A stretch of DNA of 64,000 nt, from NCBI GenBank assembly GCA_963575745.1, contig CAUYUJ010015010.1, positions 272,335-336,334 of the forward strand. Direction: 5' to 3'. This document shows positions 1 through 64,000 of the stretch, piece after piece (within the stretch, counting starts at the first letter, position 1; each line of letters begins with the position of its first letter). Under the pieces are notes generated by a model. The model worked only from the letters and a program-made list of their open reading frames with translations. It had not been told where the DNA came from and made no database searches. The translations under genes and the position numbers were made by a program. This stretch comes from Prorocentrum cordatum. Its lineage: Eukaryota; Sar; Dinophyceae; Prorocentrales; Prorocentraceae.

Positions 1-240
1 TGGTGGCGATGATGACGATGACGACGACGAGGCCAATGACGGCGGCGCGCAGATGGTGATGCTGCTGATGATGCTGATGAAGCTGATGGCGATGGTGATG
101 CTGCTGCTGATGATGATGGCGGTGGTGATACTGTGAGGGTGATGATACGAAATGTGATGACGGATGATGATGATCATGCTGATGCTGATGATGATAACGA
201 TAATGCTGATTACGATGACGTCCCTGTGTCAGCAGTGGAA
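1..240. repeat. GAT/GATGAC-type microsatellite (copy A)
   Basis: Degenerate trinucleotide-based runs (gatgatgctgatgatgatg and similar) fill this stretch and recur almost unchanged at 7,565-7,850. The acidic or Met/Asp-rich reading frames across it are compositional and are not called as genes. From 240 to 1,160 the sequence is the duplicate of 7,850-8,800. It holds no gene I can recognise, only short ORFs shared by both copies. Confidence 0.85.
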
Positions 241-1164
241 GTGATTGGTCTGATGATGGTGGCAATGGAGGCGATTGTTGTTTCGGGCATGTTTTTGCTG
301 AACCTCTACCTTGAAATGCTTCGAACACCTATGAATTTGAAGAGGGTTTCGACACGCGCGCGTGGCGGCGCACGCTTGTGGCCCGCGCGCTATTCTTCGA
401 GACCGGTTCGTGCACTGGGCGCACGCTAGATCAACGCTGATGCACAGCGTGGTGACATGCTAATGCGGGTTCAGGGCGAACTGGCCGAACTCGAATGGTC
501 CCCCCTTAATTTCAGCAGGTGCGTACCTAACGTGCTTGGCCTTTGATTTTGGTATGAGCGCTTGTGCGGACTTAGTGCAGCTGTTGAAAGGAATTCTCGA
601 ATGATTGTCACATGAGATGCACGGGTGCGCGCGTAGTAAATTTTTTAAGTATGGGAGGGGGGGTTCGATGCCAGTTGGGCTGGGGTGGTATGACTTCATG
701 TGGGGAGTGGGCGACAAGGCAGAATCGTGTTTAAACTGCGCTATCCAAATTGGTACCGATGAGTCCAGGGGTGAGAGGGTGACAGACTGTATCCTTATGT
801 TGAAAAAGGAATGTATGTGGTGGAAGCTATGTGGCGCCAGCTCCGCGGTGCAACTAGCGCACGGGGCGCCCACTAGGCGCCCGCGAGCGGACGCAGGCCG
901 CAACCAGGGCCAAATCTAGAACCGCCAACCAGCGCACGAGGCGCCCCAAGCGGCCGCGGGCTGCCCCAGACGGAAATCAGGCGAACAACCCAGCGAACGC
1001 AGCGCCCATGAGGCGCTCGCGGGCTGGGGCGTGGCGGACACGTGGAAATGCATGCCAGTTGCTCGGAAACCGCGAAGGAACTCCCAAGTGCAAGCGCTGC
1101 TTGGGGAACAGGGGCGAAGGGGAAGCACGATCGCGAGGCCGCAGAGTCCTGCGAAGCGCTGGGT

Positions 1165-3055
1165 CTAGGGTCGCTGGCCCGCTCGCGCCGGGCCCGCGGC
1201 GGCGACGGGGGCGGGGAGCGGGGCCTCCGAGGTGATCGCCCCGTCTGACATCGGGAAGATGTGCGTGTAGGGCGGGGGGCTGACGTAGACCAGCGCGATG
1301 AAGGCCGCCATGATGTAGCCGATGTGAATCGCCTTGTTGTGGAAACGCTTGGGGATCTCAAGCGCAGGCGCCGGGGCAGTCTTCTGCCGGCCAAGGCGCA
1401 TGTGCGCGGCGAAGATGGCCACGGCGCTGATGTAGAAGAGGCACCAGCCGAGGGACTGGAAGACCTCGAACTCCATGCGGTAGATGTCGCGGACGCTCGC
1501 CTTGACGCAGTCGGCGTCGTGGACCCAGAAGAGATTCAGCCTCGGCTCCAGCAGGGTGGCCACGTTGATTAGGCACGGTGGCGGGCACAGCTCGCACGGC
1601 TGCGCGTCGCCGAAGCGGAGCTGGAAAAAGTGGATGCTCATGAAGGTCAGCAGCGTGATGCCCGAGATCGCGAGGTTGAGCTTGCCAGAGGCGATGGTGT
1701 AGTTGATCGAGATGTCCCAGGCGCGCCTCAGGCCCACCGCTACGTGGAGCAGCGCGGCGAGCAGGATGTACTTCTCGACGATGTTGGCGTTGAAGCCGAA
1801 ACCCGCCCAGAAGAGGCGGACGTAGAAGTATCCATATCCGTTGAAGTCGTCCGGGCCGAGGAACGCGCGCAGGTTGCCGACTGCGTGGGTGATGATGAAG
1901 ATGAACGTGAACATTGCGGAGCGCGTCGGGCCAATGTGGTCGTTGGTGAACTGGAAGTTCTTCCGGCCGAAGATCGTGAAGAGGACCTCCTTCATGAAGG
2001 CGATGACCATGTAGACCAGAGCCCCGATGGGCCCCAGGACGCGCCCGCACTCGCCCATCCTCTTGTTGCGGTTGTCGTTCGCCAGCTTCCAATCGCGCGC
2101 GCCGTGCCCTCCCGCCGCGGCCGCCGTCGCTGCCGAGGCGCCGGCCGCCGCCGCCGGGGCCGCGCCGCCCCCTGCGCCGAGCGCGCCGGTGGCGGCGGCG
2201 GGGGCGCACTTCGGGATCACGTCCGGAGGATGGATCATGTTGAACTCCTCGGTGGCGCCCTCCCTGGCGAACGCGAGGATGGCCAGCTCGCCTCCGGGGC
2301 GCTGGCTCAGGAACGAGGTCGCGTCGAGCACCTCGCCAGCCGCGACCATCCAGCAGTCAGTCTTGCTGGCGTGCTTGGCCACCTCCTCCATGGAGTAGCC
2401 CTTGACGCCGCCCTTGCCGGCAGGCGCGGCGCCGCCCTTTGCCTTTTCCGCCCTCCGCGCCCTTGTTCATGCCATCCTCGTGCGAGCCGCCCGCGTTCTT
2501 GGGCGCCGTCACCTCGCCGGTGTGGCCTCCGCCAGAGAGGTCCTTGAGGCTCGCGGGCTTGCAGTCCGCGCCCAACGTGCACTTGGTCGCGGCGAGGCCC
2601 TCCGCGCGGCCGAACACCACGCTGTCCAGCAACGAATTGCCCCCTAAGCGATTGTTGCCATCGCCGGCCGCCTCCAGCCCCGGGATGGCCTTGCCGTTGG
2701 CGCCGACGCAGGCGGAGTCCGCGTCGATCTCGAGGCCGCCCATGCAGTAGTGGATCACTGGCAAGATGATGGCCGCGTAGAAGGGCTCGCTCTTCACCGC
2801 GGGGCCGTCGATCACGTTGTGGTTGAACTTCTTGCCCGAACCCGTCTTACCGCTGGCCTCGTCCCAAGACTTGCCGCTGTGGTATGCCGGGAATGAGCTG
2901 CCGTCCGGGCCCTTCTCGGTCTTCTTACCAGCCTCGAAATGCCCCTTGTGAGTCTGCTCCAGCACAGAAATGGGAACGCCCATGTCCTTAGCGAGCGCCT
3001 CGCCAGTCACGTAGAACTTCATGGCGCCGCGGCCAGTGCAGCGCTTGCAGCGCCA
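1165..3055 (-). pseudogene. Fumarate reductase-cytochrome b5-cytochrome b558 fusion, decayed copy 1
   Basis: This is the downstream relative of the intact 949-residue gene at 8,807-11,656. It begins only at the middle of the flavoprotein (WRCKRC..GRGAMKFY), so the FAD Rossmann half is absent. One extra T near 2,444-2,447 shifts the frame between the flavoprotein and the cytochrome b5 domain. The first b5 heme-ligand motif HPGG has become RPGG (around 2,300). A deletion replaces the conserved GLYAAGEVAGGVHGNNR stretch with GLEAAGDGNNR. The b558 part is still open to a stop at 1,165 and keeps its four intramembrane histidines. The frameshift, lost heme ligand and missing half together indicate a pseudogene. 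A shorter expressed protein from the 3' half cannot be excluded. Confidence 0.85.
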
Positions 3056-3522
3056 GCTGCATGCGCTCGAAGGCCCAGTCCAGGATCTCGCATGTGGACC
3101 TGTGCTGGACAGGTTCGTGGACCGCGTCAACGTGGTATACAGTTCAACGTCGTAGAAGTGAATTCGCCCGGCTTCGAGCCCCAGCAGGCCAGCGCGCCGC
3201 AACAAAAGAGCCAGCCTCCCGCCAACCAACGCTGTGGTAGGGGCGGATTCCGAGGGCACCCAGTCGCGCCGACCCGCAGGGGCCGCCGAGGCGGCGCAGG
3301 CCCAGGCGGCGAAAGCCGCCGAGGCGGCACGGGAACAAGCCGCCTGGAGCCACAACCAAAAATGACGATCAGGATGATGACGCACTGGTAGCGGTAGACT
3401 GGTAGCTTCGGCAACATCAAAACTTGGATCCACCCCCTCATACTGCGACGAACCACACTATATATAATCCAAAGGCCACCAAGCTCGCTTCTGAAATTCG
3501 AGACTACATATCGAAAGTCTCA

Positions 3523-4356
3523 CTATCGCTTCTTCCTCCGCTGCTTGGGCTGACCGCCACCGTCGCCTCCCATCGCATCGTCCTCCTCCTCGTCCTCCTC
3601 CTCTCCCTTGGCGCCGCCTTTCTTTCGGAGGCTCATGGGCCCTTTGATCGTCGGCCCGTCCTGCGCGTGCATCGAAGCGATCTGGGTGGACTTGGATGCG
3701 GTAGATTTGTTGGCGCGACTCCAGTCGATCACAATAGCGAGGGCCTGATGGAATTTCCCTGCCTCTTCGCTGAGATGGTCGGAGCGCAGCGCCCCCCACG
3801 CCCGCGGCCGCCCGTCGCGCGGCCCCCTGCGCTCTGACTTCACGCGGAACACCAGGAGATTGACTTGCGTGACCACCAACCCAGCCAGCCACTTGGCCAT
3901 CTCCTTCGGCGCCCCCGCGTCCTGAGGAACGGCCTCGTTGATCTCCCCCATCAAGTGGGCGAACAACAGCGAGCGCAGTGAGCCGCGAGGGTGAGGTGGG
4001 ATGCTGGGCACATCCTTCTTGGCAGCCTTGGCCTCCGAAACCTGCTTCTCGTGCGTTTCCTGACGTGTTGTCTCCGCTGCTCTGTGAGCGTCGCGGAGCT
4101 GGGCCACCTTCGCCTTCTCCGCTTCTCCTCGTGCGATAAAGACAAATGACGAGCGGTCCTCGAGCAGGTGAATCGAACGTTCGCGCTGGTGAAGAACGTT
4201 TTCCACTGCCCGAAGCCTGTTCTGTAGCGTGCCACTCTTCTTGCCAGAGCCCTTGCCCTGCTCCCCGCCGGCGCCCTCCTTGCCCGCCGCTGCCAGGGCC
4301 GCGCCGAGAGCGTCGGCCACGGTAGTAGAGGTGGCAGAGGTACAGGAGGAAGACAC
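3523..4356 (-). pseudogene. Coiled-coil/basic module downstream of the LINE RT (277 residues)
   Basis: This frame has an Ala/Gly-rich start. A heptad-like segment follows (LQNRLRAVENVL, then HLLEDRSSFVF, then AEKAKVAQLRDAHR, then ETHEKQ). A segment beginning VNLLVFRVKSERR comes next, and then an acidic run and a basic tail (PKQRRKKR). The heptad segment is recognisably the same as VRNIERAMVSHERDLHELQD..SFAIF..DEAAKNEVPQLRGAWR..ESHKE in the element at 29-34 kb. The module is therefore a constant part of this LINE family. Its function is unknown; a chaperone or ORF1-like role is only a guess. Confidence 0.6.
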
Positions 4357-4367
4357 TCAGCATATGC

Positions 4368-4781
4368 TTATTGCGGAACCCTGAGCCCTGCGGCGACACG
4401 GCGTCCATAACGCTGTGCGCGGCGCGCTCGCATGGCTCTCTCATGGGCGAAGGTCAGTTCACAATGTTGGCATGCAACCGTCCACTGGGCAATAACATTG
4501 GCTGGCGCTGAGGTGGTCAGCTTTCTCAAGACCTGCTTCTGATGCTCCGAATATGGCATGCTCTTGCAATTATATCTGTGCGTTCTGGTAGAAAAGAACT
4601 CATGGCACCATGTGCACTCGAACTTACCTGCTGTTTTAGCCGCCGATGTGCGTGTACATATACGTGTGTCGCTCGATGCTGCTCGCTTATAGTAGTTCCG
4701 AGGCGCTCGCTTCTTGGTCGGGGCTCGGCTCGCTTGCTTATGTGCCATGCGTTTGTGATCAGCTCGTGTGTGTCCTACCAC
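4368..4781 (-). pseudogene. LINE zinc-finger region (C-x2-C...H-x4-C)
   Basis: A Lys/Arg-rich leader precedes FECTWCHEFFSTRTHRYNC (about 4,553-4,640), with a second possible Cys/His cluster, ACQHCELTFAHERAMR. The finger is closely matched by LTCPYCLKQIHSAMHRYKC in the element at 29-34 kb, also between RT and coiled-coil modules. Nucleic-acid binding is the usual role of such fingers in LINE ORF2 proteins. The frame ends at 4,368 and the coiled-coil module continues in another frame. Confidence 0.6.
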
Positions 4782-5884
4782 ATATGCTTCAGCTCCTGGG
4801 GTTTGGCGTTTAAGACGTCGTCGAACTCGTAGTGGTGCTGCTGCTGGTGCTGCTGCGCTCGCTGCTGGTGCTGCCGCGCTCGCTGCTGGTGTCGCTGAGC
4901 GCGCTGGCGCTGGAGGCGGCTACCTGCTGATATACATGGGGGCCGCACTTCCGACGAACGCGACGAGCAGGGCGGGGGACAGCAGCAGGAGGAGGTGGTG
5001 GAAGGGGGGCCACGACAATACTTCTTATGAGCATTCATGTCCGAAAACCAACGTGAACATGACAAGCGCTGTTTTTGTCCTTGTACAACTGCGCAAGTAC
5101 TTCCAACTGGCTTCCTCACACGCGAGCGCAGGTGAGACCTGATGTTGGAAAACCAGCCTCGGCACCTCGAGCACTGAGCTCGTCCTCGATCGTCCAACGT
5201 TTGAAGTGCCACAACTGCTTGACTGTCCACAACAGTGAGCGGTCCATGGCGTCGGTGCTGCCACGTGCCCATCTCATTTTTAGCACGGTACTTGGCGACA
5301 ACGAGCTTAGATCCATGAGCGAAATCACGCGCAATCGATAACCAGACCTGCTGGGCATTCGCCTCCTGGTGCCCGAGGGCTGTGACAACTTCCACAATGC
5401 GAGTCCAATATGTGTCTCGCAGGTACCTTCGACGTTTGTGAGGCTGTCGCAAGGAAGCCGCCGCCACAAGACCAAGTACCTGACGCTCGACTCGCTCTGG
5501 TGCATATCGTGCAAAATGTCCTATGTAACCCAACTGCTTCTTCACGATCATGGTCTCGACGTCGCCCAAACCGGTGCTCAATCTGATATCCACCATCGTG
5601 TACTGTCCCTCCATGTCGCGAAGGGTACCGAACTTGGCACGCGAGTCGTAGCTAACTCCACGGAGCACGCGATTGAGAAAGGATCTGTATTGGTCCAGCT
5701 CGGTTTGCGAGAACGTGCGGATCTCGGCGCCGAACAATAATGCTGCATACACAGTGGCCCTGCACACCTGCGCTCGTAATCGTCGTGTAATCCCCAATCG
5801 CGGCAATTTTCGATAAAGAGGTCTCCAGATGTTGCGGGCTGCCTCGGGTCTCTTGGCCGTATCCGTTGTGCAGCTGCCATCCAA
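4775..5884 (-). pseudogene. RT C-terminal (thumb/connection) region with zinc-binding motifs
   Basis: The frame contains IWRPLYRKLPRLGI, then RATVYAALLFGAE, then YRSFLNRVLRGVSYDS and VKKQLGYIGHFARYAPERVER. This series is typical of the region after the palm in LINE RTs. It is followed by Cys/His pairs (CSRCRGWFSNIRSHLRSR; LSCSRWFSDMNAHKKYC), which look like degenerate CCHC/CCHH knuckles, and by a Gln/His-rich low-complexity end. It continues the palm fragment after a frameshift. No full-length RT survives here. Confidence 0.7.
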
Positions 5885-6112
5885 GGCAGAGCGGTACCTT
5901 TCTTACCGATGGCGACGCGTTCCGTCTTACCCTGGTGGGCGATCTCGCCGATGGACGCGAGGATGTCGATGGCCTGCTTCTCTACTGCCTTCGCGTACGT
6001 CTGCTTCGTGACCAAGTTGGCGTCGTCGGCGAAGCCCAATACATTGATGATCAGCTCGACGATGCCGTACGACTCCTTCTGGTCGGGCGGGGATGTAGCA
6101 CTCAAAACCTGC
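5845..6112 (-). pseudogene. Reverse transcriptase palm fragment (FADD motif)
   Basis: The minus-strand frame reads ELIINVLGFADDANLV followed by KQAIDILASIGEIAHQGKTE. The FADD box (plus-strand 6,024-6,035) is the usual catalytic motif of non-LTR retrotransposon RTs, with the expected hydrophobic strand before it. Upstream RT motifs are missing because the frame enters the (CGA)n repeat. A frameshift near 5,830-5,880 separates it from the RT C-terminal part. This is family-level recognition by eye. Confidence 0.75.
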
Positions 6113-6132
6113 GCGTTCAGGCTGGGGTCGAC

Positions 6133-6625
6133 GGGGACGGGACGCCGCCGACGACGACGACGACGCCGACGAATACGACGACGACGCCGACGCCGACGAC
6201 GACGACGTCGCCAACGAACACGACGACGACGAAGGACGAGGAGGGAGGACGACGACGGCGGCAACGAAGACGACGACGACGACGAGGGAGGAGGGAGGAA
6301 AACGACGACGCGAACGACGAAGAAGGAGGGAGGGCGGCGACGCCGACAACGGCAACGACGAGGGAGGAGGGAAGGCGACGACGACGACGACGACGACGAC
6401 GGCGACGAAATAGAAGGGACGACGACGAGATGCCGACGACGGACGACGACGACGACGAGGGAGGAGGAAGGACGACCACGTCTACAACGACGACGGAAAC
6501 GACGACGACACCAAAGAGGAGGAGGAGGAGGACGACGACGACGAGGAAAGATAGAGGACGACGGCGACGACGACGACGACGAGGTAGGAGGGAGGACGGC
6601 GACGATGACGACGACGACGCAAGAG
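6133..6625. repeat. (CGA/GAC)n degenerate trinucleotide array 1
   Basis: About 490 bp of CGA/GAC units interrupted by GAGGGAGGAGGAAG blocks. Long open frames on both strands (Arg/Thr/Asp or Ser/Val repeats) are artefacts of the trinucleotide period. Two further arrays with the same interruptions lie at 12,145-12,780 and 13,685-14,470. Each ends in the same sequence, AAGAGCGCGCGCACGCTTTT, so the array and its flank move or duplicate together. Confidence 0.9.
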
Positions 6626-6639
6626 CGCGCGCACGCTTT

Positions 6640-7075
6640 TGATGAAAACCCGTGTTGCGAAACCTTGTGTTTTTGTATGTTTTTTGGACACTCGGTTTTG
6701 AGATCCTTCCGATACCGAAGGTTTTTGAAGGATTTCGGCATGCGCGCGCGACGACGCGCGCGCGCGTGCACTTCGTCCCATTTGTTGCAGAGGATTCTCG
6801 CGTCGGCACGCGCGCAAGGGCGTTCGAACGATTTCGATATGCGCGCGCGCGAAGTCCTTTTGGCATTTTTTCCAAAAAAAATTTTTTTGACAAAAAAAAA
6901 AAAAAAAAAAGATTTCACAAGAGCGTTCGCGTAATTTTTGTTGGAGAATGAGTGTTGCCAAACCATGTGTCTTTGTATGTTCTTTGGGAACTCGATTTTG
7001 AAATCCTTCCGATACCGAAAGTTTTTGAAGGATTTCGGCATGCGCGCGCGACGACGCGCGCGCACATTACTGAAA
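6640..7075. repeat. Dispersed repeat with (CG)n hairpin, two copies
   Basis: Two copies of a roughly 130-bp repeat: TTGCGAAACC-TGTGTTTTTGTATG, then GAAATCCTTCCGATACCGAA, then GGATTTCGGCATGCGCGCGC-GACGA-CGCGCGCGCG. The last part can fold into a GC-only hairpin of about 13 bp. Further copies lie at 12,800-12,930, 13,100-13,230, 14,500-14,625, 16,450-16,590 and 20,300-20,430. From 7,075 to 7,565 I see no gene; there is a G-run at 7,130-7,142. Confidence 0.85.
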
Positions 7076-7564
7076 CCTTTGATGTTTGATAAGTGGGTGC
7101 GCGCGCATAAAACTTTTTGCTGAATGCGGCGGGGGGGGGGGGGCGATACCGGCCCGCCCCTGGGATAGTGCAATTTCGTATTTTGGATGGACGACGGGAC
7201 AGAACTATATGTATGGTTAGATCCGGTGGGGGTGGGGGGTGGTAGAACCTATTTCTTTTTAGACAGGAGAATCTACCTGGCAGAACTTGTCAATGCTCGC
7301 GCAAACATCCAAACCGTCCCATCCGCATGTTTTTGGATAGAAACCACGCGGCCGCGACTGCATCAACGGATTGGCACATGCTACCGCATCTGTACGACCG
7401 CGCTGGCGCGCGCACGCTCGCGCGCAGGGCTACCAGCTTGTTTGGCACAACTGATGCGGCCACAGCAACGCTTACCGGTGGACAATTCCCAGTGCCTCTG
7501 AATGACGGCGCTAGCGCGCGAGCACTTCAGCGCGGGTCGGTGACTCGGGTGGGCGCGGTGCCAT

Positions 7565-7860
7565 GATGACGTTGGCAACAGCGGCAACGATGATGAAAGT
7601 ACTGGTGGTGGTGGTGGCGATGATGACGATGACGACGACGAGGCCAATGACGGCGGCGCGCAGATGCTGGTGATGATGCTGATGATGCTGATGAAGCTGA
7701 TGGCGATGGTGATGCTGCTGGTGATGATGGTGACGATGATGATAGTATGATGGTGATGATACGAAATATGATGACGGATGATGCTGATGATGATGATGAT
7801 CATGCTGATGCTGATGATGATAACGATAATGATGATTACGGTCGTCCCTGTGTCAGCAGT
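7565..7860. repeat. GAT/GATGAC-type microsatellite (copy B)
   Basis: This is the counterpart of 1-240, slightly longer. It is followed by about 950 bp of non-coding sequence (7,860-8,800) that duplicates 240-1,160. No gene is recognised in that stretch. Confidence 0.85.
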
Positions 7861-10696
7861 GAAAGTGATTGGTCTGATGATGGTGGCAATGGAGGCGATT
7901 GTTGTTTCGGACATGTTGTTTGCTGTAGTTCTACCCTGGAATGCTTCGAACACCTATGAATTCGGAAAAGGGTTTCGACACGCGCGCGTGGCGGCGCACG
8001 CTTGTGGCCCGCACACTATTCTTTGACACGGGTTCGTGCACTGGGCGTATGCTAGATCAACGCTGATGCACAGCGTGGTGACATGATAATGCGGGTTCAG
8101 GGCGAACTGGCCAAACTGGAATGGTCCCCCCTTAATTACAGCAAGTGCATACCTAACGTGTTTGGCCTCAGATTTTGGTATGAGCGCTTGTGTGGACTTG
8201 GTGCATCTGTTGAATGGAATTCTCGAATGATTGTCACATGAGGTGCACGGGTGCGCGCATTTTATATTTTTTAAGTATGAGGGGGGGTTCGATACCAGTT
8301 GGGCTGGGATGGTATGACTTCATGTGGGGAGTGGGCGATAAGGCAGAATCGTGTTTAAACAGTACTATCCAAATTGGTACCGGTGAGTCCAGGGGTGAGA
8401 GGGTGACAGACTGTATCCTTATGTTGAAAAGGGAATGTATGTGGTGGAAGCTATGTGGTGCCAGCTCCGTGGTGCAGCTAGCGCACGGGGCGCCCGCTAG
8501 GCGCCCGCGAGCGGACGCAGGCCGCAACCAGGAGCAAATCTAGAATCGCCAACCAGCGCACGAGGCGCCCCAAGCGGCCACGGGCTGCCCCAGACAGGGA
8601 TCAGGCGAACAACCCAGCGAACGCAACGCCCATGAGGCGTTCACGGGCTGGGACGTGGCGGACACCTGGAAATACATGCCAGTTGCTCGGAAATCGCGAC
8701 GGAACTCCCAAGTGCAAGCGCTGCTTGGGGAACAGGGGCGAAGGAGAAGCACGATCGAGAGGCCGCAGAGTGCTGCGAAGCGCTGGGTCTTGGGTCGCTA
8801 GCCCGCTCACGCCGGGCCCGCGGCGGCGACGGGGACGGGGAGCGGGGCCTCTGGGGTGATCGCCCCGTCGGACATCGGGAAGATGTGCGTGTAGAGCGGG
8901 AAGCTGACGTAGACCAACGCGATGAAGGCCGTCATGATGTAGCCGATGTGAATCGCCTTGTTGTGGAAGCGCTTGGGGATCTCGAGCGCAGGCGCCGGGA
9001 CAGCCTTCTGCCAGCCAAGGCACATGTGCGTGGCGAAGATGGCCACGGCGCTGATGTAGAAGAGGCACCAGCCGAGGGACTGGAAGACCTCGAACTCCAT
9101 GCGGTAGATGTCGCGGACGCTCGCCTTGACGCAGTCGGCGTCGTGGACCCAGAAGAGATTCAGCCTCAGCTCCAGCAGGGTGGCCACGTTGATGAGGTAC
9201 GGTGGCGGGCACAGCTCGAACGGCTGCGTGTCGCCGAAGCGGAACTGGAAGAGGTGGATGCTCATGAAGGTCAGCAGCGTGATGCCCGAGATCGCGAGGT
9301 TGAGCTTGCCAGAGGCGATGGTGTAGTTGATCGAGATGTCCCAGGTGCGCTTCAGGCCCACCGCTACGTGGAGCAGCGCGGCGAGCAGGATGTACTCCTC
9401 CACGATGTTGGCGTTGAAGCCGAAGCCCGTCCAGTAGAGGCGGACGTAGAAGTATCCATATCCGTTGAAGTCGTCCGGGCCGAGGAACACGTGCAGGTTG
9501 CCGACTGCGTGGATGATGATGAAGATGAACATGAACATTGCGGAGCGCGTCAGGCCAATGCGGTCGTTGGTGAACTGGAAGTTCTTCTGGCCGAAGATCG
9601 TGAAGAGGACCTCCTTCATGAAGGCGATGACCATGTAGACCAGAGCCCCGATGGGCCCCGGGACGCGCCCGTACTCGCCCATCCTCTTGTTGCGGTTGTC
9701 GTTCGCCAACTTCCAGTCGCGCGCGCCGTGCTCTCCCGCCGCGGCCGCCGTCGCTGCCGGGGCGCCGGCCGCCGCCGCCGGGGCCGCGCCGCCCCCTGCG
9801 CCGAGCACGCCGATGGCGGCGTCGGGGGCGTACTTCGGGATCACGTCAGGAGGATGGATCATGTTGAACTCCTCGGTGGCGTCCTTCCCGGCGAACGTGA
9901 GGATGGCCAGCTCGCCTCCAGGGTGCTGGCTCAGGAACGAGGTCACGTCGAGCACCTCGCCAGCCACGACCACCCAGCAGTCAGTCTTGCTGGTGTGCTT
10001 GGCCACCTCCTCCATGGAGTAGCCCTTGACGCCGCCCTTGCCGGCGGGCGCGGCGCCGCCCTTTGCCTTTCCGCCCTCCGCGCCCTTGTTCATGCCATCC
10101 TCGTACGAGCCGCCCGCGTTCTTGGACGCCGTCACCTCGCCGGTGAGGCCTCCGCCAGAGAGGTCCTTGAGGCTCACGTGCTTGCAGTCCGCGCCCAACA
10201 TGTACTTGGTCGCGGCGAGGCCCGCCACGCGGCCGAACACCACGCAGTCCAGCAACGAATTGCCCCCCAAGCGATTGTTGCCGTGCACGCCGCCGGCGAC
10301 CTCGCCGGCCGCGTAGAGCCCCGGGATTGCCTTGCCGTTGGCGCCGACGCAGGCGGAGTCCGTGTCGATCTCGAGGCCGCCCATGCAGTAGTGTATCACT
10401 GGCGTGATGATGGCCACGTAGAAGGGCTCGCTCTTCACCGCGGGGCCGTCGATCACGTTGTGGTAGAACTTCTTGCCCGAACCAGTCTTACCGCTGGCCT
10501 CGTCCCAAGACTTACCGCTGGGGTAGGCCGGGAATGAGCCGCCGTCCGGGTCCTTCTCGGTCTTCTTAGCGGCCTCGAAATGCTCCTTGTGAGTCTGCTC
10601 CAGCACGGAAACGGGAACGCCCATGTCCTTGGCGAGCGCCTCGCCAGTCTCGTAAAACTTCATGACGCCGCGGCCGGTGTAATGCTTGCAGTGCCA
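7612..10696. repeat. Segmental duplication, copy B
   Basis: Collinear partner of 1-3,055. It contains the 3' two-thirds of the intact fumarate-reductase-like gene. Copy B continues beyond the WHCK codons (10,685-10,696) into the FAD domain, whereas copy A stops there. Confidence 0.85.
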
Positions 10697-11656
10697 CGCG
10701 ATCTCAGCGGACGCAGCCTTGTTCAAGCAGAGCCGGAAGGGCGGCTTGTTCTTCCACATCTCGCCTGTGACGTAGTCGCGGCGTCCCAGCTCGTTCGCGA
10801 AGCGCTTGCCGTTCGCATCCAGCACCAGACCGCCGACGCCACGGAGCGCCTCGGCAGCCAGGAACTTGATCTTGGCGTCGGGGTCGTCGGGCTTCACCAG
10901 GCCAGTGGGGTGCACCTGCACCCACTCAAGATCGATAGACTTGGCCCCGATCGCCTCGCCCATCTTGATGCCGTCGCCGGTGCAGTGCTCGCCGTTGGTG
11001 GTCGGCAGGTGCATCAGGTCGGGGCGGTACTGAGCCAGGAGGGAGTTGCTGGTGAAGTCCGCACCGAAGCCGCCGGTGGCGAGGATGACCGGCCCCATCT
11101 CGGAGAAAACCTGGCCTCCCTTCTCGTAGCTGCAGCCCACGCAGGAACTGCCGCTTGTGAGCAGCTTGGTGACCCTGGCCTTGGTGATGATGCGCGCCTT
11201 ATCCGTTTTCTCGGCGACCTTCTCGACCATCTGGATCAGGGCGTAGGTGATGGTCATCCCCGGGAAGCGCTCTGCTCCTCGGTGGGTTCGCGGCGCAGAG
11301 TGGCCGCCTAGGCGGGCGACCAGGGACAGGTCGAGGTTGAATTTCTCCACCAGCCAGTCGACATCGGCCCCGCTGTTGCCGCACAGGACCTTGACCAGCT
11401 CGGGCTTCTTGGCGCCACCCTTGAGGGTGTCGTTTGTGAACAGAGTGATGGTGTCATTGATACCCTTGTCCTTCTGAGTCTTCGTCTCCGCGCCATTGAT
11501 GCCGCTGGTGGCCTTGGTGGAGTTGCCCCCGCAGAAGGAGGACTTGTCGAGCAGCACGACCTTGCCATTGTTCTCCAGCACCGTGTTGGCCGCCGACATA
11601 CCACCCAGGCCACCGCCAACCACGATGGCCTGTCCAGACGGGAAAACACAAGCCAT
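8807..11656 (-). CDS. Single-chain FAD fumarate reductase-cytochrome b5-cytochrome b558 fusion, intact, 949 aa
   Basis: An uninterrupted, intron-free 949-residue frame. Residues 8-490 form a soluble-type (Osm1/Fcc3-like) fumarate reductase flavoprotein. It has the dinucleotide motif VVGGGLGGMSAAN at 12-24, QVHPTG at 247-252, RFANELGRRD at 285-294, HYCMGG at 422-427 and GNNRLGGNS at 459-467. By family analogy H249, R293, H422 and R462 are the catalytic quartet. Residues 546-617 are a cytochrome b5 domain with HPGG (H578) and a second candidate ligand, H601. After an Ala/Gly-rich linker, residues 664-921 contain about six membrane helices. H716, H763, H801 and H877 lie in successive helices, the diheme pattern of b558-type SdhC/FrdC anchors. 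No mitochondrial presequence is obvious. The ATG at 11,656 lies just before the FAD motif. Fumarate reduction at a membrane is inferred; succinate oxidation is also possible. Confidence 0.88.
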   Translation of the reverse strand: MACVFPSGQAIVVGGGLGGMSAANTVLENNGKVVLLDKSSFCGGNSTKATSGINGAETKTQKDKGINDTITLFTNDTLKGGAKKPELVKVLCGNSGADVDWLVEKFNLDLSLVARLGGHSAPRTHRGAERFPGMTITYALIQMVEKVAEKTDKARIITKARVTKLLTSGSSCVGCSYEKGGQVFSEMGPVILATGGFGADFTSNSLLAQYRPDLMHLPTTNGEHCTGDGIKMGEAIGAKSIDLEWVQVHPTGLVKPDDPDAKIKFLAAEALRGVGGLVLDANGKRFANELGRRDYVTGEMWKNKPPFRLCLNKAASAEIAWHCKHYTGRGVMKFYETGEALAKDMGVPVSVLEQTHKEHFEAAKKTEKDPDGGSFPAYPSGKSWDEASGKTGSGKKFYHNVIDGPAVKSEPFYVAIITPVIHYCMGGLEIDTDSACVGANGKAIPGLYAAGEVAGGVHGNNRLGGNSLLDCVVFGRVAGLAATKYMLGADCKHVSLKDLSGGGLTGEVTASKNAGGSYEDGMNKGAEGGKAKGGAAPAGKGGVKGYSMEEVAKHTSKTDCWVVVAGEVLDVTSFLSQHPGGELAILTFAGKDATEEFNMIHPPDVIPKYAPDAAIGVLGAGGGAAPAAAAGAPAATAAAAGEHGARDWKLANDNRNKRMGEYGRVPGPIGALVYMVIAFMKEVLFTIFGQKNFQFTNDRIGLTRSAMFMFIFIIIHAVGNLHVFLGPDDFNGYGYFYVRLYWTGFGFNANIVEEYILLAALLHVAVGLKRTWDISINYTIASGKLNLAISGITLLTFMSIHLFQFRFGDTQPFELCPPPYLINVATLLELRLNLFWVHDADCVKASVRDIYRMEFEVFQSLGWCLFYISAVAIFATHMCLGWQKAVPAPALEIPKRFHNKAIHIGYIMTAFIALVYVSFPLYTHIFPMSDGAITPEAPLPVPVAAAGPA

Positions 11657-11673
11657 GCTTCACGGAACCGACC

Positions 11674-11690
11674 CTAGAAGGGGCTGTAGA
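11674..11690 (-). promoter_or_regulatory. Candidate spliced-leader acceptor site upstream of the fusion gene
   Basis: On the minus strand a pyrimidine-rich CCCCTTCTAG lies 17 bases before the ATG at 11,656. Its AG (11,675-11,674) could accept the trans-spliced leader used on dinoflagellate mRNAs. This is a positional inference; no transcript is visible. Confidence 0.35.
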
Positions 11691-11719
11691 CTGTATACAA
11701 AAATGCGGGTGCAACCCGT

Positions 11720-11795
11720 GAAAAAATTCGCTGCAGACCCTTGCCAATGCTACAAAAGGGGCTTGATCCAAGATCATCATGCGAGGAAGAGGGGG
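11720..11795 (-). promoter_or_regulatory. Conserved upstream block shared with the triple-b5 gene
   Basis: The plus-strand order is GAAAAAATTCGCTGCAG, CCTTGCCAATGCTACA, GGGCTTGATCCAAG, GAGGAAGAGG. The same order with few changes lies at 41,444-41,530, upstream of the ATG at 41,415. Its retention ahead of two otherwise divergent paralogues suggests a promoter or 5' leader, or simply the common ancestral flank. Confidence 0.5.
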
Positions 11796-11919
11796 AGCAC
11801 GAGAAAGTAGAGATGTGACCAGTGGCGCAGACATTCCAGGGGACCAGGAAAGGTGAACAGATGAGGAGGATCACTAACATGTTCGCAAGCGTGGGCCCCA
11901 ACCATTGTGTTTCTAATGG

Positions 11920-12045
11920 GATATGTGGTGCAGTCGGTGTGGCGCAATATTTGAGGTACAATAGGTGGTGCAATTTATGTTGTTTGCTGTGCAATCTGTG
12001 TGGTACAATATATGTGGTGCAACTAATATTTGACCGTCTTGAAGC
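11920..12045. repeat. TATGTGGTGCAAT-type 14-15-mer repeats
   Basis: Short copies of (G)TATGTGGTGCAATNT occur here and again at 13,480-13,580, 16,805-17,035, 18,825-18,985, 19,205-19,365, 19,600-19,690 and 20,690-20,740. Complementary-strand copies lie at 22,540-22,690 and 36,440-36,690. It is a genome-wide short-unit repeat without coding capacity. The longest array is at 16,805-17,035. Confidence 0.8.
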
Positions 12046-12144
12046 TGTCCTCTCCACTGCTCGTGCAAACATCCCACCCTCCCACCCGCAACTTGGTCGC
12101 AAGACCTCTTCAGACAAGACCGTGACGCCACGTACCACATGACA

Positions 12145-12780
12145 CTTGGCCACGACACCGACGCCGACGACGACAGCGACAACGACGACGACGGCGCCGC
12201 CGACACCGACTACGACGACACCGACGACGTATCCAACGACTTCGACGACGGCAACGACGACACCGACGACGACGACGTCAACGACGCCGACGACGACGAC
12301 GACGACGGCGACTACGACGACACCGACGACGTCTCCGACAACTTCGACGACGACAACGACGCCGACGACGACGAAGACGACGACGACGTCGCCAACGAAG
12401 ACGACGACGAGGGAGGAGGAAGGACGACGACGGCGACAACGACGACAACGACGAGGGAGGAGGGAGGACGGCGACGACGCGAACGACGAAGAAGGACGGC
12501 GGCGCCGACGACGACAACGACGAGGGAGGAGGGAAGTTGACGATGACAACGGCGACGACGACGACGGCGATGAAATAGGAGGGACGACGACGAGACGCCG
12601 ACGACGGACGACGACGACGAGGGAGGAGGAGGAGGAAGGACGACCACGGCAACAACGACAACGGAAACGACCACGACGCCAAAGAGGACGACGACGACAA
12701 GACATAGGACGACGTAGGCGACGACGACGACGACGCGGGAGGAGGGAGGACGGCGACGACGACGACGACGACGCAAGAGC
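12145..12780. repeat. (CGA/GAC)n degenerate array 2
   Basis: Same composition and GAGGGAGGAGG interruptions as the array at 6,133. It is followed by the (CG)n-hairpin repeat (12,800-12,930) and a second copy of that repeat (13,100-13,230). Frames of 150-300 codons on both strands here are repeat artefacts. From 13,235 to 13,680 there is a T-rich stretch, a G-run and the 14-mer repeats, with no gene. Confidence 0.9.
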
Positions 12781-13684
12781 GCGCGCGCACGCTTTTGTTG
12801 AACATTTGTGTTGCGAAACCTTGTGTTTTTGTAGGTTTTTTGGACACGATTTTGAAATCCTTCCGAAACCGATGGGTTTTGAAAGTTTTCGGCATACGCG
12901 CGCGACGCCGCGCGCGTCTGCACTTCGTCCAATTTTTTGCAGAGGATTCTCGCGACGGCACACGCGCAAGGGCGTTCGACAGATTTCGGCATGCGCGCGC
13001 GCCAAGCCCGTTCGGTGGAATTTTGTGAAAATCTTGTGAAACCTATGGTTTTCCTCAGATTTCGCAAGAGCTCGCGCGGAAGCTTTTTTAGCAAATCAGT
13101 GTTGCGAAACCCTGTGTTTTTGTATGTGTTTTGGAAACTCGATTGCGGAATCCTTCCGGCACCGAAGGTTTTTGAAGGATTTCGGCATGCGCGCGCGACG
13201 ACGCGCGCGCGCGTGATCTTCGTCAATTTTTTTGCAAGGGATTCGTGAACAAATGTCATGTTAGAACAATAAATGTAACCGCATAGTTTTTTTACACAAA
13301 GGACCCTCAGGGGGGGGGCACCCGGTTGGCCTGGGACATTGTGATTTCATATTTCGGATGGACATGTGGTCATAATCATATATGATATACATACCCGAAA
13401 AGGGGGACCGATAACGCCGGCGGGGGGGGTAGATCCTATTCTGTTTTAAATATTGCAACGTACGCGGGGAATTGTAGGTGGGGCAATCTATGTGGTGCAG
13501 TCGATGGTGTGCAATCTGGGCGATGCAATGTATGACGTGCAATATATGTGGTGTAGTTGATGTGGTGTAACACTTTCTGTTCGCAATGAATTGTCCACTC
13601 CACTGCTCGCGCAAACATCCCACCCACCCACCCGCAACTTGGCTTGCAAAACCTCTTAAGACCGTGACGGTGGGTACCAAATGG

Positions 13685-13931
13685 CAATTGGCAACGACAG
13701 CGACGCCGACGACGACAGCGACAACGACGACGACGACGCTGCCGACAACGACTACGACGACACCGACGGCGTCTCCAACGACTTCGACGACGCCGACAAC
13801 GACGACGACGACGACGACGACGACACCGACGACGACGACGACGCCGACGCCGACGACGACGATGACAACGACGACGACGACGATGACGACCCCGACGACG
13901 ACGACAACGACGACGACGACGTCAACGACGC

Positions 13932-13967
<36 letters not shown>

Positions 13968-13970
13968 CGG

Positions 13971-14004
<34 letters not shown>

Positions 14005-14470
14005 AACGACGAGGCCGACGCCGACGACGACGACGAAGACGACGTCGCCAACGAAGACGACGACGAGGGAGGAGGGAGGACGACGACGGCGACAACGACG
14101 ACAACGACGACAACGACGAGGGAGGAGGGAGGACGGCGACGACGCGAATGACGAAGAAGGAGGAAGGACGGAGACGCCGACGACGACAACGACGAGAAAG
14201 GAGTGAAGACGACGACGACGACAACGACGACGACGACGGCGGTGAAATAGAAGGGACAACGACGAGACGCCGACGACGGACGACGACGACGACGAGGGAG
14301 GAGGAGGAGGAAGGATGACCACGGCGACAACGACGACGGAAACGACCACGACGCCAAAGAGGACGACGACGACGACGAACACGAGGAAAGACAGAGGACG
14401 ACGTGAGCGACGACGACGACGACGACGCGGGAGGAGGGAGGACGCCGACGACGACGACGACGCAAGAGCG
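13685..14470. repeat. (CGA/GAC)n degenerate array 3
   Basis: The longest of the three CGA arrays, nearly pure GAC over 13,690-14,040. It ends in the same sequence as the other two and in a (CG)n-hairpin copy at 14,500-14,625. Confidence 0.9.
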
Positions 14471-14639
14471 CGCACGCACGCTTTTGTTGAACATCTGTGT
14501 TGCGAGAAGTTGCGTTTTTGTATGATTTTTGGGGCACACGGTTTTGAAATCCTTCCGAAACATAGGGGTGTTGAATGATTTCGGCATACGCGCGCGACGA
14601 CGCGCGCGTCGGCACTTCGTCCATTTTTCCCAACCATCC

Positions 14640-16290
14640 TGTGGTGTTGGGTCATCGTTTTGAAGGGACGTCGCCCCGCGTTCCTCCTCCTCCTTCCTCC
14701 TCCTCCCCTTCCTCCCCCCTCCTCCCCCTCCCACACCCATTCTGGCACACCCCTCACACGATTCGTGGCCCCATAGGGGGCTCCACCGAAGGCCCCAGTG
14801 GCTGCGCCCGCGTGCGGTTCCACCCCCCATTCTGGCACACCCCTCACACGCTTCGTGGCCCCATAGGGAGCTCCACCGAAGGCCCCAGTGGCTGCGCCCG
14901 CATGTGGTTCCACCCCCCATTTTGGCACACCCCTTACACGTTTCGTGGCCCCATAAGGAGCTCCACCGAAGGCCCCAGTGGCTGCGCCCGAATGCGGTTC
15001 CACCCCCCATTCTGGCACACCCCTCACACGTTTCGTGGCCCCATAGGGAGCTCCACCGAAGGCCCAAGTGACTGCGCCCGCATGCGGTTCCACCCCCCAT
15101 TCTGGCACACCCCTCACACGTTTCGTGGCCCCATAGGGAGCCCCACCGAAGGCCCCAGTGGCTGCGCCCGCATGCGGTTCCACCCCCCATTCTGGCACAC
15201 CCTTCACACGTTTCGTGGCCCCAGAGGGAGCACCGAATCCACATGCGGTTCCACCCCCCATTCTGGCACACCCCTCACACGTTTCGTGGCCCCATAGGGA
15301 GCTCCACCGAAGGCCCCAGTGGCTGCGCCCGCATGCGGTTCCACCCCCCATTCTGGCACACCCCTCACACGTTTCGTGGCCCCATAGGGAGCTCCACCGA
15401 AGGCCCCAGTGGCTGCGCCCGCATGCGGTTCCACCCCCCATTCTGGCACACCCCTCACACCCCCCATTCTGGCACACCCCTCACACGTTTCGTGGCCCCA
15501 TAGGGAGCTCCACCGAAGGCCCCAGTGGCTGCGCCCGCATGCGGGGCACACCCCTCACACGTTTCGTGGCCCCATAGGGAGCTCCACCGAAGGCCCCAGT
15601 GGCTGCGCCGCATGCGGTTCCCCACCCCATTTCGGCACACCCCTCACACGTTTCGTGGCCCCATAGGGAGCTCCACCGAAGGCCCCAGTGGCTGCGCCGC
15701 ATGCGGTTCCACCCCCCATTTCGGCACACCCCTCACACGTTTCGTGGCCCCATAGGGAGCTCCACCGAAGGCCCCAGTGGCTGCGCTGGCATGCGGTTCC
15801 ACACCCCATTCTGGCACACCCCTCGCACGTTTCGTGGCCCCATAGGGGGCTCCACCAAAGGTCCCAGTGGCACTGCCCGCTTGCGTCCGCCACCACCCAG
15901 CACAGCCCTTGTTCCCTGCGCTTCACCCACCCAGAACAGCGCTTCGTAGCCCTATAGGGAGCTCCACCAAAGGTCCCAGCGGCACCGCCCGCATGCGTCC
16001 GCCACCACCCTGCGCAGCCCTTGCTCCCTGCCTGCGTTTCACCCACCCAGTACAGCGTTTCGTGGCCCCATAGGGAGCTCCACCGAAGGTCTCAGTGGCA
16101 CCGCTCGCATGCGTCCGCCACCACGCAGCACAGCCCTTGCTGACCGCGCCTCACCCACCCAGTACAGCGTTTCGTGGCCCCATAGGGAGCTCCACCGAAG
16201 GTCCCAGTGGCACCGCCCGCATGCGTCCGCCACCACCCAGCACAATTGCGGCATTCACAACTGCATATGGTTGGGTCCTTCGCCAGGCTA
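14640..16290. repeat. 90-bp minisatellite array 1 with conserved flanks
   Basis: About seventeen head-to-tail units. The period is exactly 90 bp between 14,821 and 15,181 (CACCCCCCAT recurs at 14,821, 14,911, 15,001, 15,091 and 15,181). The unit core reads CGTGGCCCCATAGGGAGCTC then CACCGAAGGCCCCAGTGGCT. Some units are truncated (15,440-15,560), and the units from 15,850 on are divergent. The left flank contains CCAACCATCCTGTGGTGTTG; the right flank contains GGTTGGGTCCTTCGCCAGGC. Both flanks recur at 51.7-53.2 kb. Because 90 is a multiple of three, several frames stay open on both strands; these are not genes. Confidence 0.9.
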
Positions 16291-16449
16291 ATGTGCAGAA
16301 GATTCTCGCGGCGGCACACGCGCAATGGCGTTCGACAGATTTCGGCATGCGCGCGCGCCAAGCCCGTTCGGTGGAATTTTGCGAAAATCTTGTAAAACCT
16401 ATGGTTCTCTTAAGACTTCGCAAGAGCTCGCGCGGAAGCTTTTTTAGCA

Positions 16450-16590
16450 TATTAGTGTTGCGAAACCCTGTGTGTTTGTATGTGCTTTGGGAACTCGATT
16501 GCGAAATCCTTCCGATACCGACGGTTTTTGGAGGATTTCGGCATGCGCGCGCGCGACGACGCGTGCGTGTGCACTTCGTCAATTTATTGC
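16450..16590. repeat. (CG)n-hairpin dispersed repeat copy
   Basis: Full copy of the repeat described at 6,640, ending in GGCATGCGCGCGCGCGACGA. A half copy (ttcggcatgcgcgcgcgcc) precedes it at 16,340-16,360. From 16,600 to 16,800 there is no recognisable gene. Confidence 0.8.
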
Positions 16591-16804
16591 AAGGGGTTCG
16601 CGAAACAAGTCTTATGTTAGAACAACAATATCCCCGCGTATCTTTTTACAAGGGAACCTCAGGGGATCGATACTGGCCCCTGGGATACTGTAAATTCACA
16701 TTTAGGATGGACATGCCGTCATATTCATATATGATTTACATACCCGAAAGGGGGGCGGATAACGCCGGGGGGGGGGTAGAGTCTATTCTTTTTTAAGAAA
16801 GGAG

Positions 16805-17035
16805 AATCAATGTGATACATTCGATGTGGTGCGCAATCTATGTGGTGCAATCTGTGTGGAGCAATCGATGTGGTGCATCGTAAAGTGTGCGATATACGCT
16901 GTGCACTATCTGCTGGGCAACATGTGTTGAGCAATTTATGTGGTGCAATACATGTGGTGCAACTTATGTTGTGCAATCTATGTGGTCCAATCTATGTTGT
17001 GCAATCTATGTGGGGCAGCCTATGTGGTGCATCCT
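16805..17035. repeat. Array of TATGTGGTGCAATC units
   Basis: About fifteen imperfect copies of a 14-15-mer in tandem, the densest array of this family in the window. Confidence 0.85.
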
Positions 17036-17109
17036 ATATACATACGTATATGTCATACCTATACGACCACCCTTCGGGTCATAAGGAGGTTGCGGGGGGG
17101 GGATGGGGG

Positions 17110-18010
17110 GAACCAACATCTGACTCAATCGATCTCACTATCGATCTCACTCAACGGGACACCACGAGACACCACGGGACACTTGTCGATCTAACATAAT
17201 CTAACAGTCGATCTCAGTATCGATCCCACTTTCTGGGACACGACGAAACACCACGGGTCACCACGGGACACCGCGGGACACCTTTCGATCTCACTATCGA
17301 TATCACTATCGATCTCACTTAACGGGACACCACGAGACACCACGGGACACCTGTCGATCTCACTATCGATCTCACTTTTTGGGACACCACGGGACACCTC
17401 GGGGCACCACGTCGATCTCACTATCGATCTCAGTATCGATCTCACTCAACGGGACACCACGGATCTCACTATCGATCTCACTATCGACCTCACTTTTTGG
17501 GACACCACGGGACACCTCGGGGCGCCACATCGATCTCAGTATCGACCTCAGTATCGATCTCATTATCGATCTCACTCAACGGGACACCACGGAACACCAC
17601 GGGACACCGCGGGACACCGCGAGCCACCGCTGGACGGACGGGCGGACGGGCGGGCGGGGGTCAATCAGTTGTCTTGACTTCGCCCTAGCAGCGGCGGACA
17701 CCACGGGACACCACGGGACACCACGGGACACCGCGAGCCACCGCGAGCCACCGCCGGACGGGCTGGCGGGGGAGAATCATTTGTCTTGACTTCGCCCTAG
17801 CAACGGCGGACACCACGGGACACCACGGGACACCACGGGTCACCGCGGGACACCGCCGGACGGGCGGGAGGCGGAGAATCATTTGTCTTGACTTCGCCCT
17901 AGCAACGGCGGTTACCACGGGACACCACGGGACACCACGGGACACCGCGGGACACCGCGGGACACCGCTGGACGGGCGGGAGGGGGAGAATCATTTGTCT
18001 TGACTTCGCC
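17110..18010. repeat. ATCGATCTCACT / GGGACACCAC compound minisatellite
   Basis: From 17,110 to 17,610, 12-mers of the type TATCGATCTCAC alternate with 10-mers of the type GGGACACCAC. From 17,640 to 18,010 a higher-order unit of about 115-125 bp repeats three to four times. That unit is a TCATTTGTCTTGACTTCGCC block, a GGACACCACG run and a GC-rich GGACGGGCGGG block. No coding capacity is inferred. Confidence 0.85.
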
Positions 18011-18164
18011 CTGGCAACGGCGTGTTCTTTCCTCTCGCGCGCCCACGCAACTTCGCCTCGCCCGCACGCACGACACGAACGAAACGGAACGATTTCCCCG
18101 TTGGGGGTCTCCGTTCCACTGCGATCTCACCCCCCAACCTCCGATACTCGCAGGCGACAAAGCG

Positions 18165-18400
18165 ACAACGGCGGCAACAAGGCGATGACCCTGACAAACA
18201 AGCCCAGACAACGGGCTGTGACGAGGCGGCGACGGGGCGGCGACGGCTGCAACAGGGCGTCGGATCCGAAAAAGGAGCCCAGACGCCAGACGACGGGCCG
18301 CGAGCAGGCGGCGATGGGGCGGCGACAGCGGCAACAAGGCGGCGGAGCGATGGCGGGAAACAAAGCGGCGGACCCGACAAACGAATCCAATTCCTTTGAA
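18165..18400. repeat. GGCGGCGACNGCNGCAACA-type repeat, 2-3 units
   Basis: Units of roughly 95-100 bp contain ACAACGGGCYGYGA, GGCGGCGAYGGGGCGGCGAC and GCAACARGGCG. From 18,400 to 18,820 nothing is recognised apart from short uncharacterised frames. Confidence 0.6.
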
Positions 18401-18824
18401 ACCAAATAAGATACGCTCACTGCAAAACTTCCTTGGGGAATAAAACCCAAAACGCATCAACGACGCTTCAACACACCCTTCCGTCAAACGCCACCTCCTC
18501 GCATGCACCTGCAATAATTTCTTATCACCGCGGGAAACGCCCTCTTGAAAAACGAACGCCCCATGAGCCCTCCATTCAGGCGGAACTCCGCTATGAATAT
18601 GATGTATCACCTTCGAAGAGTATGTAGAGTGCGCAAAGAAGTAAGGGCATTACATCCATGGCAGTGTCCACCGAGAGCCCCGCTTCAAACATGAGCCGCC
18701 GTCCATCCATGCCGTCTGAGCCAGCGTGGAGCGAGCGAGCGAGCGAGGTCCGGCGTGCGGGAGTCCGCGCCCATGGAGGGCTGCCGGGCACTGGAAAATT
18801 AAGCTGCACTGTGGATGTGTACGC

Positions 18825-21065
18825 TGTTTGGTGTAAACTGCGTAGCTCAATATACGTGGTGTAATCTATGTGGTAAACGCTATGTGGTGTAAGCTATGAG
18901 GTGCAATATACATGGTGCAAGTTATGTGATGTAAGCTATGCGGTCCAAGCTATGTGGTGTAAGCTATGTGGTCAGGCGGCAGCGACGCGCCCACCCAACG
19001 CACGAGGCGGCACCGAGGCGACACCAACCCGGCACCAACCGAAACCCCGAAACACCCGCCAAACGCACAAGGCGGCAACGAGGCGGCACCAACCAGGCAC
19101 CAGCCGAAGGCAGTGTCAACCGAAAGCCCCGCTCTGAACATGAGCTCACGTCCATCCGTGACATCTTAGCTATCTTGAACCCAAACAAATACATGTTTGC
19201 ACTGTGGATGTGTATGCTGTGTGGTGTAAGCTATGTAGCTCAATATACGTGGTGTAATCAGTCAATGTGGTGAACGTTATGTGGTGTAAGCTATGCGGTG
19301 CAATCTACAGTTTCAAAGTTATGTAGGCCCAAGCTATGTGGTGTAAGCTATGTGGTGAACCGGCAGCGACACGCCCACCCAAGGCACGAGGCGGCAACGA
19401 GGCGGCACCAACCCGGCACACACCGAAAACCCGACGCACCGACCCAACGCACAAGGCGGCAACGAGGCGACAACAAGGCGGTACCACCCAGGAACCAACC
19501 GAAGGCAGTGTACTCCGAAAGCCCCACTTAGAACACGAACCGACGTCCACCCATGCCATATTAATCAGCGTGGACTCCAAACACTAAATAATTGCACTGA
19601 GGATGTGTACGCTGTGTGGTGTAAGCTAGTCAAAATATATGGTGTAATATATGTAGAGAAACTATGTGGTGTAAGGTACGTGGTGCAAGTCACTTGACGG
19701 ACTTGAAGTTGTCAACTCCACTGCTCGCACAATCATCCCACCCTCTCGCCCGCAACGTGGTTTGCAAAACCCATGCGGAAACGATTGCGATGAATGCTTG
19801 GTGTTGGCTGGTGTATTTGTGCGGCCGCGCTAGCCCGCGCATGCTCGCGCGCGCAGTGGTCAGCTAGTTCGGCGCGACCGACGCGAACGCGGTGGCGCAG
19901 ACCGCTCGGCACATCCCAATGAGCACTCCAATGCGAATCGGCGACGTGGGCGGGCGCGGTATCATGGCAACGCCGACAACGGTAGACACGAAAATGATAG
20001 TAGCGATGCTGGCGTCGATGCTGACAGCGACGACGGGGCAGCCACTGACGGCGCCGATGCTGATCACGCCGGCGACGATGACGGCGTCCTCGCGTCGATG
20101 ATGAAGGTTTTGGAAGGAGTTTGAAATGCCCGCGGCAGACGCGCGGGAGTGACCCGCATGGTATGATTTGAGACGGATCGTGCCACCCCAGCACACGCGC
20201 ACGGGCGTGTTCGAACGATTTCGACATGCGCGCGCGCGAAGGCGTTCGGTAATTGGTTCGTCAGAATTCGCAACAACGCGCAAGCTTTCTTGGTTAACAA
20301 CTAGCGTTGCGAAACAATGTGTGTTTATACAGTATGTCTTTTGGACACTCTGTTTTGACATCCTTACGCAACCGACGGTTTTCGAAGGATTTCGGCATGC
20401 GCGCGCGACGACGCGCGCGTGTGCACTTCGTCCCTTTTCTGCAAAATATTCTTCAACACTTATGACTTTTGATGAACGAGTGCGCGCACATAGTATTTCT
20501 TCAGAGGATGGCTGGGGGGTCGATACCGGCTCGGCTGGGATGGTATGAGTTCATATCTAGGATGGACGATGGGGCAACATCATACGCAAATTGCAATACG
20601 AAACGGTGGGCCGATAAACCCTGGGAGGGTGGGTGATAGAGTGTATTCTCTTTTCAGAACCGAGAATAGACATCGTGTTTGCTATTTGATGTAAGCTTTG
20701 AGGTCCAAGCTATGTGGTGTAAGGTATATGGTGAGGCGGCAACGACACGCCCAACCACCGTACGAGGCAGCACCAACCTAGCATCAGCCGAAACTCCGAC
20801 ACACCCACCCAGCGCACGAGGCGGCACCGAGGCGGCAACGAGGCGGCACCAACAGGGCACCAACCGAATACGCGACACACCCACCCTGCGCACGAGGCGG
20901 CAACGATGCGGCACCAACCGGGCACGGGCCGAAATCCTGACACACTCACCCATCGCACGAGGCGGCAACGAGGCGGCACAAACCTTGCACCAGCCGGAAT
21001 TCCAGCACACCCACCCAATTCACGAGGCGGCAACGAGGTGGCACCAGCGGGCACCAGCCGAAACC
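18825..21065. repeat. Mixed repeat block: GCTATGTGGTGTAA arrays and GAGGCGGCACCAACC minisatellite
   Basis: Two repeat families alternate. GTAAGCTATGTGGTG runs lie at 18,825-18,985, 19,205-19,365, 19,600-19,690 and 20,690-20,740. GAGGCGGCACCAACCNGGCA runs lie at 18,965-19,130, 19,365-19,520 and 20,735-21,065. A (CG)n-hairpin copy lies at 20,300-20,430. No gene is supported. Confidence 0.75.
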
Positions 21066-22850
21066 CCGACACATACACATACATCCAAATCTTGAGTAAC
21101 ACGCAAGAACCCAGTAGTGCAGTTATTGTTTAGAAAACTGCTGCACGATGTTATACTCTTGGTGGTCGAGCGAAAAAAATCCATCGAGAGCTTCATTTTG
21201 AAAAGGGACCGCCCTTCGTCCACGTAGGTGTTGCACAACATTTCAACTTCTTCTCTTAAATTTCGAAGACGTCCGAAGCGAGATCTCCGCGTTTGGAACC
21301 GATGCTGCCCTCCGTCCGTAACTGCTGGAAGTTTCTGAGACGAGTTTGCGAGGCGCTAAAGCGAAACATTTTGAACACCAGCCGCTCTCCACCCGTTGGT
21401 ACGATTGCTAGAAAGTTTTGAAACGAGCATGCGCGGCGCTAAAGCGACAATAGCACTTTGACATCCACCAACCGTCCATCCTGGTCGATGATAAAAACTC
21501 TTTGATCGATCATGCGCTAAGACAGGACAGCACACCATTGTGAACACCATACGTCCTCCATCCGCATTGCTGCTGGAACTTCCAAGCTTGCGGGTTATGA
21601 GGGTGGGGACGTATCGGGCAAAACACCGTCCGGACACGCCTGGTGGTGCGACGAGGAGGAGTACATAACAGCCACCGTGCCGCCCACACTGAGCAACATG
21701 TCCTAAAATCCCTTTCGAATTGAAGCAGCAGCGCGCTCCTGGACAGACCATATTTTCAGCGAGCGGAAGGCTGTGATGAAATGTGATGAAGGTGACTTCA
21801 TATATTGTTGTGCAAACGACCCTGACGACCACGACACTAGGGGGAATACCTCTGCACAGCGGAGATATCGTCAACCACTTCGTCCTCCTCTTCCTGACCT
21901 GCCCACTTCGTCCCCCTCCCCCTCCACAACCGCCTCTTCCCCTTTTGATTCTGACCCTCCTCCTCGTCTTCATCGTTTTCCTCGTCCTCTTCGTCCTCAG
22001 GGTCGTCGTCTTCCTCCTCCTCCTCCTCCTCCTCCGCCGCCGCCGCCTTCGTCTCCTCGTCATCCTCTTCCTCGGGCAGCCTCCCCTCCACCTCTACATC
22101 GCCTCCCCCATCAAACGTGCCGTCGGAGAGACCTGGAACGCCCAGGAGGCTTCGGAGCATCACCTCGGAGCGCTTTTGGGTTGTCTCGGGCTGCCCCTCG
22201 GAGCGCTTGGGGCCTCTCAAGAAGTCCTTCGCGCAAGAGGGGTCCTTCATGGGAGCTCGGGGCGCGTTTTTTTCCCAAACAAATACTTGCACGTGAGAGT
22301 TTGTCTGTGTCCCGCACTTAATTGGACTGGTCCGCCGAGGAAGTTCGACGCTGCCATCTCGTGGGCGATCGTGGGCGCTCCACGCGCTAGGTGGGTCCGC
22401 CGAGGTTGCACCACGTTGCCGCCCGTGCCGCCTCGTGGGCGTTCGTGGGGCGTCCCGTGCGCTGGGTGGGCCCACCGAGGTCGTGCCGCGTTGCCGCCCG
22501 TGCCACCGTGGGCGCTCGTGGGCGCACCGTTCGCTGAGCTTACGCCACATAGCTTGCACACCATTATCTTTTTCCTTCATAGCTTCCACCATATAGCTTG
22601 CACCCCATAGCTTGCACCACGATCCCGCGAACTGCATAGTTTATGCCTCCAGCTCGCAACACATATCTGATACGACGTATCTTCGGTCATACGGCTGCCA
22701 CCTCTACAGCTCACACCAAATAAGTTTACACGGCATCGCACACACACACCCTGTATAGCCTTCACATCCGCAGTGCAACGACTCACTGTGTGGGGCGCGC
22801 GCTGGCTAAGTTATGTATCAACTTATTTGTTTATTTGAACTGATACATGT
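21065..22850. other. No recognisable gene; one acidic low-complexity frame
   Basis: A minus-strand frame over about 21,860-22,170 reads VEVEGRLPEEEDDEETKAAA followed by a long Glu/Asp run and basic GKRRLWRGRG. It could be a real acidic exon, but it sits on a (CTTCCTCCT)n tract and has no recognisable domain. From 22,345 to 22,540 there are three divergent GTGGGCGCTCGTGGGCG repeats. From 22,540 to 22,690 the 14-mer family appears on the complementary strand. Confidence 0.4.
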
Positions 22851-22854
22851 ATAG

Positions 22855-22945
22855 ATGAACGTATATATATATCATGTGTGTAATATACATTTGCATATGT
22901 ATATACATATATATATATGTATATATATATGTACATATATATATG
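22855..22945. repeat. (TA)n/(TATG)n microsatellite
   Basis: AT-rich run of TATATA and TATATGTA units, unlike the surrounding GC-rich sequence. Confidence 0.9.
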
Positions 22946-23039
22946 GTGAGGTCTTCCGCTGGGATCTGGGAAGTGATTGTTTTGTTGTTGTTCTCGAAAC
23001 TGTTTTTTCGACACGCCCTTTTTTCCGAATTTCTTTGTA

Positions 23040-24375
23040 ACGCCGCTGCAACGGGAATCGTTTTGGAAGGGCGCCACGAAAGCAATCCTTGTCGAAGGGC
23101 GCCACAACAGAGATCCCTCATATAAGGCCGCCACAAAAAGAGATCCTTTTGTAACGCCGACACAACAAGGAATCCTTGTGTAAGGCCGCCACACACAAAA
23201 TTCCTTTATGAGGCCGCCACAAAAAAGGAATCGCTTTGTAAGGCCGCCACAAACGGAAGCCCGTTGTAAAACTGCCACAAAAAGGAATCCTTTTGTAAGG
23301 CCGCGAATCAGTTTTGGGCAGCGAGGAGCGGAAAACCAGGAAAACAAAGAAAACAGGGAAAACACATGAAAAACAATGAACAACAATTTGAGTATTGTGT
23401 TTTCGTGTGTTTTCTTTAGGTTTCATTGCTGTTGGCGGTGTTTTCACACATTTCTTTTGCTGTCAATGTTTTTTGTTGTGTTTTAATATTTCCCGTGGTT
23501 TTCAAATGTTCTTGGCTGTGTTTTCACAAGTTTTCTGTTGTTTTCATTGCTGTTTGTTGTGGTTTTTATATTTCCCTACCTAGGCTCTGCCTAGAAAGGT
23601 TCTTGCTTTCTGGCTTACAAGGGGCCGGGCAGTGGAAAGCGCCCCGGGCGGTTCCCCCAGTCCCGGCCCCGCGGTTCTCCCCCGTCCCCTGGGAGCTTTA
23701 GCTCTAGCTTTAGCTTAGCTGTAGCTTAGCTGTAGCTTAGCTTTACCTCAGCGTTTCGCTTAGCTTTTCGCTTAGCGTTTAGCTTAGCGTTTAGCTTAGC
23801 TTTAGCTTAGCTTAGCTGCAGCTCAGCTGTAGCTTAGCTTTAGCTTAGCTTTAGCTTAGCTTTAGCTTAACTTTAGCTCATGTTTAGCTTAGCTGTAGCT
23901 TAGCTTTAGCTTAGCTGGTGCTCAGCTTTAGCGTAGCTGTAGCTTAGCTTTAGCGTAGCTTTAGCTTAGCTTTAGCTTAGCTTTAGCTTAGCTGTGGCTT
24001 AGCTTTAGCTTAGCTTTAGCTTAGCTAAAGCTTAGTTTTAGCTTAGCGTTACTGTTACTACGAATGCTGCTTTTCTATGGGTTCCAACTCCTAGGTAGGG
24101 TCGCACTGGGATAATTTTTCTTTGGTTTTCATGTGTGTTGGCTGTGTGTTCATTGTCGTTTTTTGTGATTCCTTGTTTTTCGCTGTGTTTTCCTTGTTTT
24201 CCATGCTTTTCATTGTTTTCTTGTTTTTCCGCTCCTGGCTTCCGAAAACTGATCAGGCCGCAAAAAAAAGTAATCCCTTTGTAGGGCCGTTGCTAAAGGA
24301 ATTCGTTTGTAAAGGCTGCCACAAAAAGAAACCATATTGTAAGGCCGCGAACCAGTTTTGGGCAGCAAGCAACGA
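23040..24375. mobile_element. Foldback element: inverted arms around a (TTAGCT)n array
   Basis: The left side has tandem units of about 30 bp containing GTAAGGCCGCCACAAAAAGG (23,050-23,310). A segment follows reading AATCAGTTTTGGGCAGCGAG, then GAGCGGAAAAC, then GGAAAACACA (about 23,305-23,370). The reverse complement of that segment lies at 24,185-24,265. A further direct copy of the GTAAGGCCGC-AAYCAGTTTTGGGC unit lies at 24,330-24,365. Between them lie T-rich sequence and the hexamer array. No coding frame is recognised. The arrangement resembles a foldback-type repeat; mobility is inferred. Confidence 0.55.
23695..24055. repeat. (TTAGCT)n / TTTAGCTTAGC array
   Basis: About 350 bp of TAGCTTTAGCTTAGC units with minor variants (CTGTAGC, GCGTTTAGC). 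It is not the TTTAGGG telomere repeat. Many HindIII-like AAGCTT half-sites follow from the unit. Confidence 0.9.
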
Positions 24376-25050
24376 GGCGCTCGTGTGGGAGACTTTGTTT
24401 CCTGCCGAATACATTATGACAGGAAGGACAACATCCCTGGCCGGCGCTACCCGATGAGCATTTCCGTGCAGTTCTCGCTGTCGGAAGAGGCCAGGGCATA
24501 CGCCATGGTAGCAGAGGAAGGAAGCTCCGCCCTGTCCGGCAACGTGTTCATCGACATCGACATCGAGAACTGCTTCGTGGTGCTCCTCTGTAACAGTTTG
24601 GAGGATGCGTCATTGGACATCGGGGACTACCCAACTCTCATGTCTTTCAAGAACAACCACAAATCGTGGAGAGCATTTCTGTGCGATTATCTTGGTGTCA
24701 ACATGAAGGACGCAAAGCGCGCTCTCATCCGCCTCGTGCACCTAGTTGTTCCTCGCAACGATCTGCCTTTCCCATGGAATCTGTCTCGGGAGATTAAGGA
24801 GGCCGTGAAACGTTTCCTCAGTCTGCCTCAGTTGTCGCATCTGCAGAAAATGTTCCATGAGAAGCCAAATCCGACGGCTACAAGACTGCACTGTGCACTG
24901 TCCAATATTGAAAATTCAATCGTGGACGAGACCGAGACGACTCTCGAGACAATAGGCGGGATCAGTATTAACACTTACATGTTCCACGGGGTGATTGTCG
25001 CGGCACCGCCGACAGCCGTTTCGGACATCGATATGGTTTTATCGGCGTGA
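24358..25050 (+). pseudogene. Fragment similar to TV-Pol-type family A DNA polymerase
   Basis: A 230-codon frame, open from 24,358 without a convincing ATG. It reads IPGRRYPMSISVQFSLSEEAR, then VFIDIDIENCFVVLL, then DYPTLMSFKNNHKSWRAFL, then DAKRALIRLVHLVVP, and later MFHGVIVAAPP. The order GR-Y...Q..S...R, (F/Y)DIDI.NC...L, a P.L..Y..NR stretch, a K-rich helix and a late (F)DG(L/I)(I/V)-like motif resembles polymerases of transpovirons and Polinton-like viruses of protists. The usual HP after NC is FV here, and the N terminus is lost against the foldback repeat, so it is probably dead. The assignment is from memory of motif order and is tentative. Confidence 0.4.
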
Positions 25051-25059
25051 TCGGCTCGT

Positions 25060-26290
25060 CAAAGAGTGACCTTCACGGTGCAGCAGTTCCACCCGCCGAG
25101 CGGCGAGAGGGGCTCCGTTGGCGGCGCCGCGCAGCTGAGCGCGTTCGAGCGAGAGCAACAACTCACGCACATCCAACTCCGAGACGGAACCATCCGCTCC
25201 GAGAGCGAGTTCCTCGGATTGGTAGTGGAAATGGAGCGCCGCTACAGCCGCTCCGCGTCTCTGTTGAAGAACTTGATGAGGCGGCATCCTCGGCCAGAGC
25301 TACTTCGCCACAGTAGCTCCTTGCCAGATGCGCCAGACAGACCGTGGAATTCGGCGGGCAGAACGGGGGCGCCCGAGGGGATTCCGAAGGAACGGTTCGC
25401 CCGAGAAGGGCACTCGCGTGGTTTTCAAGAGCTGCGCGCTCTTGGCGCCGTGGGGCTTGCCTGGGTAGTGCGTGATCGGCGACGCCGCGTGGAGAGCGCG
25501 CACAGTGCGCCATTCTCTTTCGCATACTGCGGAGGCGATCCGCGACCCCTTCCTGGTTCGTTTCAGATCGCAGTGCGGCCAGAGCACTCGGTGGAGCGCA
25601 TCGACGCAGAGTCGTTCCTAGATGCGCAGGAGGCAATGTTCACATATGCAATCAATCTGCGTGATGCAATGGGCGTTGGTCGGTCCGCGCCCACCATGCT
25701 CGCCTCCATGGAGCAGAGGAAGATTTTGGCGGCGAGGCTTGGTACCTCCGCATTCTGATCATGCGGGGGGTCCGCCGCTCGACGGGCGACGCTCTCGGCG
25801 GTTCGAGCTGCAGCGTCTGCGGCCGTCTGAGCACAGACTTGCTTCCACGTGAGCCCCGTCGTGTCTGCCAGGGATGTCTCCGCTCATCGCCGCCAGGCGC
25901 TGCGGCTTCTTCGTCTTCTCCTGCGCCGCCAGACTCGGGCGCCTGCCGCCTCTTCGGCGACCAGGGATCCGATTCCGTCGGGCTCGCGCAATTCATGTTG
26001 AGTCAAGCAGACGAACAAATTGGGTGGATCCAATTTGACGCGTCGTCTTTGAACGGCGGCTCGTCTGCAGACCTTCAAGCGCCTGACGAAGACGTCGTGG
26101 TCGGGGGCGGAAGCATGGGTCGGGTTGGCAGTTTTTCCTCTGAATGCATTCTCTTGTTGTCTCGCCAGGCATAACTGAGCGATCTCGCAGAGATCGCGCC
26201 ACCTGGGCTTGGAATGTGAACGATATCGTGGCGGCCAGTGAGAAGGCTCTGATTTCGCGCCTGGGAGGGTTTCCTGAAGAATTGGACTCG
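25060..26290 (+). other. Unrecognised open frames between the polymerase and transposase fragments
   Basis: Two frames of 231 and 138 codons (25,066-25,758; 25,761-26,174) are in reasonable coding composition. The second has two CxxC pairs (CSVCGRLS, VCQGCL) like a zinc ribbon. The first has no motif I can name. They may belong to the transposon described next or to the polymerase fragment. No function is assigned. Confidence 0.35.
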
Positions 26291-27250
26291 CTGCCATTGT
26301 CCGCATTGCGGCGAGGAGCGGGTCGGCCCGCTTCAGCAGCGCGCCGGCGGTACCTGGGCATATGGGTGCAAGAAAGACGGGTGCCAACGATTCACCCTTC
26401 CTTATGCCGAGCACTCCGTTTTCACGACGGGCTGGGGGAACGCTCCAAAATCGCCCCGAAGCCAGGTGCGGCTCCTATTCGGGCTCATCTTGGGCTTGAC
26501 GCACTCGCAGAATCATCTGCTGTGGGGGGGCAGCGCTAAGTTCATCAGCGAGATGTCAAAGCGACTCGACGCATGCCTGGCGAAGGACGTCGTCGCCCGA
26601 GAAAGTAGGATCCAATTTGGAGACTTCTCAAGGAGCGGCGCGACGTCGAGGCGGACGAGGTCGACTTGGCCCAAGAGTTCGTCACCGATTACGCCAAGGA
26701 CATACTCAGGTGGCTCCAGTGGGCCGGCATAGTCGAGCGGGGCAGACCAGGCAGCTTTGTACTTTTCCGCACGAAGCCCAAACTCACAAGCAGGAGGGCT
26801 CCTGGTCCGGGGCCCATCAAGAAATCAGATTGGTACTCCACGGCGAAAAAGTGGTTGAAGGGGCGCAAGAGTCTCTTGCACACTGACGGCGCCCGCTCAT
26901 ATAAGCTGGGGTTGAACCGAAAGAACGCCTTGGATGGCGTCATCCACGATTACGTCACCGACAATCCGAACAAAAAGACGGGAAGTTCCTGCGCCCCAGA
27001 TACGTGCAGCTCTTCGCCTACAACATGGACGGGTCCACCACGTGCACGAAAAGCGGGGCCCAGATAATCGATCGGTGTTGGCAGCATATTCGGAAGTTCG
27101 TGGGCAGACGATCCGCCGCAGGCTCATCCCAGAAGAGGCTGGATGCGCGCGCGCTGCACAGTGGGCCTACTGGCGCCAAGATGACGATTAGTTTCTGGGC
27201 GCAGGGGGAGTTTTTAGGCGTCGCTGCTGAACTGGCGCTGGATTTCTGAG
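26285..27250 (+). pseudogene. ISXO2-like DDE transposase, decayed (dinoflagellate-expanded type)
   Basis: Reading across three plus-strand frames gives the whole domain. A zinc ribbon comes first (CHCPHCGEERVGPL then WAYGCKKDGCQRFTLPYAEH, 26,292-26,400). Then come a helix-rich part (LLFGLILGLTHSQNHLL), DVEADEVDLAQEFVTD (about 26,640-26,690), and IVERGRPGSFVLFRTKPKLT. LLHTDGARSYKLGL follows (about 26,874-26,915), then GVIHDYV, GAQIIDRCWQHIRKFVG and AAQWAYW. ADE, TDGA and the HDYV/IID regions fit the DDE core of ISXO2-like transposases. Frameshifts near 26,640, 26,980 and 27,120 show it is dead. Terminal inverted repeats were not found by eye. Confidence 0.75.
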
Positions 27251-27314
27251 TTAGCACTCGCATCCTTTGATCAAAACACATATTTCCAGATCTCGGCGGT
27301 AGACCTGGACACAC

Positions 27315-27321
27315 ACACGCA

Positions 27322-27352
<31 letters not shown>
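27315..27352. repeat. (AT)n microsatellite
   Basis: About 18 AT units directly 3' of the transposase remnant. Confidence 0.9.
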
Positions 27353-27354
<2 letters not shown>

Positions 27355-27356
<2 letters not shown>

Positions 27357-27660
27357 AGATAAAACACTTCAGGATCACTTGGGCCGCGCTGGTCTCTCGG
27401 GGGCCGACTTGGGCTGTCAGACGGCCGCGGCTGCCTGAGGGCTGTCTTGGGCCCCCCTTTCTGGACCGCCTTTGGGGGCCTCCTGGAGACTTTCTGGGGG
27501 CCTCTCGGGAGGTTCTCATGACGCCTTGGGCCTTCCTGACACGTCTGGGAGCCTTTTTGGGACCCTGTTGGGCCGTCCAGGGGCTCTCTCGGGTCGTCTT
27601 GGGGCCCTCTTGTCCCTCTGGGTCTCGCTTGGGCAATCGTGGGGCGGTCTAAGTCCGTCT
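27355..27660. repeat. Degenerate TTGGGNCGTCTTGGGGCC minisatellite (AAGACGGCCC family)
   Basis: Loosely repeated GGGCCNTCTTGGGNCG words. They are the reverse complement of the CCAAGACGGCCC words that dominate 38,370-38,590, 41,750-43,015 and 58,195-58,380. From 27,660 to 28,486 I see no recognisable gene. Confidence 0.6.
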
Positions 27661-28486
27661 TAAGGCCTTCGTCGTCCGCGGCTTGTCCTCTCGCGCTTGC
27701 TGCGCGCCCGGGAACGCCAACATCGCCTTAACGCCGCTTTATGTGTGTAAAGACAACGAAAAAGTACGGAATCATGTCGGCGCTGAGAAGCTACGGATCG
27801 GTGCAATCGCCTTTTCTTCGGTTGAACGTGGCGAATCGTCAGCTGGGTTACTAAGCGGCGGATTCGTCGCGCTCTGACAGGCTTGGATCCGGAAGTATCC
27901 CCCGTCGCATCAGACGCTTGCGAGTGTCGCGGCGGGATGAGCGAACCCAGGAGGCAGACCTTCCCTGGGCGGTCGTTGCGACTCGCGCGCTGGGGTCCCG
28001 TGCGTGGCAATCGTGCCTGGCTCTGGGAGAGCCCTATCTCCCCCCCCTCCTCTGCGATGATCGCACGCATGGGGCGGGGGTCCAATCTTGCCAGGACACG
28101 GGTCCTGATACTGCGGCTCCTTTCGCGCCGACGTTCATGGAGTGGTTTGCGCGATTATTACTTAGAGCGGGTGAGAAGAGGACAAGGAGGAGCGGCAGGA
28201 TGAGGAGGCGGGTGTGGGGAGGGCGGGGCGACCCCCTAAAACCTAGCAAGCGCTCAGAACACCAGAGCCCCCAAACCCTCGACGCTCCCCCCCTTCCCCC
28301 CCTCTTACCTCGAAGGTCTACTTCAGGGGAGGCGGAGTAGGATGGGCGACGAGCAATGATGCTACACCCATTTCGCCTGCTTCGGGGCTGCACCTCTCCT
28401 GCACCTGCGTGGTCGGGCGAGGGGCGCGAGGAGAAGGAACAACGCAAGAGACGAAACTACGCGCGCAGCGCGACATGGGCTGACTT

Positions 28487-29049
28487 CTAGGCGAGTTCCT
28501 TGACCCCCCCGGGGACTGGGCAAGGGCGGCAATTGCTGTCTGCACCGGACGTGCACTTGCACGCGGCCTTGGCGGCGACGCGGCCGAAGACGACAAAATT
28601 CAACACAGCACCCCACCCGTGCGGTTGTTGCCGTGGAAGCCGCCGACCACCTCGCCCGCGGCGTAGAGCCCCGGGATGGCCTTGCCGCTCTTGCAGTCCA
28701 GCACTGCGGAGTCGACGTCCACCTCCAGGCCGCCCATGCAGTTGTGGATCACGGGGGTGATGATGGCGACGTAGAACGGCTGGGTCTTCACGGCGGAGCC
28801 TGGGATGATGTTGTGGCAGAACTTCTGGCCGGAGCCAATCTTGCCACTGGGCTCGCCCCAGGACTTGCCGCTGGGGTAGGCCGGGAAGGAGCCGCCGTCT
28901 GGGTCCTTCTCGGTCTGCTTCGCCGCCTGGTAGTGCAGCTCGGTCGCCCCCTCGAGCACAGACGCAGGGATCCCCATGTCCTTGGCGAGGGCCTCGCCGT
29001 TCTCGTAGAACTTCATGGCGCCGCGGCCCGCGTAGCGCTTGCAGTGCCA
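28487..29049 (-). pseudogene. Fumarate reductase flavoprotein copy 3, 3' part
   Basis: From the WHCK codons (29,049-29,038) the frame runs GRGAMKFYENGEALAKDMG, FPAYPSGKSWG, VIHNCMGGLEV and GLYAAGEVVGGFHGNNRTGG, closely matching residues 321-465 of the intact protein. At about 28,605-28,612 a single-base loss shifts the frame. The other frame resumes with NFVVFGRVAAKAACKC and ends at 28,487. There is no b5 or b558 domain after it, unlike the intact gene. It is the continuation of 34,623-35,590 across the LINE insertion. Confidence 0.85.
29038..29049 (-). repeat. Target-site duplication, 3' copy (TGGCACTGCAAG)
   Basis: This 12-bp word is identical to 34,623-34,634. Removing one copy and the intervening 5,573 bp restores the frame exactly (DEIR-WHCK-RYAGRG), matching the uninterrupted intact gene. 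Confidence 0.85.
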
Positions 29050-29060
29050 TGGAAAACCTC

Positions 29061-31406
29061 TCATAGGCCAAACTGCACGTGGAAAACACCCCCAAGAAAT
29101 GAAACGCGCGCTTGACCGAGTCGTCGCAAGTAAGATTGGATATCGGGTTCTTGGAAGTAAAGGCTATCCCGGCGACAACCCCGAGCAACGAGAAGTCGAT
29201 GACTCCATGCAGGCACACTCCGCGTGAAGATCGAGCCGAGGCTCGCGCGCTGCTCGGGGGCCGCCGTGGCGGCCACGCCCCACTCAGGCAGGCGCCCATG
29301 GCGCCGACCCTTGGCCCGAAGGGGGCCCGCGTGCATGCCGTCGGAGGCGAACTCGCGCACCAGCGCGACGGCCCGCCTGAGCCTTCCGCTCCGCCGCCTC
29401 TGTGTCGCCGACCATTTATTCGTCCGCGTTCCCGCCAGCTGTCTGCTTGTTTGTGTATTTTCCATTACCCTTTCCCTTGCCCTTGCCTCTGCCAGACATC
29501 CGCTGCGCGAGAGGACCGTCGCGGCTGTTTTGATGGGCGATGCCCAGGGACTCCGTTCTAATATTGCTGAGCTCGCTGGGGCCTCTGAGGAGCTCGACCT
29601 CCGCGACGTTGGACGGCATGAACTTCCAAACCCAGGTGCGCCCCTCTCGACGATTGGGGTGCTTGGAGGGCTTGAAACGAAAAAGCTGATCATCCAACTG
29701 CTCTGGTGTGAGGCCGTCAAGTTTACCCGGGATGCTGGCTTGATGGGGGCCCCTGAAGTACTTTGCGGATGAAGATGCGGAACGGGCTTCTTGAAGAGAA
29801 GACTGCGCTGTGATCCACATGCCTGGTCATACATGCTGGCGTCTTTGTCTGTGCTGAGCGCTTCTTTGTGGCTCTCTTTCCGATCTCGATCCCGGGCCCT
29901 CCAGGCGCCCCGCAGCTGGGGGACCTCGTTCTTGGCGGCCTCATCCTTGAAGAAGATTGCAAACGATGCCCGATCTTGAAGCTCGTGAAGATCCCGCTCA
30001 TGAGAAACCATCGCCCGCTCAATATTGCGAACCCGATCCTCGAGGCCGCCCGACGCGGCGGGGGGCGCGCGCCCCCTGCGCTCGCCACCGCGAGGGGACC
30101 CAAGACCCCGCAGCCACGTGCGCCCCGGCAGCCTCGAGCGCGGAAGGTATAGAGATGGGCGGGTGGAAAAGGGGGCGGAATAGGAGACAAACGCCGATCG
30201 GCACTGAGCGTCAATTCCGCACTGAGAGGCCGGCTTGGGCCCTGCGATGATGACAGACAATGACGTGAGCAGCGCATGCACGAACCGATGGGGATTGTTT
30301 GTGACAATGGGGACATCGAGCAGTCCATGTTTTCCTCTTCTACTCAGAATATTTTTGTTTGTTCGGTTCATACTAGACTTAAGCCATACTTCATAAGGGG
30401 CCGATGTGCACTTGTATCTGTGCATGGCAGAATGTATTTGTTTCAGGCAGTATGGGCAAGTTAGCTTGCGAGCACTCTTAGTCGTAGCAGTGCGTTTGAG
30501 GGTGCGATCATAACGAGTATGTTTCCTAGGTTTAGGCTTTCTGATGCGCTTGATAAGGCGGGTAAGGTCGGTGTTCAAGGTCACGGGCGGCGCCTGGTAA
30601 GTGATCTTCTCGGGCTCTCCTGGGGACCTCCCTCCTGCTTGTTTACGCCGTTGGCGTAGACGACGAAGAGGCTCAGGCTCGAGGGCTCGGGCTTCAGCTG
30701 CTTTTGCTCGCAGTCGTACGCGTTCGGCTGGAGGAGGGGTGGGGTGGGGTTCAGCAGCGGCAGCGAGACCTGCTGGAAGACGGATGCGTTCTGTTGGCGC
30801 CGCTAAGACTTGTGCTTGAGGTCGTTTGCCTCGGACGCGCAGGCGCGGCTGGGCCAGCCGCTGCCGCGCGCGCGAATATGCATGCTCTCCTTCTTGCGCG
30901 GCGAGCGGGCGGCCGTTGCAAAAGCGTCTGTGGCTCGACAGCGTCGCGCGCCGCAGTCCACAATCAGGGCGAGTGAACCTCTGCCTCGGTGGGTTTGTCA
31001 CCCCCTTGCAGCGCCGAAGATGAGCAGCGATATTGCATGCCTCGCTCGCGCAGCTCGGGCAGGCAGAATGGCCCGTGATGGCGCGGGTCGAAGACGCTGC
31101 CCGAACCTGATCGCGGAAAGCCTTGCGAGAGCCATGATGTCGATTTACCCGCGCATCTGCATCTAAACGTGCTCGGAGGTCACGAAGAAACTGCGTTTGT
31201 GCATTTTGCCACCAGTGGTCGCTGTGAGGAGAAAGAAAACCTGTCCAACAACATGCTGCCACACCTGAAGCCAAACGGTAGGGGCAGGCCTGAATGCGCC
31301 ATGACATCCTCCATCCTTTTCCTGAACATACGTGATTGGGGTGTAAGGCGAAGAGGTTTGCAGGGGTCGAACATGAAGCGGGGCGCAGCCCGCTCAAGTC
31401 GAGCAT
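29061..31406 (-). pseudogene. LINE-2 finger/coiled-coil frame, 781 codons
   Basis: One long frame joins three Cys/His fingers to the coiled-coil module, showing that they belong to one protein. The fingers are CPSCASEACNIAAHLRRC (about 31,070), FTRPDCGLRRATLSSHRRFC (about 30,940) and LTCPYCLKQIHSAMHRYKC (about 30,390-30,470). The module follows as VRNIERAMVSHERDLHELQD (about 30,000). After a frameshift near 29,800 the sister frame 29,820-29,416 continues with LTPEQLDDQLFRFKPSKHPN and ends in a GRGKGKGKG basic tail. The last codons of the 781-codon frame run through the 3' tail and are not coding. Confidence 0.6.
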
Positions 31407-31966
31407 CTGGTTGCCGTGCTAGATGTCCTGGGAGCCCCAGATAACTGCAGTGTCGACGGGCAACGTAGTATTCAATACCGTCCAATCCGAGTTCTGTTCT
31501 GAGATCAGTAGATGTAGCTCGTCCCTTCTTCCGTCGTAAAACTCCAGGCCGGATTTTTGGCATGGAACAAATAACGAATGCATTTATCCATGGATAATCG
31601 ATAACGGTGTGGGTCCTTTGCTGGAGAAATGTCGGAATTCGCATCCAGTAGTGCAACTGTTTCAAATGCTCTGCCTTTCTGCCTCAAGGTAAGACCTAAA
31701 TGGGGAAGACGTCCTTTCAACTCGAAACATAAATTGCCTGCTGCCTGTAGCCGTCTGACGGCGTCGTCCTCGCAGCCGCCGTCGAAGTCGATGCGGCGCC
31801 CCAAGCAACGCATTGATCTGGCCCGCTTGCGGTCAGTGGAAGAAAAAGGAAAAGTAAATGCAGAGGCGAGCCTATCAAACTTGTCGGAGTGCGCTGGCTG
31901 TCCTTGTTTCTCCAGGGCATGAATGACTAACTCTTCGATTCGAGACTGCTTTAACAATCTGCCCAC
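31180..31966 (-). pseudogene. RT post-palm fragments of LINE-2
   Basis: Two overlapping frames give RSMRCLGRRIDFDGGCEDDA, then RRLQAAGNLCFELKGRLPHLGL, then LGLDGIEYYVARRHCSYLGL and HLARQPDARLERAAPR. This parallels the YLG..I...G....RI..A...F..L and V.RR.L.YLGH.AR series after the FADD box in LINE RTs. It also parallels KKQLGYIGHFARYAPERVER of the element at 3-6 kb. Confidence 0.65.
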
Positions 31967-32807
31967 TCCAGGGGCATCATCAGCAACCCCAAGACTCGCG
32001 AGAGAGAAGGGATTTATGCATTGTCCGCTGTTTTCTGTTTGTTGCTCTGTTTTTGTTTCTTTCTTTTTTTCTCGGGGCGCCGTCGTGCAGGAGGGGCCGA
32101 CGGGGTGGTCGGCGGCGTAAGGAACCGAATCCCATCCTCACCGACGCGCGCTTTAAGTCGACGAAGTACGAGTTTATGCTGTAGATGAACGCCGCGCGGG
32201 ATGAGGGGCGCCCCTCTCGGAGTCCTCGACGAAGCTGGCATGGGCCGGGGTCTTCCGTTCAGAAGCGAATGACGTGCTCGGTGCCGCTGCGAAAGCCGTC
32301 CAGCCGTGCAGTCATATCTGGGGGTGCTCCGGGCTGTCCAAGGATAGCCCAGGCGACAGACTGTGGGACATTCGGATAGGCTTTCTCAATATCTGGCAGC
32401 GTGAAAGTGATAGCGTTCTCCAACTCGCCCTCAGGAAGTGACGCATCGTGGGCCGCCGATTCGACCGCAGCGCGAAGTTGGACAGCATCATCAGTTGTCC
32501 GTCGGTAAGTTCTGAAGCCTCATCATTGTTATGGCTCCAGGAGATGTTGATCCTCTGCCCAGGCTGGAAGCCAGCGTGCACATGTGCGCGCGATGATCGG
32601 AGACGGCATGGTCAATCAAGAGATGCCACTATACTTCTTCAGATCGCCTCTCGAACCTCTCCGCTTTCATGATGCAATGACAGCACTACGATGAAGATCT
32701 CGATCCCTCTCGCTAGGATCAGCGTTCCAAAGACGCAATATCAAATCCCAAAGCCGACCTGCGCACTGGGGGCCGGCCGACTTCCAGAGGTCGATGGTGA
32801 TTCGTCG

Positions 32808-33086
32808 TCACCGCTCGCGGACTCGCGCATGCCTCTGATAGCATCCGCGCATTCGTCGCAATCGGGGAAGAAGCTGAAGACGGTGTCGGTCCCTCCCCGA
32901 GGTTTCGTCCTGGATGCGATCTAGCGGGGCGTCGTTGGGATGACGTGCCAGCTGAAGGAAATGTTCGCGTGCCTGTTGTGCTGAGAACGGCGCGGGCCCA
33001 TGTGCGTCCTGGTCATTTAGCCGCGCTCCGAGATCGCGGAGATGCCGGTAACAACGACCAAGATCAGGATCTCGCGTTTTCCGCAT
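32808..33086 (-). pseudogene. LINE pre-RT region fragment
   Basis: The frame reads CYRHLRDLGARLNDQDAHGP followed by FSAQQAREHFLQLARHPNDA. It resembles the linker before the RT domain, where a REHF motif is common. Between 33,090 and 33,890 the frames are broken by G-runs (33,360-33,382; 33,602-33,620). Between 32,800 and 31,970 short frames may contain RT pieces, but no motif is clear. Confidence 0.45.
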
Positions 33087-33889
33087 TCATGAACAACTTC
33101 TGCTACGGGCTGGCCTCGCCATCGTCGTTGATCTCGTCGATCGCGCCGCTTGAGTAGATGATGATGGTCCATAGCTATCTTCCGATCTCCAGGGTTCGAG
33201 GGGCGACGCGCTGCGTACCGCGAAATATGTAGCGACTTTTCCTGAGACCGTCATGCTGCTCCATTGCGGGCAAGCGCAGGCATATCATCGCGTCGAGTTC
33301 GGCGGCCGACGAAATCATCTGCTGCTTCGCGAGGGCGCGCTGAGAGCTTAGTCCAGGAGGGGGGGGAGGGGGGGGGGGGGGGCGGGGCGAGCTCGGAACC
33401 TGAAGAGCCTGTTGTGCTGCGCCTGGAGCTCATCTGTATTCGGTCCGTGAGGCCGACGCCGCGTCGCCAGGGCCTCGAAACAGATCTCGGCGCGGCTTGC
33501 TGCGGGGGCGGAGCTCCTGGGCAGAGCCTGGTCCCCGCTGCGTCCGAGTGGCCTTCGGAGATGTGGTCGCATCCGAACGTAAGGTCCGTGCTCCAAGATG
33601 CTGGGGGGGGGGGGGGGGGTCCGCGCGCGCGCCCTGGGAGATGCAGAACAAGACTTTGGGCAACCTGCTCACCATCAGGAAGGGCATGGGTGCGGAGCTC
33701 GCGGAACGAGTGAGGTATGCGTCTGGCTTGTTGGCGGGAAAACCGTCGAATCCGTAATCATACTTGAGGGTCGGATGGTGCCATGTCGCGCGTCGTTTGG
33801 AAGGTGGCCTGGAATCGATGTGGTGCAGGTTGTTCTCCACGACAAAATCGAGAATGTGCTGGGCGTGCTTGGGGGGTGGCCTGGGAAGC

Positions 33890-34540
33890 TTATCTTTTCA
33901 ATGTGCTCGGTGGAGGTCTCTGATGCGGGTTGGCGCTCAAGAGGGCACCTACCATGGGAGCCAGTACATCGCGTGAAAGTCGTATCGGTGTTGGCGACCT
34001 TGAACGTGTAGGTGGAACATGTCGGTCGTCAACCTTGTGAACTGGATTGGGCGTCGTATCTAATCTAGCAAGTTGGGGATCCAGCAAGAAAACATCGACC
34101 CGCGCCGATGAGGGCGAACTCCTCCAGACCAGGTACGTAGTGTGCTCGAGAAGAGCGATATCGCTCACAATGATGATGCCCCACTTCTGCTTGCGCGGTA
34201 TCATCAACGAGCCGTGGATCTTAGAACGTGAGCTTGGGCGAAGCGGATCTAGAGCTTGGCAACTCCCTGGCGCTAGGCGGAGCTGTTGGGTAAGATGGGC
34301 CGCGCGGCGCGCCCGGTGCCGCTGACGTGTAGTTGCACTTAATTTCAAAGGGGTTATTGGAATAAGCCTCCATGGTCGGTTCGACTTCTCGTGCGACGTG
34401 AGGTTATCTGGGGTGCGTCGATCAGCGATGCGTTGACCACGGAGGTTGAAAGACGCGGGTAGCGGGGGGCCTCCTCGAAGCACTTCCCGCACCCTATACG
34501 CATGAGGCGTCGAATTCTCTCTCAGCGTTGGCCGAACCAC
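33890..34540 (-). pseudogene. LINE endonuclease-like (EEP fold) C-terminal fragment
   Basis: The frame contains WGIIIVSDIALLEHTTYLVW, then ARVDVFLLDPQLARLD, then VHKVDDRHVPPTRSRS. A hydrophobic strand, a DVFLLDP strand and a DxxxP-type end fit the last part of LINE apurinic-type endonucleases, where SDHxP closes the active site. This is tentative because only the C-terminal third is legible. Confidence 0.45.
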
Positions 34541-34622
34541 AACCTCAGTATCGTCGGGCAGCTAGCTCAGGTCGTGAGTCTGTTTCCCTCCCATACCTGT
34601 AGGATGTGCCGATCCAGGAAGG

Positions 34623-34634
34623 CTTGCAGTGCCA
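34623..34634 (-). repeat. Target-site duplication, 5' copy (TGGCACTGCAAG)
   Basis: Identical to 29,038-29,049 and located directly after the codons for DEIR. Confidence 0.85.
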
Positions 34635-35590
34635 CCTAATCTCGTCGGAGGCCGCTTTGTTCAGGCAGAGGCGGAAAGGCGGCTTGTTCTTCCACATCTC
34701 GCCAGTGACGTAGTCCTGGCGACCCAGCTCGTTTGCGAAACGCTTGCCGTTGGCGTCGAACACCAGCCCGCCCACGCCGCGCAGAGCCTCTGCAGCGAGG
34801 AACTTGATCTTCGCATCGGGGTCGTCTGGCTTCGCCAGTCCTTTGGGGTGCACCTGGGCCCACTCCAGGTCGATGGTCCGCGCGCCGATTTCCTCGCCCA
34901 TCTTGATACCGTCGCTGGTGCAATGCTCGCCGTTGGTGGTAGGCAGATGGAGCAGGTCGGGGCGGTGCTGCGCCAGCACCGAATTCGTGGTGAAGTCGGC
35001 GCCGAAGCCACCGTTGGCCAAGATCACGGGGCCGTGCTCTTTGAACTCCTCACCGCTCTTGGAGTAGATCGAGCCCACTACGGAAAGCTTGCCCCCTGAC
35101 GTGTTGGTCAGCAGCTGGTTGGCGCAAGCGTTGGTGATGATGCGGGCTCGGTCCGTGTTCTCTGCAACCTTCTCAAGCATCTGAATCAGGGCGTAGGTAA
35201 TGGTCATACCTTGGAAGCGCTCCGCGCCACCGTGGGTGCGCGGCGCCGAGTGGCCACCGAGGCGCGCCACAAGAGACAGATCCAGATCGAACTTGTCGAC
35301 GAGCCAATCCACGTTTGCTCCACTGCTTTAGCCGAAAATATTGGCGAGGTCAGGGCGCTTGGCCCCGCTCTTCATGGTGTCGTTGGTGACGAGGTCGCGG
35401 GAATCTTGGATTCCCTTCGCCTTCTGTGTCGTCGTCTCCGCGCAAGTGGTGCCACTGGTTGCCTTTGTCGAATTGCCGCCGCAGAAAGAAAACTAATCTT
35501 TCAACACGACCTTCCCGCCGCACTCGAGAACCGTGTTGGATGCTGACACGCCTGCCAAACCGCGACGATGGCCTGGTATACCATCGCCAT
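34623..35590 (-). pseudogene. Fumarate reductase flavoprotein copy 3, 5' part
   Basis: Homologous to residues 15-324 of the intact protein. The Rossmann motif region is frame-shifted (GLAGVSASNTVLECGG), and a stop follows KVVLKD (about 35,493). A second stop, TAA, replaces the LCGNSG segment (about 35,326). The frame is then open from 35,312 and carries TITYALIQM, LPTTNGEHCT and RFANELGRQDYV. QVHPTG has become QVHPKG, changing the threonine next to the active-site histidine. It ends at the LINE junction. Two stops, a frameshift and an active-site change make it a pseudogene. Confidence 0.9.
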
Positions 35591-35599
35591 AGCTCCGAA

Positions 35600-38360
35600 A
35601 AAAGTCTGGGCGATAATGAACAACGGATGGGTGCCTGATGGGGTCCTGCCTCAAACGCAAAACGGCTGGAACCAATCTTAACGCGACTTGAGCAACAACG
35701 GCGGCGGACGATGACGATGACGATTGCGAGATGTGGACGGTGACAACCCAAGCGTGCTCGCGCTATGGCACACCCTACCCCCCCACCCATCTTCCCATTG
35801 CGCTGCACTGTCTTTTCATCGCCGGCTTGGGGGCCCCAGGTGACCCCTATTCGCAAACCAACCCCATCGTGTGCTGCGCAAGCAGGGACGGGGGAGTAGC
35901 ACTTTGGACGAGGAGGAGGAGGTGGCGGCGAACGAGCAGGAGGATCAGCAGAAATAATGGGGGGAACACCAGGAGCAGGAGGAGCAGGATGCGCAGGAGG
36001 ATCAAGGGAACGCAAAGGAGGGAAAGGGAGTCGGATGGCAACGACCACAACCGAAGCGGATCCAGAGATGTGGCCCGCGCTGGGGCGAGTTCGTACATTT
36101 ATTTGAACGGCGGGAGCGAAGCTCCGATCCTGAAGTGCGGCTCGCGCAGGAGCGGTGACACAATGTGTAGGACCGAAGAAAGGCGAGATCGAAGAACCAC
36201 GCACTACCAAGCAAACGAAACATCTGTTTTGAACTCCTGCGTGAAATGATTTTTGGAAGGGTGGGCGCTCCCGCGCAAGGCAGTATCGAGGCTGTCGGTC
36301 GCCGTGCGTGTTGTCGCCGTCGCCGCCCCTTCGCCGCCCGCTTGCATTGCATTGCGCTGTTTCTGTCTGTTTTGCATTCCTTTGGTTCGCCCTGCTTTGC
36401 ATTCATATTCAGTACTTTGCTTTGCATTGCTCTGCGCAACATCGTTGCACAGCATTGATTGTACAGCATCGGTTGCACGACGTAGATTGCACGCCATGTG
36501 CTGCACCGCATCGATAGCACACGTAGATTGCGCACCATCGATCGCACCACATATATTGCACACCATAAACTGCGCAACGCAGATTGCCCAACACACACAC
36601 ACACATGTATATGTGTATGTTGCACCACATGTATGGCGCCGCATATGTGCACACCATATATTGAACAACGTATAGTGCACAACCTATAAGTGTTGTTCCT
36701 AGCACGGCTAGGCTGGGCCCTCTCTCTGCTCTTCCCCTCCCTTCGTGGGCACCAGCGTCTCCTCGCGCGTGGCCTCGGAGTCCCCGATGCCGATCGCCTG
36801 CCTACCGCTTGGGCGCGAAGGAGGGGCGGCGAGGTCGAATGCCTCGCACTCCAACGGGCAGCGGCCGAGTCGGGCACGCCTTGGGCGGCAGCGGTTCCCC
36901 CCTCCCCCTTCCTCCTGTCCGTGATGCCACGGGGCGCGGGAGGCCGCGGTCGGGCGGCTGCTCTGTGATGGACAGCAGTGTTGCGCAGCCCTTTTTGGCA
37001 GCAGCAGCAGCAGCAGCAGCAGCAGGCGGCGGAGGAGCGGAGGCGCGGGGCTTGCAAGGGAGCGTGAGGGAGGGCGAGCGCGAGGACGAGGATGTGGGTA
37101 GTGGAAGCTGGTGACGGCGCGGGAGAGGATGACGAGCAGGAAGGGACTCGCCTGACGGAACTGCCACTGCCACGTAGGCGGCGTGCCCGCCGAGCCGAGA
37201 CCCGCTCGAGACGCCTGCTGAGGGGATTGGGGAACCCAAAGGTACCGATACAGCCACTGAAAGGTACCGATACCGCGACTCTGTAGACCTCTCCTGGGGT
37301 GCGTTCTGGCCAAAATTTCGGGGAGAATCCAGCCGTGGCGACGAGGGCGAGGCGACTCCAACGGTGGCGACGGGGGCCTCCCAGGAGGCCCAGAAAGGGG
37401 GAAACGAGGCAAGGGTTGACCTTTTCCTCCTCTGAGGAAAAGGGGCCTCCCAGAGACCACGAGTGAGGAGCGACGGGGTCGGGGGCCTGGCACGCCCGGG
37501 AGGCACGGCACTGCGCGGCTCGCCAGCGACCTGGGACACACGCCCTCGGAAAGGCAGCCCGAGGTCGAGCCTCTGTCTGCGCTGCCCCATGACTCGAGAC
37601 TGCGGCCACCCCAGCGGGAGCGCACTCTTTTTCCTCCGGGCCTCTCTGCAGCTCCAAGTGGCAGCCGCGACCGCGACGCGCGGGCTCGCGGGTGGACGGA
37701 GCGGCGGGAACAAAGGGCCGATGAAGGTGTATTCAACGCGTGGTGGATGACTTGCGCGATGACCACATGTTGCCTTCCACGGCGAGGAGGACAAGGAGGA
37801 TGACTTGCGTGGTGGATGACTTGCGGCGAGGAGGACAAGGAGGACGAGAGGAGATGGGGCGGTAGGAACATGTATATATGTGGGCCTCACACGGGTGGGC
37901 GGGTGGGGAGCCCACGGGAATGAGGGGGAGCCCAATGGAATGAGCGGGCGCGGTGCGCCGCAGATGGGGGGCCATGGAAAAGGGGTGTCCGGCGCACCGT
38001 GCATGGCCCGAGGCTTGTGTGCTGACGAGGGGTGGCCAAGGGCCTTCTTGAAAGCAGAAGAGGGAGGACCATGACATCTGGGAGACTTCGTGGCACCGGC
38101 CACGATCTCCGCCCCCCTCCTAGTCCTCCCCCCCCCCCCGCTACCGCGCCTCCAAGAAGGAGGAAGAGTCCCACCAGCCCTTCGGGGCGCGGGTGGTTTA
38201 GAGCGTTTCCTCTTCCAACCCCCCTTCTTCCCCATACCCATCTCCCCCTACCCCCTACCACTGGACCAACATCGTTCATTTTACTGTGGTGTTGGGTCAA
38301 TGTTGGCTTCTTGGGGGTGGGGGACCCTAATTGGTCCCACCCCCTTCTTTGAGCATTTAC
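35600..38360. other. No recognisable gene; short repeats
   Basis: GC-rich sequence with long frames on both strands but no domain. Contents: the TATTGCACACCAT 14-mer family on the complementary strand (36,440-36,690, with a CA-run at 36,594-36,605); a (GCA)n run of about ten units (36,993-37,024); and tandem GGATGACTTGCG/GGCGAGGAGGACAAG units (37,740-37,850). The frames of 350-550 codons here are composition effects of high GC. Confidence 0.6.
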
Positions 38361-38364
38361 CTCC

Positions 38365-38600
38365 AAGATGGCCACAGGATGGCCCCCGAGGCTGCAACGA
38401 GTGCCAGAAGAGGATCCTCAAGAGGCGCCCAGGAGGCCACAAGAGGTAAGCCAGATGCCCAAGGCGGTTCCCAAGAGACCGAGAAGAGGCCGCAGGAGGC
38501 TTCCGCGAGGAACCCAAGACGCTTCAAGAGGCCCCCCGGGACCGCCAAGAGGCCCCCAAGACGCCCAAGAAGGCGTACAAAAAGCTCTGAATAGACATGC
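38365..38600. repeat. CCAAGAGGCCCCCAAGACG-type minisatellite
   Basis: Degenerate CAAGA(G/C)GC(C) words, a small member of the AAGACGGCCC family. Confidence 0.6.
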
Positions 38601-38684
38601 TGAGAGACTTCGCAAAAGCATCCAAGAGGCCTCTGGCCTTTCTGTTCGCCCTCCTTCTCCTCCTCTTCCTCTTCCTCATCCACC

Positions 38685-38870
38685 TAAAACCTCCTCCTCC
38701 CTCCTCCCTTCTCCCTCCTCCCTCCTCCTCATCCTCCTCCTCCCCCTCCTCCTCCCCCTCCTCCTCCTCCAGCTCCTCCTCCTCCTCCTCCTCCTCCTCC
38801 TCCTCCTCCTCTCTTCCTCCTCCTCCTCCTCTTCCTCCTTCTCCTCCTCCTCCTCCTCCATCCTCCCCCT
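38685..38870. repeat. (TCC)n microsatellite
   Basis: Nearly pure CTCCTCCTC over about 185 bp. Confidence 0.9.
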
Positions 38871-38994
38871 CTTGGGGTATGACGGCTTCCCAGCCCCACT
38901 GCGTGCTCCCCCACATTCCTGATCAAGACAACCCGTCTTGGCATCGTTTCTGGATGGACTGGTGTGGGTACGCGAACCGTCTGGAGTAGAAGTA

Positions 38995-39270
<276 letters not shown>

Positions 39271-39378
39271 CGACCGACAGTCCGCAGGGTGCTGCAAAAC
39301 GCCCAAGGGACGCCAGCCCGCTCACGCCAGGCCAGGCAGTGCTCGACGCAGTCTGGCACTGCGCGGGGAGCTGGGAGC

Positions 39379-40464
39379 TCAGCGCTCGACGCGGCCGGAG
39401 TTGATGTCCTTCTCGTAGCCGTTGAACGGGACCGTGCAGAGACAGTACAGCGGGAACGAGATGTATACGAGGCCGACCGCAATGAAGATTGCGTAGCCGT
39501 ACTTGGTCACCAATGGGATGTGCTGATTCGGGATGCCGAAAGCCGACGCTGGGGCGAGCTTCTTCCAGCCGAGGCAACCGTGGACCATGAACACGACCAC
39601 CGCGAACATGTAGAAGAGGCTGAGAGCCTTGGAATCGTTGAAGAGCTTGAACTCGAGCGCGTAGATGTCGCGAACCCCCACTGGCTGGATCGAGGCGTCC
39701 TTCGTCCAGAAGAGGTCGAGCTCGAAGACGCCCCAGAAATTGATGAGGTAGGGAGGGGGGCGGATCATGTACGGCCCGAACTGGTCGGTGTCGCCGAAAC
39801 GGAACTGGAACAAGTGAACGGTCATGAAGGTGAGCAGGACCAGGCCCGTGCAGGCGAGGTCGAGTGCTCGCGGATTGTTCTTGAACATGCCGAGGGACGT
39901 GTCCCAGGTGCGCTGGAGGCCCGCGAGCACGTGCAGGAGGACCGAGAGCAGGATGTACTCCTCCACGATGTTGGCGGGGAGCCCGAAGCCAGTCCAGTAC
40001 GGGCGCGCGTAGAAGTAGCCGTAGCCGTTGAAGTCGTCGGGCCTCCTCCTCCTCCTCCCTCTCCTTCTCCTCCTCCTCCTCCTTTCCCTCCTCCTCCTTT
40101 CCTTCCTCCTCCTTCTCCTCCTCCTCCTCCTCCTCCCCCTCCTCCTCCTCCCCCTCTTCATTCCCCTCCGCGCCGTCGCCGCGTCTTCTCCCGCCCCAGC
40201 TTGTCAGTTGGCCGTTGAAGTCATCGGGCCGACGGCATGGATGACGATGAACAGGACCAGCAAGATCGCGCTGCGGGTGAGGCCAACGCGGTCGCCAGTT
40301 ATCTTGAAGTTCTTGTTGACGAAGATCGTCGCGGCGACTTCGTAGAGGACGGCGCTCAGCAAGTACCAAGCGGCGTAGAAGTAGGCCCGCACGTTGATCA
40401 AGAACACGCCCGGGTTGCTGTCCATGACGCCTTCGCGCCAATTGTCCCGGCCGTCCAGGTGCCC
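39379..40464 (-). CDS. Cytochrome b558-type membrane domain, copy 3 (interrupted)
   Basis: Two coding segments. Segment 1 (about 40,461-40,230) reads HLDGRDNWREGV...FLINVRAYFYAAWYLLSAVL...GLTRSAILLVLFIVIHAVG. Segment 2 (about 40,043-39,379) reads DDFNGYGYFYARPYWTGFGL, VEEYILLSVLLHVLAGL, MTVHLFQFRFGDT, VVVFMVHGCLGW and ends SGRVER. All four candidate heme histidines (HAV, LLH, TVH, MVH) are kept. The segments are separated by a GGA-rich insert bounded by a 20-bp near-perfect direct repeat. Residues NLHVFLG are missing and the splice sites are ambiguous. A TGA at 40,465 separates this frame from the triple-b5 frame in the same phase. It is either a separate gene, one gene with a nonsense change, or an assembly error. 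The conserved residues argue against long-dead sequence. Confidence 0.65.
40024..40230 (-). repeat. Direct-repeat-bounded insert in the b558 gene
   Basis: GGCCCGAYGACTTCAACGGC occurs at 40,211-40,230 and 40,024-40,043 (one mismatch) on the minus strand and encodes the PDDFNG region. The 167 bp between consist mostly of (GGAGGA)n. Direct repeats at both ends are a known habit of dinoflagellate introns. The 187-bp period is not a multiple of three, so simple loss of one repeat does not restore frame. A GA-AG splice would restore it. Confidence 0.6.
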
Positions 40465-41415
40465 TCAAGCCTGGTGGTTGGCGATCTTGCCGCCCTTGTC
40501 CAGGATGACCGGCTTGCCGCCCTTCTTGGGCGCCTTCTCCTTCTTCTTCTTCGCGCCGCCGCCGCTGCCGACGTCGCCGATGACGGCGTCTGGCGCGTAT
40601 TTGCCGACCACGTCGGGCGGGTGGATCATGTCAAACTCCGCCGTGGCGTCCTTGCCTGCGAACGTGAGGATCGCCAGCTCGCCCCCCGGGTGCTGCGACA
40701 GGAAGGAGGTCACGTCGAGCACCTTTCCGCCGAGGATGACCCAGCAATCATCCTTGGTGACGTGTTTCGCCACCTCCTCCGGGCTGTACCCGCCGCCACC
40801 ACCGACAGCCTCCTCCTCATCCTCATCCGAGTCGTCGTCATCGTCCGAATCATCCTTCTCGTCGGCACCGCCGCCTGCCCCAAGCTTGCCAATGGCGGCG
40901 TCAGGGGCGTACTTCGGGATCACGTCCGGAGGGTGGATCATGTTGAACTCCTCGGTGGCATCCTTACCGGCGAACGTGAGGATGGCCAGCTCGCCTCCAG
41001 GGTGCTGGCTAAGGAACGAGGTCACGTCGAGCACCTCACCAGCCACGACCACCCAGCAATCGGTCTTGGTGGTGTGCTTGGCCACCTCCGCCATGGTGAG
41101 GCCGCCGCCACCGCCGCCACCGCCGCCAGACTTGATCTTCTTCTCCTTCTTCTCCTTCTTTGGCTTGTCATCTCCGCCGCCTGCCCCAAGTTTGCCAATG
41201 GCGGCGTCCGGGGCGTACTTCGGGATCACGTCTGGAGGGTGGATCATGTTGAATTCCTCGGTGGCATCCTTACTGGCGAACGTGAGGATGGCCAGCTCGC
41301 CTCCAGGGTGCTGGCTAAGGAACGAGGTCACGTCGAGCACCTCACCAGCCACGACTACCCAGCAATCGGTCTTGGTGGTGTGCTTGGCCACCTCCGCCAT
41401 GGTGATGGGAGCCAT
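40465..41415 (-). CDS. Triple tandem cytochrome b5-domain protein, 316 aa
   Basis: Starts at ATG 41,415 (MAPITMAEVAKHTTKTDCWVV). Three b5 domains follow, at about residues 6-83, 105-182 and 208-285. Each has a DCWV(V/I) strand, LSQHPGGE with the first heme histidine, and MIHPPDV with a candidate second histidine. Domains 1 and 2 are nearly identical at the DNA level, a recent internal duplication. The linkers are opposite in charge: KKEKKEKKIKSGGG after domain 1 and DDSDDDDDSDEDEEE after domain 2. A Lys-rich stretch follows domain 3 before the TGA at 40,465. The b558 domain continues in the same phase beyond that stop. Its role is inferred to be electron transfer to or from the adjacent diheme membrane domain. 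Confidence 0.8.
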   Translation of the reverse strand: MAPITMAEVAKHTTKTDCWVVVAGEVLDVTSFLSQHPGGELAILTFASKDATEEFNMIHPPDVIPKYAPDAAIGKLGAGGGDDKPKKEKKEKKIKSGGGGGGGGGLTMAEVAKHTTKTDCWVVVAGEVLDVTSFLSQHPGGELAILTFAGKDATEEFNMIHPPDVIPKYAPDAAIGKLGAGGGADEKDDSDDDDDSDEDEEEAVGGGGGYSPEEVAKHVTKDDCWVILGGKVLDVTSFLSQHPGGELAILTFAGKDATAEFDMIHPPDVVGKYAPDAVIGDVGSGGGAKKKKEKAPKKGGKPVILDKGGKIANHQA

Positions 41416-41443
41416 GGTTGAATAGTTGTCAGGTTCAGGCCCT

Positions 41444-41530
41444 GGAAAAAATCAGCTATACACCTTTGCCAGTGCTGCAGAATCGGGCTTGAATCAAACG
41501 AATCGAAGAGGAATCGGATGAGGAAGAGGA
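41444..41530 (-). promoter_or_regulatory. Conserved upstream block shared with the intact fusion gene
   Basis: Plus-strand words GGAAAAAATCAGCTATA, CCTTTGCCAGTGCTGCA, CGGGCTTGAATCAAA and GAGGAAGAGG match 11,720-11,795 in order and spacing. Here the block ends 29 bases before the ATG. This supports 41,415 as the true gene start. Confidence 0.5.
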
Positions 41531-41689
41531 GGAGGAGAAGGAGGAGGAGGAGAAGGAGGAGGAGAAGGAGGAGGCGAAGGAGGCGGAGAATCCGCCGACC
41601 CCTTGGGGATCATCGGCGTGTGAGATGCTTCCCCCTCCCCAAACCCCTCCCCCGGGAGCCCGGTCCGGTCGATTTGGAGGGGGGGGGGG

Positions 41690-43015
41690 GGTCCGGGACG
41701 AGCGCTCCACGGGGCTTTTCCTGGCCCAAGAGGGCTTCAAGACGGGCCACGAAGCCCCCAAGAGGCCTCCAAGACGGCCCACGAAGGCTCCGAGAAGCCA
41801 AACGACCGCTCCAAGACGCCCACGATGGCCCCAAGACGGGCCAAGAGGTCTCCAAGACGGCCCCTGAGGTCCCAAATGAGCCTCCCAAGAGGGCCCCAAG
41901 AGTCTAAAATTGTTGATTTTCCATAATGTTTTTCGATGTTTTTTGCTTTTCCGCCTTTCCGGCTTCCCGACGCTCCAAGACGCGCGACGAGGCCCCAAAG
42001 ATAGCCCCAAAATGGCCCAAGAGGCCCCCAAGACGGCCTGCAGACGGCCCAGGACGGCCCCAAGACGGCCCAAGAGGTCCCCAAGACGGCCCAAGAGGGC
42101 CGATTTGGAGGGGGGGAGGGGGCCGGGACGAGCGCAGCACGGCCGGGACGAGCGGTTCCAGGGCTTTTCCGGGCCCAAGAGGGCCTCAAGACGGGCCAAG
42201 AAGGCTCCAAGAGGCCTCCAAGACGGCCCACGAAGGCTCCGAGACGCCAAACGACCCCTCCAAGACGCCCAAGATGGCCCCAAGACGGGCCAAGAGGTCT
42301 CCAAGGCGGCCCCCGAGGTCCCATACAAGTCTCCCAAGAAGGCCCCAAGAGTCTAAAATTGTTGATTTTCCATAGTGTTCTTCGACGTTTTTTGCTTTTC
42401 CGCCTTTCCGGCTTCCCAACGCTCCAAGACGCGCGACGAGGCCCCAAAGATAGCCCCAAGATGGCCCAAGAGGCCCCCAAGACGGCCTCCAGACGGCCCA
42501 GGACGGCCCCAAGACGGCCCAAGAGGTCCTCAAGACGGCCCAAGAGGGCCGATTTGGAGGCGGGGAGGGGGCCAGGACGAGCGCAGCACGGCCGGGACGA
42601 GCGGTTCACGGGCTTTTCCGGGCCCAAGAGGGCCTCAAGACGGGCCAAGAAGCCCCCAAGAGGCCTCCAAGACGGCCCACGAAGGCTCCGAGACGCCAAA
42701 CGACCCCTCCAAGACGCCCAAGATGGCCCCAAGACGGGCCAAGAGGTCTCCAAGACGGCCCCCGAGGTCCCAAACAAGCCTCCCAAGAGGGCCCCAAGAG
42801 TCTAAAATTGTTGATTTTCCATAGTGTTTTTCGATGTGTTTTGCTTTTCCGCCTTTTCGGCTTCCCGACGCTCCAAGACGGCCAAAGAGGCCCCAAAGAC
42901 AGCCCCAAGATGGCCCAAGAGGCCCCCAAGACGGCCTCCAGACGGCCCAAGACGGCCCCAACACGGCCCAAGAGGTCCCCAAGACGGCCCAAGAGGGCTC
43001 CAAGACGTTGAGAGG
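41690..43015. repeat. 449-bp tandem repeat with internal CCAAGACGGCCC words
   Basis: The anchor GTTGATTTTCCATARTGTT then TTTTGCTTTTCCGCCTTT recurs at about 41,910, 42,360 and 42,809, a period of 449 bp. Each unit carries a G-run with CGGGACGAGCG and dozens of CCAAGACGGCCC words. About two and a half units are present. The many frames of 100-350 codons on both strands repeat in the same way and are not genes. From 43,015 to 43,745 nothing is recognised. Confidence 0.9.
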
Positions 43016-43744
43016 GTGCGGGACCCCTGTGTTGCAGAGACCCCCACGGCCCAAGACGACCTGTCTTGCAACTCGTCCGCGCAGAGGGTGGGGCAAGACG
43101 ACCTGTCTTGCACTCGTCAAAGCAACACGGGTAGGTCAGAGCAGAGGGCCGCGCAGTCTTGTAAGCAACTCGGTTTGCAAGACGGTCCTGGTTTGCCCGA
43201 ATTCGGGTCAAGAGCAAACTTACGCTTGGTAACGGAGCAGACTATGATACCATGCTTTGGCTGATCAGTTGCAATCATACACTACTGCACGCGTGCTCAC
43301 TACCTGTGCTACAATACTGATATATACTCTCGCGTTACACTCATGGGATACACAACGACACTACTTTGTTATACTGCACCCGTGCGGGCGAGGGGGGAAT
43401 GAGGTGGAGGGCTAGCTGCAAAGCTTTAGTTTATCACTGGGCCCCAGCATTGTCGTCGTCGCCGTCCTGCGTGTGCCGTTATCGTCGCCAATATCGTGGT
43501 ATGCATCGTCGTCGTTATCGTTGTATTCGGTGCATGAGGCCCCTGGCGTCATCTAAGACGGGGCGAGGTCTAAGGGGGAGGGAGGGGCGGCGGAGTGCAA
43601 TGCGAAGCATGACGATGAATGTTTGTTTTCAGACATCGGCTGGCTCCGATGCGGCACGTCGGCGAACAGGCGCCACGAGAGAAGAAGCTCGGCCAAGCTA
43701 TCATGCCTGGGCCGATGCGCTGCGACATGGAAGGCACCATGGGC

Positions 43745-43905
43745 TCATCGGCCAATGGTTGAACGCTGAACTGGCGGGCAAAAAAGGCCCTTGTCAAGGG
43801 CACACTGCAGACCTCAAAGCCTTGATCAAGGGCATCGGCCAATGGTCGAACGCTGAACTGGCGGGAAGAGCAGGGCACACTGCACACTCGAAACCCCCGA
43901 TAAGG
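43745..43905. repeat. Tandem duplication of about 93 bp
   Basis: GCATCGGCCAATGGTYGAAC then GCTGAACTGGCGGG then GGGCACACTGCA occurs twice (from about 43,747 and 43,839). It lies at the 3' end of the open frame described next. Confidence 0.75.
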
Positions 43906-44373
43906 ATGGAATCTGCTGCTCAGAAGCACGCCCCTCCTTCACCCACGTCGGCCACCACTCGCCTGCCTTGTCACGATGAAACGACGGGATGTACCCTTCT
44001 GGATTCGGGGAAGACTTCTTCTCCTCCGTGTCTTTGCCCTTGCTCTTGGTCGCGCTGCCCGCGGCCGCACCGTTGGCCTTCGCCTCCTTCGCGCGCTTCT
44101 TGACCAACTTCTGGACCCAGGGAGGCAGACCCAATTGCTTCTCTTCGAGCTTATCTAGCACCCTGCGGGATGAGCCGATAGCCCACTTCACGATGTTTTT
44201 CTGCTCCGTCAGCTCCTTCTGAATGGCGTTCTTCCTGAGCAACGTGTTGACCAGGCGACTCCTGTAGTAGTTGGCGCTCTTGCCGATTGGCACCAAAGTC
44301 TCGCTGTAGACGGCCCGCGCACGGGAAGAACCCTGCTGATATGCACGATGCTTGAACCAAGCAATGGCTACGG
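43826..44373 (-). CDS. Uncharacterised basic protein fragment beginning with a relic spliced leader
   Basis: A frame without an ATG runs from the spliced-leader-like sequence through IAWFKHRAYQQGSSRARAVY, SANYYRSRLVNTLLRKNA, KNIVKWAIGSSRRVLDKLEE, a Lys/Ala-rich stretch (LVKKRAKEAKANGAAAGSAT) and WWPTWVKEGRASEQQ, ending at 43,826 inside the 93-bp repeat. It looks coding (charged helices, no low complexity except the K/A part), but I do not recognise the family. Because the leader is directly joined to it, it may be a reinserted cDNA. The lack of an ATG means it is a fragment or that the real start lies elsewhere. Confidence 0.45.
44351..44373 (-). other. Relic dinoflagellate spliced leader (DinoSL-like)
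   Basis: The minus strand reads CCGTAGCCATT, then GC, then TTGGTTCAAG. The dinoflagellate spliced leader is CCGTAGCCATT followed directly by TTGGCTCAAG (plus one variable 5' base). Twenty of 21 leader bases match, with a two-base insertion. Chance similarity of this length in 128 kb of strand is very unlikely. Embedded leaders mark mRNAs that were reverse transcribed and reinserted. Confidence 0.65.
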
Positions 44374-44520
44374 GCACGTGGTTTGTTTACGATTGTTTGG
44401 CGGGGGGGTGGGCCATGAGGTGGAGCTCCCTGTGGGGCGCGATCCTCGTAGGGTGCGTGTCGATAAGACGAATGCACCCCCTCCCTGCGCGGCCACCGTT
44501 TCGTGTTGAATATGGGGCGC

Positions 44521-44725
44521 GCGCCCCCCCCCCCCCCCCCCCCCCATTGGCAACAGAGCAGACGCATTTAAGTGCGAACTGCTCGCGACACGGCACCGCG
44601 GACACACACACCCCATCAACACAGCTCGGGATGCGACGTTGTGTCACCGCGCCGAACCCCCGTCGCGCAAGCGGCTCGGGCGAAGGGTGGAGGTGCAAAG
44701 GTGCGGGGGGGGGGGGGGGGGGGGA
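44521..44725. repeat. Homopolymer runs (C)n and (G)n
   Basis: A C-run at about 44,524-44,545 and a G-run at about 44,704-44,723. Similar G- or C-runs occur at 33,360, 33,602, 57,400 and 58,404. From 44,380 to 45,490 no gene is recognised; 45,310-45,470 is a (CCTCCCCCT)n tract. Confidence 0.8.
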
Positions 44726-45493
44726 GAAGCGAGCGGGCGGGATGCTGAGACGGGAGAGAGCAGGTGCTCCGTGAGGACTGAACAAGGTATCAGGTGCACG
44801 ACGGGGCACTGAAAGAGATGAGGGAGCCAACAAGATGGAGACGTGACGATGCCATAAACACCAACAGTGCCAGTGATCACGGCCATCCCTGCCGATCAGA
44901 AGCACCCCTTCATGCATGCATCACGGAGGCAATCCCGAGAAACCAACACTGACACGACGCGTAGAACTCCTGGCACGGGCTCATTTTCACTTCACCTTTC
45001 CTACCATGCGATCTTCTCCTCGCTGCAGCCACCTCCCTCGGCACCGCGCCCCTCTGCGCAGCGCCCGCCGTGCTACACACCGCGCCGCGCCGTGCCCATC
45101 GGGGCTGGCAGGGCGCGGGGCCTAAGCTGTAGTGGCAACAGCTGGCTGAGCGAGGCACCCCTGTCGCAGGCGAAACTTCTCGCTAGCAAACTCGGGAGCC
45201 TGCAAAACAGAAGCAACTTCCGCACCACAAGTGCACGATACAACATTCCATGAACTGTCTACTCGAAGGCTTCCCACTAGAGGGGAGGAACAGCTCGAGT
45301 TGTTTTTCATGCGGGTCTCCTCCTCATCCTCCCCCTCCCTCCTCCCTCCTCCCACTCCTCCCCCTGCTCCTCCCCCTCCCTCCCCTCCGCCTCCTTCCTC
45401 CCGCTCCTCCCCCCTGCTCCTCCCCCTCCCTCCTCCTCCCCCTCCCTCCTCCTTCTCCTGCCCCAGCTTCCAAGTTGCTTCTGGTAGAGCGAC

Positions 45494-48400
45494 CTACTGC
45501 TCGCACTTCGTGCGTTTGAGGCCTTTGGCCCGCTTTGGCTTGACGGGCTCAGCTGGCTGCTCCGCTGCCGCGTCGGAGCCGCCGCCGCCGCCGCCTACCT
45601 CAGGAGCGCCAGCGCTGGCGCCCGTCCCGTCCTCCTGCTTGCTCTTGGTCGCCGAACTCGCCCCCTCCGTTGTGGCAGCGTTCTTGGGCGGCGGCGTCTG
45701 CTGCACGGAGGTGGCCTTGGCAGACTTGCCAGCCACCGATGCGGTGTCATCGGCGCCGCCGCCCTCGGCCGCGACGGTCTCCAGCTCGTCCCAGAAACCC
45801 TTGGGGATGTCAGGGCTCTTCGCCTTGTTCTCTGCCACGAAGTCCCTGGCGCGCTTGGGCCCGCCAGGGTCCTGGCGCAAGCCCGCCAACATCATGATGC
45901 CCTTGGTCATGGTGATCACCTGCTTCGTCTTCCCCTGTATGGCTGATCAATGAATGCGTGGCCAATTCGGCTGGGCAGTCGATCGGGGCACTCCCGTTGA
46001 GAAGATCAGGATTAGGAGGAGCAGGAGAAAGATGGGAAGGTTGAGCTGTGCTAAGTAGGGAGTGCCCGACGGACAGGCCAACCACGATGGGGCCCCGCGA
46101 ATCCATTGAACACCCAGGGCCATGCACGCCATGGCAACGGCGACGCTCTCCGAAGTGAGGTCGTGGTGCTGGATGCTCGGGGTCAGCTCCATCAACACGC
46201 CCGCCCTCGAAAGCCACCGCAAATGTTTGTGAATGGTGTTGTACCACTCCACGATCTTCTCCAAGTTGTTGAACTGCTTGGTCGCCAGCTTCTCGTTGAG
46301 CGCGCCCGTCTGCTGGTCCATGACGGCGCTCCAGTCGGGCAGGGTCTTCTTGCACTCAGCGGCGTCTTTCATGACGATATCCGCAAGGCGCTTCAGCAGC
46401 TCCGCCCTGCAGAAACCTGACAGCACAGACATTCCCTTAGCCCACTGCCTCACGGATTGGACGGTAAAGGGGGCTGCGAAGCCCAGGCACTCGAGCGAAT
46501 GTATCTCCTTCGAGGACATCAGGTCGTGAATCCTCACCAGCGCCTTCGCCAACAAAGTCTGGGCGTGCACGAAGGGACCGAACACGCGCGCGATGTCCGT
46601 ATCATTCAGGTCCTTAGCGCCCTTGATATTCACGAACACGTTGTGATGCGCCACCGCCGCGATGGCCGTGACGTCCTTGACGTTAGTGATCATCTTCAGG
46701 TAGGAGACGGCGGCATCCGCTGGCAGCCGCTTGTCACCATCGCTGGTACTCACGCCTGAGATGCTGAAGGATGCGAGGCCACTCGCCTCCAGGAAAGCGA
46801 CCAAGTCTGAGAGGGCCTTGTAGTGCGTCGATGCCTGCAGCGCCTCCTCGTCTGCGCGGCCGCCGTCCACGAAGGTAACCCCAGGATGGAAGAGGTCCTC
46901 CATTGGCGTGGAAGCCGTGACCAGCTTCCCGAACGCAGCGTCACCGTTGCCCTCCGCAACCACATCCTCGCTCACGCTCACGATGGCGAAGGTCAGGGAC
47001 GGAGCGATGTCCACCATGCGCTCTGCCACGAACCTGTCGGAGCAGGCGGTGTAGATCTGCGAGCCTGCGCAGACATCACCCCGAATCCCCGCACCTGGCC
47101 CACTCCGATTTCCCCGCCGTCCTGAAACCCAGGCCCCGAAGCCAACACCCTGGTGCAGTTTCACGCAGGCCTCCCAAAACACCGAAACCGAAAATCGAAC
47201 ATCAAAAAACCATGCAGTTCGACAAATGCCCCAGGCCCGGCGAGTGGAAATGGGGGGGTGATGCCAGTGGAGCCTGCGACGTCCTTGAACTCGCAGAAGG
47301 TGGCGCCGATTGAATTCACGCGGTCCTTGTCGGCCACAACGCAATCGACCGACTGCTCGAGTTTGTTCGACCAGTGCTCGCCGTCCATGAAGCGCTGGAG
47401 GCCAGCGAGCTTTATGATGATATTCGTGAACTCCTCGCGCCCAGTAGCAGTCGAGAAATCAGCGCGCGCACCAGCCAGGTCCATGCAGTGCTTCTGGTAG
47501 ACAGCCATATCGGTGATCACGGTCTTGACGTGGGTAAGCTCGACCTCGTACGTGATGGGGTTCGTAGTCTTGTGGTCTTCGCCGAGCTCGGAGATGAAGA
47601 TGTCGCCCATGCGCTGGATTGCCAAGTTCCTGCACTTCAAGTAACGGTCGTAATAGTCCTTCAGGGCGTCGGCGAAGCGCGGCAATGTGGCCAGCAGCTT
47701 ATTGAGCCTCGTATTGTATAACTCCAACTCCTGATCGATCTCCCGCTGACGCTCCTGTTTCGATTCAGCCGACTCAGACTCTTGTGGTTCGGAGCCCATG
47801 ATGGTCTCCATCAGCAGGTTGCCCATCCGCCCGCTGGTGGATCCCACGCATGCCCAGTAGACCTCCGTAATCATGTACTTAGCGACCTCGAGGATCTCGA
47901 AGCTGTTCGCCAAATTTTCCACGAAGAACGAGACGTTCTCCTGCGCGCACGCTGAAGTCCAGGTCGAAAGTGCCGCCCACGCACCCGTGAAGAAGGGGCC
48001 AATGCCTCCGAAGAAGAACACGAGATCCATGCCGCAGCCGTCCATGGCCTTGTCGGCAATGTTATGCAGCGCGCTGATCTTCCATCCCTGCGGGTCGTCG
48101 AAAAGAGCGCTGAAATGGGATTCAAAAGAATCCGAGCATGTTTTGAAGTTCGTTGTCGCCGTCTCGTCCTCGATGCTCTGATTCACGTGAAGCCGACTGG
48201 ATTCCATCAGGAACTTCGGAGCTGGGTAAGCACACATCGATCTCGCAAGCTCCGAAGCTGGGGTGCTTGGCTGCTTCACCTGCTCGGCGATCGCCCTCCT
48301 GGCCTTTCTCGCTAAGGCAGTGGAGGGCCTGACCTTCTCCATGGTGTATGCGCACCTGGCGACCACGAGCGCGCTCTTCAGCACCTATGGGGCCAAGATT

Positions 48401-50293
48401 AGTCTGCCCGAGGTTGGGTAGGGGCACGACGAGGTTGGCGAGGAACTCCTCCTCGTACTCCTCATCCTCCTCCTCCTGCTCCAGCTCCTCCTCCTCCTCC
48501 TCCCCCTGCTCTGCCTCCTCCCCCTCCTCCTCTTCTTCCTCCCGGAGAATCCTCCTCCTCTCCTTCCTCCCGGAGAATCCTCCTCCTCATATCTCCTCCT
48601 CCTCCTCCTGCTCCTCCTCCTCCTCCTCCTCCCTCCCCTCATCCTGGAGCGTCCTCCTCCTCCTCCTCCTCTTCCTCCTCATCCTCCTCCTCGTCCTACT
48701 CCTCCTCCTCCTCCTCCTCCCCCCTCCTCCCCATCCTACTCCTCCCCCTCCTCATATTCCTCCTCCTCGTCCTCCCTGTCCTCCTCATCCTCATCCTACT
48801 CCCCCCCCAGGGCGAGAGTGATTTGGGCAACAACCCACCTCGGCGAAAGTGTCGTCCTCCACGGACGTCTCGATCTGCTTCTCCTTCTCGGACCAGAACT
48901 TGACTATCTCACTGAGCTCATTGATGATGCTGTTGGCCTTGGCGGTGTCCCGAACGTCGGCCTCGCTGAGGCCGCCCAGCCAAGAACGGATGTTGTCCGA
49001 GACCATCGTAGACAAGTAATAGAGCGCCGTCTGACCCTTCACCACTTTTCCCTGCGTGTCGAGCGTGGCTCGCTTGCGCTTCGGCTTCTTCTGCGGCGGC
49101 TCGGCGGCGGCCGACGCTGTGTCCTCCACCTTCACTACCGCCTCGCTCGTTGCGGTCTCTGTCTTGACGCACGTGGAGATGATGAGCTCCCTCAGCGCCA
49201 CCATGTGCTGAAGCGTGCCTGCGTCGAACAGGCGCACCGCCGCCGAGACGGAGCCCTGCTGAGCGGCCATCCCTCTGAAGATCGCATAGGCGAAGGTGAT
49301 GTTCAGCTCGTCGTTCATGAAACCGTTGACTGTAAGGTGGTAGCCCAATAACACAGAGAGAGGCGTCAACATGGAATCGAGGGCGCGGTCATCTGAAGCC
49401 TCCCCCCACTGTTTGATACCCTTGTGCAACTCGATCACTGCCTTCACGCGCACCATCAACTGCTTGTAGGCCGCCTGGACGTCGTAGGGTGCCTTATTCA
49501 GGATGTCCGCCTCGCCTCGGTTCTCCAACCTCCTGGCAAGGGAATGGATTGTACCGAGGACAATGTCTGCGAACCAAGTCGGGGAGCACATCTTGTCAGC
49601 GTAGCTGTTGACCGTGGCTCTGATCCTGTTGAAGTTGGCGAACGCTGCCCCTGCTGGCAGCGGTTCCGCCACAGACAAGGGGCTGACCCTGCGGTCGTCG
49701 TCGTCGAGCAAACCCCCATGCTCGCCATCAAGCATCGGTTCATGCTCAGGCTCAGCCGCCGCCGAAGCGTTCTCACCGTCATCGCCCTCCGCACGCGCGT
49801 CCACGGGGTCCACGGGCATGGCCATTGCGCCCATGGCCAACGGAGGTGGTGCGACAGACGTATGCGCCAACATCTCGACCATCTTCATGCCCATCGCCTT
49901 GAACTCCGCCTTGATCGTCCCTGCGTGACGGTCGGCGTCCGTCTCCTCAGCGCCCTCGGCGACGGCGACCTGCTCCTCGCCGACGGCGGCGCCTTCGCCG
50001 CCGCCCATCGGGGCGTCCTCAGGGGCGCCCACACTGCCCTCATCCTTGGGGGCGACGGCGCCCGCGGCAGGGCTGATGTCCTCGCGGCTGAAGTGCTCCC
50101 TGGAGGAGCCGAGGCGTTTGAAGTTGTCCTTCGGCGGCGACATGTTGACCATCAAGGCGTCGCCGATCTCGGGCAGGTCGTCGGCAACCGAACCCGACAG
50201 CGTAAACGACTCGTTGCTCCGCGGGGCCATGCGGGACCCGTCGAAAGGGTGGACCTCGCGGGTCCCGCTCGCGCTGCCACTGCCACTGGCCAT
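45494..50293 (-). CDS. Four-exon gene for an uncharacterised 1,314-aa protein
   Basis: Exons: 50,293-48,839, 48,384-47,274, 47,064-46,112 and 45,919-45,494. They join in frame (3,945 nt). Introns: GT-AG (48,838-48,385, filled with GGA repeats), GC-AG (47,273-47,065, with GCAG/GCTC repeated at both boundaries) and GT-AG (46,111-45,920). ATG 50,293 follows a CGGACAG acceptor-like site. Residues 1-220 are low-complexity and acidic. The central part is helical (FNRIRATVNSYADKM, WFADIVLGTIHSLARRLEN), with a basic nuclear-localisation-like KKPKRKR near residue 403. Exons 2-3 are helical throughout, and the C terminus is Ala/Lys/Gly-rich (KPKRAKGLKRTKC). No known domain is recognised; a nuclear or transposon-related role is only a guess. 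Confidence 0.7.
48430..48800. repeat. (TCC)n array forming the body of an intron
   Basis: Minus-strand (GGA)n fills intron 1 of the 1,314-aa gene, a clear example of a microsatellite intron. The insert in the b558 gene at 40,044-40,210 is of the same kind. Confidence 0.85.
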
Positions 50294-50599
50294 GGCGAAG
50301 TAGACTGTCCGACTCGTGTCCTTACGGTAGGGGTTGCAGGCGCTGCAGTCGGGACTCAATCACAATCCCTTGATCCACACGCACAGAAACTGTTTAAGAA
50401 GGGGGCTGGGCAAAGGCCCCCCCTCATGCCAACGCAATGTTGCCTGCTATCGCGCACGGGCCTTGTGACCAGAGCAACCCCCATGAGAACCCTGCGGGGG
50501 TGCCTACATGCACCACAGAAGCCTGTTCACAATGCCTGAGGACACCACGGTGCCTGTAGAGCACCTCACACACCCAAGGGGCACCGCGTTACTGGTGTG

Positions 50600-50822
50600 T
50601 ACGTGTGTGACAACTCTTGTGAGCACCACGCAGCCTGTGAACACCACGCAGCCTGGTTGTAACCCACGTAACCGAGTTGTGAGCCTGTGAGCACCACGCA
50701 GCCTGTGAACACCACGCAGCCTGGTGGCGATAACTCTTGTGAGCTTGTGAGCACCACGCAGCCTGTGAGCACCACGCAGCCTGTGAACACCACGCAGCCT
50801 GTGAACAAAACGCAGCCTAGTG
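50600..50822. repeat. 18-mer minisatellite GTGAGCACCACGCAGCCT
   Basis: About ten copies with A/G variation (GTGAACACCACGCAGCCT), in places separated by TGGTNNNAACTCTTGTGAGC. It lies upstream of the 1,314-aa gene. From 50,825 to 51,450 there is GGA-rich sequence without a recognisable gene. Confidence 0.85.
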
Positions 50823-51454
50823 TATCATACAGTGTATCCGAGTTTGCAGATCGAATGGGCCTGACGGAAAGACGGTGAGTAGTGGGGGAGGAGGGAGGAC
50901 GACGGTGATGGGAAAGAAGTAGGGTTTGGCAGGGTCCTGGCAGCGGGATGCAGGAGGATTGCAGCGACGAGTTCCCCCCCCCTCTCGACCAGCGACACCG
51001 TTTGGGGGTCGCTTTGGGCCCGTAGGCCTCGTCCCGTTTTGGGGCTCGTCCCGTTTTGGGGCTTGTTTTGTTGCCGGTCGGTTTCGTCCTGTTTTGGGGC
51101 TCTGCAGGTGCTTGTATCTGGGGGTCGTCTCGAGCGGGTGCCTGGTCTATGGGAAATTGTGAGGAAGTCTCGCCGTGGAGGGGGTGGAGGGAGGAGGAGA
51201 GAGGGGGGGGAGGGGAGCAGCAGGAGGAGGGGGGAGCAGGAGAGAGAGATGGAGGGGAGGGGGTGGAGGGAGGAGGATGAGGAGCAGGAGGAGGGGGGAG
51301 CAGGAGAGAGAAGTGCCTGCCCGCCCCAGGCGGTGATGTGGTTCTACGCCGAGGAAGCACCCCAGACGCCCCAAAAACAGCCCAACGAGGACCTCAAGAC
51401 GCCCAAGATTGACCCAAGAGGCAAAAAGAGGGTGGGAGGAGGGACAAACCATAT

Positions 51455-51650
51455 CACGCATGCTATGCTATGCTATGCGCTATGCTATGCTATGGTATGC
51501 TATGTGATGCTGAGCTGTGATGCGCTATGCTATGCTATGCTAGGGTATGCTAGGCTGCGCTATGTCATGCTAGGCTATGCTGCACTATGCTATGCTGCGC
51601 TATGCTATGCTATGTTGCGCTATGCTATGCTATGCTATCACGTGTTGAAG
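51455..51650. repeat. (TATGC)n pentanucleotide array
   Basis: TATGCTATGC units with GCGC and AGG interruptions over about 190 bp. Confidence 0.9.
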
Positions 51651-51714
51651 GGGGATGAGAAGGAGAGGATGCGTTTTACATACAAGCCTACGATTATGGC
51701 ACTAAGACTCCATG

Positions 51715-53185
51715 GGACAACCCAATGTGATGTTCCCCAACCATCCTGTGTTGGGCCCTCGTTTTGCAAGAGACAGCGCCCCACGTCCCACCTCCTCTCC
51801 TCCTCCTCAGCATCATCATCACCACCCCATCGTCATCACCACCCATCGTCATCATCACCCACACCCAAATCGGCACACCCCTCACACGGTTCGTGGCCCC
51901 ATAGGGAGCTCCACCGAAGGCCCCAGTGCCTGCGTCCGCATGGCACCACCGCACCCAATTCGGCACAACCCTCACACGTCTCGTGGCCCCATAGGGAGCT
52001 CCACCGAGGGCACCAGTGGCTGCGTCCGCATGGCACCACCGCACCCAATTCGGCGCACCCCTCACACGGTTCGTGGCCCCAGAGGGAGCTCCACCGAAGG
52101 CCCCAGTGGCTGCGTCCGCATGGCACCACCGCACCCAATTCGGCGCACCCGTCACACGGTTCGTGGCCCCATAGGGAGCTCTACCGAAGGCACCAGTGGC
52201 TGCGTCCGCATGGCACCACCGCACACAGTTCGGCACATCCCTCGCACGGTTCGTGGCCCTTAGGGAGCTCCACCGAAGGCCCCAGTGGCTGCGTCCGCAC
52301 GTGGGTTCGTGGCCCTCCACCGTGCGTCCGCACACCACCGCACCCAATTCGGCACACCCCTCACACGGTTCGTGGCCCCATAGGGAGCTCCACCGAAGGC
52401 CCCAGTGCCTGCGCCCGCATGGCACCACCGCACCCAATTCGGCACAACCCTCACACGTCTCGTGGCCCCATAGGGAGCTCCACCGAAGGCCCCAGTGGCT
52501 GCGTCCGCATGGCACAACCGTACCCAATTCGGCACATCCCTCACACGGTTCGTGGCCCCAGAGGGAGCTCCACCGAAGGCCCCAGCGCCTGCGTCCGCAT
52601 GGCGCCAGCGCACCCAATTCGGCACACCCCTCACACGTCTCGTGGCCCCATAAGGAGCCCCACCGAAAGCCCCAATGGCTGCGTCCGCATGGCACCACCG
52701 CACCCAATGCGGCACACACGTCACACGGCTCGTGGCCCCATAGGGAGCTCCACCGAAGGCACCAGTGGCTGCGTCCGCATGGCACCACCGCACCCAATTC
52801 GGCACACCCCTCACACGCCTCGTGGCCCCCACAGGGAGCTCCGCCGAAGGCCTCAGTGGCTGCGTCAGCATGGCACCACCGCACCAACTTCGGCACACCC
52901 CTCACACGCCCCGTGGCCCCATAGGGAGCTCCACCGAAGGCCCCAGCGGCTGCGTCCGCATGGCACAACCGCACCCAATTCGGCACACCCCTCACGCGGT
53001 TCGTGGCCCCATAGGGAGCTCAACCGAAGGCCCCAGTAGCTGGGTTCGCATGGCACCACCGCACCCTGTTCGGCACACCCCTCACACGGTTCGTGGCCCC
53101 ATAGGGAACCTCACCGAAAGTGGCACCCACAATGAGACATTCGCATCTGCAGTTGGTTGGGTCATTCGCCAGGCTTTTTTGTATT
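51715..53185 (+). repeat. 90-bp minisatellite array 2 (left arm of large inverted repeat)
   Basis: About fourteen units of the same core as array 1 (CGTGGCCCCATAGGGAGCTC, CACCGAAGGCCCCAGTGGCT), but with GCATGGCACCACCGCACCCA in place of the CACCCCCCAT block. The 90-bp spacing is visible at 51,931, 52,021 and 52,111. The left flank has CCAACCATCCTGTGTTGGGC and the right flank has GGTTGGGTCATTCGCCAGGC; both are shared with array 1. Open frames of up to 666 codons are a consequence of the 90-bp period. Confidence 0.9.
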
Positions 53186-54985
53186 CTCTGGCCCCAAGAG
53201 GCGATCGCCTCGACGTGGAATATATCCAACGCATGCAAACGACATCGTGCGCGCGCAAGCGCGCGCCGATCGCCGCCGCTGTCAGTTCCACCATCGCTAA
53301 GTGGAAATGCGGAGACGTCCGACACGGGGGGAGGTTTGCCTGATGGAGGTGTCATTCCAGAACACCATTGGGATGCACAACACATTTGGGCGGAAGCGAT
53401 GCTCATCTGATGCAGCTGATCGCATGGATGTCGACGCAAAGCTGGACACCGAACGGAAGATGCATCAGGCTGAAGGTCGAGACATTGGCGCGGTGATGCC
53501 GAGCACTGCACAGGCAACGTCTACACCGCGTTCACGCGACGGGAACCGCGCGCAGAATGCCCAAGCGCTGACTATGCGATATCAAGATGCTGTCTTGTAT
53601 ATGGCCAAGCGACGGAGGAGTCCTGAGTCCAAGTGCAATTGTGTCGCGACGCCAATGAGAGACGCCCAGTCGCCGACGAAAGGCGTATGGCACGGCCTGC
53701 GTACTTTGCGATGAAAGGCAACGCGCGGGAGAAGCCAGGGGCGCACGTGACGTCTTCATAATTTATAATAGCCAATGGATGATCACCTGCATGGTGCCAG
53801 GATGGCCATCCAACCTGATGGGCAAGAGGTCGCATGTGGGTGGTGGCAATTGAATGCTCACGCTATGTATATTCGTCGGCCACACCGTTCTCAATTTATT
53901 GAATTGGCGCCCTGGCAATGTTTAGATGGCGCTTACGCAGCCAAAGCCGCAGCAATCACACCGCTGCTATTTCGAGCCGCGATGGGCGGGCTGCGAACGC
54001 AAGAAGTCGCGCGCGCCGCCCGTCATGCGGGCGGCCGTTGGCGTCGCGCGCGATGCGCCGACGTGGCGCGGCATAGGCCCGCGCCTGCACTCAGCGGTGA
54101 GCGGCCCAAATCGCGCGCTTATGGCGCCGCCAGCGGGGTCGAGGATGGCGCTTTGCATCGCAGCGGTGGATCCAAACTGCGCGATTGAGTGGCCGCGCAA
54201 GGAGCGACGCTGCGAGCGTATGTCGCCAAGCCATGAGCAAAAGGAGACCAGCAAGAGGCCAAGCCGTGCGCAAAAGGGCACCTTCAACACGCCGTGGGCG
54301 CAGCAAGAGGAGCACAGTCGGTCGGCGTTTTCCAGAAGCAAGACGGCGGCGGCAGAGCAACGCGCAGAGGCGTAGTCAACACGACAGAGCAACACGCACA
54401 GGCATAGTCAACTCGTTTAGTCAAGACGAGAGCGAGCACAGACGCATAGTCACCTCGAGTAGGCAAGACGAGGACGGGCGCACGGACGCGCGCCAACTCG
54501 AGTAGTCAAGAGCAGAGCAGCGCGCAGACGCGTAGTCAAGAGCAGGAGCAGCGCGCAGACGCGCAGTCGAGAGCATGTCGCACAACGCACAAGCCGAAAT
54601 CATGGCGCAGACGAGCGGTCGACGCAGACGGTGCCGCAGAGCCGCCGCTAAGAGCAACTCTCTGAGCCGCATGCAAAAGCTCGCGCATCGCGCTGGCAAA
54701 AGCATCCTTTGCCATAAGCGAACCACGCCTCGCAGTGACCTGGGCGCCAAGGTGAGTGCTCCGTGACCTGGCGACGCGGAGCGGAACGAGCAACGGTGGT
54801 CGGGGTCGGGCTGCGCCAGCAGCGAGAGAAGATCGACATGGCGTGCGAGTTGAAATCAAATAAAGGGAAGCTGGGGGCGGTGCCTTGTCCTTCCGCTGCG
54901 CCGTGAAGCCGAAGTGCTCGCTGAGACCTGCGGCGGGATGCAGCTGGGGCTCCTGCGGCGGAAAGTGAACTGGTCGGGGAAGCAT
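53185..54985. other. Spacer between the inverted minisatellite arms; no recognised gene
   Basis: Short frames only. 54,370-54,575 contains a minisatellite of roughly 30-45 bp with GTAGTCAAGACGAG and GCAGCGCGCAGACGC words. No domain is recognised. Confidence 0.55.
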
Positions 54986-56965
54986 GGCGGGCACAGGGGG
55001 AAGGGGGATGTGCCGAATTGGGTGCGGTGGTGCCATGCGGACGCAGCCACTGGGGCCTTCGGTGGAGCTCCCTATGGTGCCACGGACCGTGTGGGCGGTG
55101 TGCCGAATTGGGTGCGGTGGTGCCATGCGGGCGCAGCCACTGGGGCCTTCGGCGGAGCTCCCTGTGGGGCCACGAGGCGTGTGAGGGGTGTGCCGAATTG
55201 GGTGCGGTGGTGCCATGCGGACGCAACCACTGGGGCCTTCGGTGGAGCCCCTATGGGGGCCACGAACCGTGTGAGGGGTGTGCCGAATTGGGTGCGGTGG
55301 CGCCATGCGGACGCAACCACTGGGGCCTTCGATGGAGCTCCCTATGGGGCCACGAACCGTGTGAGGGATTTGCCGAATTGGGTGCGGTGGTGCCATGCGG
55401 ACGCAGCCACTGTGGCCGTCTGTGGAGCTCCCTATGGGGCCACGAGCCGTGGGAGCGGTGCACCCGAATTCGGTGCGGTGGTGCCGTGCGGACGCAGCCA
55501 CTGGGGCCTTCGGTGGAGCTCCATATGGGGCCACGGGCCGTGGGAGCGGTGCACCCGAATTGGGTGCGGTGGTGCCGTGCGGGCGCAGCCACTGGGGCCT
55601 TCGGTGGAGCTCCCTATGGGGCCACGAACCGTGTGAGCGGTGTGCCGAATTGGGTGCGGTGGCGCCATGCGGACGCAGCCACTGGGGCCTTCGGTGGAGC
55701 TCCCTATGGGGCCACGAACCGTGTGATGGATGTGCCGAAGTGGCTGCGGTGGTGCCATGCGGACACAACCACTGGGGCTTTCGGTGGAGCTCCCTATGGG
55801 GCCACGAACCGTGTGAGGGTGTGCCGAATTGGGTGAGGTGGTGCCATGCGGTCACAGCCACTGGGGCCTTCGGTGGAGCTCCCTATGGTGCCACGAACGG
55901 TGTGGGGGGGGTGCCGAATTGGGTGCGGTGGTGACCTGCGGACGCAGCCACTTGTGCTTTCGGTGGAGCTCCCTATGGGGCCACGGAACGTGTGAGCGGT
56001 GTGCCGAATTGGGTGCGGTGGTGCCATGCGGACGCAGCCACTGGGGCCTTCGGCAATGGGGCCACCAGCCGTGTGCGCTGTGCCGAATTGGGTGCGGCGG
56101 TGCCATGCGGACGCAACCACTATGGCCTTCGGTGGAGCTCCCCATGGGGCCACGAACCGTGTGAGGGGGGTGCCGAATTGGGTGCGGTGGTGCCATGCGG
56201 ACGCAACCACGCAGCCACTGGGGCCTTCGGTGGAGCTCCCCATGGGGGCACGAACCGTGTGAGGGGTGTGCCGAATTGGGCGCGGTGGTGCCATGCGGAC
56301 GCAGCCACGGTGGCCTTCGGTAGAGCTCCCTATGGGGCCACGGGGCGTGTGAGGGGTGTGCCGAATTGGGTGCGGTGGTGCCATGCGGACGCAACCACTG
56401 GGGCCTTCGGTGGAGCCCCCTATGGGGGCCACGAACCGTGTGAGGGGTGTGCCGAATCGGGTGCTGTGGTGCCATGCGGACGCAACCACTGGGGCCTTCG
56501 GTGGAGCTCCCTGGGGCCACGAACCGTGTGAGCGGTGTGCCGAATTGAGTGCGATGGTGCCATGCGGACGCAGCCACTGAGGCCTTCGGTAGAGCTCCCT
56601 ATGGGGCCACGAACCGTGTGAGGGATTTGCCGAATTGGGTTCGGTGGTGCCCTGCGGACGCAGCCACTGGGGCCTTCGGTGGAGCTTCCTACAGGGGCCA
56701 CGAACCGTGTGAGCGGTGTGGGTGCGGTGGTGCCATGCGGACACAGCCACTAGAGCCTTCGGTGGAGCTCCCCATGGGGCCACGAACCGTGTGAGGGGTG
56801 TGCCGAATTGGGTGTGGGTGATGGTGACGATGGGCGGCGATGACGATGGTGTGGTGATGGTGATGCTGAGGAGGAGGAGAAGGAGGAGAGGAGGTGGGAC
56901 GCGGCGCGCTGTCTCTTTCAAAACGAGGACCCAACACAGGATGATTGGGAAAAAGCTTAGTACCC
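54985..56965 (-). repeat. 90-bp minisatellite array 3 (right arm, inverted)
   Basis: About twenty units in the opposite orientation to array 2, with the same GCATGGCACCACCGCACCCA variant. On the minus strand it begins with CCAATCATCCTGTGTTGGGT and AAGAGACAGCGCGCCGCGTC, matching the left flank of array 2, then runs into the array. The GGTTGGGTC-type right flank is missing, so this arm is truncated at the spacer. Confidence 0.9.
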
Positions 56966-56999
56966 CTGTGTAGCTGAGACCGAAGAGCCGAAACCGAAG

Positions 57000-57110
57000 T
57001 AGAAGTAGAAGCAGTATATTGCTCGGTATATGTATATGTATATGTACGTGAACATGTATATGTATATGTAGATGTGCATGTATATGTGTATGTATATGTA
57101 TACGTGGTTC
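57000..57110. repeat. (TATATG)n-type microsatellite
   Basis: ATGTATATGTATATG runs with interspersed GTGCATG. Confidence 0.85.
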
Positions 57111-57377
57111 CCAAGACACCCCAAACACCCACAAGATCCCCAAGATACCTTGGTGACCCTTAGAGACTCCATTGAGACCCCAGAGGCCATCCCCATATAG
57201 GCCCCTGGGCCCTGAAAGGCCGTGGACTCCAGAGGACCCCGAGGCACGCGGGGCACCCAGACCCCTGGGCCCCCCTGTCGCCCCGCCCATTCCCACGCAC
57301 CCCTCACACGGATCGTGGGGTCTGGACGTGCAGGGCCGAAGGCCTATCGATGGGGGATAAGGGGGGGGGAGACTCCC

Positions 57378-57733
57378 TAGCTATCGACTCACTCGCCCCC
57401 CCCCCCCCCCCAAGACCGTTGCCCAAGTAGGTTGCGAGTCCCCCCCCATTGGAGGGGGGCTTCGCCCCACGCGCGTGGGTCCCATGCCAAGGCGTTCACA
57501 CCTGGCCGTCAACATCCACTCGGACGACGGCAGGGGGGGTAGGGGAGTCGATAGCTAAAGAGCCCCCCCCCCCACCCCAGGGCGTCGGTAATTCCGCAAG
57601 CCGATCCACGGCATGTACCTCGGGCAGCACTCTGGGCCACACCTCCCATCGTGATCCCTACGCATCGGATCACATAGAGACCTTATGCGCCGATGGGCGG
57701 GCTGGCTGCCCGAGGTACATGCCATGGATCGGC
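57378..57733. repeat. Nested inverted repeats (two hairpins plus tip hairpin)
   Basis: TAGCTATCGACTC (57,378-57,390) is perfectly inverted at 57,545-57,557, with C- and G-runs between. A 29-bp arm at 57,600-57,628 is inverted at 57,705-57,733 with one mismatch. Its loop holds a third stem, GTGATCC/GGATCAC (57,651-57,657; 57,667-57,673). No coding frame is convincing here. Confidence 0.8.
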
Positions 57734-57769
57734 CAGGATCGGGGAAGGGAGCTTAACCCAGCCTACGAC

Positions 57770-57905
57770 CTCCAAGACATCCCCCCAAGACAACCCTCCA
57801 AGACAACCCTCCAAGACAACCCTCCAAGACAACCCTCCAAGACAACCCCCAAGACAACCCTCCAAGACAACCCCCCAAGACAACCCCCCAAGACAACCCA
57901 CCCCC
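57770..57905. repeat. AAGACAACCCTCC 13-mer array
   Basis: About ten units of CCAAGACAACCCTCCAAGAC with TCC/CCC variation. Confidence 0.9.
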
Positions 57906-59275
57906 TGCAGTAGTGGTCCAGTGGTGCATGTCAACAGCGGACTTTGTGATATATTGTAGTTGTGCGTCCCGATTGTACAACTTGGTTGTTGGCTTTGTTT
58001 GTGATCGTGGCATGCGTGCTTGCTGTTGCATGGTGTTATCGGTGTGCGCGCCATGCCTCCATGTTATAGCAATGCGTTCGTTGTGCGTGCTCGCGTGGCG
58101 TGTCATTGACGTTGAATCGTGCCGTGCGTTGGTGGCGCGTGCTCGTGGTGCTCGCCGCAACGGCTCGCCCTCGGTGCCCATGCCCCGAGGGGGACCGAAA
58201 GAGCCCCAAGACGGCCCAAGATGTCCCCAAGACGGCACACGGTGAGAGGGGAGGCAATGCGGCCCCACGCGGTGGCCCTGAGAGGATGGCGAACGGACAA
58301 ACCGAGGACACCGCCCAAGACTGCCCCGAGAAGCCCGACGCAGCCAGCAAGGGAAACCCAACAAGCCCCAAGACACCCCCAACAAGACCCCAGTATGCTC
58401 GCGGGGGGGGGGGGGGGGGGGCACAACGGGCTCCCGAAGAAGCCCCCTGGAGCCTCCCAGGACCTCCCCGAGAAGCCTCCCCCAAGAAACCCATACAGGT
58501 ACCGCTTGCGCGGCTGCCCGCAGCACTGGCACAGTGGCGGGGTGGGCCGAAAGCCATGGATATGTAAAAAGCTTTTCAGTGCCAACGCTTGGCGCCAGGC
58601 GCGCGCCTGCGATCGAAAGGCCGAATGCTATGCAACGGCGCCTCGGCGAATTCGCCGACGGCAATCCTCGCCCTCATGCGCGTCGCCCCTCATCGTCCTC
58701 TTCCTAAGCCCATCATCCCCCACTCCTCCTCATCCCTTAGCGTAACCCGTCCTCCTCCTCATCCCCCTCCGCCCCCCTAAAACCTTCAATCACCCTCACC
58801 CACTCGCCTCCCCCATACTCCGTCTCCAACACCCCATCCTCATCCTCATCCTCGCCCCCCTCCTCGCCCTCATCCTCCCCACACCCTCCTCCTTGCCACT
58901 CCTCATCCACATCCTCATCCTCCCTCCCCTCATCCTCCTAACCATCCTCCTCCTCACGGCCGCTCCTCGTCCATCCCCCACCACCCTCACCACCCCGCAG
59001 CCCAGTCATCTCCTTCATTATCATCCCCCCCTAGGGGAGAGGAGCAGCTCGAGTTGTTTTTTTTTCATGCGGCTCTCCTCCTCCTCCTCGTCCTCCTCCT
59101 CCTCCTCCGCCGCCGCCCCTCCTCATCCCCATCATCCCCAAACCATTTCATAACCCATCGTTTTTCGCCCACCCCCCTCCCGCATCCGTATCCTTTCACC
59201 TTCCTCATCCTCATCCTCATCCTCCACCTCATTGTCGCACTCCTCCTCCTCCTCCCGACTATATAAGTGGATGCG
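57905..59275. other. No recognisable gene; low-complexity DNA
   Basis: 58,195-58,500 contains AAGACGGCCC-family words and a G-run (58,404-58,421). 58,690-59,240 is (CATCCTC)n-like. Frames on both strands lack domains. Confidence 0.6.
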
Positions 59276-62200
59276 TCAGGCCGCGGGCTTTGCTTTGGCC
59301 TTGGCCTTAGCCTTCCCTTTTGGTTTCGGCTCCGATTTGGCTTTGGGCTTGGCTTTCGCCTTTGCGCCCCAAAGAGCCCTACCTGCGTCCATGTGCTGTT
59401 TTGCAAGGACCTTGTTATCTGCTGCGCTACTCCCCTCTGGGCTTGCCTCTACAGAAAAAAAACCACTTAAAGATGTCTAGCTCGGTCCCGCACGTTGCCG
59501 CCCTCACGCACAAACTGCAGCCCCGATGCCTATAGCACGTGATTGTCACGGAATTTAGTGGTGCGCCCCATTGAATGCGGAGCTTGTGTCTCCCCCCTAT
59601 TGTGTAATACCCCTGTGGGGTGGGCGGAGAAAGATCCTCCCACGGCTCATGGGCTGGGGGCGGGGGCGCCTCTGGATCGCCAGGGATAGGCAGATCACCA
59701 GGTGGACCACCTGATGAGGCCGCTGCCGCAGCGCCTGAAGCCTCTGCCGCAGCCGTGCCTTCATCGGAAGCTAAAACTGCGATCTGTGCGAGAAGATCTT
59801 CGTCCATCGGGTCCTCTTTGCAATCTTGATGTGGTAAGCGAGGATCGGGCTCAACAGCAGGCGGTTGAAGTTCAGCGTGATGCTCTGGCAGCTCCGCGAA
59901 GGCAAGGTCGAGCTCCTCCACCGATGTCATAGATGAAACGCTGCCCTCGTCAATCATGCCGTGGTCGCTGTCGGCCGATTCCGCCTCCGCGCCCTCCTCG
60001 AGGCACTGGGCCATGTCCATCAGCGGCAGCGCCCCACCTGGTACATCTTCGAGCTCCTCGGCGGCTGCGCCTCCGACATGTGCTGGGGGTCCGCCGCCGC
60101 GACCCCTGCCTCGGCCTCGGCCTCGGCCCCGACGCCCCCGTCCAGCGTTTCCGTGCAGCTCTTTCGCGGCTTGCTGCTGTGCTTCCTTGCCGAAAGGGTC
60201 GTCCTCCCTGAGCTTCTTGGGCGCTGGGTCCTTCCCGAACTTGCGCGGTACTTTCATTCCTGGTTGCCATATGCAGCCGAGGTCCGTTGTCTCCATGATA
60301 ACAGATCGTCGCAGCGTGCCGAACTCGAAGTCCACCTCGTACGTGGCAGCGTACAAGTGCATCGAGGTGAGGCTCTCAACCAAGACCTCTATGAACTCGT
60401 CCGACGTGTAGGTGGCAATCGCAGAGTACTCAGACGAGACCTTGCTCAAGCGATCTTTGATGCTGACGAAGCACGGCAGCGTCAAATCCTGATCAGCCGA
60501 AGTGGCCCTTTTCCAGAGCTGCCCACCCCCCTTGTCGCGAGGAAGGGCGGTGGGGCCCGAGTAAGACAAGCATCGGTGACATTGGGATGACCCAAGAGAC
60601 CAGATTGGGAGGCGTATGCCCAGGAAAACAAAGCCCCTTGGTGAGAGTGGCACACGATCCTAAAGATGACTGTCGGATGCTCTTTCAGGCCGGACAACCC
60701 TGGATGCTCTTTCAGGCCGGACAACCAACCGAGTGGGTGGGTAGCTTTGGGAAAGGCACACGTTGACCCCGTTTCCTCTGATGTCACGTTGGTGATGTCC
60801 TCGAACATGTGGTCTGTCACCTCGAACACGTGCGGCGAGAACGTGATGTCCGTGACCATGGTCACGTAGCGCTCCCTGCCACCCTTCACGGCGGGCCCCT
60901 CGACGATCAGCATGACGTCCGCTGCGTCTGATTCGCCCCGCCCAGCGCCAATCGACATCAAGTAGTTGTAGATAGATTTTTCAACGATCTCAAACGCTGC
61001 TGGCTCCCTCGAGCCATGCCGATCGGCATTCCGCGCCGAACGAGCCACGCCCCAAGGGTCGAAAGGCTCGCTGGCCTCGAAGTCCGTCTTGTCGTCCTTG
61101 GGCACGCTCCTCTCAGCATGGGTCTTGTCGAGCATCTCGTCCACCGACGGCCACCCGCACTCTATGATGTGATCGCAGAGCTCATTCGGGGTGAACGGCG
61201 TGGCATGGCAGCCTCCGCCCCAGCACAACTCGTATTCGGGGGTAGAGGGCTTCTTCATGTCGGTTGGTTGCTGTCTCCATAGCTGATACGCCTCATGGTG
61301 AACATCCTGGTCGGCGGAGCTCCAGATGCGCTTGAACTCAGCAGTGTGTATCTTCACCTCGTCCTCTGTAAGACCCCTGCCCTTCACCGCCTTCGCAGAC
61401 TGCATGTACCGATTCTTCGCCAAGAGATAAGGACTGAGACCGCGCCTCGGCCCGTCGTCCGCCGAGTCGCCGTCGCCCGCCTGGGCGTATGCACTGAATG
61501 GAACGCTCGGGTTCGGCCTCTGCTCAACCAGCTGCTGTCCAAAATAACTCTGAGGATCTACTGGTTGACTTGGATCTGCCTGCGCGGGGGCGTCCTGGAT
61601 CGCGAGCGGCCCAGCCTCGCGGTCTTCCAGAGCAAACATGGCTGGCTGGCTCGTTGGATCGTCTCGTAGAAATGGCGAACACTTAACGATCTCGTCCTTC
61701 GCGATGGCATCGATGCAGGACGCCGAGAGCGGGTCAGCACCGCCGAGCCCCTGGTGGACGTTGGACAGCTGGCTGAGAACGTGCTCCCTCGAAGCGACGG
61801 CTGCGTTCCTCCCTGGCGCTCGGGCGCGATGCTTCTGCGTGTACTCCGAGTTGAGGCGTTCTATCATATCCGTGGCGTAGCAGTGAGCCCGAAAGTCGCT
61901 GCTCAGAACCATCTTGCACGCGAGCGATGTCATGGACTGAGGCGTGTCGAACAATCGACGAATCCCACGAGTGTACGAGTCCAGCATGTAGTCTGGAGCG
62001 CTGTGCGCTTCCTCGGCGATCCGATTTCTCTCTGCCTCATCGGACATGTTGTGCGAGAGCGGGTAGAGCTTATATGGCCAGGTACTAAACCGAGCTTCGT
62101 ATCGACGCCCCATTACCGAGTTCATCTTGAGAACTTGGCCACGGGACCACCGCGCGAACTTCTGGTCCCTAAGCGGTGCATTCATGATGTCGAGGAGGAG

Positions 62201-64000
62201 CCAGTATCCACGTGCTTCGCCGCCCGTGTCCCAGCTGTCCAGCAGATGCAGCATGCCCTTCTGGAAGACGCCGATCTTGGAACCATTCTTGTCGAGGAGC
62301 TTCTCCATCTTGCCGATCTCGTCGGCCTTCGGTATAGCGTCTCCCATGAACGGATACAAGAGGGCCGAATCCGTGTTCTCCAGGATCGCGGTGAACACCA
62401 CGAGTTGATGCATCACCTCTTCGCTATCGTAGTACGCCTTCACCTTCTTCGCCCGCACACGGAGCACGTGTTTCCAGAAGTCGTCGCAACTTTCGTCGCT
62501 AGCTCCAAACTCTGGCACCCGCTCGCAGTCAATGTCCTCGGGTTTCAATGAGCCTGTGTAGCAATCGAGCCCAATACGATGAAGCAACCTGCGTACCAAT
62601 GTCCGCTTGAAACCCTGGAGAAGGTGAGTCCATCGGGACTCCGCTGGGCGCGGGTCTGAGCTCCCGTGCAACGCGTGCACCACCGCTATCATCATCTTTT
62701 CAACTGCCTCCCCCCGAGAAGCGCAACAAGGCTTGTTTGTCGCAGGGTCCCAGCAGTGGTGCACGAACTCGTCGCTGCTGAGGGACCCGTTCGCCATCTT
62801 GATGAGCTCCTTTAAGTCTTTGAGGAATTGAGACTCGCCTTCACCAGCGTCGCCGACGCCTTTCGATCGCTTGTGGTGTTCGGCGTCGAGAATGTACAAA
62901 ACGTCGATCACGTGCGCCATGGTGTCGTGCAACACTGGTGCTGGCCCAACTTGTCGCAAGAGCTTATCCTCGATGAGGCGCTCGATCCCATTGATGTTCT
63001 TTGCCAGCTGCCCCTTGTACCGCAACAGAGACGATATTGAATAGTGACGCATCGTGTGACTGCGCAATCCGCCGAGCTTCAACTTCCCGCGGTGGTGCCC
63101 GTGCATGGCGCAGGTGTCGGGCCAGTAGAGCAGGCGCTTCCCGAGCATTTCGTCGTCGACCGCGATGCTGTTCTCCACCCTATCTCCCCACACCTTCAGT
63201 ATCAGCACGTTGGAGCTGGCCCTGTCGCACATAGGCATGAAGCTCATGCTCGAGACCATGCGCAAACCCTCGTACACGGAGTCCGTGTTCATGATGTCGA
63301 AGTGGTCGGGGAGGCCGCTGCGGACACCTGGGAGCAGTGCTGCCGCCGTCGTGTCCGTCACCTCCAGCGGCGCCGCCAAGTAGTACTCCCGAAACTGCGT
63401 CCAACTCGCGCGCCTGAAGTCTGCAAGCGTCATGTTGAAAACACCGCGCTGTATCAATGTTGGCATTGTCATGTTTTTGCGGAGGGTTCGATATCGTGGC
63501 GACGGCTTCCACGCCTGCTTGACCTCCACCTCGTCCCACATGTGCCCCAACGCCATGTGAACTGCCCGATCATGCTTGTCATTGTTGGCCAAGGCGGCGC
63601 CGCTCTTCCGCATGCACTGCTGCACGGCACGATGCTGCCTGCGCTTCAGATACCTGACGGCCGCTGCTTGCAGCCGTCGCAAGTCCACGCCGACACGAAC
63701 CTTCTTGCGGTCCTTCATGAACACGGCTTTCGCGGCAAGCTGGAAGTCGGCCGCCTCTCGAAGCCCAAACGTTCGCACGCCCCACCCAAACCGCCCCCTT
63801 CGTCGAAAAAAAAACAGCGAGGTTGGGGGGGAACCTGGACAGACGGCCTCAAACACCGAAGTCCCCCACCCACTCCCTCGAAGAGAGGGTTGCGCTGACG
63901 GGTCGGGCGCTTGAATCGGTTGGGCTTCGCAGAGCCGCCTTGAGCTTCCGCTTTCTCCCCAGAGTAGTAGATGAACACGAAGCCGATGGAATAAGTTTAG
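59276..64000 (-). CDS. Large uncharacterised gene, partial at the window end, four predicted exons
   Basis: Predicted exons: beyond 64,000 to 63,874; 63,754-60,788 (989 codons); 60,488-59,508 (327 codons); and 59,446-59,276. All junctions are in phase 0. Introns: GTGGGTGG...CGAGAG, GTGACATC...GATCAG and GTGAGGGC...GTAGAG. The long exon contains SFMPMCDRASSNVLILKVWG (D at about 63,225), DTCAMHGHHRGKLKLGGLRS (63,112-63,092) and TDMIERLNSEYTQKHRARAP (about 61,855). This spacing of an Asp, a CxxH pair and an acidic residue is loosely reminiscent of hAT-type DDE transposases. Exon 3 has a GRGRGRGRG tract and ends ITCYRHRGCSLC. The last exon adds a tail of alternating Lys and Ala (GKAKAKAKAKPAA). 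The family is not recognised; a transposase-like origin is a weak hypothesis. Confidence 0.65.

Follow-up and report, generated by a model that had tools for sequence, protein, structure and literature searches.

An intact three-part gene in Prorocentrum cordatum

We analyzed a 64-kb stretch of the P. cordatum genome (hereafter, the window), in which positions 8807-11656 of the minus strand form one intact open frame of 949 codons. A sequence-only reading of the window had described an intact 949-residue frame joining three parts in a single chain. Both statements are borne out, since Pfam identifies FAD_binding_2 and Cyt-b5 domains and NCBIfam identifies TIGR02046, the latter below its cut-off. 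The gene, its 5' flank and its soluble parts are arranged as follows:

8807..11656 (-), intact three-part gene: FAD domain, cytochrome b5 and b558-type membrane domain in a single open frame; dN/dS 0.029 and 0.088 relative to two other full-length copies
11660..11662 (-), in-frame TGA, two codons 5' of the ATG (from the sequence)
10253..11629 (-), FAD_binding_2 / flavocytochrome c type fumarate reductase domain, residues 10-468 (Pfam E 3.4e-73; TIGR01813; Osm1 5glg)
10019..10195 (-), linker 1, Gly/Ala-rich, residues 488-546 (from the sequence)
9803..10018 (-), cytochrome b5 domain, residues 547-618, with H578 and H601 as presumed heme ligands (Pfam E 1.2e-22)
9653..9802 (-), linker 2, Ala/Gly-rich, residues 619-668 (from the sequence)

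Because of the in-frame TGA, direct read-through cannot give this copy an N-terminal extension. No spliced-leader relic and no tRNA were found in the window. A bacterial promoter and terminator scan of 11600-12100 returned no promoter; the two terminator-like sites that it reported (0.4 expected) mean little in a eukaryote. No iron-sulfur domain turned up in the 949-residue chain, whether in the 9 Pfam families matched, in the best 25 of 70 NCBIfam families or in the scans of its C-terminus; these searches thus revealed no counterpart of the three-cluster SdhB/FrdB subunit of complex II. Our literature search found no description of an FAD fumarate reductase, a b5 and a b558 SdhC-like domain combined in one chain.

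The soluble parts resemble a fumarate reductase and a cytochrome b5

The flavoprotein domain is of the flavocytochrome c/Osm1 type: it scored 354.7 bits against TIGR01813, above the curated cut-off of 285.45, and its best solved relative is yeast Osm1 (PDB 5glg, E 4.4e-85). H249, R293, H422 and R462, previously proposed as a fumarate-reductase-type active site, align with their counterparts in Osm1 and in the Shewanella fumarate reductase chains, as do E269 and R272; R293 corresponds to an Arg of chain 5glg but to an Ala of chain 6ku6. Across 53 full-length sequences, a set that includes the query itself, H249, H422 and R462 were each present in 53/53 and R293 in 52/53 (one gap). The proposal thus agrees with both alignment and conservation, and the catalytic His/Arg set that soluble fumarate reductases use for fumarate reduction is kept in 52-53/53 sequences. 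Enzymes of the TIGR01813 type are soluble and have no membrane domain, whereas this chain presents 5-6 hydrophobic segments in residues 669-925.

These results bear on whether the protein could be a one-piece succinate dehydrogenase, i.e., a succinate:quinone oxidoreductase. Such an activity is evoked by the database name of the Amphidinium protein ('succinate dehydrogenaase') and by a report that Amoebophrya complex II appears to be without its SDHC and SDHD anchors (PMC7789003), but the same complex is elsewhere reported as complete (PMC12005148). The flavocytochrome c/Osm1 type of the flavoprotein argues against it, as does the covalent-FAD site: in a gapped pairwise alignment, no histidine is found where SdhA has this site, and N45 occupies the position in 53/53 sequences. 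This absence counts in favor of Osm1-like fumarate reduction, since it is shared by soluble fumarate reductases, which are described as irreversible (PMC6242907). The listed SdhA-type models all scored far below their cut-offs and, given the TIGR01813 type and the missing histidine, a covalent-FAD succinate dehydrogenase was rejected. Finally, the P. cordatum genome also encodes SDHA-like and SDHB-like genes, which suggests that the three-part protein is an addition to complex II rather than its replacement. We therefore regard a one-piece succinate dehydrogenase as improbable.

The b5 domain carries the HPGG motif and both presumed axial histidines (H578 in 51/53 and H601 in 50/53 sequences, the remainder being gaps). 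It is flanked on either side by a long Gly/Ala-rich linker.

The membrane domain is related to bacterial b558-type SdhC

The C-terminal membrane domain yielded nothing significant in Pfam (Sdh_cyt only at E 0.82 in one of eight domains), and a phmmer search of this domain alone against the PDB returned no match. One NCBIfam family, TIGR02046 (b558 SdhC), matched the C-terminal 310 residues with E 1e-7 and 31.8 bits; this score does not reach the curated cut-off of 96, which counts against an SdhC-type reading. The same family was matched by all eight of the family membrane domains tested (E up to 1, best 3.8e-12). A profile of the membrane domain detected one weak b558 SdhC chain in the PDB, 9lay_C (whole-sequence E 0.0038, best domain i-Evalue 0.13), and hhalign against three Streptomyces SdhCs (96.4%, E 1e-9) aligned 4/4 ligand histidines, pairing H716, H763, H801 and H877 with H55, H104, H151 and H196 of Streptomyces SdhC. 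We take these four histidines to be heme ligands in the b558 SdhC family, where they lie in four successive helices as they do in this alignment. Based on these profile comparisons, the membrane domain is a remote but evident relative of bacterial b558-type SdhC. The counts given for the histidine codons below come from sets of 53 and 120 sequences gathered through the membrane domain, so part of this conservation is built in:

8915..9541 (-), b558 SdhC-like membrane domain, residues 706-914 (TIGR02046 E 1e-7; hhalign to bacterial SdhC 96.4%)
9509..9511 (-), H716 codon, first SdhC heme ligand position by hhalign (53/53, 120/120)
9368..9370 (-), H763 codon, second SdhC heme ligand position by hhalign (53/53, 120/120)
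9254..9256 (-), H801 codon, third SdhC heme ligand position by hhalign (53/53, 120/120)
9026..9028 (-), H877 codon, fourth SdhC heme ligand position by hhalign (53/53, 120/120)
9590..9652 (-), TM0, an extra hydrophobic segment, residues 669-689, with conserved E682 (65/70 sequences) and T686 (70/70)

The sequence-only reading had counted four membrane histidines. The four ligands aligned with SdhC stand, but the total does not: five histidines (H716, H722, H763, H801 and H877) are invariant in 53/53 sequences.

Copies, selection and relatives

Three full-length intact copies were found in the P. cordatum genome, including the gene at 8807-11656. Relative to the two others, this gene shows 43 synonymous with 4 nonsynonymous changes and 43 synonymous with 12 nonsynonymous changes (dN/dS of 0.029 and 0.088, respectively). 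The window additionally contains three broken copies:

1186..3070 (-), relic copy A, residues 316-949 split over two frames, with HPGG changed to RPGG and no 5' part found (dN/dS 1.09 for residues 530-949 and 0.52 for residues 316-545)
28538..35561 (-), broken copy C, flavoprotein part only, with two stops (sequence comparison)
39379..41451 (-), broken copy D, three b5 domains and the membrane domain without a flavoprotein part (sequence comparison)

These broken copies could suggest that the gene is itself a dead fusion or an artefact of the gene model or assembly. Against this stand the three intact copies with their low dN/dS and the presence of all three motifs in one chain in 132 of the 156 retrieved proteins. 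A dead fusion or an assembly chimaera was rejected on these grounds, and we consider an artefact of any of these kinds extremely improbable.

The organisms named among the matches listed are dinoflagellates, including the parasite Amoebophrya. The sequence-only reading had made its case depend on the architecture not being absent from every other dinoflagellate dataset, and on transcripts spanning the three parts. The architecture does recur in other dinoflagellates, and all three parts are covered by long frames in transcriptome data (EukProt/MMETSP rows P0010, P0079, P0089 and P0101). An EST study of Oxyrrhis reports a transcript set of 36 ESTs in 7 clusters that best matches a Heterocapsa 'fumarate reductase' (PMC3942190), a candidate link to the three-part gene only.

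New here are the number of b5 domains in the dinoflagellate family, which ranges from one to three, and the occurrence of the parts as separate intact genes. P. cordatum possesses an intact flavoprotein-only gene and an intact gene with three b5 domains and the membrane domain, a few kilobases apart, and this proximity supports the idea that the parts work as partners. The b5-membrane genes that have no flavoprotein part are also intact, and they evolve under selection (dN/dS of 0.049). Their existence suggests that the membrane part may deliver electrons to acceptors besides the flavoprotein, which counts against our preferred explanation.

Topology and cellular location

Net loop charge alternates through the His-helix bundle (70 sequences), which would place H763 and H877 at the face from which the bundle starts, and H716, H722 and H801 at the opposite face. 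In hydrophobicity TM0 is comparable with some other segments; we treat it as probably in-plane or re-entrant. The stretch before TM0 has a net charge of -2.8 and the loop after it +2.3 (70 sequences); by the positive-inside rule, this pattern would be consistent with a TM0 that crosses the membrane and leaves the soluble part on the far side, which counts against our preferred explanation. No presequence was seen in the 8807-11656 protein. The soluble part therefore probably faces the cytosol, and a location in the inner mitochondrial membrane cannot be taken for granted.

Two other electron routes have to be weighed here. In the first, a cytosolic NADH-cytochrome b5 reductase would drive electrons from NAD(P)H through b5 and FAD to fumarate, and the membrane domain would be an anchor or a second point of electron entry or exit. 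b5 reductases are the normal, well-established electron source of b5 domains, and the probable cytosolic location of the soluble part is consistent with this route. The glycosomal enzyme of trypanosomes, moreover, has its own b5-reductase domain, which is needed for NADH-fumarate reductase activity (PMC8065229). A plain anchor, however, would not be expected to keep its ligand histidines invariant (53/53 and 120/120, both sets found through the membrane domain), and we find this route rather unlikely. In the second, the b5-diheme unit would export electrons from the cytosolic side to an acceptor or quinone on the far side, with the flavoprotein as donor or acting on a substrate other than fumarate. 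Histidines at two depths, as suggested by loop charge, could hold two hemes that bridge the membrane, and the selection on flavoprotein-free genes is compatible with export; but the active site for fumarate is retained in the flavoprotein, and soluble enzymes of its class are those described as irreversible (PMC6242907). Electron export consequently seems to us unlikely.

A candidate path from quinol to fumarate

The explanation that we prefer, although we put its chances at about even, is a membrane-anchored, single-chain, iron-sulfur-free dinoflagellate fumarate reductase. The C-terminal b558 SdhC-type domain would bind two hemes b, one through H763 and H877 near the side of the soluble domains and the other, towards the opposite face, through H801 together with H716 (or H722). 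This diheme domain would accept electrons from a donor in the membrane, for which a quinol is the likeliest candidate, and pass them to the cytochrome b5 bead, which may swing on its flexible linkers to reach a non-covalently bound FAD. The FAD would then convert fumarate into succinate by the mechanism of Osm1 and Fcc3, and b5 would take the role of the iron-sulfur subunit in complex II. Ubiquinol is a thermodynamically poor donor for fumarate, which counts against a quinol as the source. We found no evidence for a low-potential quinone here; the one paper that matched rhodoquinone, rquA and dinoflagellate together concerns Blastocystis.

A broader version is possible, and we propose it more tentatively. 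A diheme SdhC of bacterial type, captured and joined to one to three b5 beads, may form a modular quinol-to-b5 oxidoreductase that resides in some membrane, though not the inner mitochondrial membrane. In dinoflagellates it would be connected with an Osm1-type flavoprotein, through fusion in some cases and as an independent protein in others, giving a new iron-sulfur-free branch of fumarate respiration, and other b5-dependent enzymes may draw electrons from it.

In most complex II enzymes, a two-subunit soluble domain is accompanied by one to three membrane subunits, and soluble homologues are said to lack the quinone half-reaction (2023 review, PMC10238741). The conserved dinoflagellate chain suggests membrane fumarate reduction without the usual iron-sulfur subunit. 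If true, a fumarate site with a complex II-type membrane part and no iron-sulfur part would break this soluble/membrane split and offer a compact model of how fumarate can be linked to a donor in the membrane. Dinoflagellates, which include coral symbionts and bloom-forming species as well as the parasite Amoebophrya (reported to be without complex I; PMC12005148, PMC7789003), would also gain a testable route of redox balance in darkness or low oxygen.

Comparison with known systems

Yeast Osm1/Frd1 (PDB 5glg) shares the flavoprotein domain and active-site residues of the dinoflagellate chain and binds FAD non-covalently; it is described as soluble and without a heme domain (PMC6242907), whereas the dinoflagellate chain has both a b5 and a membrane domain. 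The trypanosome enzyme FRDg (ApbE-FRD-Cytb5R) is likewise a multidomain, single-chain fumarate reductase of a protist, but it is NADH-driven through its b5-reductase domain, and no b5 or membrane cytochrome is named in the consulted portions of its description (PMC8065229). Shewanella Fcc3 also fuses a heme domain to the same kind of flavoprotein; its four-heme domain is described as N-terminal and the enzyme is soluble, in contrast to the C-terminal b5 and membrane domains found here. The b558-type complex II, composed of a diheme SdhC, SdhA and SdhB, presents a related membrane domain with four shared ligand histidine positions, and its types include Wolinella QFR and Bacillus SQR. The dinoflagellate chain differs from it in being one polypeptide, with a flavoprotein of another family and no SdhB-like part found. 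Finally, flavocytochrome b2 and other b5-flavoenzyme fusions join a b5 to a flavoenzyme, as in the dinoflagellate chain, whose b5 is similar to theirs; these fusions are soluble, have another flavoprotein fold and illustrate the b5 shuttle principle.

Domain composition and kinship of the protein

The 949-residue frame of the sequence-only reading was recovered intact, running without interruption from 8807 to 11656 on the minus strand, in a host genome of 4.13 Gb and 21,875 contigs. The best protein match to residues 620-949 is a Prorocentrum cordatum protein (99% across the searched region). The expected domains were found by Pfam for FAD_binding_2 (residues 10-468) and Cyt-b5 (residues 547-618, flanked by Gly/Ala-rich linkers of 59 and 50 residues); the membrane domain was recovered less firmly, the C-terminal 310 residues having no significant Pfam match and a single NCBIfam match, to b558 SdhC, under the family cut-off. 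Elsewhere in the window, long open frames of low complexity arise on both strands from simple-repeat tracts (~38700-39400 and 12100-14600).

The flavoprotein part exceeds the NCBIfam cut-off for flavocytochrome c (TIGR01813), and yeast Osm1 is the closest solved relative. The candidate catalytic residues H249, R293, H422 and R462, together with E269 and R272, align with their counterparts in Osm1 and Shewanella fumarate reductase; their individual roles are presumed. Pairwise alignment against one Streptomyces SdhA placed no histidine at the region of the covalent-FAD histidine. Since irreversibility is ascribed, in the accessible part of one paper (PMC6242907), to soluble fumarate reductases whose FAD is non-covalent, we interpret the flavoprotein as a putative fumarate reductase, not a succinate dehydrogenase.

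The b558 SdhC family (TIGR02046) was matched by all eight diverse members of our membrane-domain alignment. Scanning prokaryote genomes with this alignment yielded 81 pattern-matching stretches, five of which encode a relative, all in Streptomyces. At the one locus checked, the SdhC has a TIGR02046 score of 234 bits, and after it come an SdhA gene and a frame with ferredoxin-like cysteine motifs, the latter recognized by eye. Profile comparison of the alignment with three Streptomyces SdhCs (96.4% probability, E 1e-9) paired four membrane histidines, H716, H763, H801 and H877, with SdhC H55, H104, H151 and H196, respectively, positions that serve as heme ligands in b558-type SdhC. A fifth histidine, H722, is likewise invariant.

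Topology and N terminus

Across 70 aligned sequences, mean net charge is -2.8 before an extra hydrophobic segment that precedes the His helices (TM0, residues 669-689) and +2.3 in the stretch from TM0 to the first His helix; the stretches after that helix average -0.9, +2.6, -1.8 and +3.3, and the C terminus -0.4. By the positive-inside rule, this pattern suggests that H763 and H877 sit close to the face from which the His-helix bundle begins, with H716/H722 and H801 close to the opposite face, an arrangement that would resemble the proximal and distal hemes in diheme complex II. TM0 is the weak point of this topology: if it spanned the membrane, as would suit the negative stretch ahead of it, the soluble part would be on the far side. 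TM0 probably does not cross the bilayer, since translocation of a 660-residue N-terminal part that lacks a signal sequence is unlikely.

An in-frame TGA lies two codons upstream of the ATG, and exactly nine residues precede the glycine-rich motif in 43 of the 55 aligned sequences where our script could place it. Both observations suggest that the chain begins near the Rossmann strand and that an N-terminal presequence is probably absent, although a spliced upstream exon may exist with its acceptor inside the last bases ahead of the ATG. In one relative (P0010) the N terminus is longer by ~80 residues, and a precomputed PF26933 match is recorded for this protein.

Distribution among dinoflagellates

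The sequence-only reading had called for the same architecture in other dinoflagellate data, and it is present there. By motif, 132 of 156 distinct retrieved proteins carry all three parts on one chain, and many of the others are shorter pieces. Searches with residues 620-949 (best 120 of 182 matches) and with an Amoebophrya-like protein (best 120 of 179) returned mostly environmental or transcriptome proteins, and every readable organism name among the matches listed is a dinoflagellate: Prorocentrum, Symbiodinium, Cladocopium, Durusdinium, Effrenium, Polarella, Amphidinium, Amoebophrya, Togula and Scrippsiella (the last three placed by taxonomy lookup). Restriction of the architecture to dinoflagellates is likely.

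Conservation was scored over a set of 53 sequences, made up of the query and, from the best 120 of 182 matches, all that reach 880 residues and carry the N-terminal motif; as the set was collected through the membrane domain, conservation is partly built in. Each catalytic residue is retained in at least 52 of the 53 (exceptions are gaps) and the five membrane histidines in all, while HPGG motifs number two in 27 sequences and one in 26.

Fused and split copies and their selection

A genome search with the protein gave at least 60 matches; as scoring covered 48 of 1119 candidates, copy counts are lower bounds. At least three full-length copies are intact, ours and two on contig C1943. The window itself holds three paralogues:

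1186-3070, minus strand, broken paralogue (copy A)
28538-35561, minus strand, broken paralogue (copy C)
39379-41451, minus strand, broken paralogue (copy D)

At locus L012, one open frame of 1190 codons, seen up to the locus end, combines a flavoprotein with three b5 domains and a membrane domain that has diverged further; b5 number across the family ranges from one to three. Separate parts also occur. C1943 carries a tandem array of three identical flavoprotein-only genes, each of 1533 bases and spaced 1918 bases apart (L032, G000:C1943:62500-69000), an array that could partly be an assembly effect. Upstream of them, in the same orientation, an intact gene of 624 codons with its own ATG encodes three b5 domains and a membrane domain, and a second such gene lies on C14161. 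Among the best 120 of 1245 matches in a profile search, 22 proteins start at most a few residues from the b5 domain, and some of these proteins may be truncated. The coexistence of fused and split forms provides a Rosetta-stone argument that the separate parts would work together. The window and C1943 share the arrangement b5-membrane part, flavoprotein-only part, full gene.

We estimated dN/dS by the Nei-Gojobori method. Against the other full-length copies, our gene shows 43 synonymous and 4 nonsynonymous changes (0.029) and 43 and 12 (0.088). The flavoprotein part gave 0.104, 0.064 and 0.128 against L012, L016 and L018, and membrane pieces 0.154 (L026), 0.168 (L027), and 0.152 and 0.37 (L023). 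The stand-alone b5-membrane genes gave 0.049 between themselves and 0.084 and 0.070 against L012. Further values came from the third b5 and membrane part of L012 (0.44), from partial copies (L014, 0.44; L015, 0.81; L017, 0.81; L021, 0.90 and 0.58) and from short second stretches (L016, 0.34 over 68 codons; L026, 0.80 over 52 codons). Copy A looks neutral (1.09 and 0.52). The broken copies C (0.14, 0.26, 0.38) and D (0.56, 0.49) do not appear neutral, and their values may reflect constraint before breakage.

Proposed electron path

The simplest chain using every conserved part would run from a membrane donor through diheme b, b5 and FAD to fumarate. The b5 domain could act as a mobile shuttle, given its long Gly/Ala-rich linkers and its varying number. 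The donor is the weak point: passing electrons from ubiquinol to fumarate is thermodynamically unfavorable under standard conditions, and a low-potential quinone donor is hypothetical. The main rival is that electrons enter through an NADH/b5-reductase route. The genome also encodes SDHB (three Fer2_3 matches, and frames with iron-sulfur cysteine motifs). It further has three exon-like matches to the Pfam family of the SDHA C terminus, which is also present in aspartate oxidases; the frames read as SDHA by eye.

Comparison with described enzymes

Our literature search, in which subscription papers were mostly outside coverage, found no description of this architecture and no paper combining fumarate reductase with a cytochrome b5 domain. 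Such genes have nonetheless already been seen, as indicated by database names of the matches ('osm1', 'CYB2', 'succinate dehydrogenaase') and by a Heterocapsa 'fumarate reductase' record cited in the accessible part of an Oxyrrhis EST study (PMC3942190). A 'hypothetical fumarate reductase' in a retrogene study (PMC12014239) and a 'fumarate reductase' up 1.59-fold in a Scrippsiella proteome (PMC13028991), both from partial texts, may correspond to this gene. Two reports, as far as their accessible text goes, disagree on Amoebophrya complex II: SDHC and SDHD appear absent in one (PMC7789003), whereas the other calls the complex complete (PMC12005148).

In the accessible part of a 2023 review, none of the six complex II classes and soluble homologues resembles our protein (PMC10238741). 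The fumarate reductase of trypanosomes is built as ApbE-FRD-Cytb5R, according to the accessible part of its description (PMC8065229).
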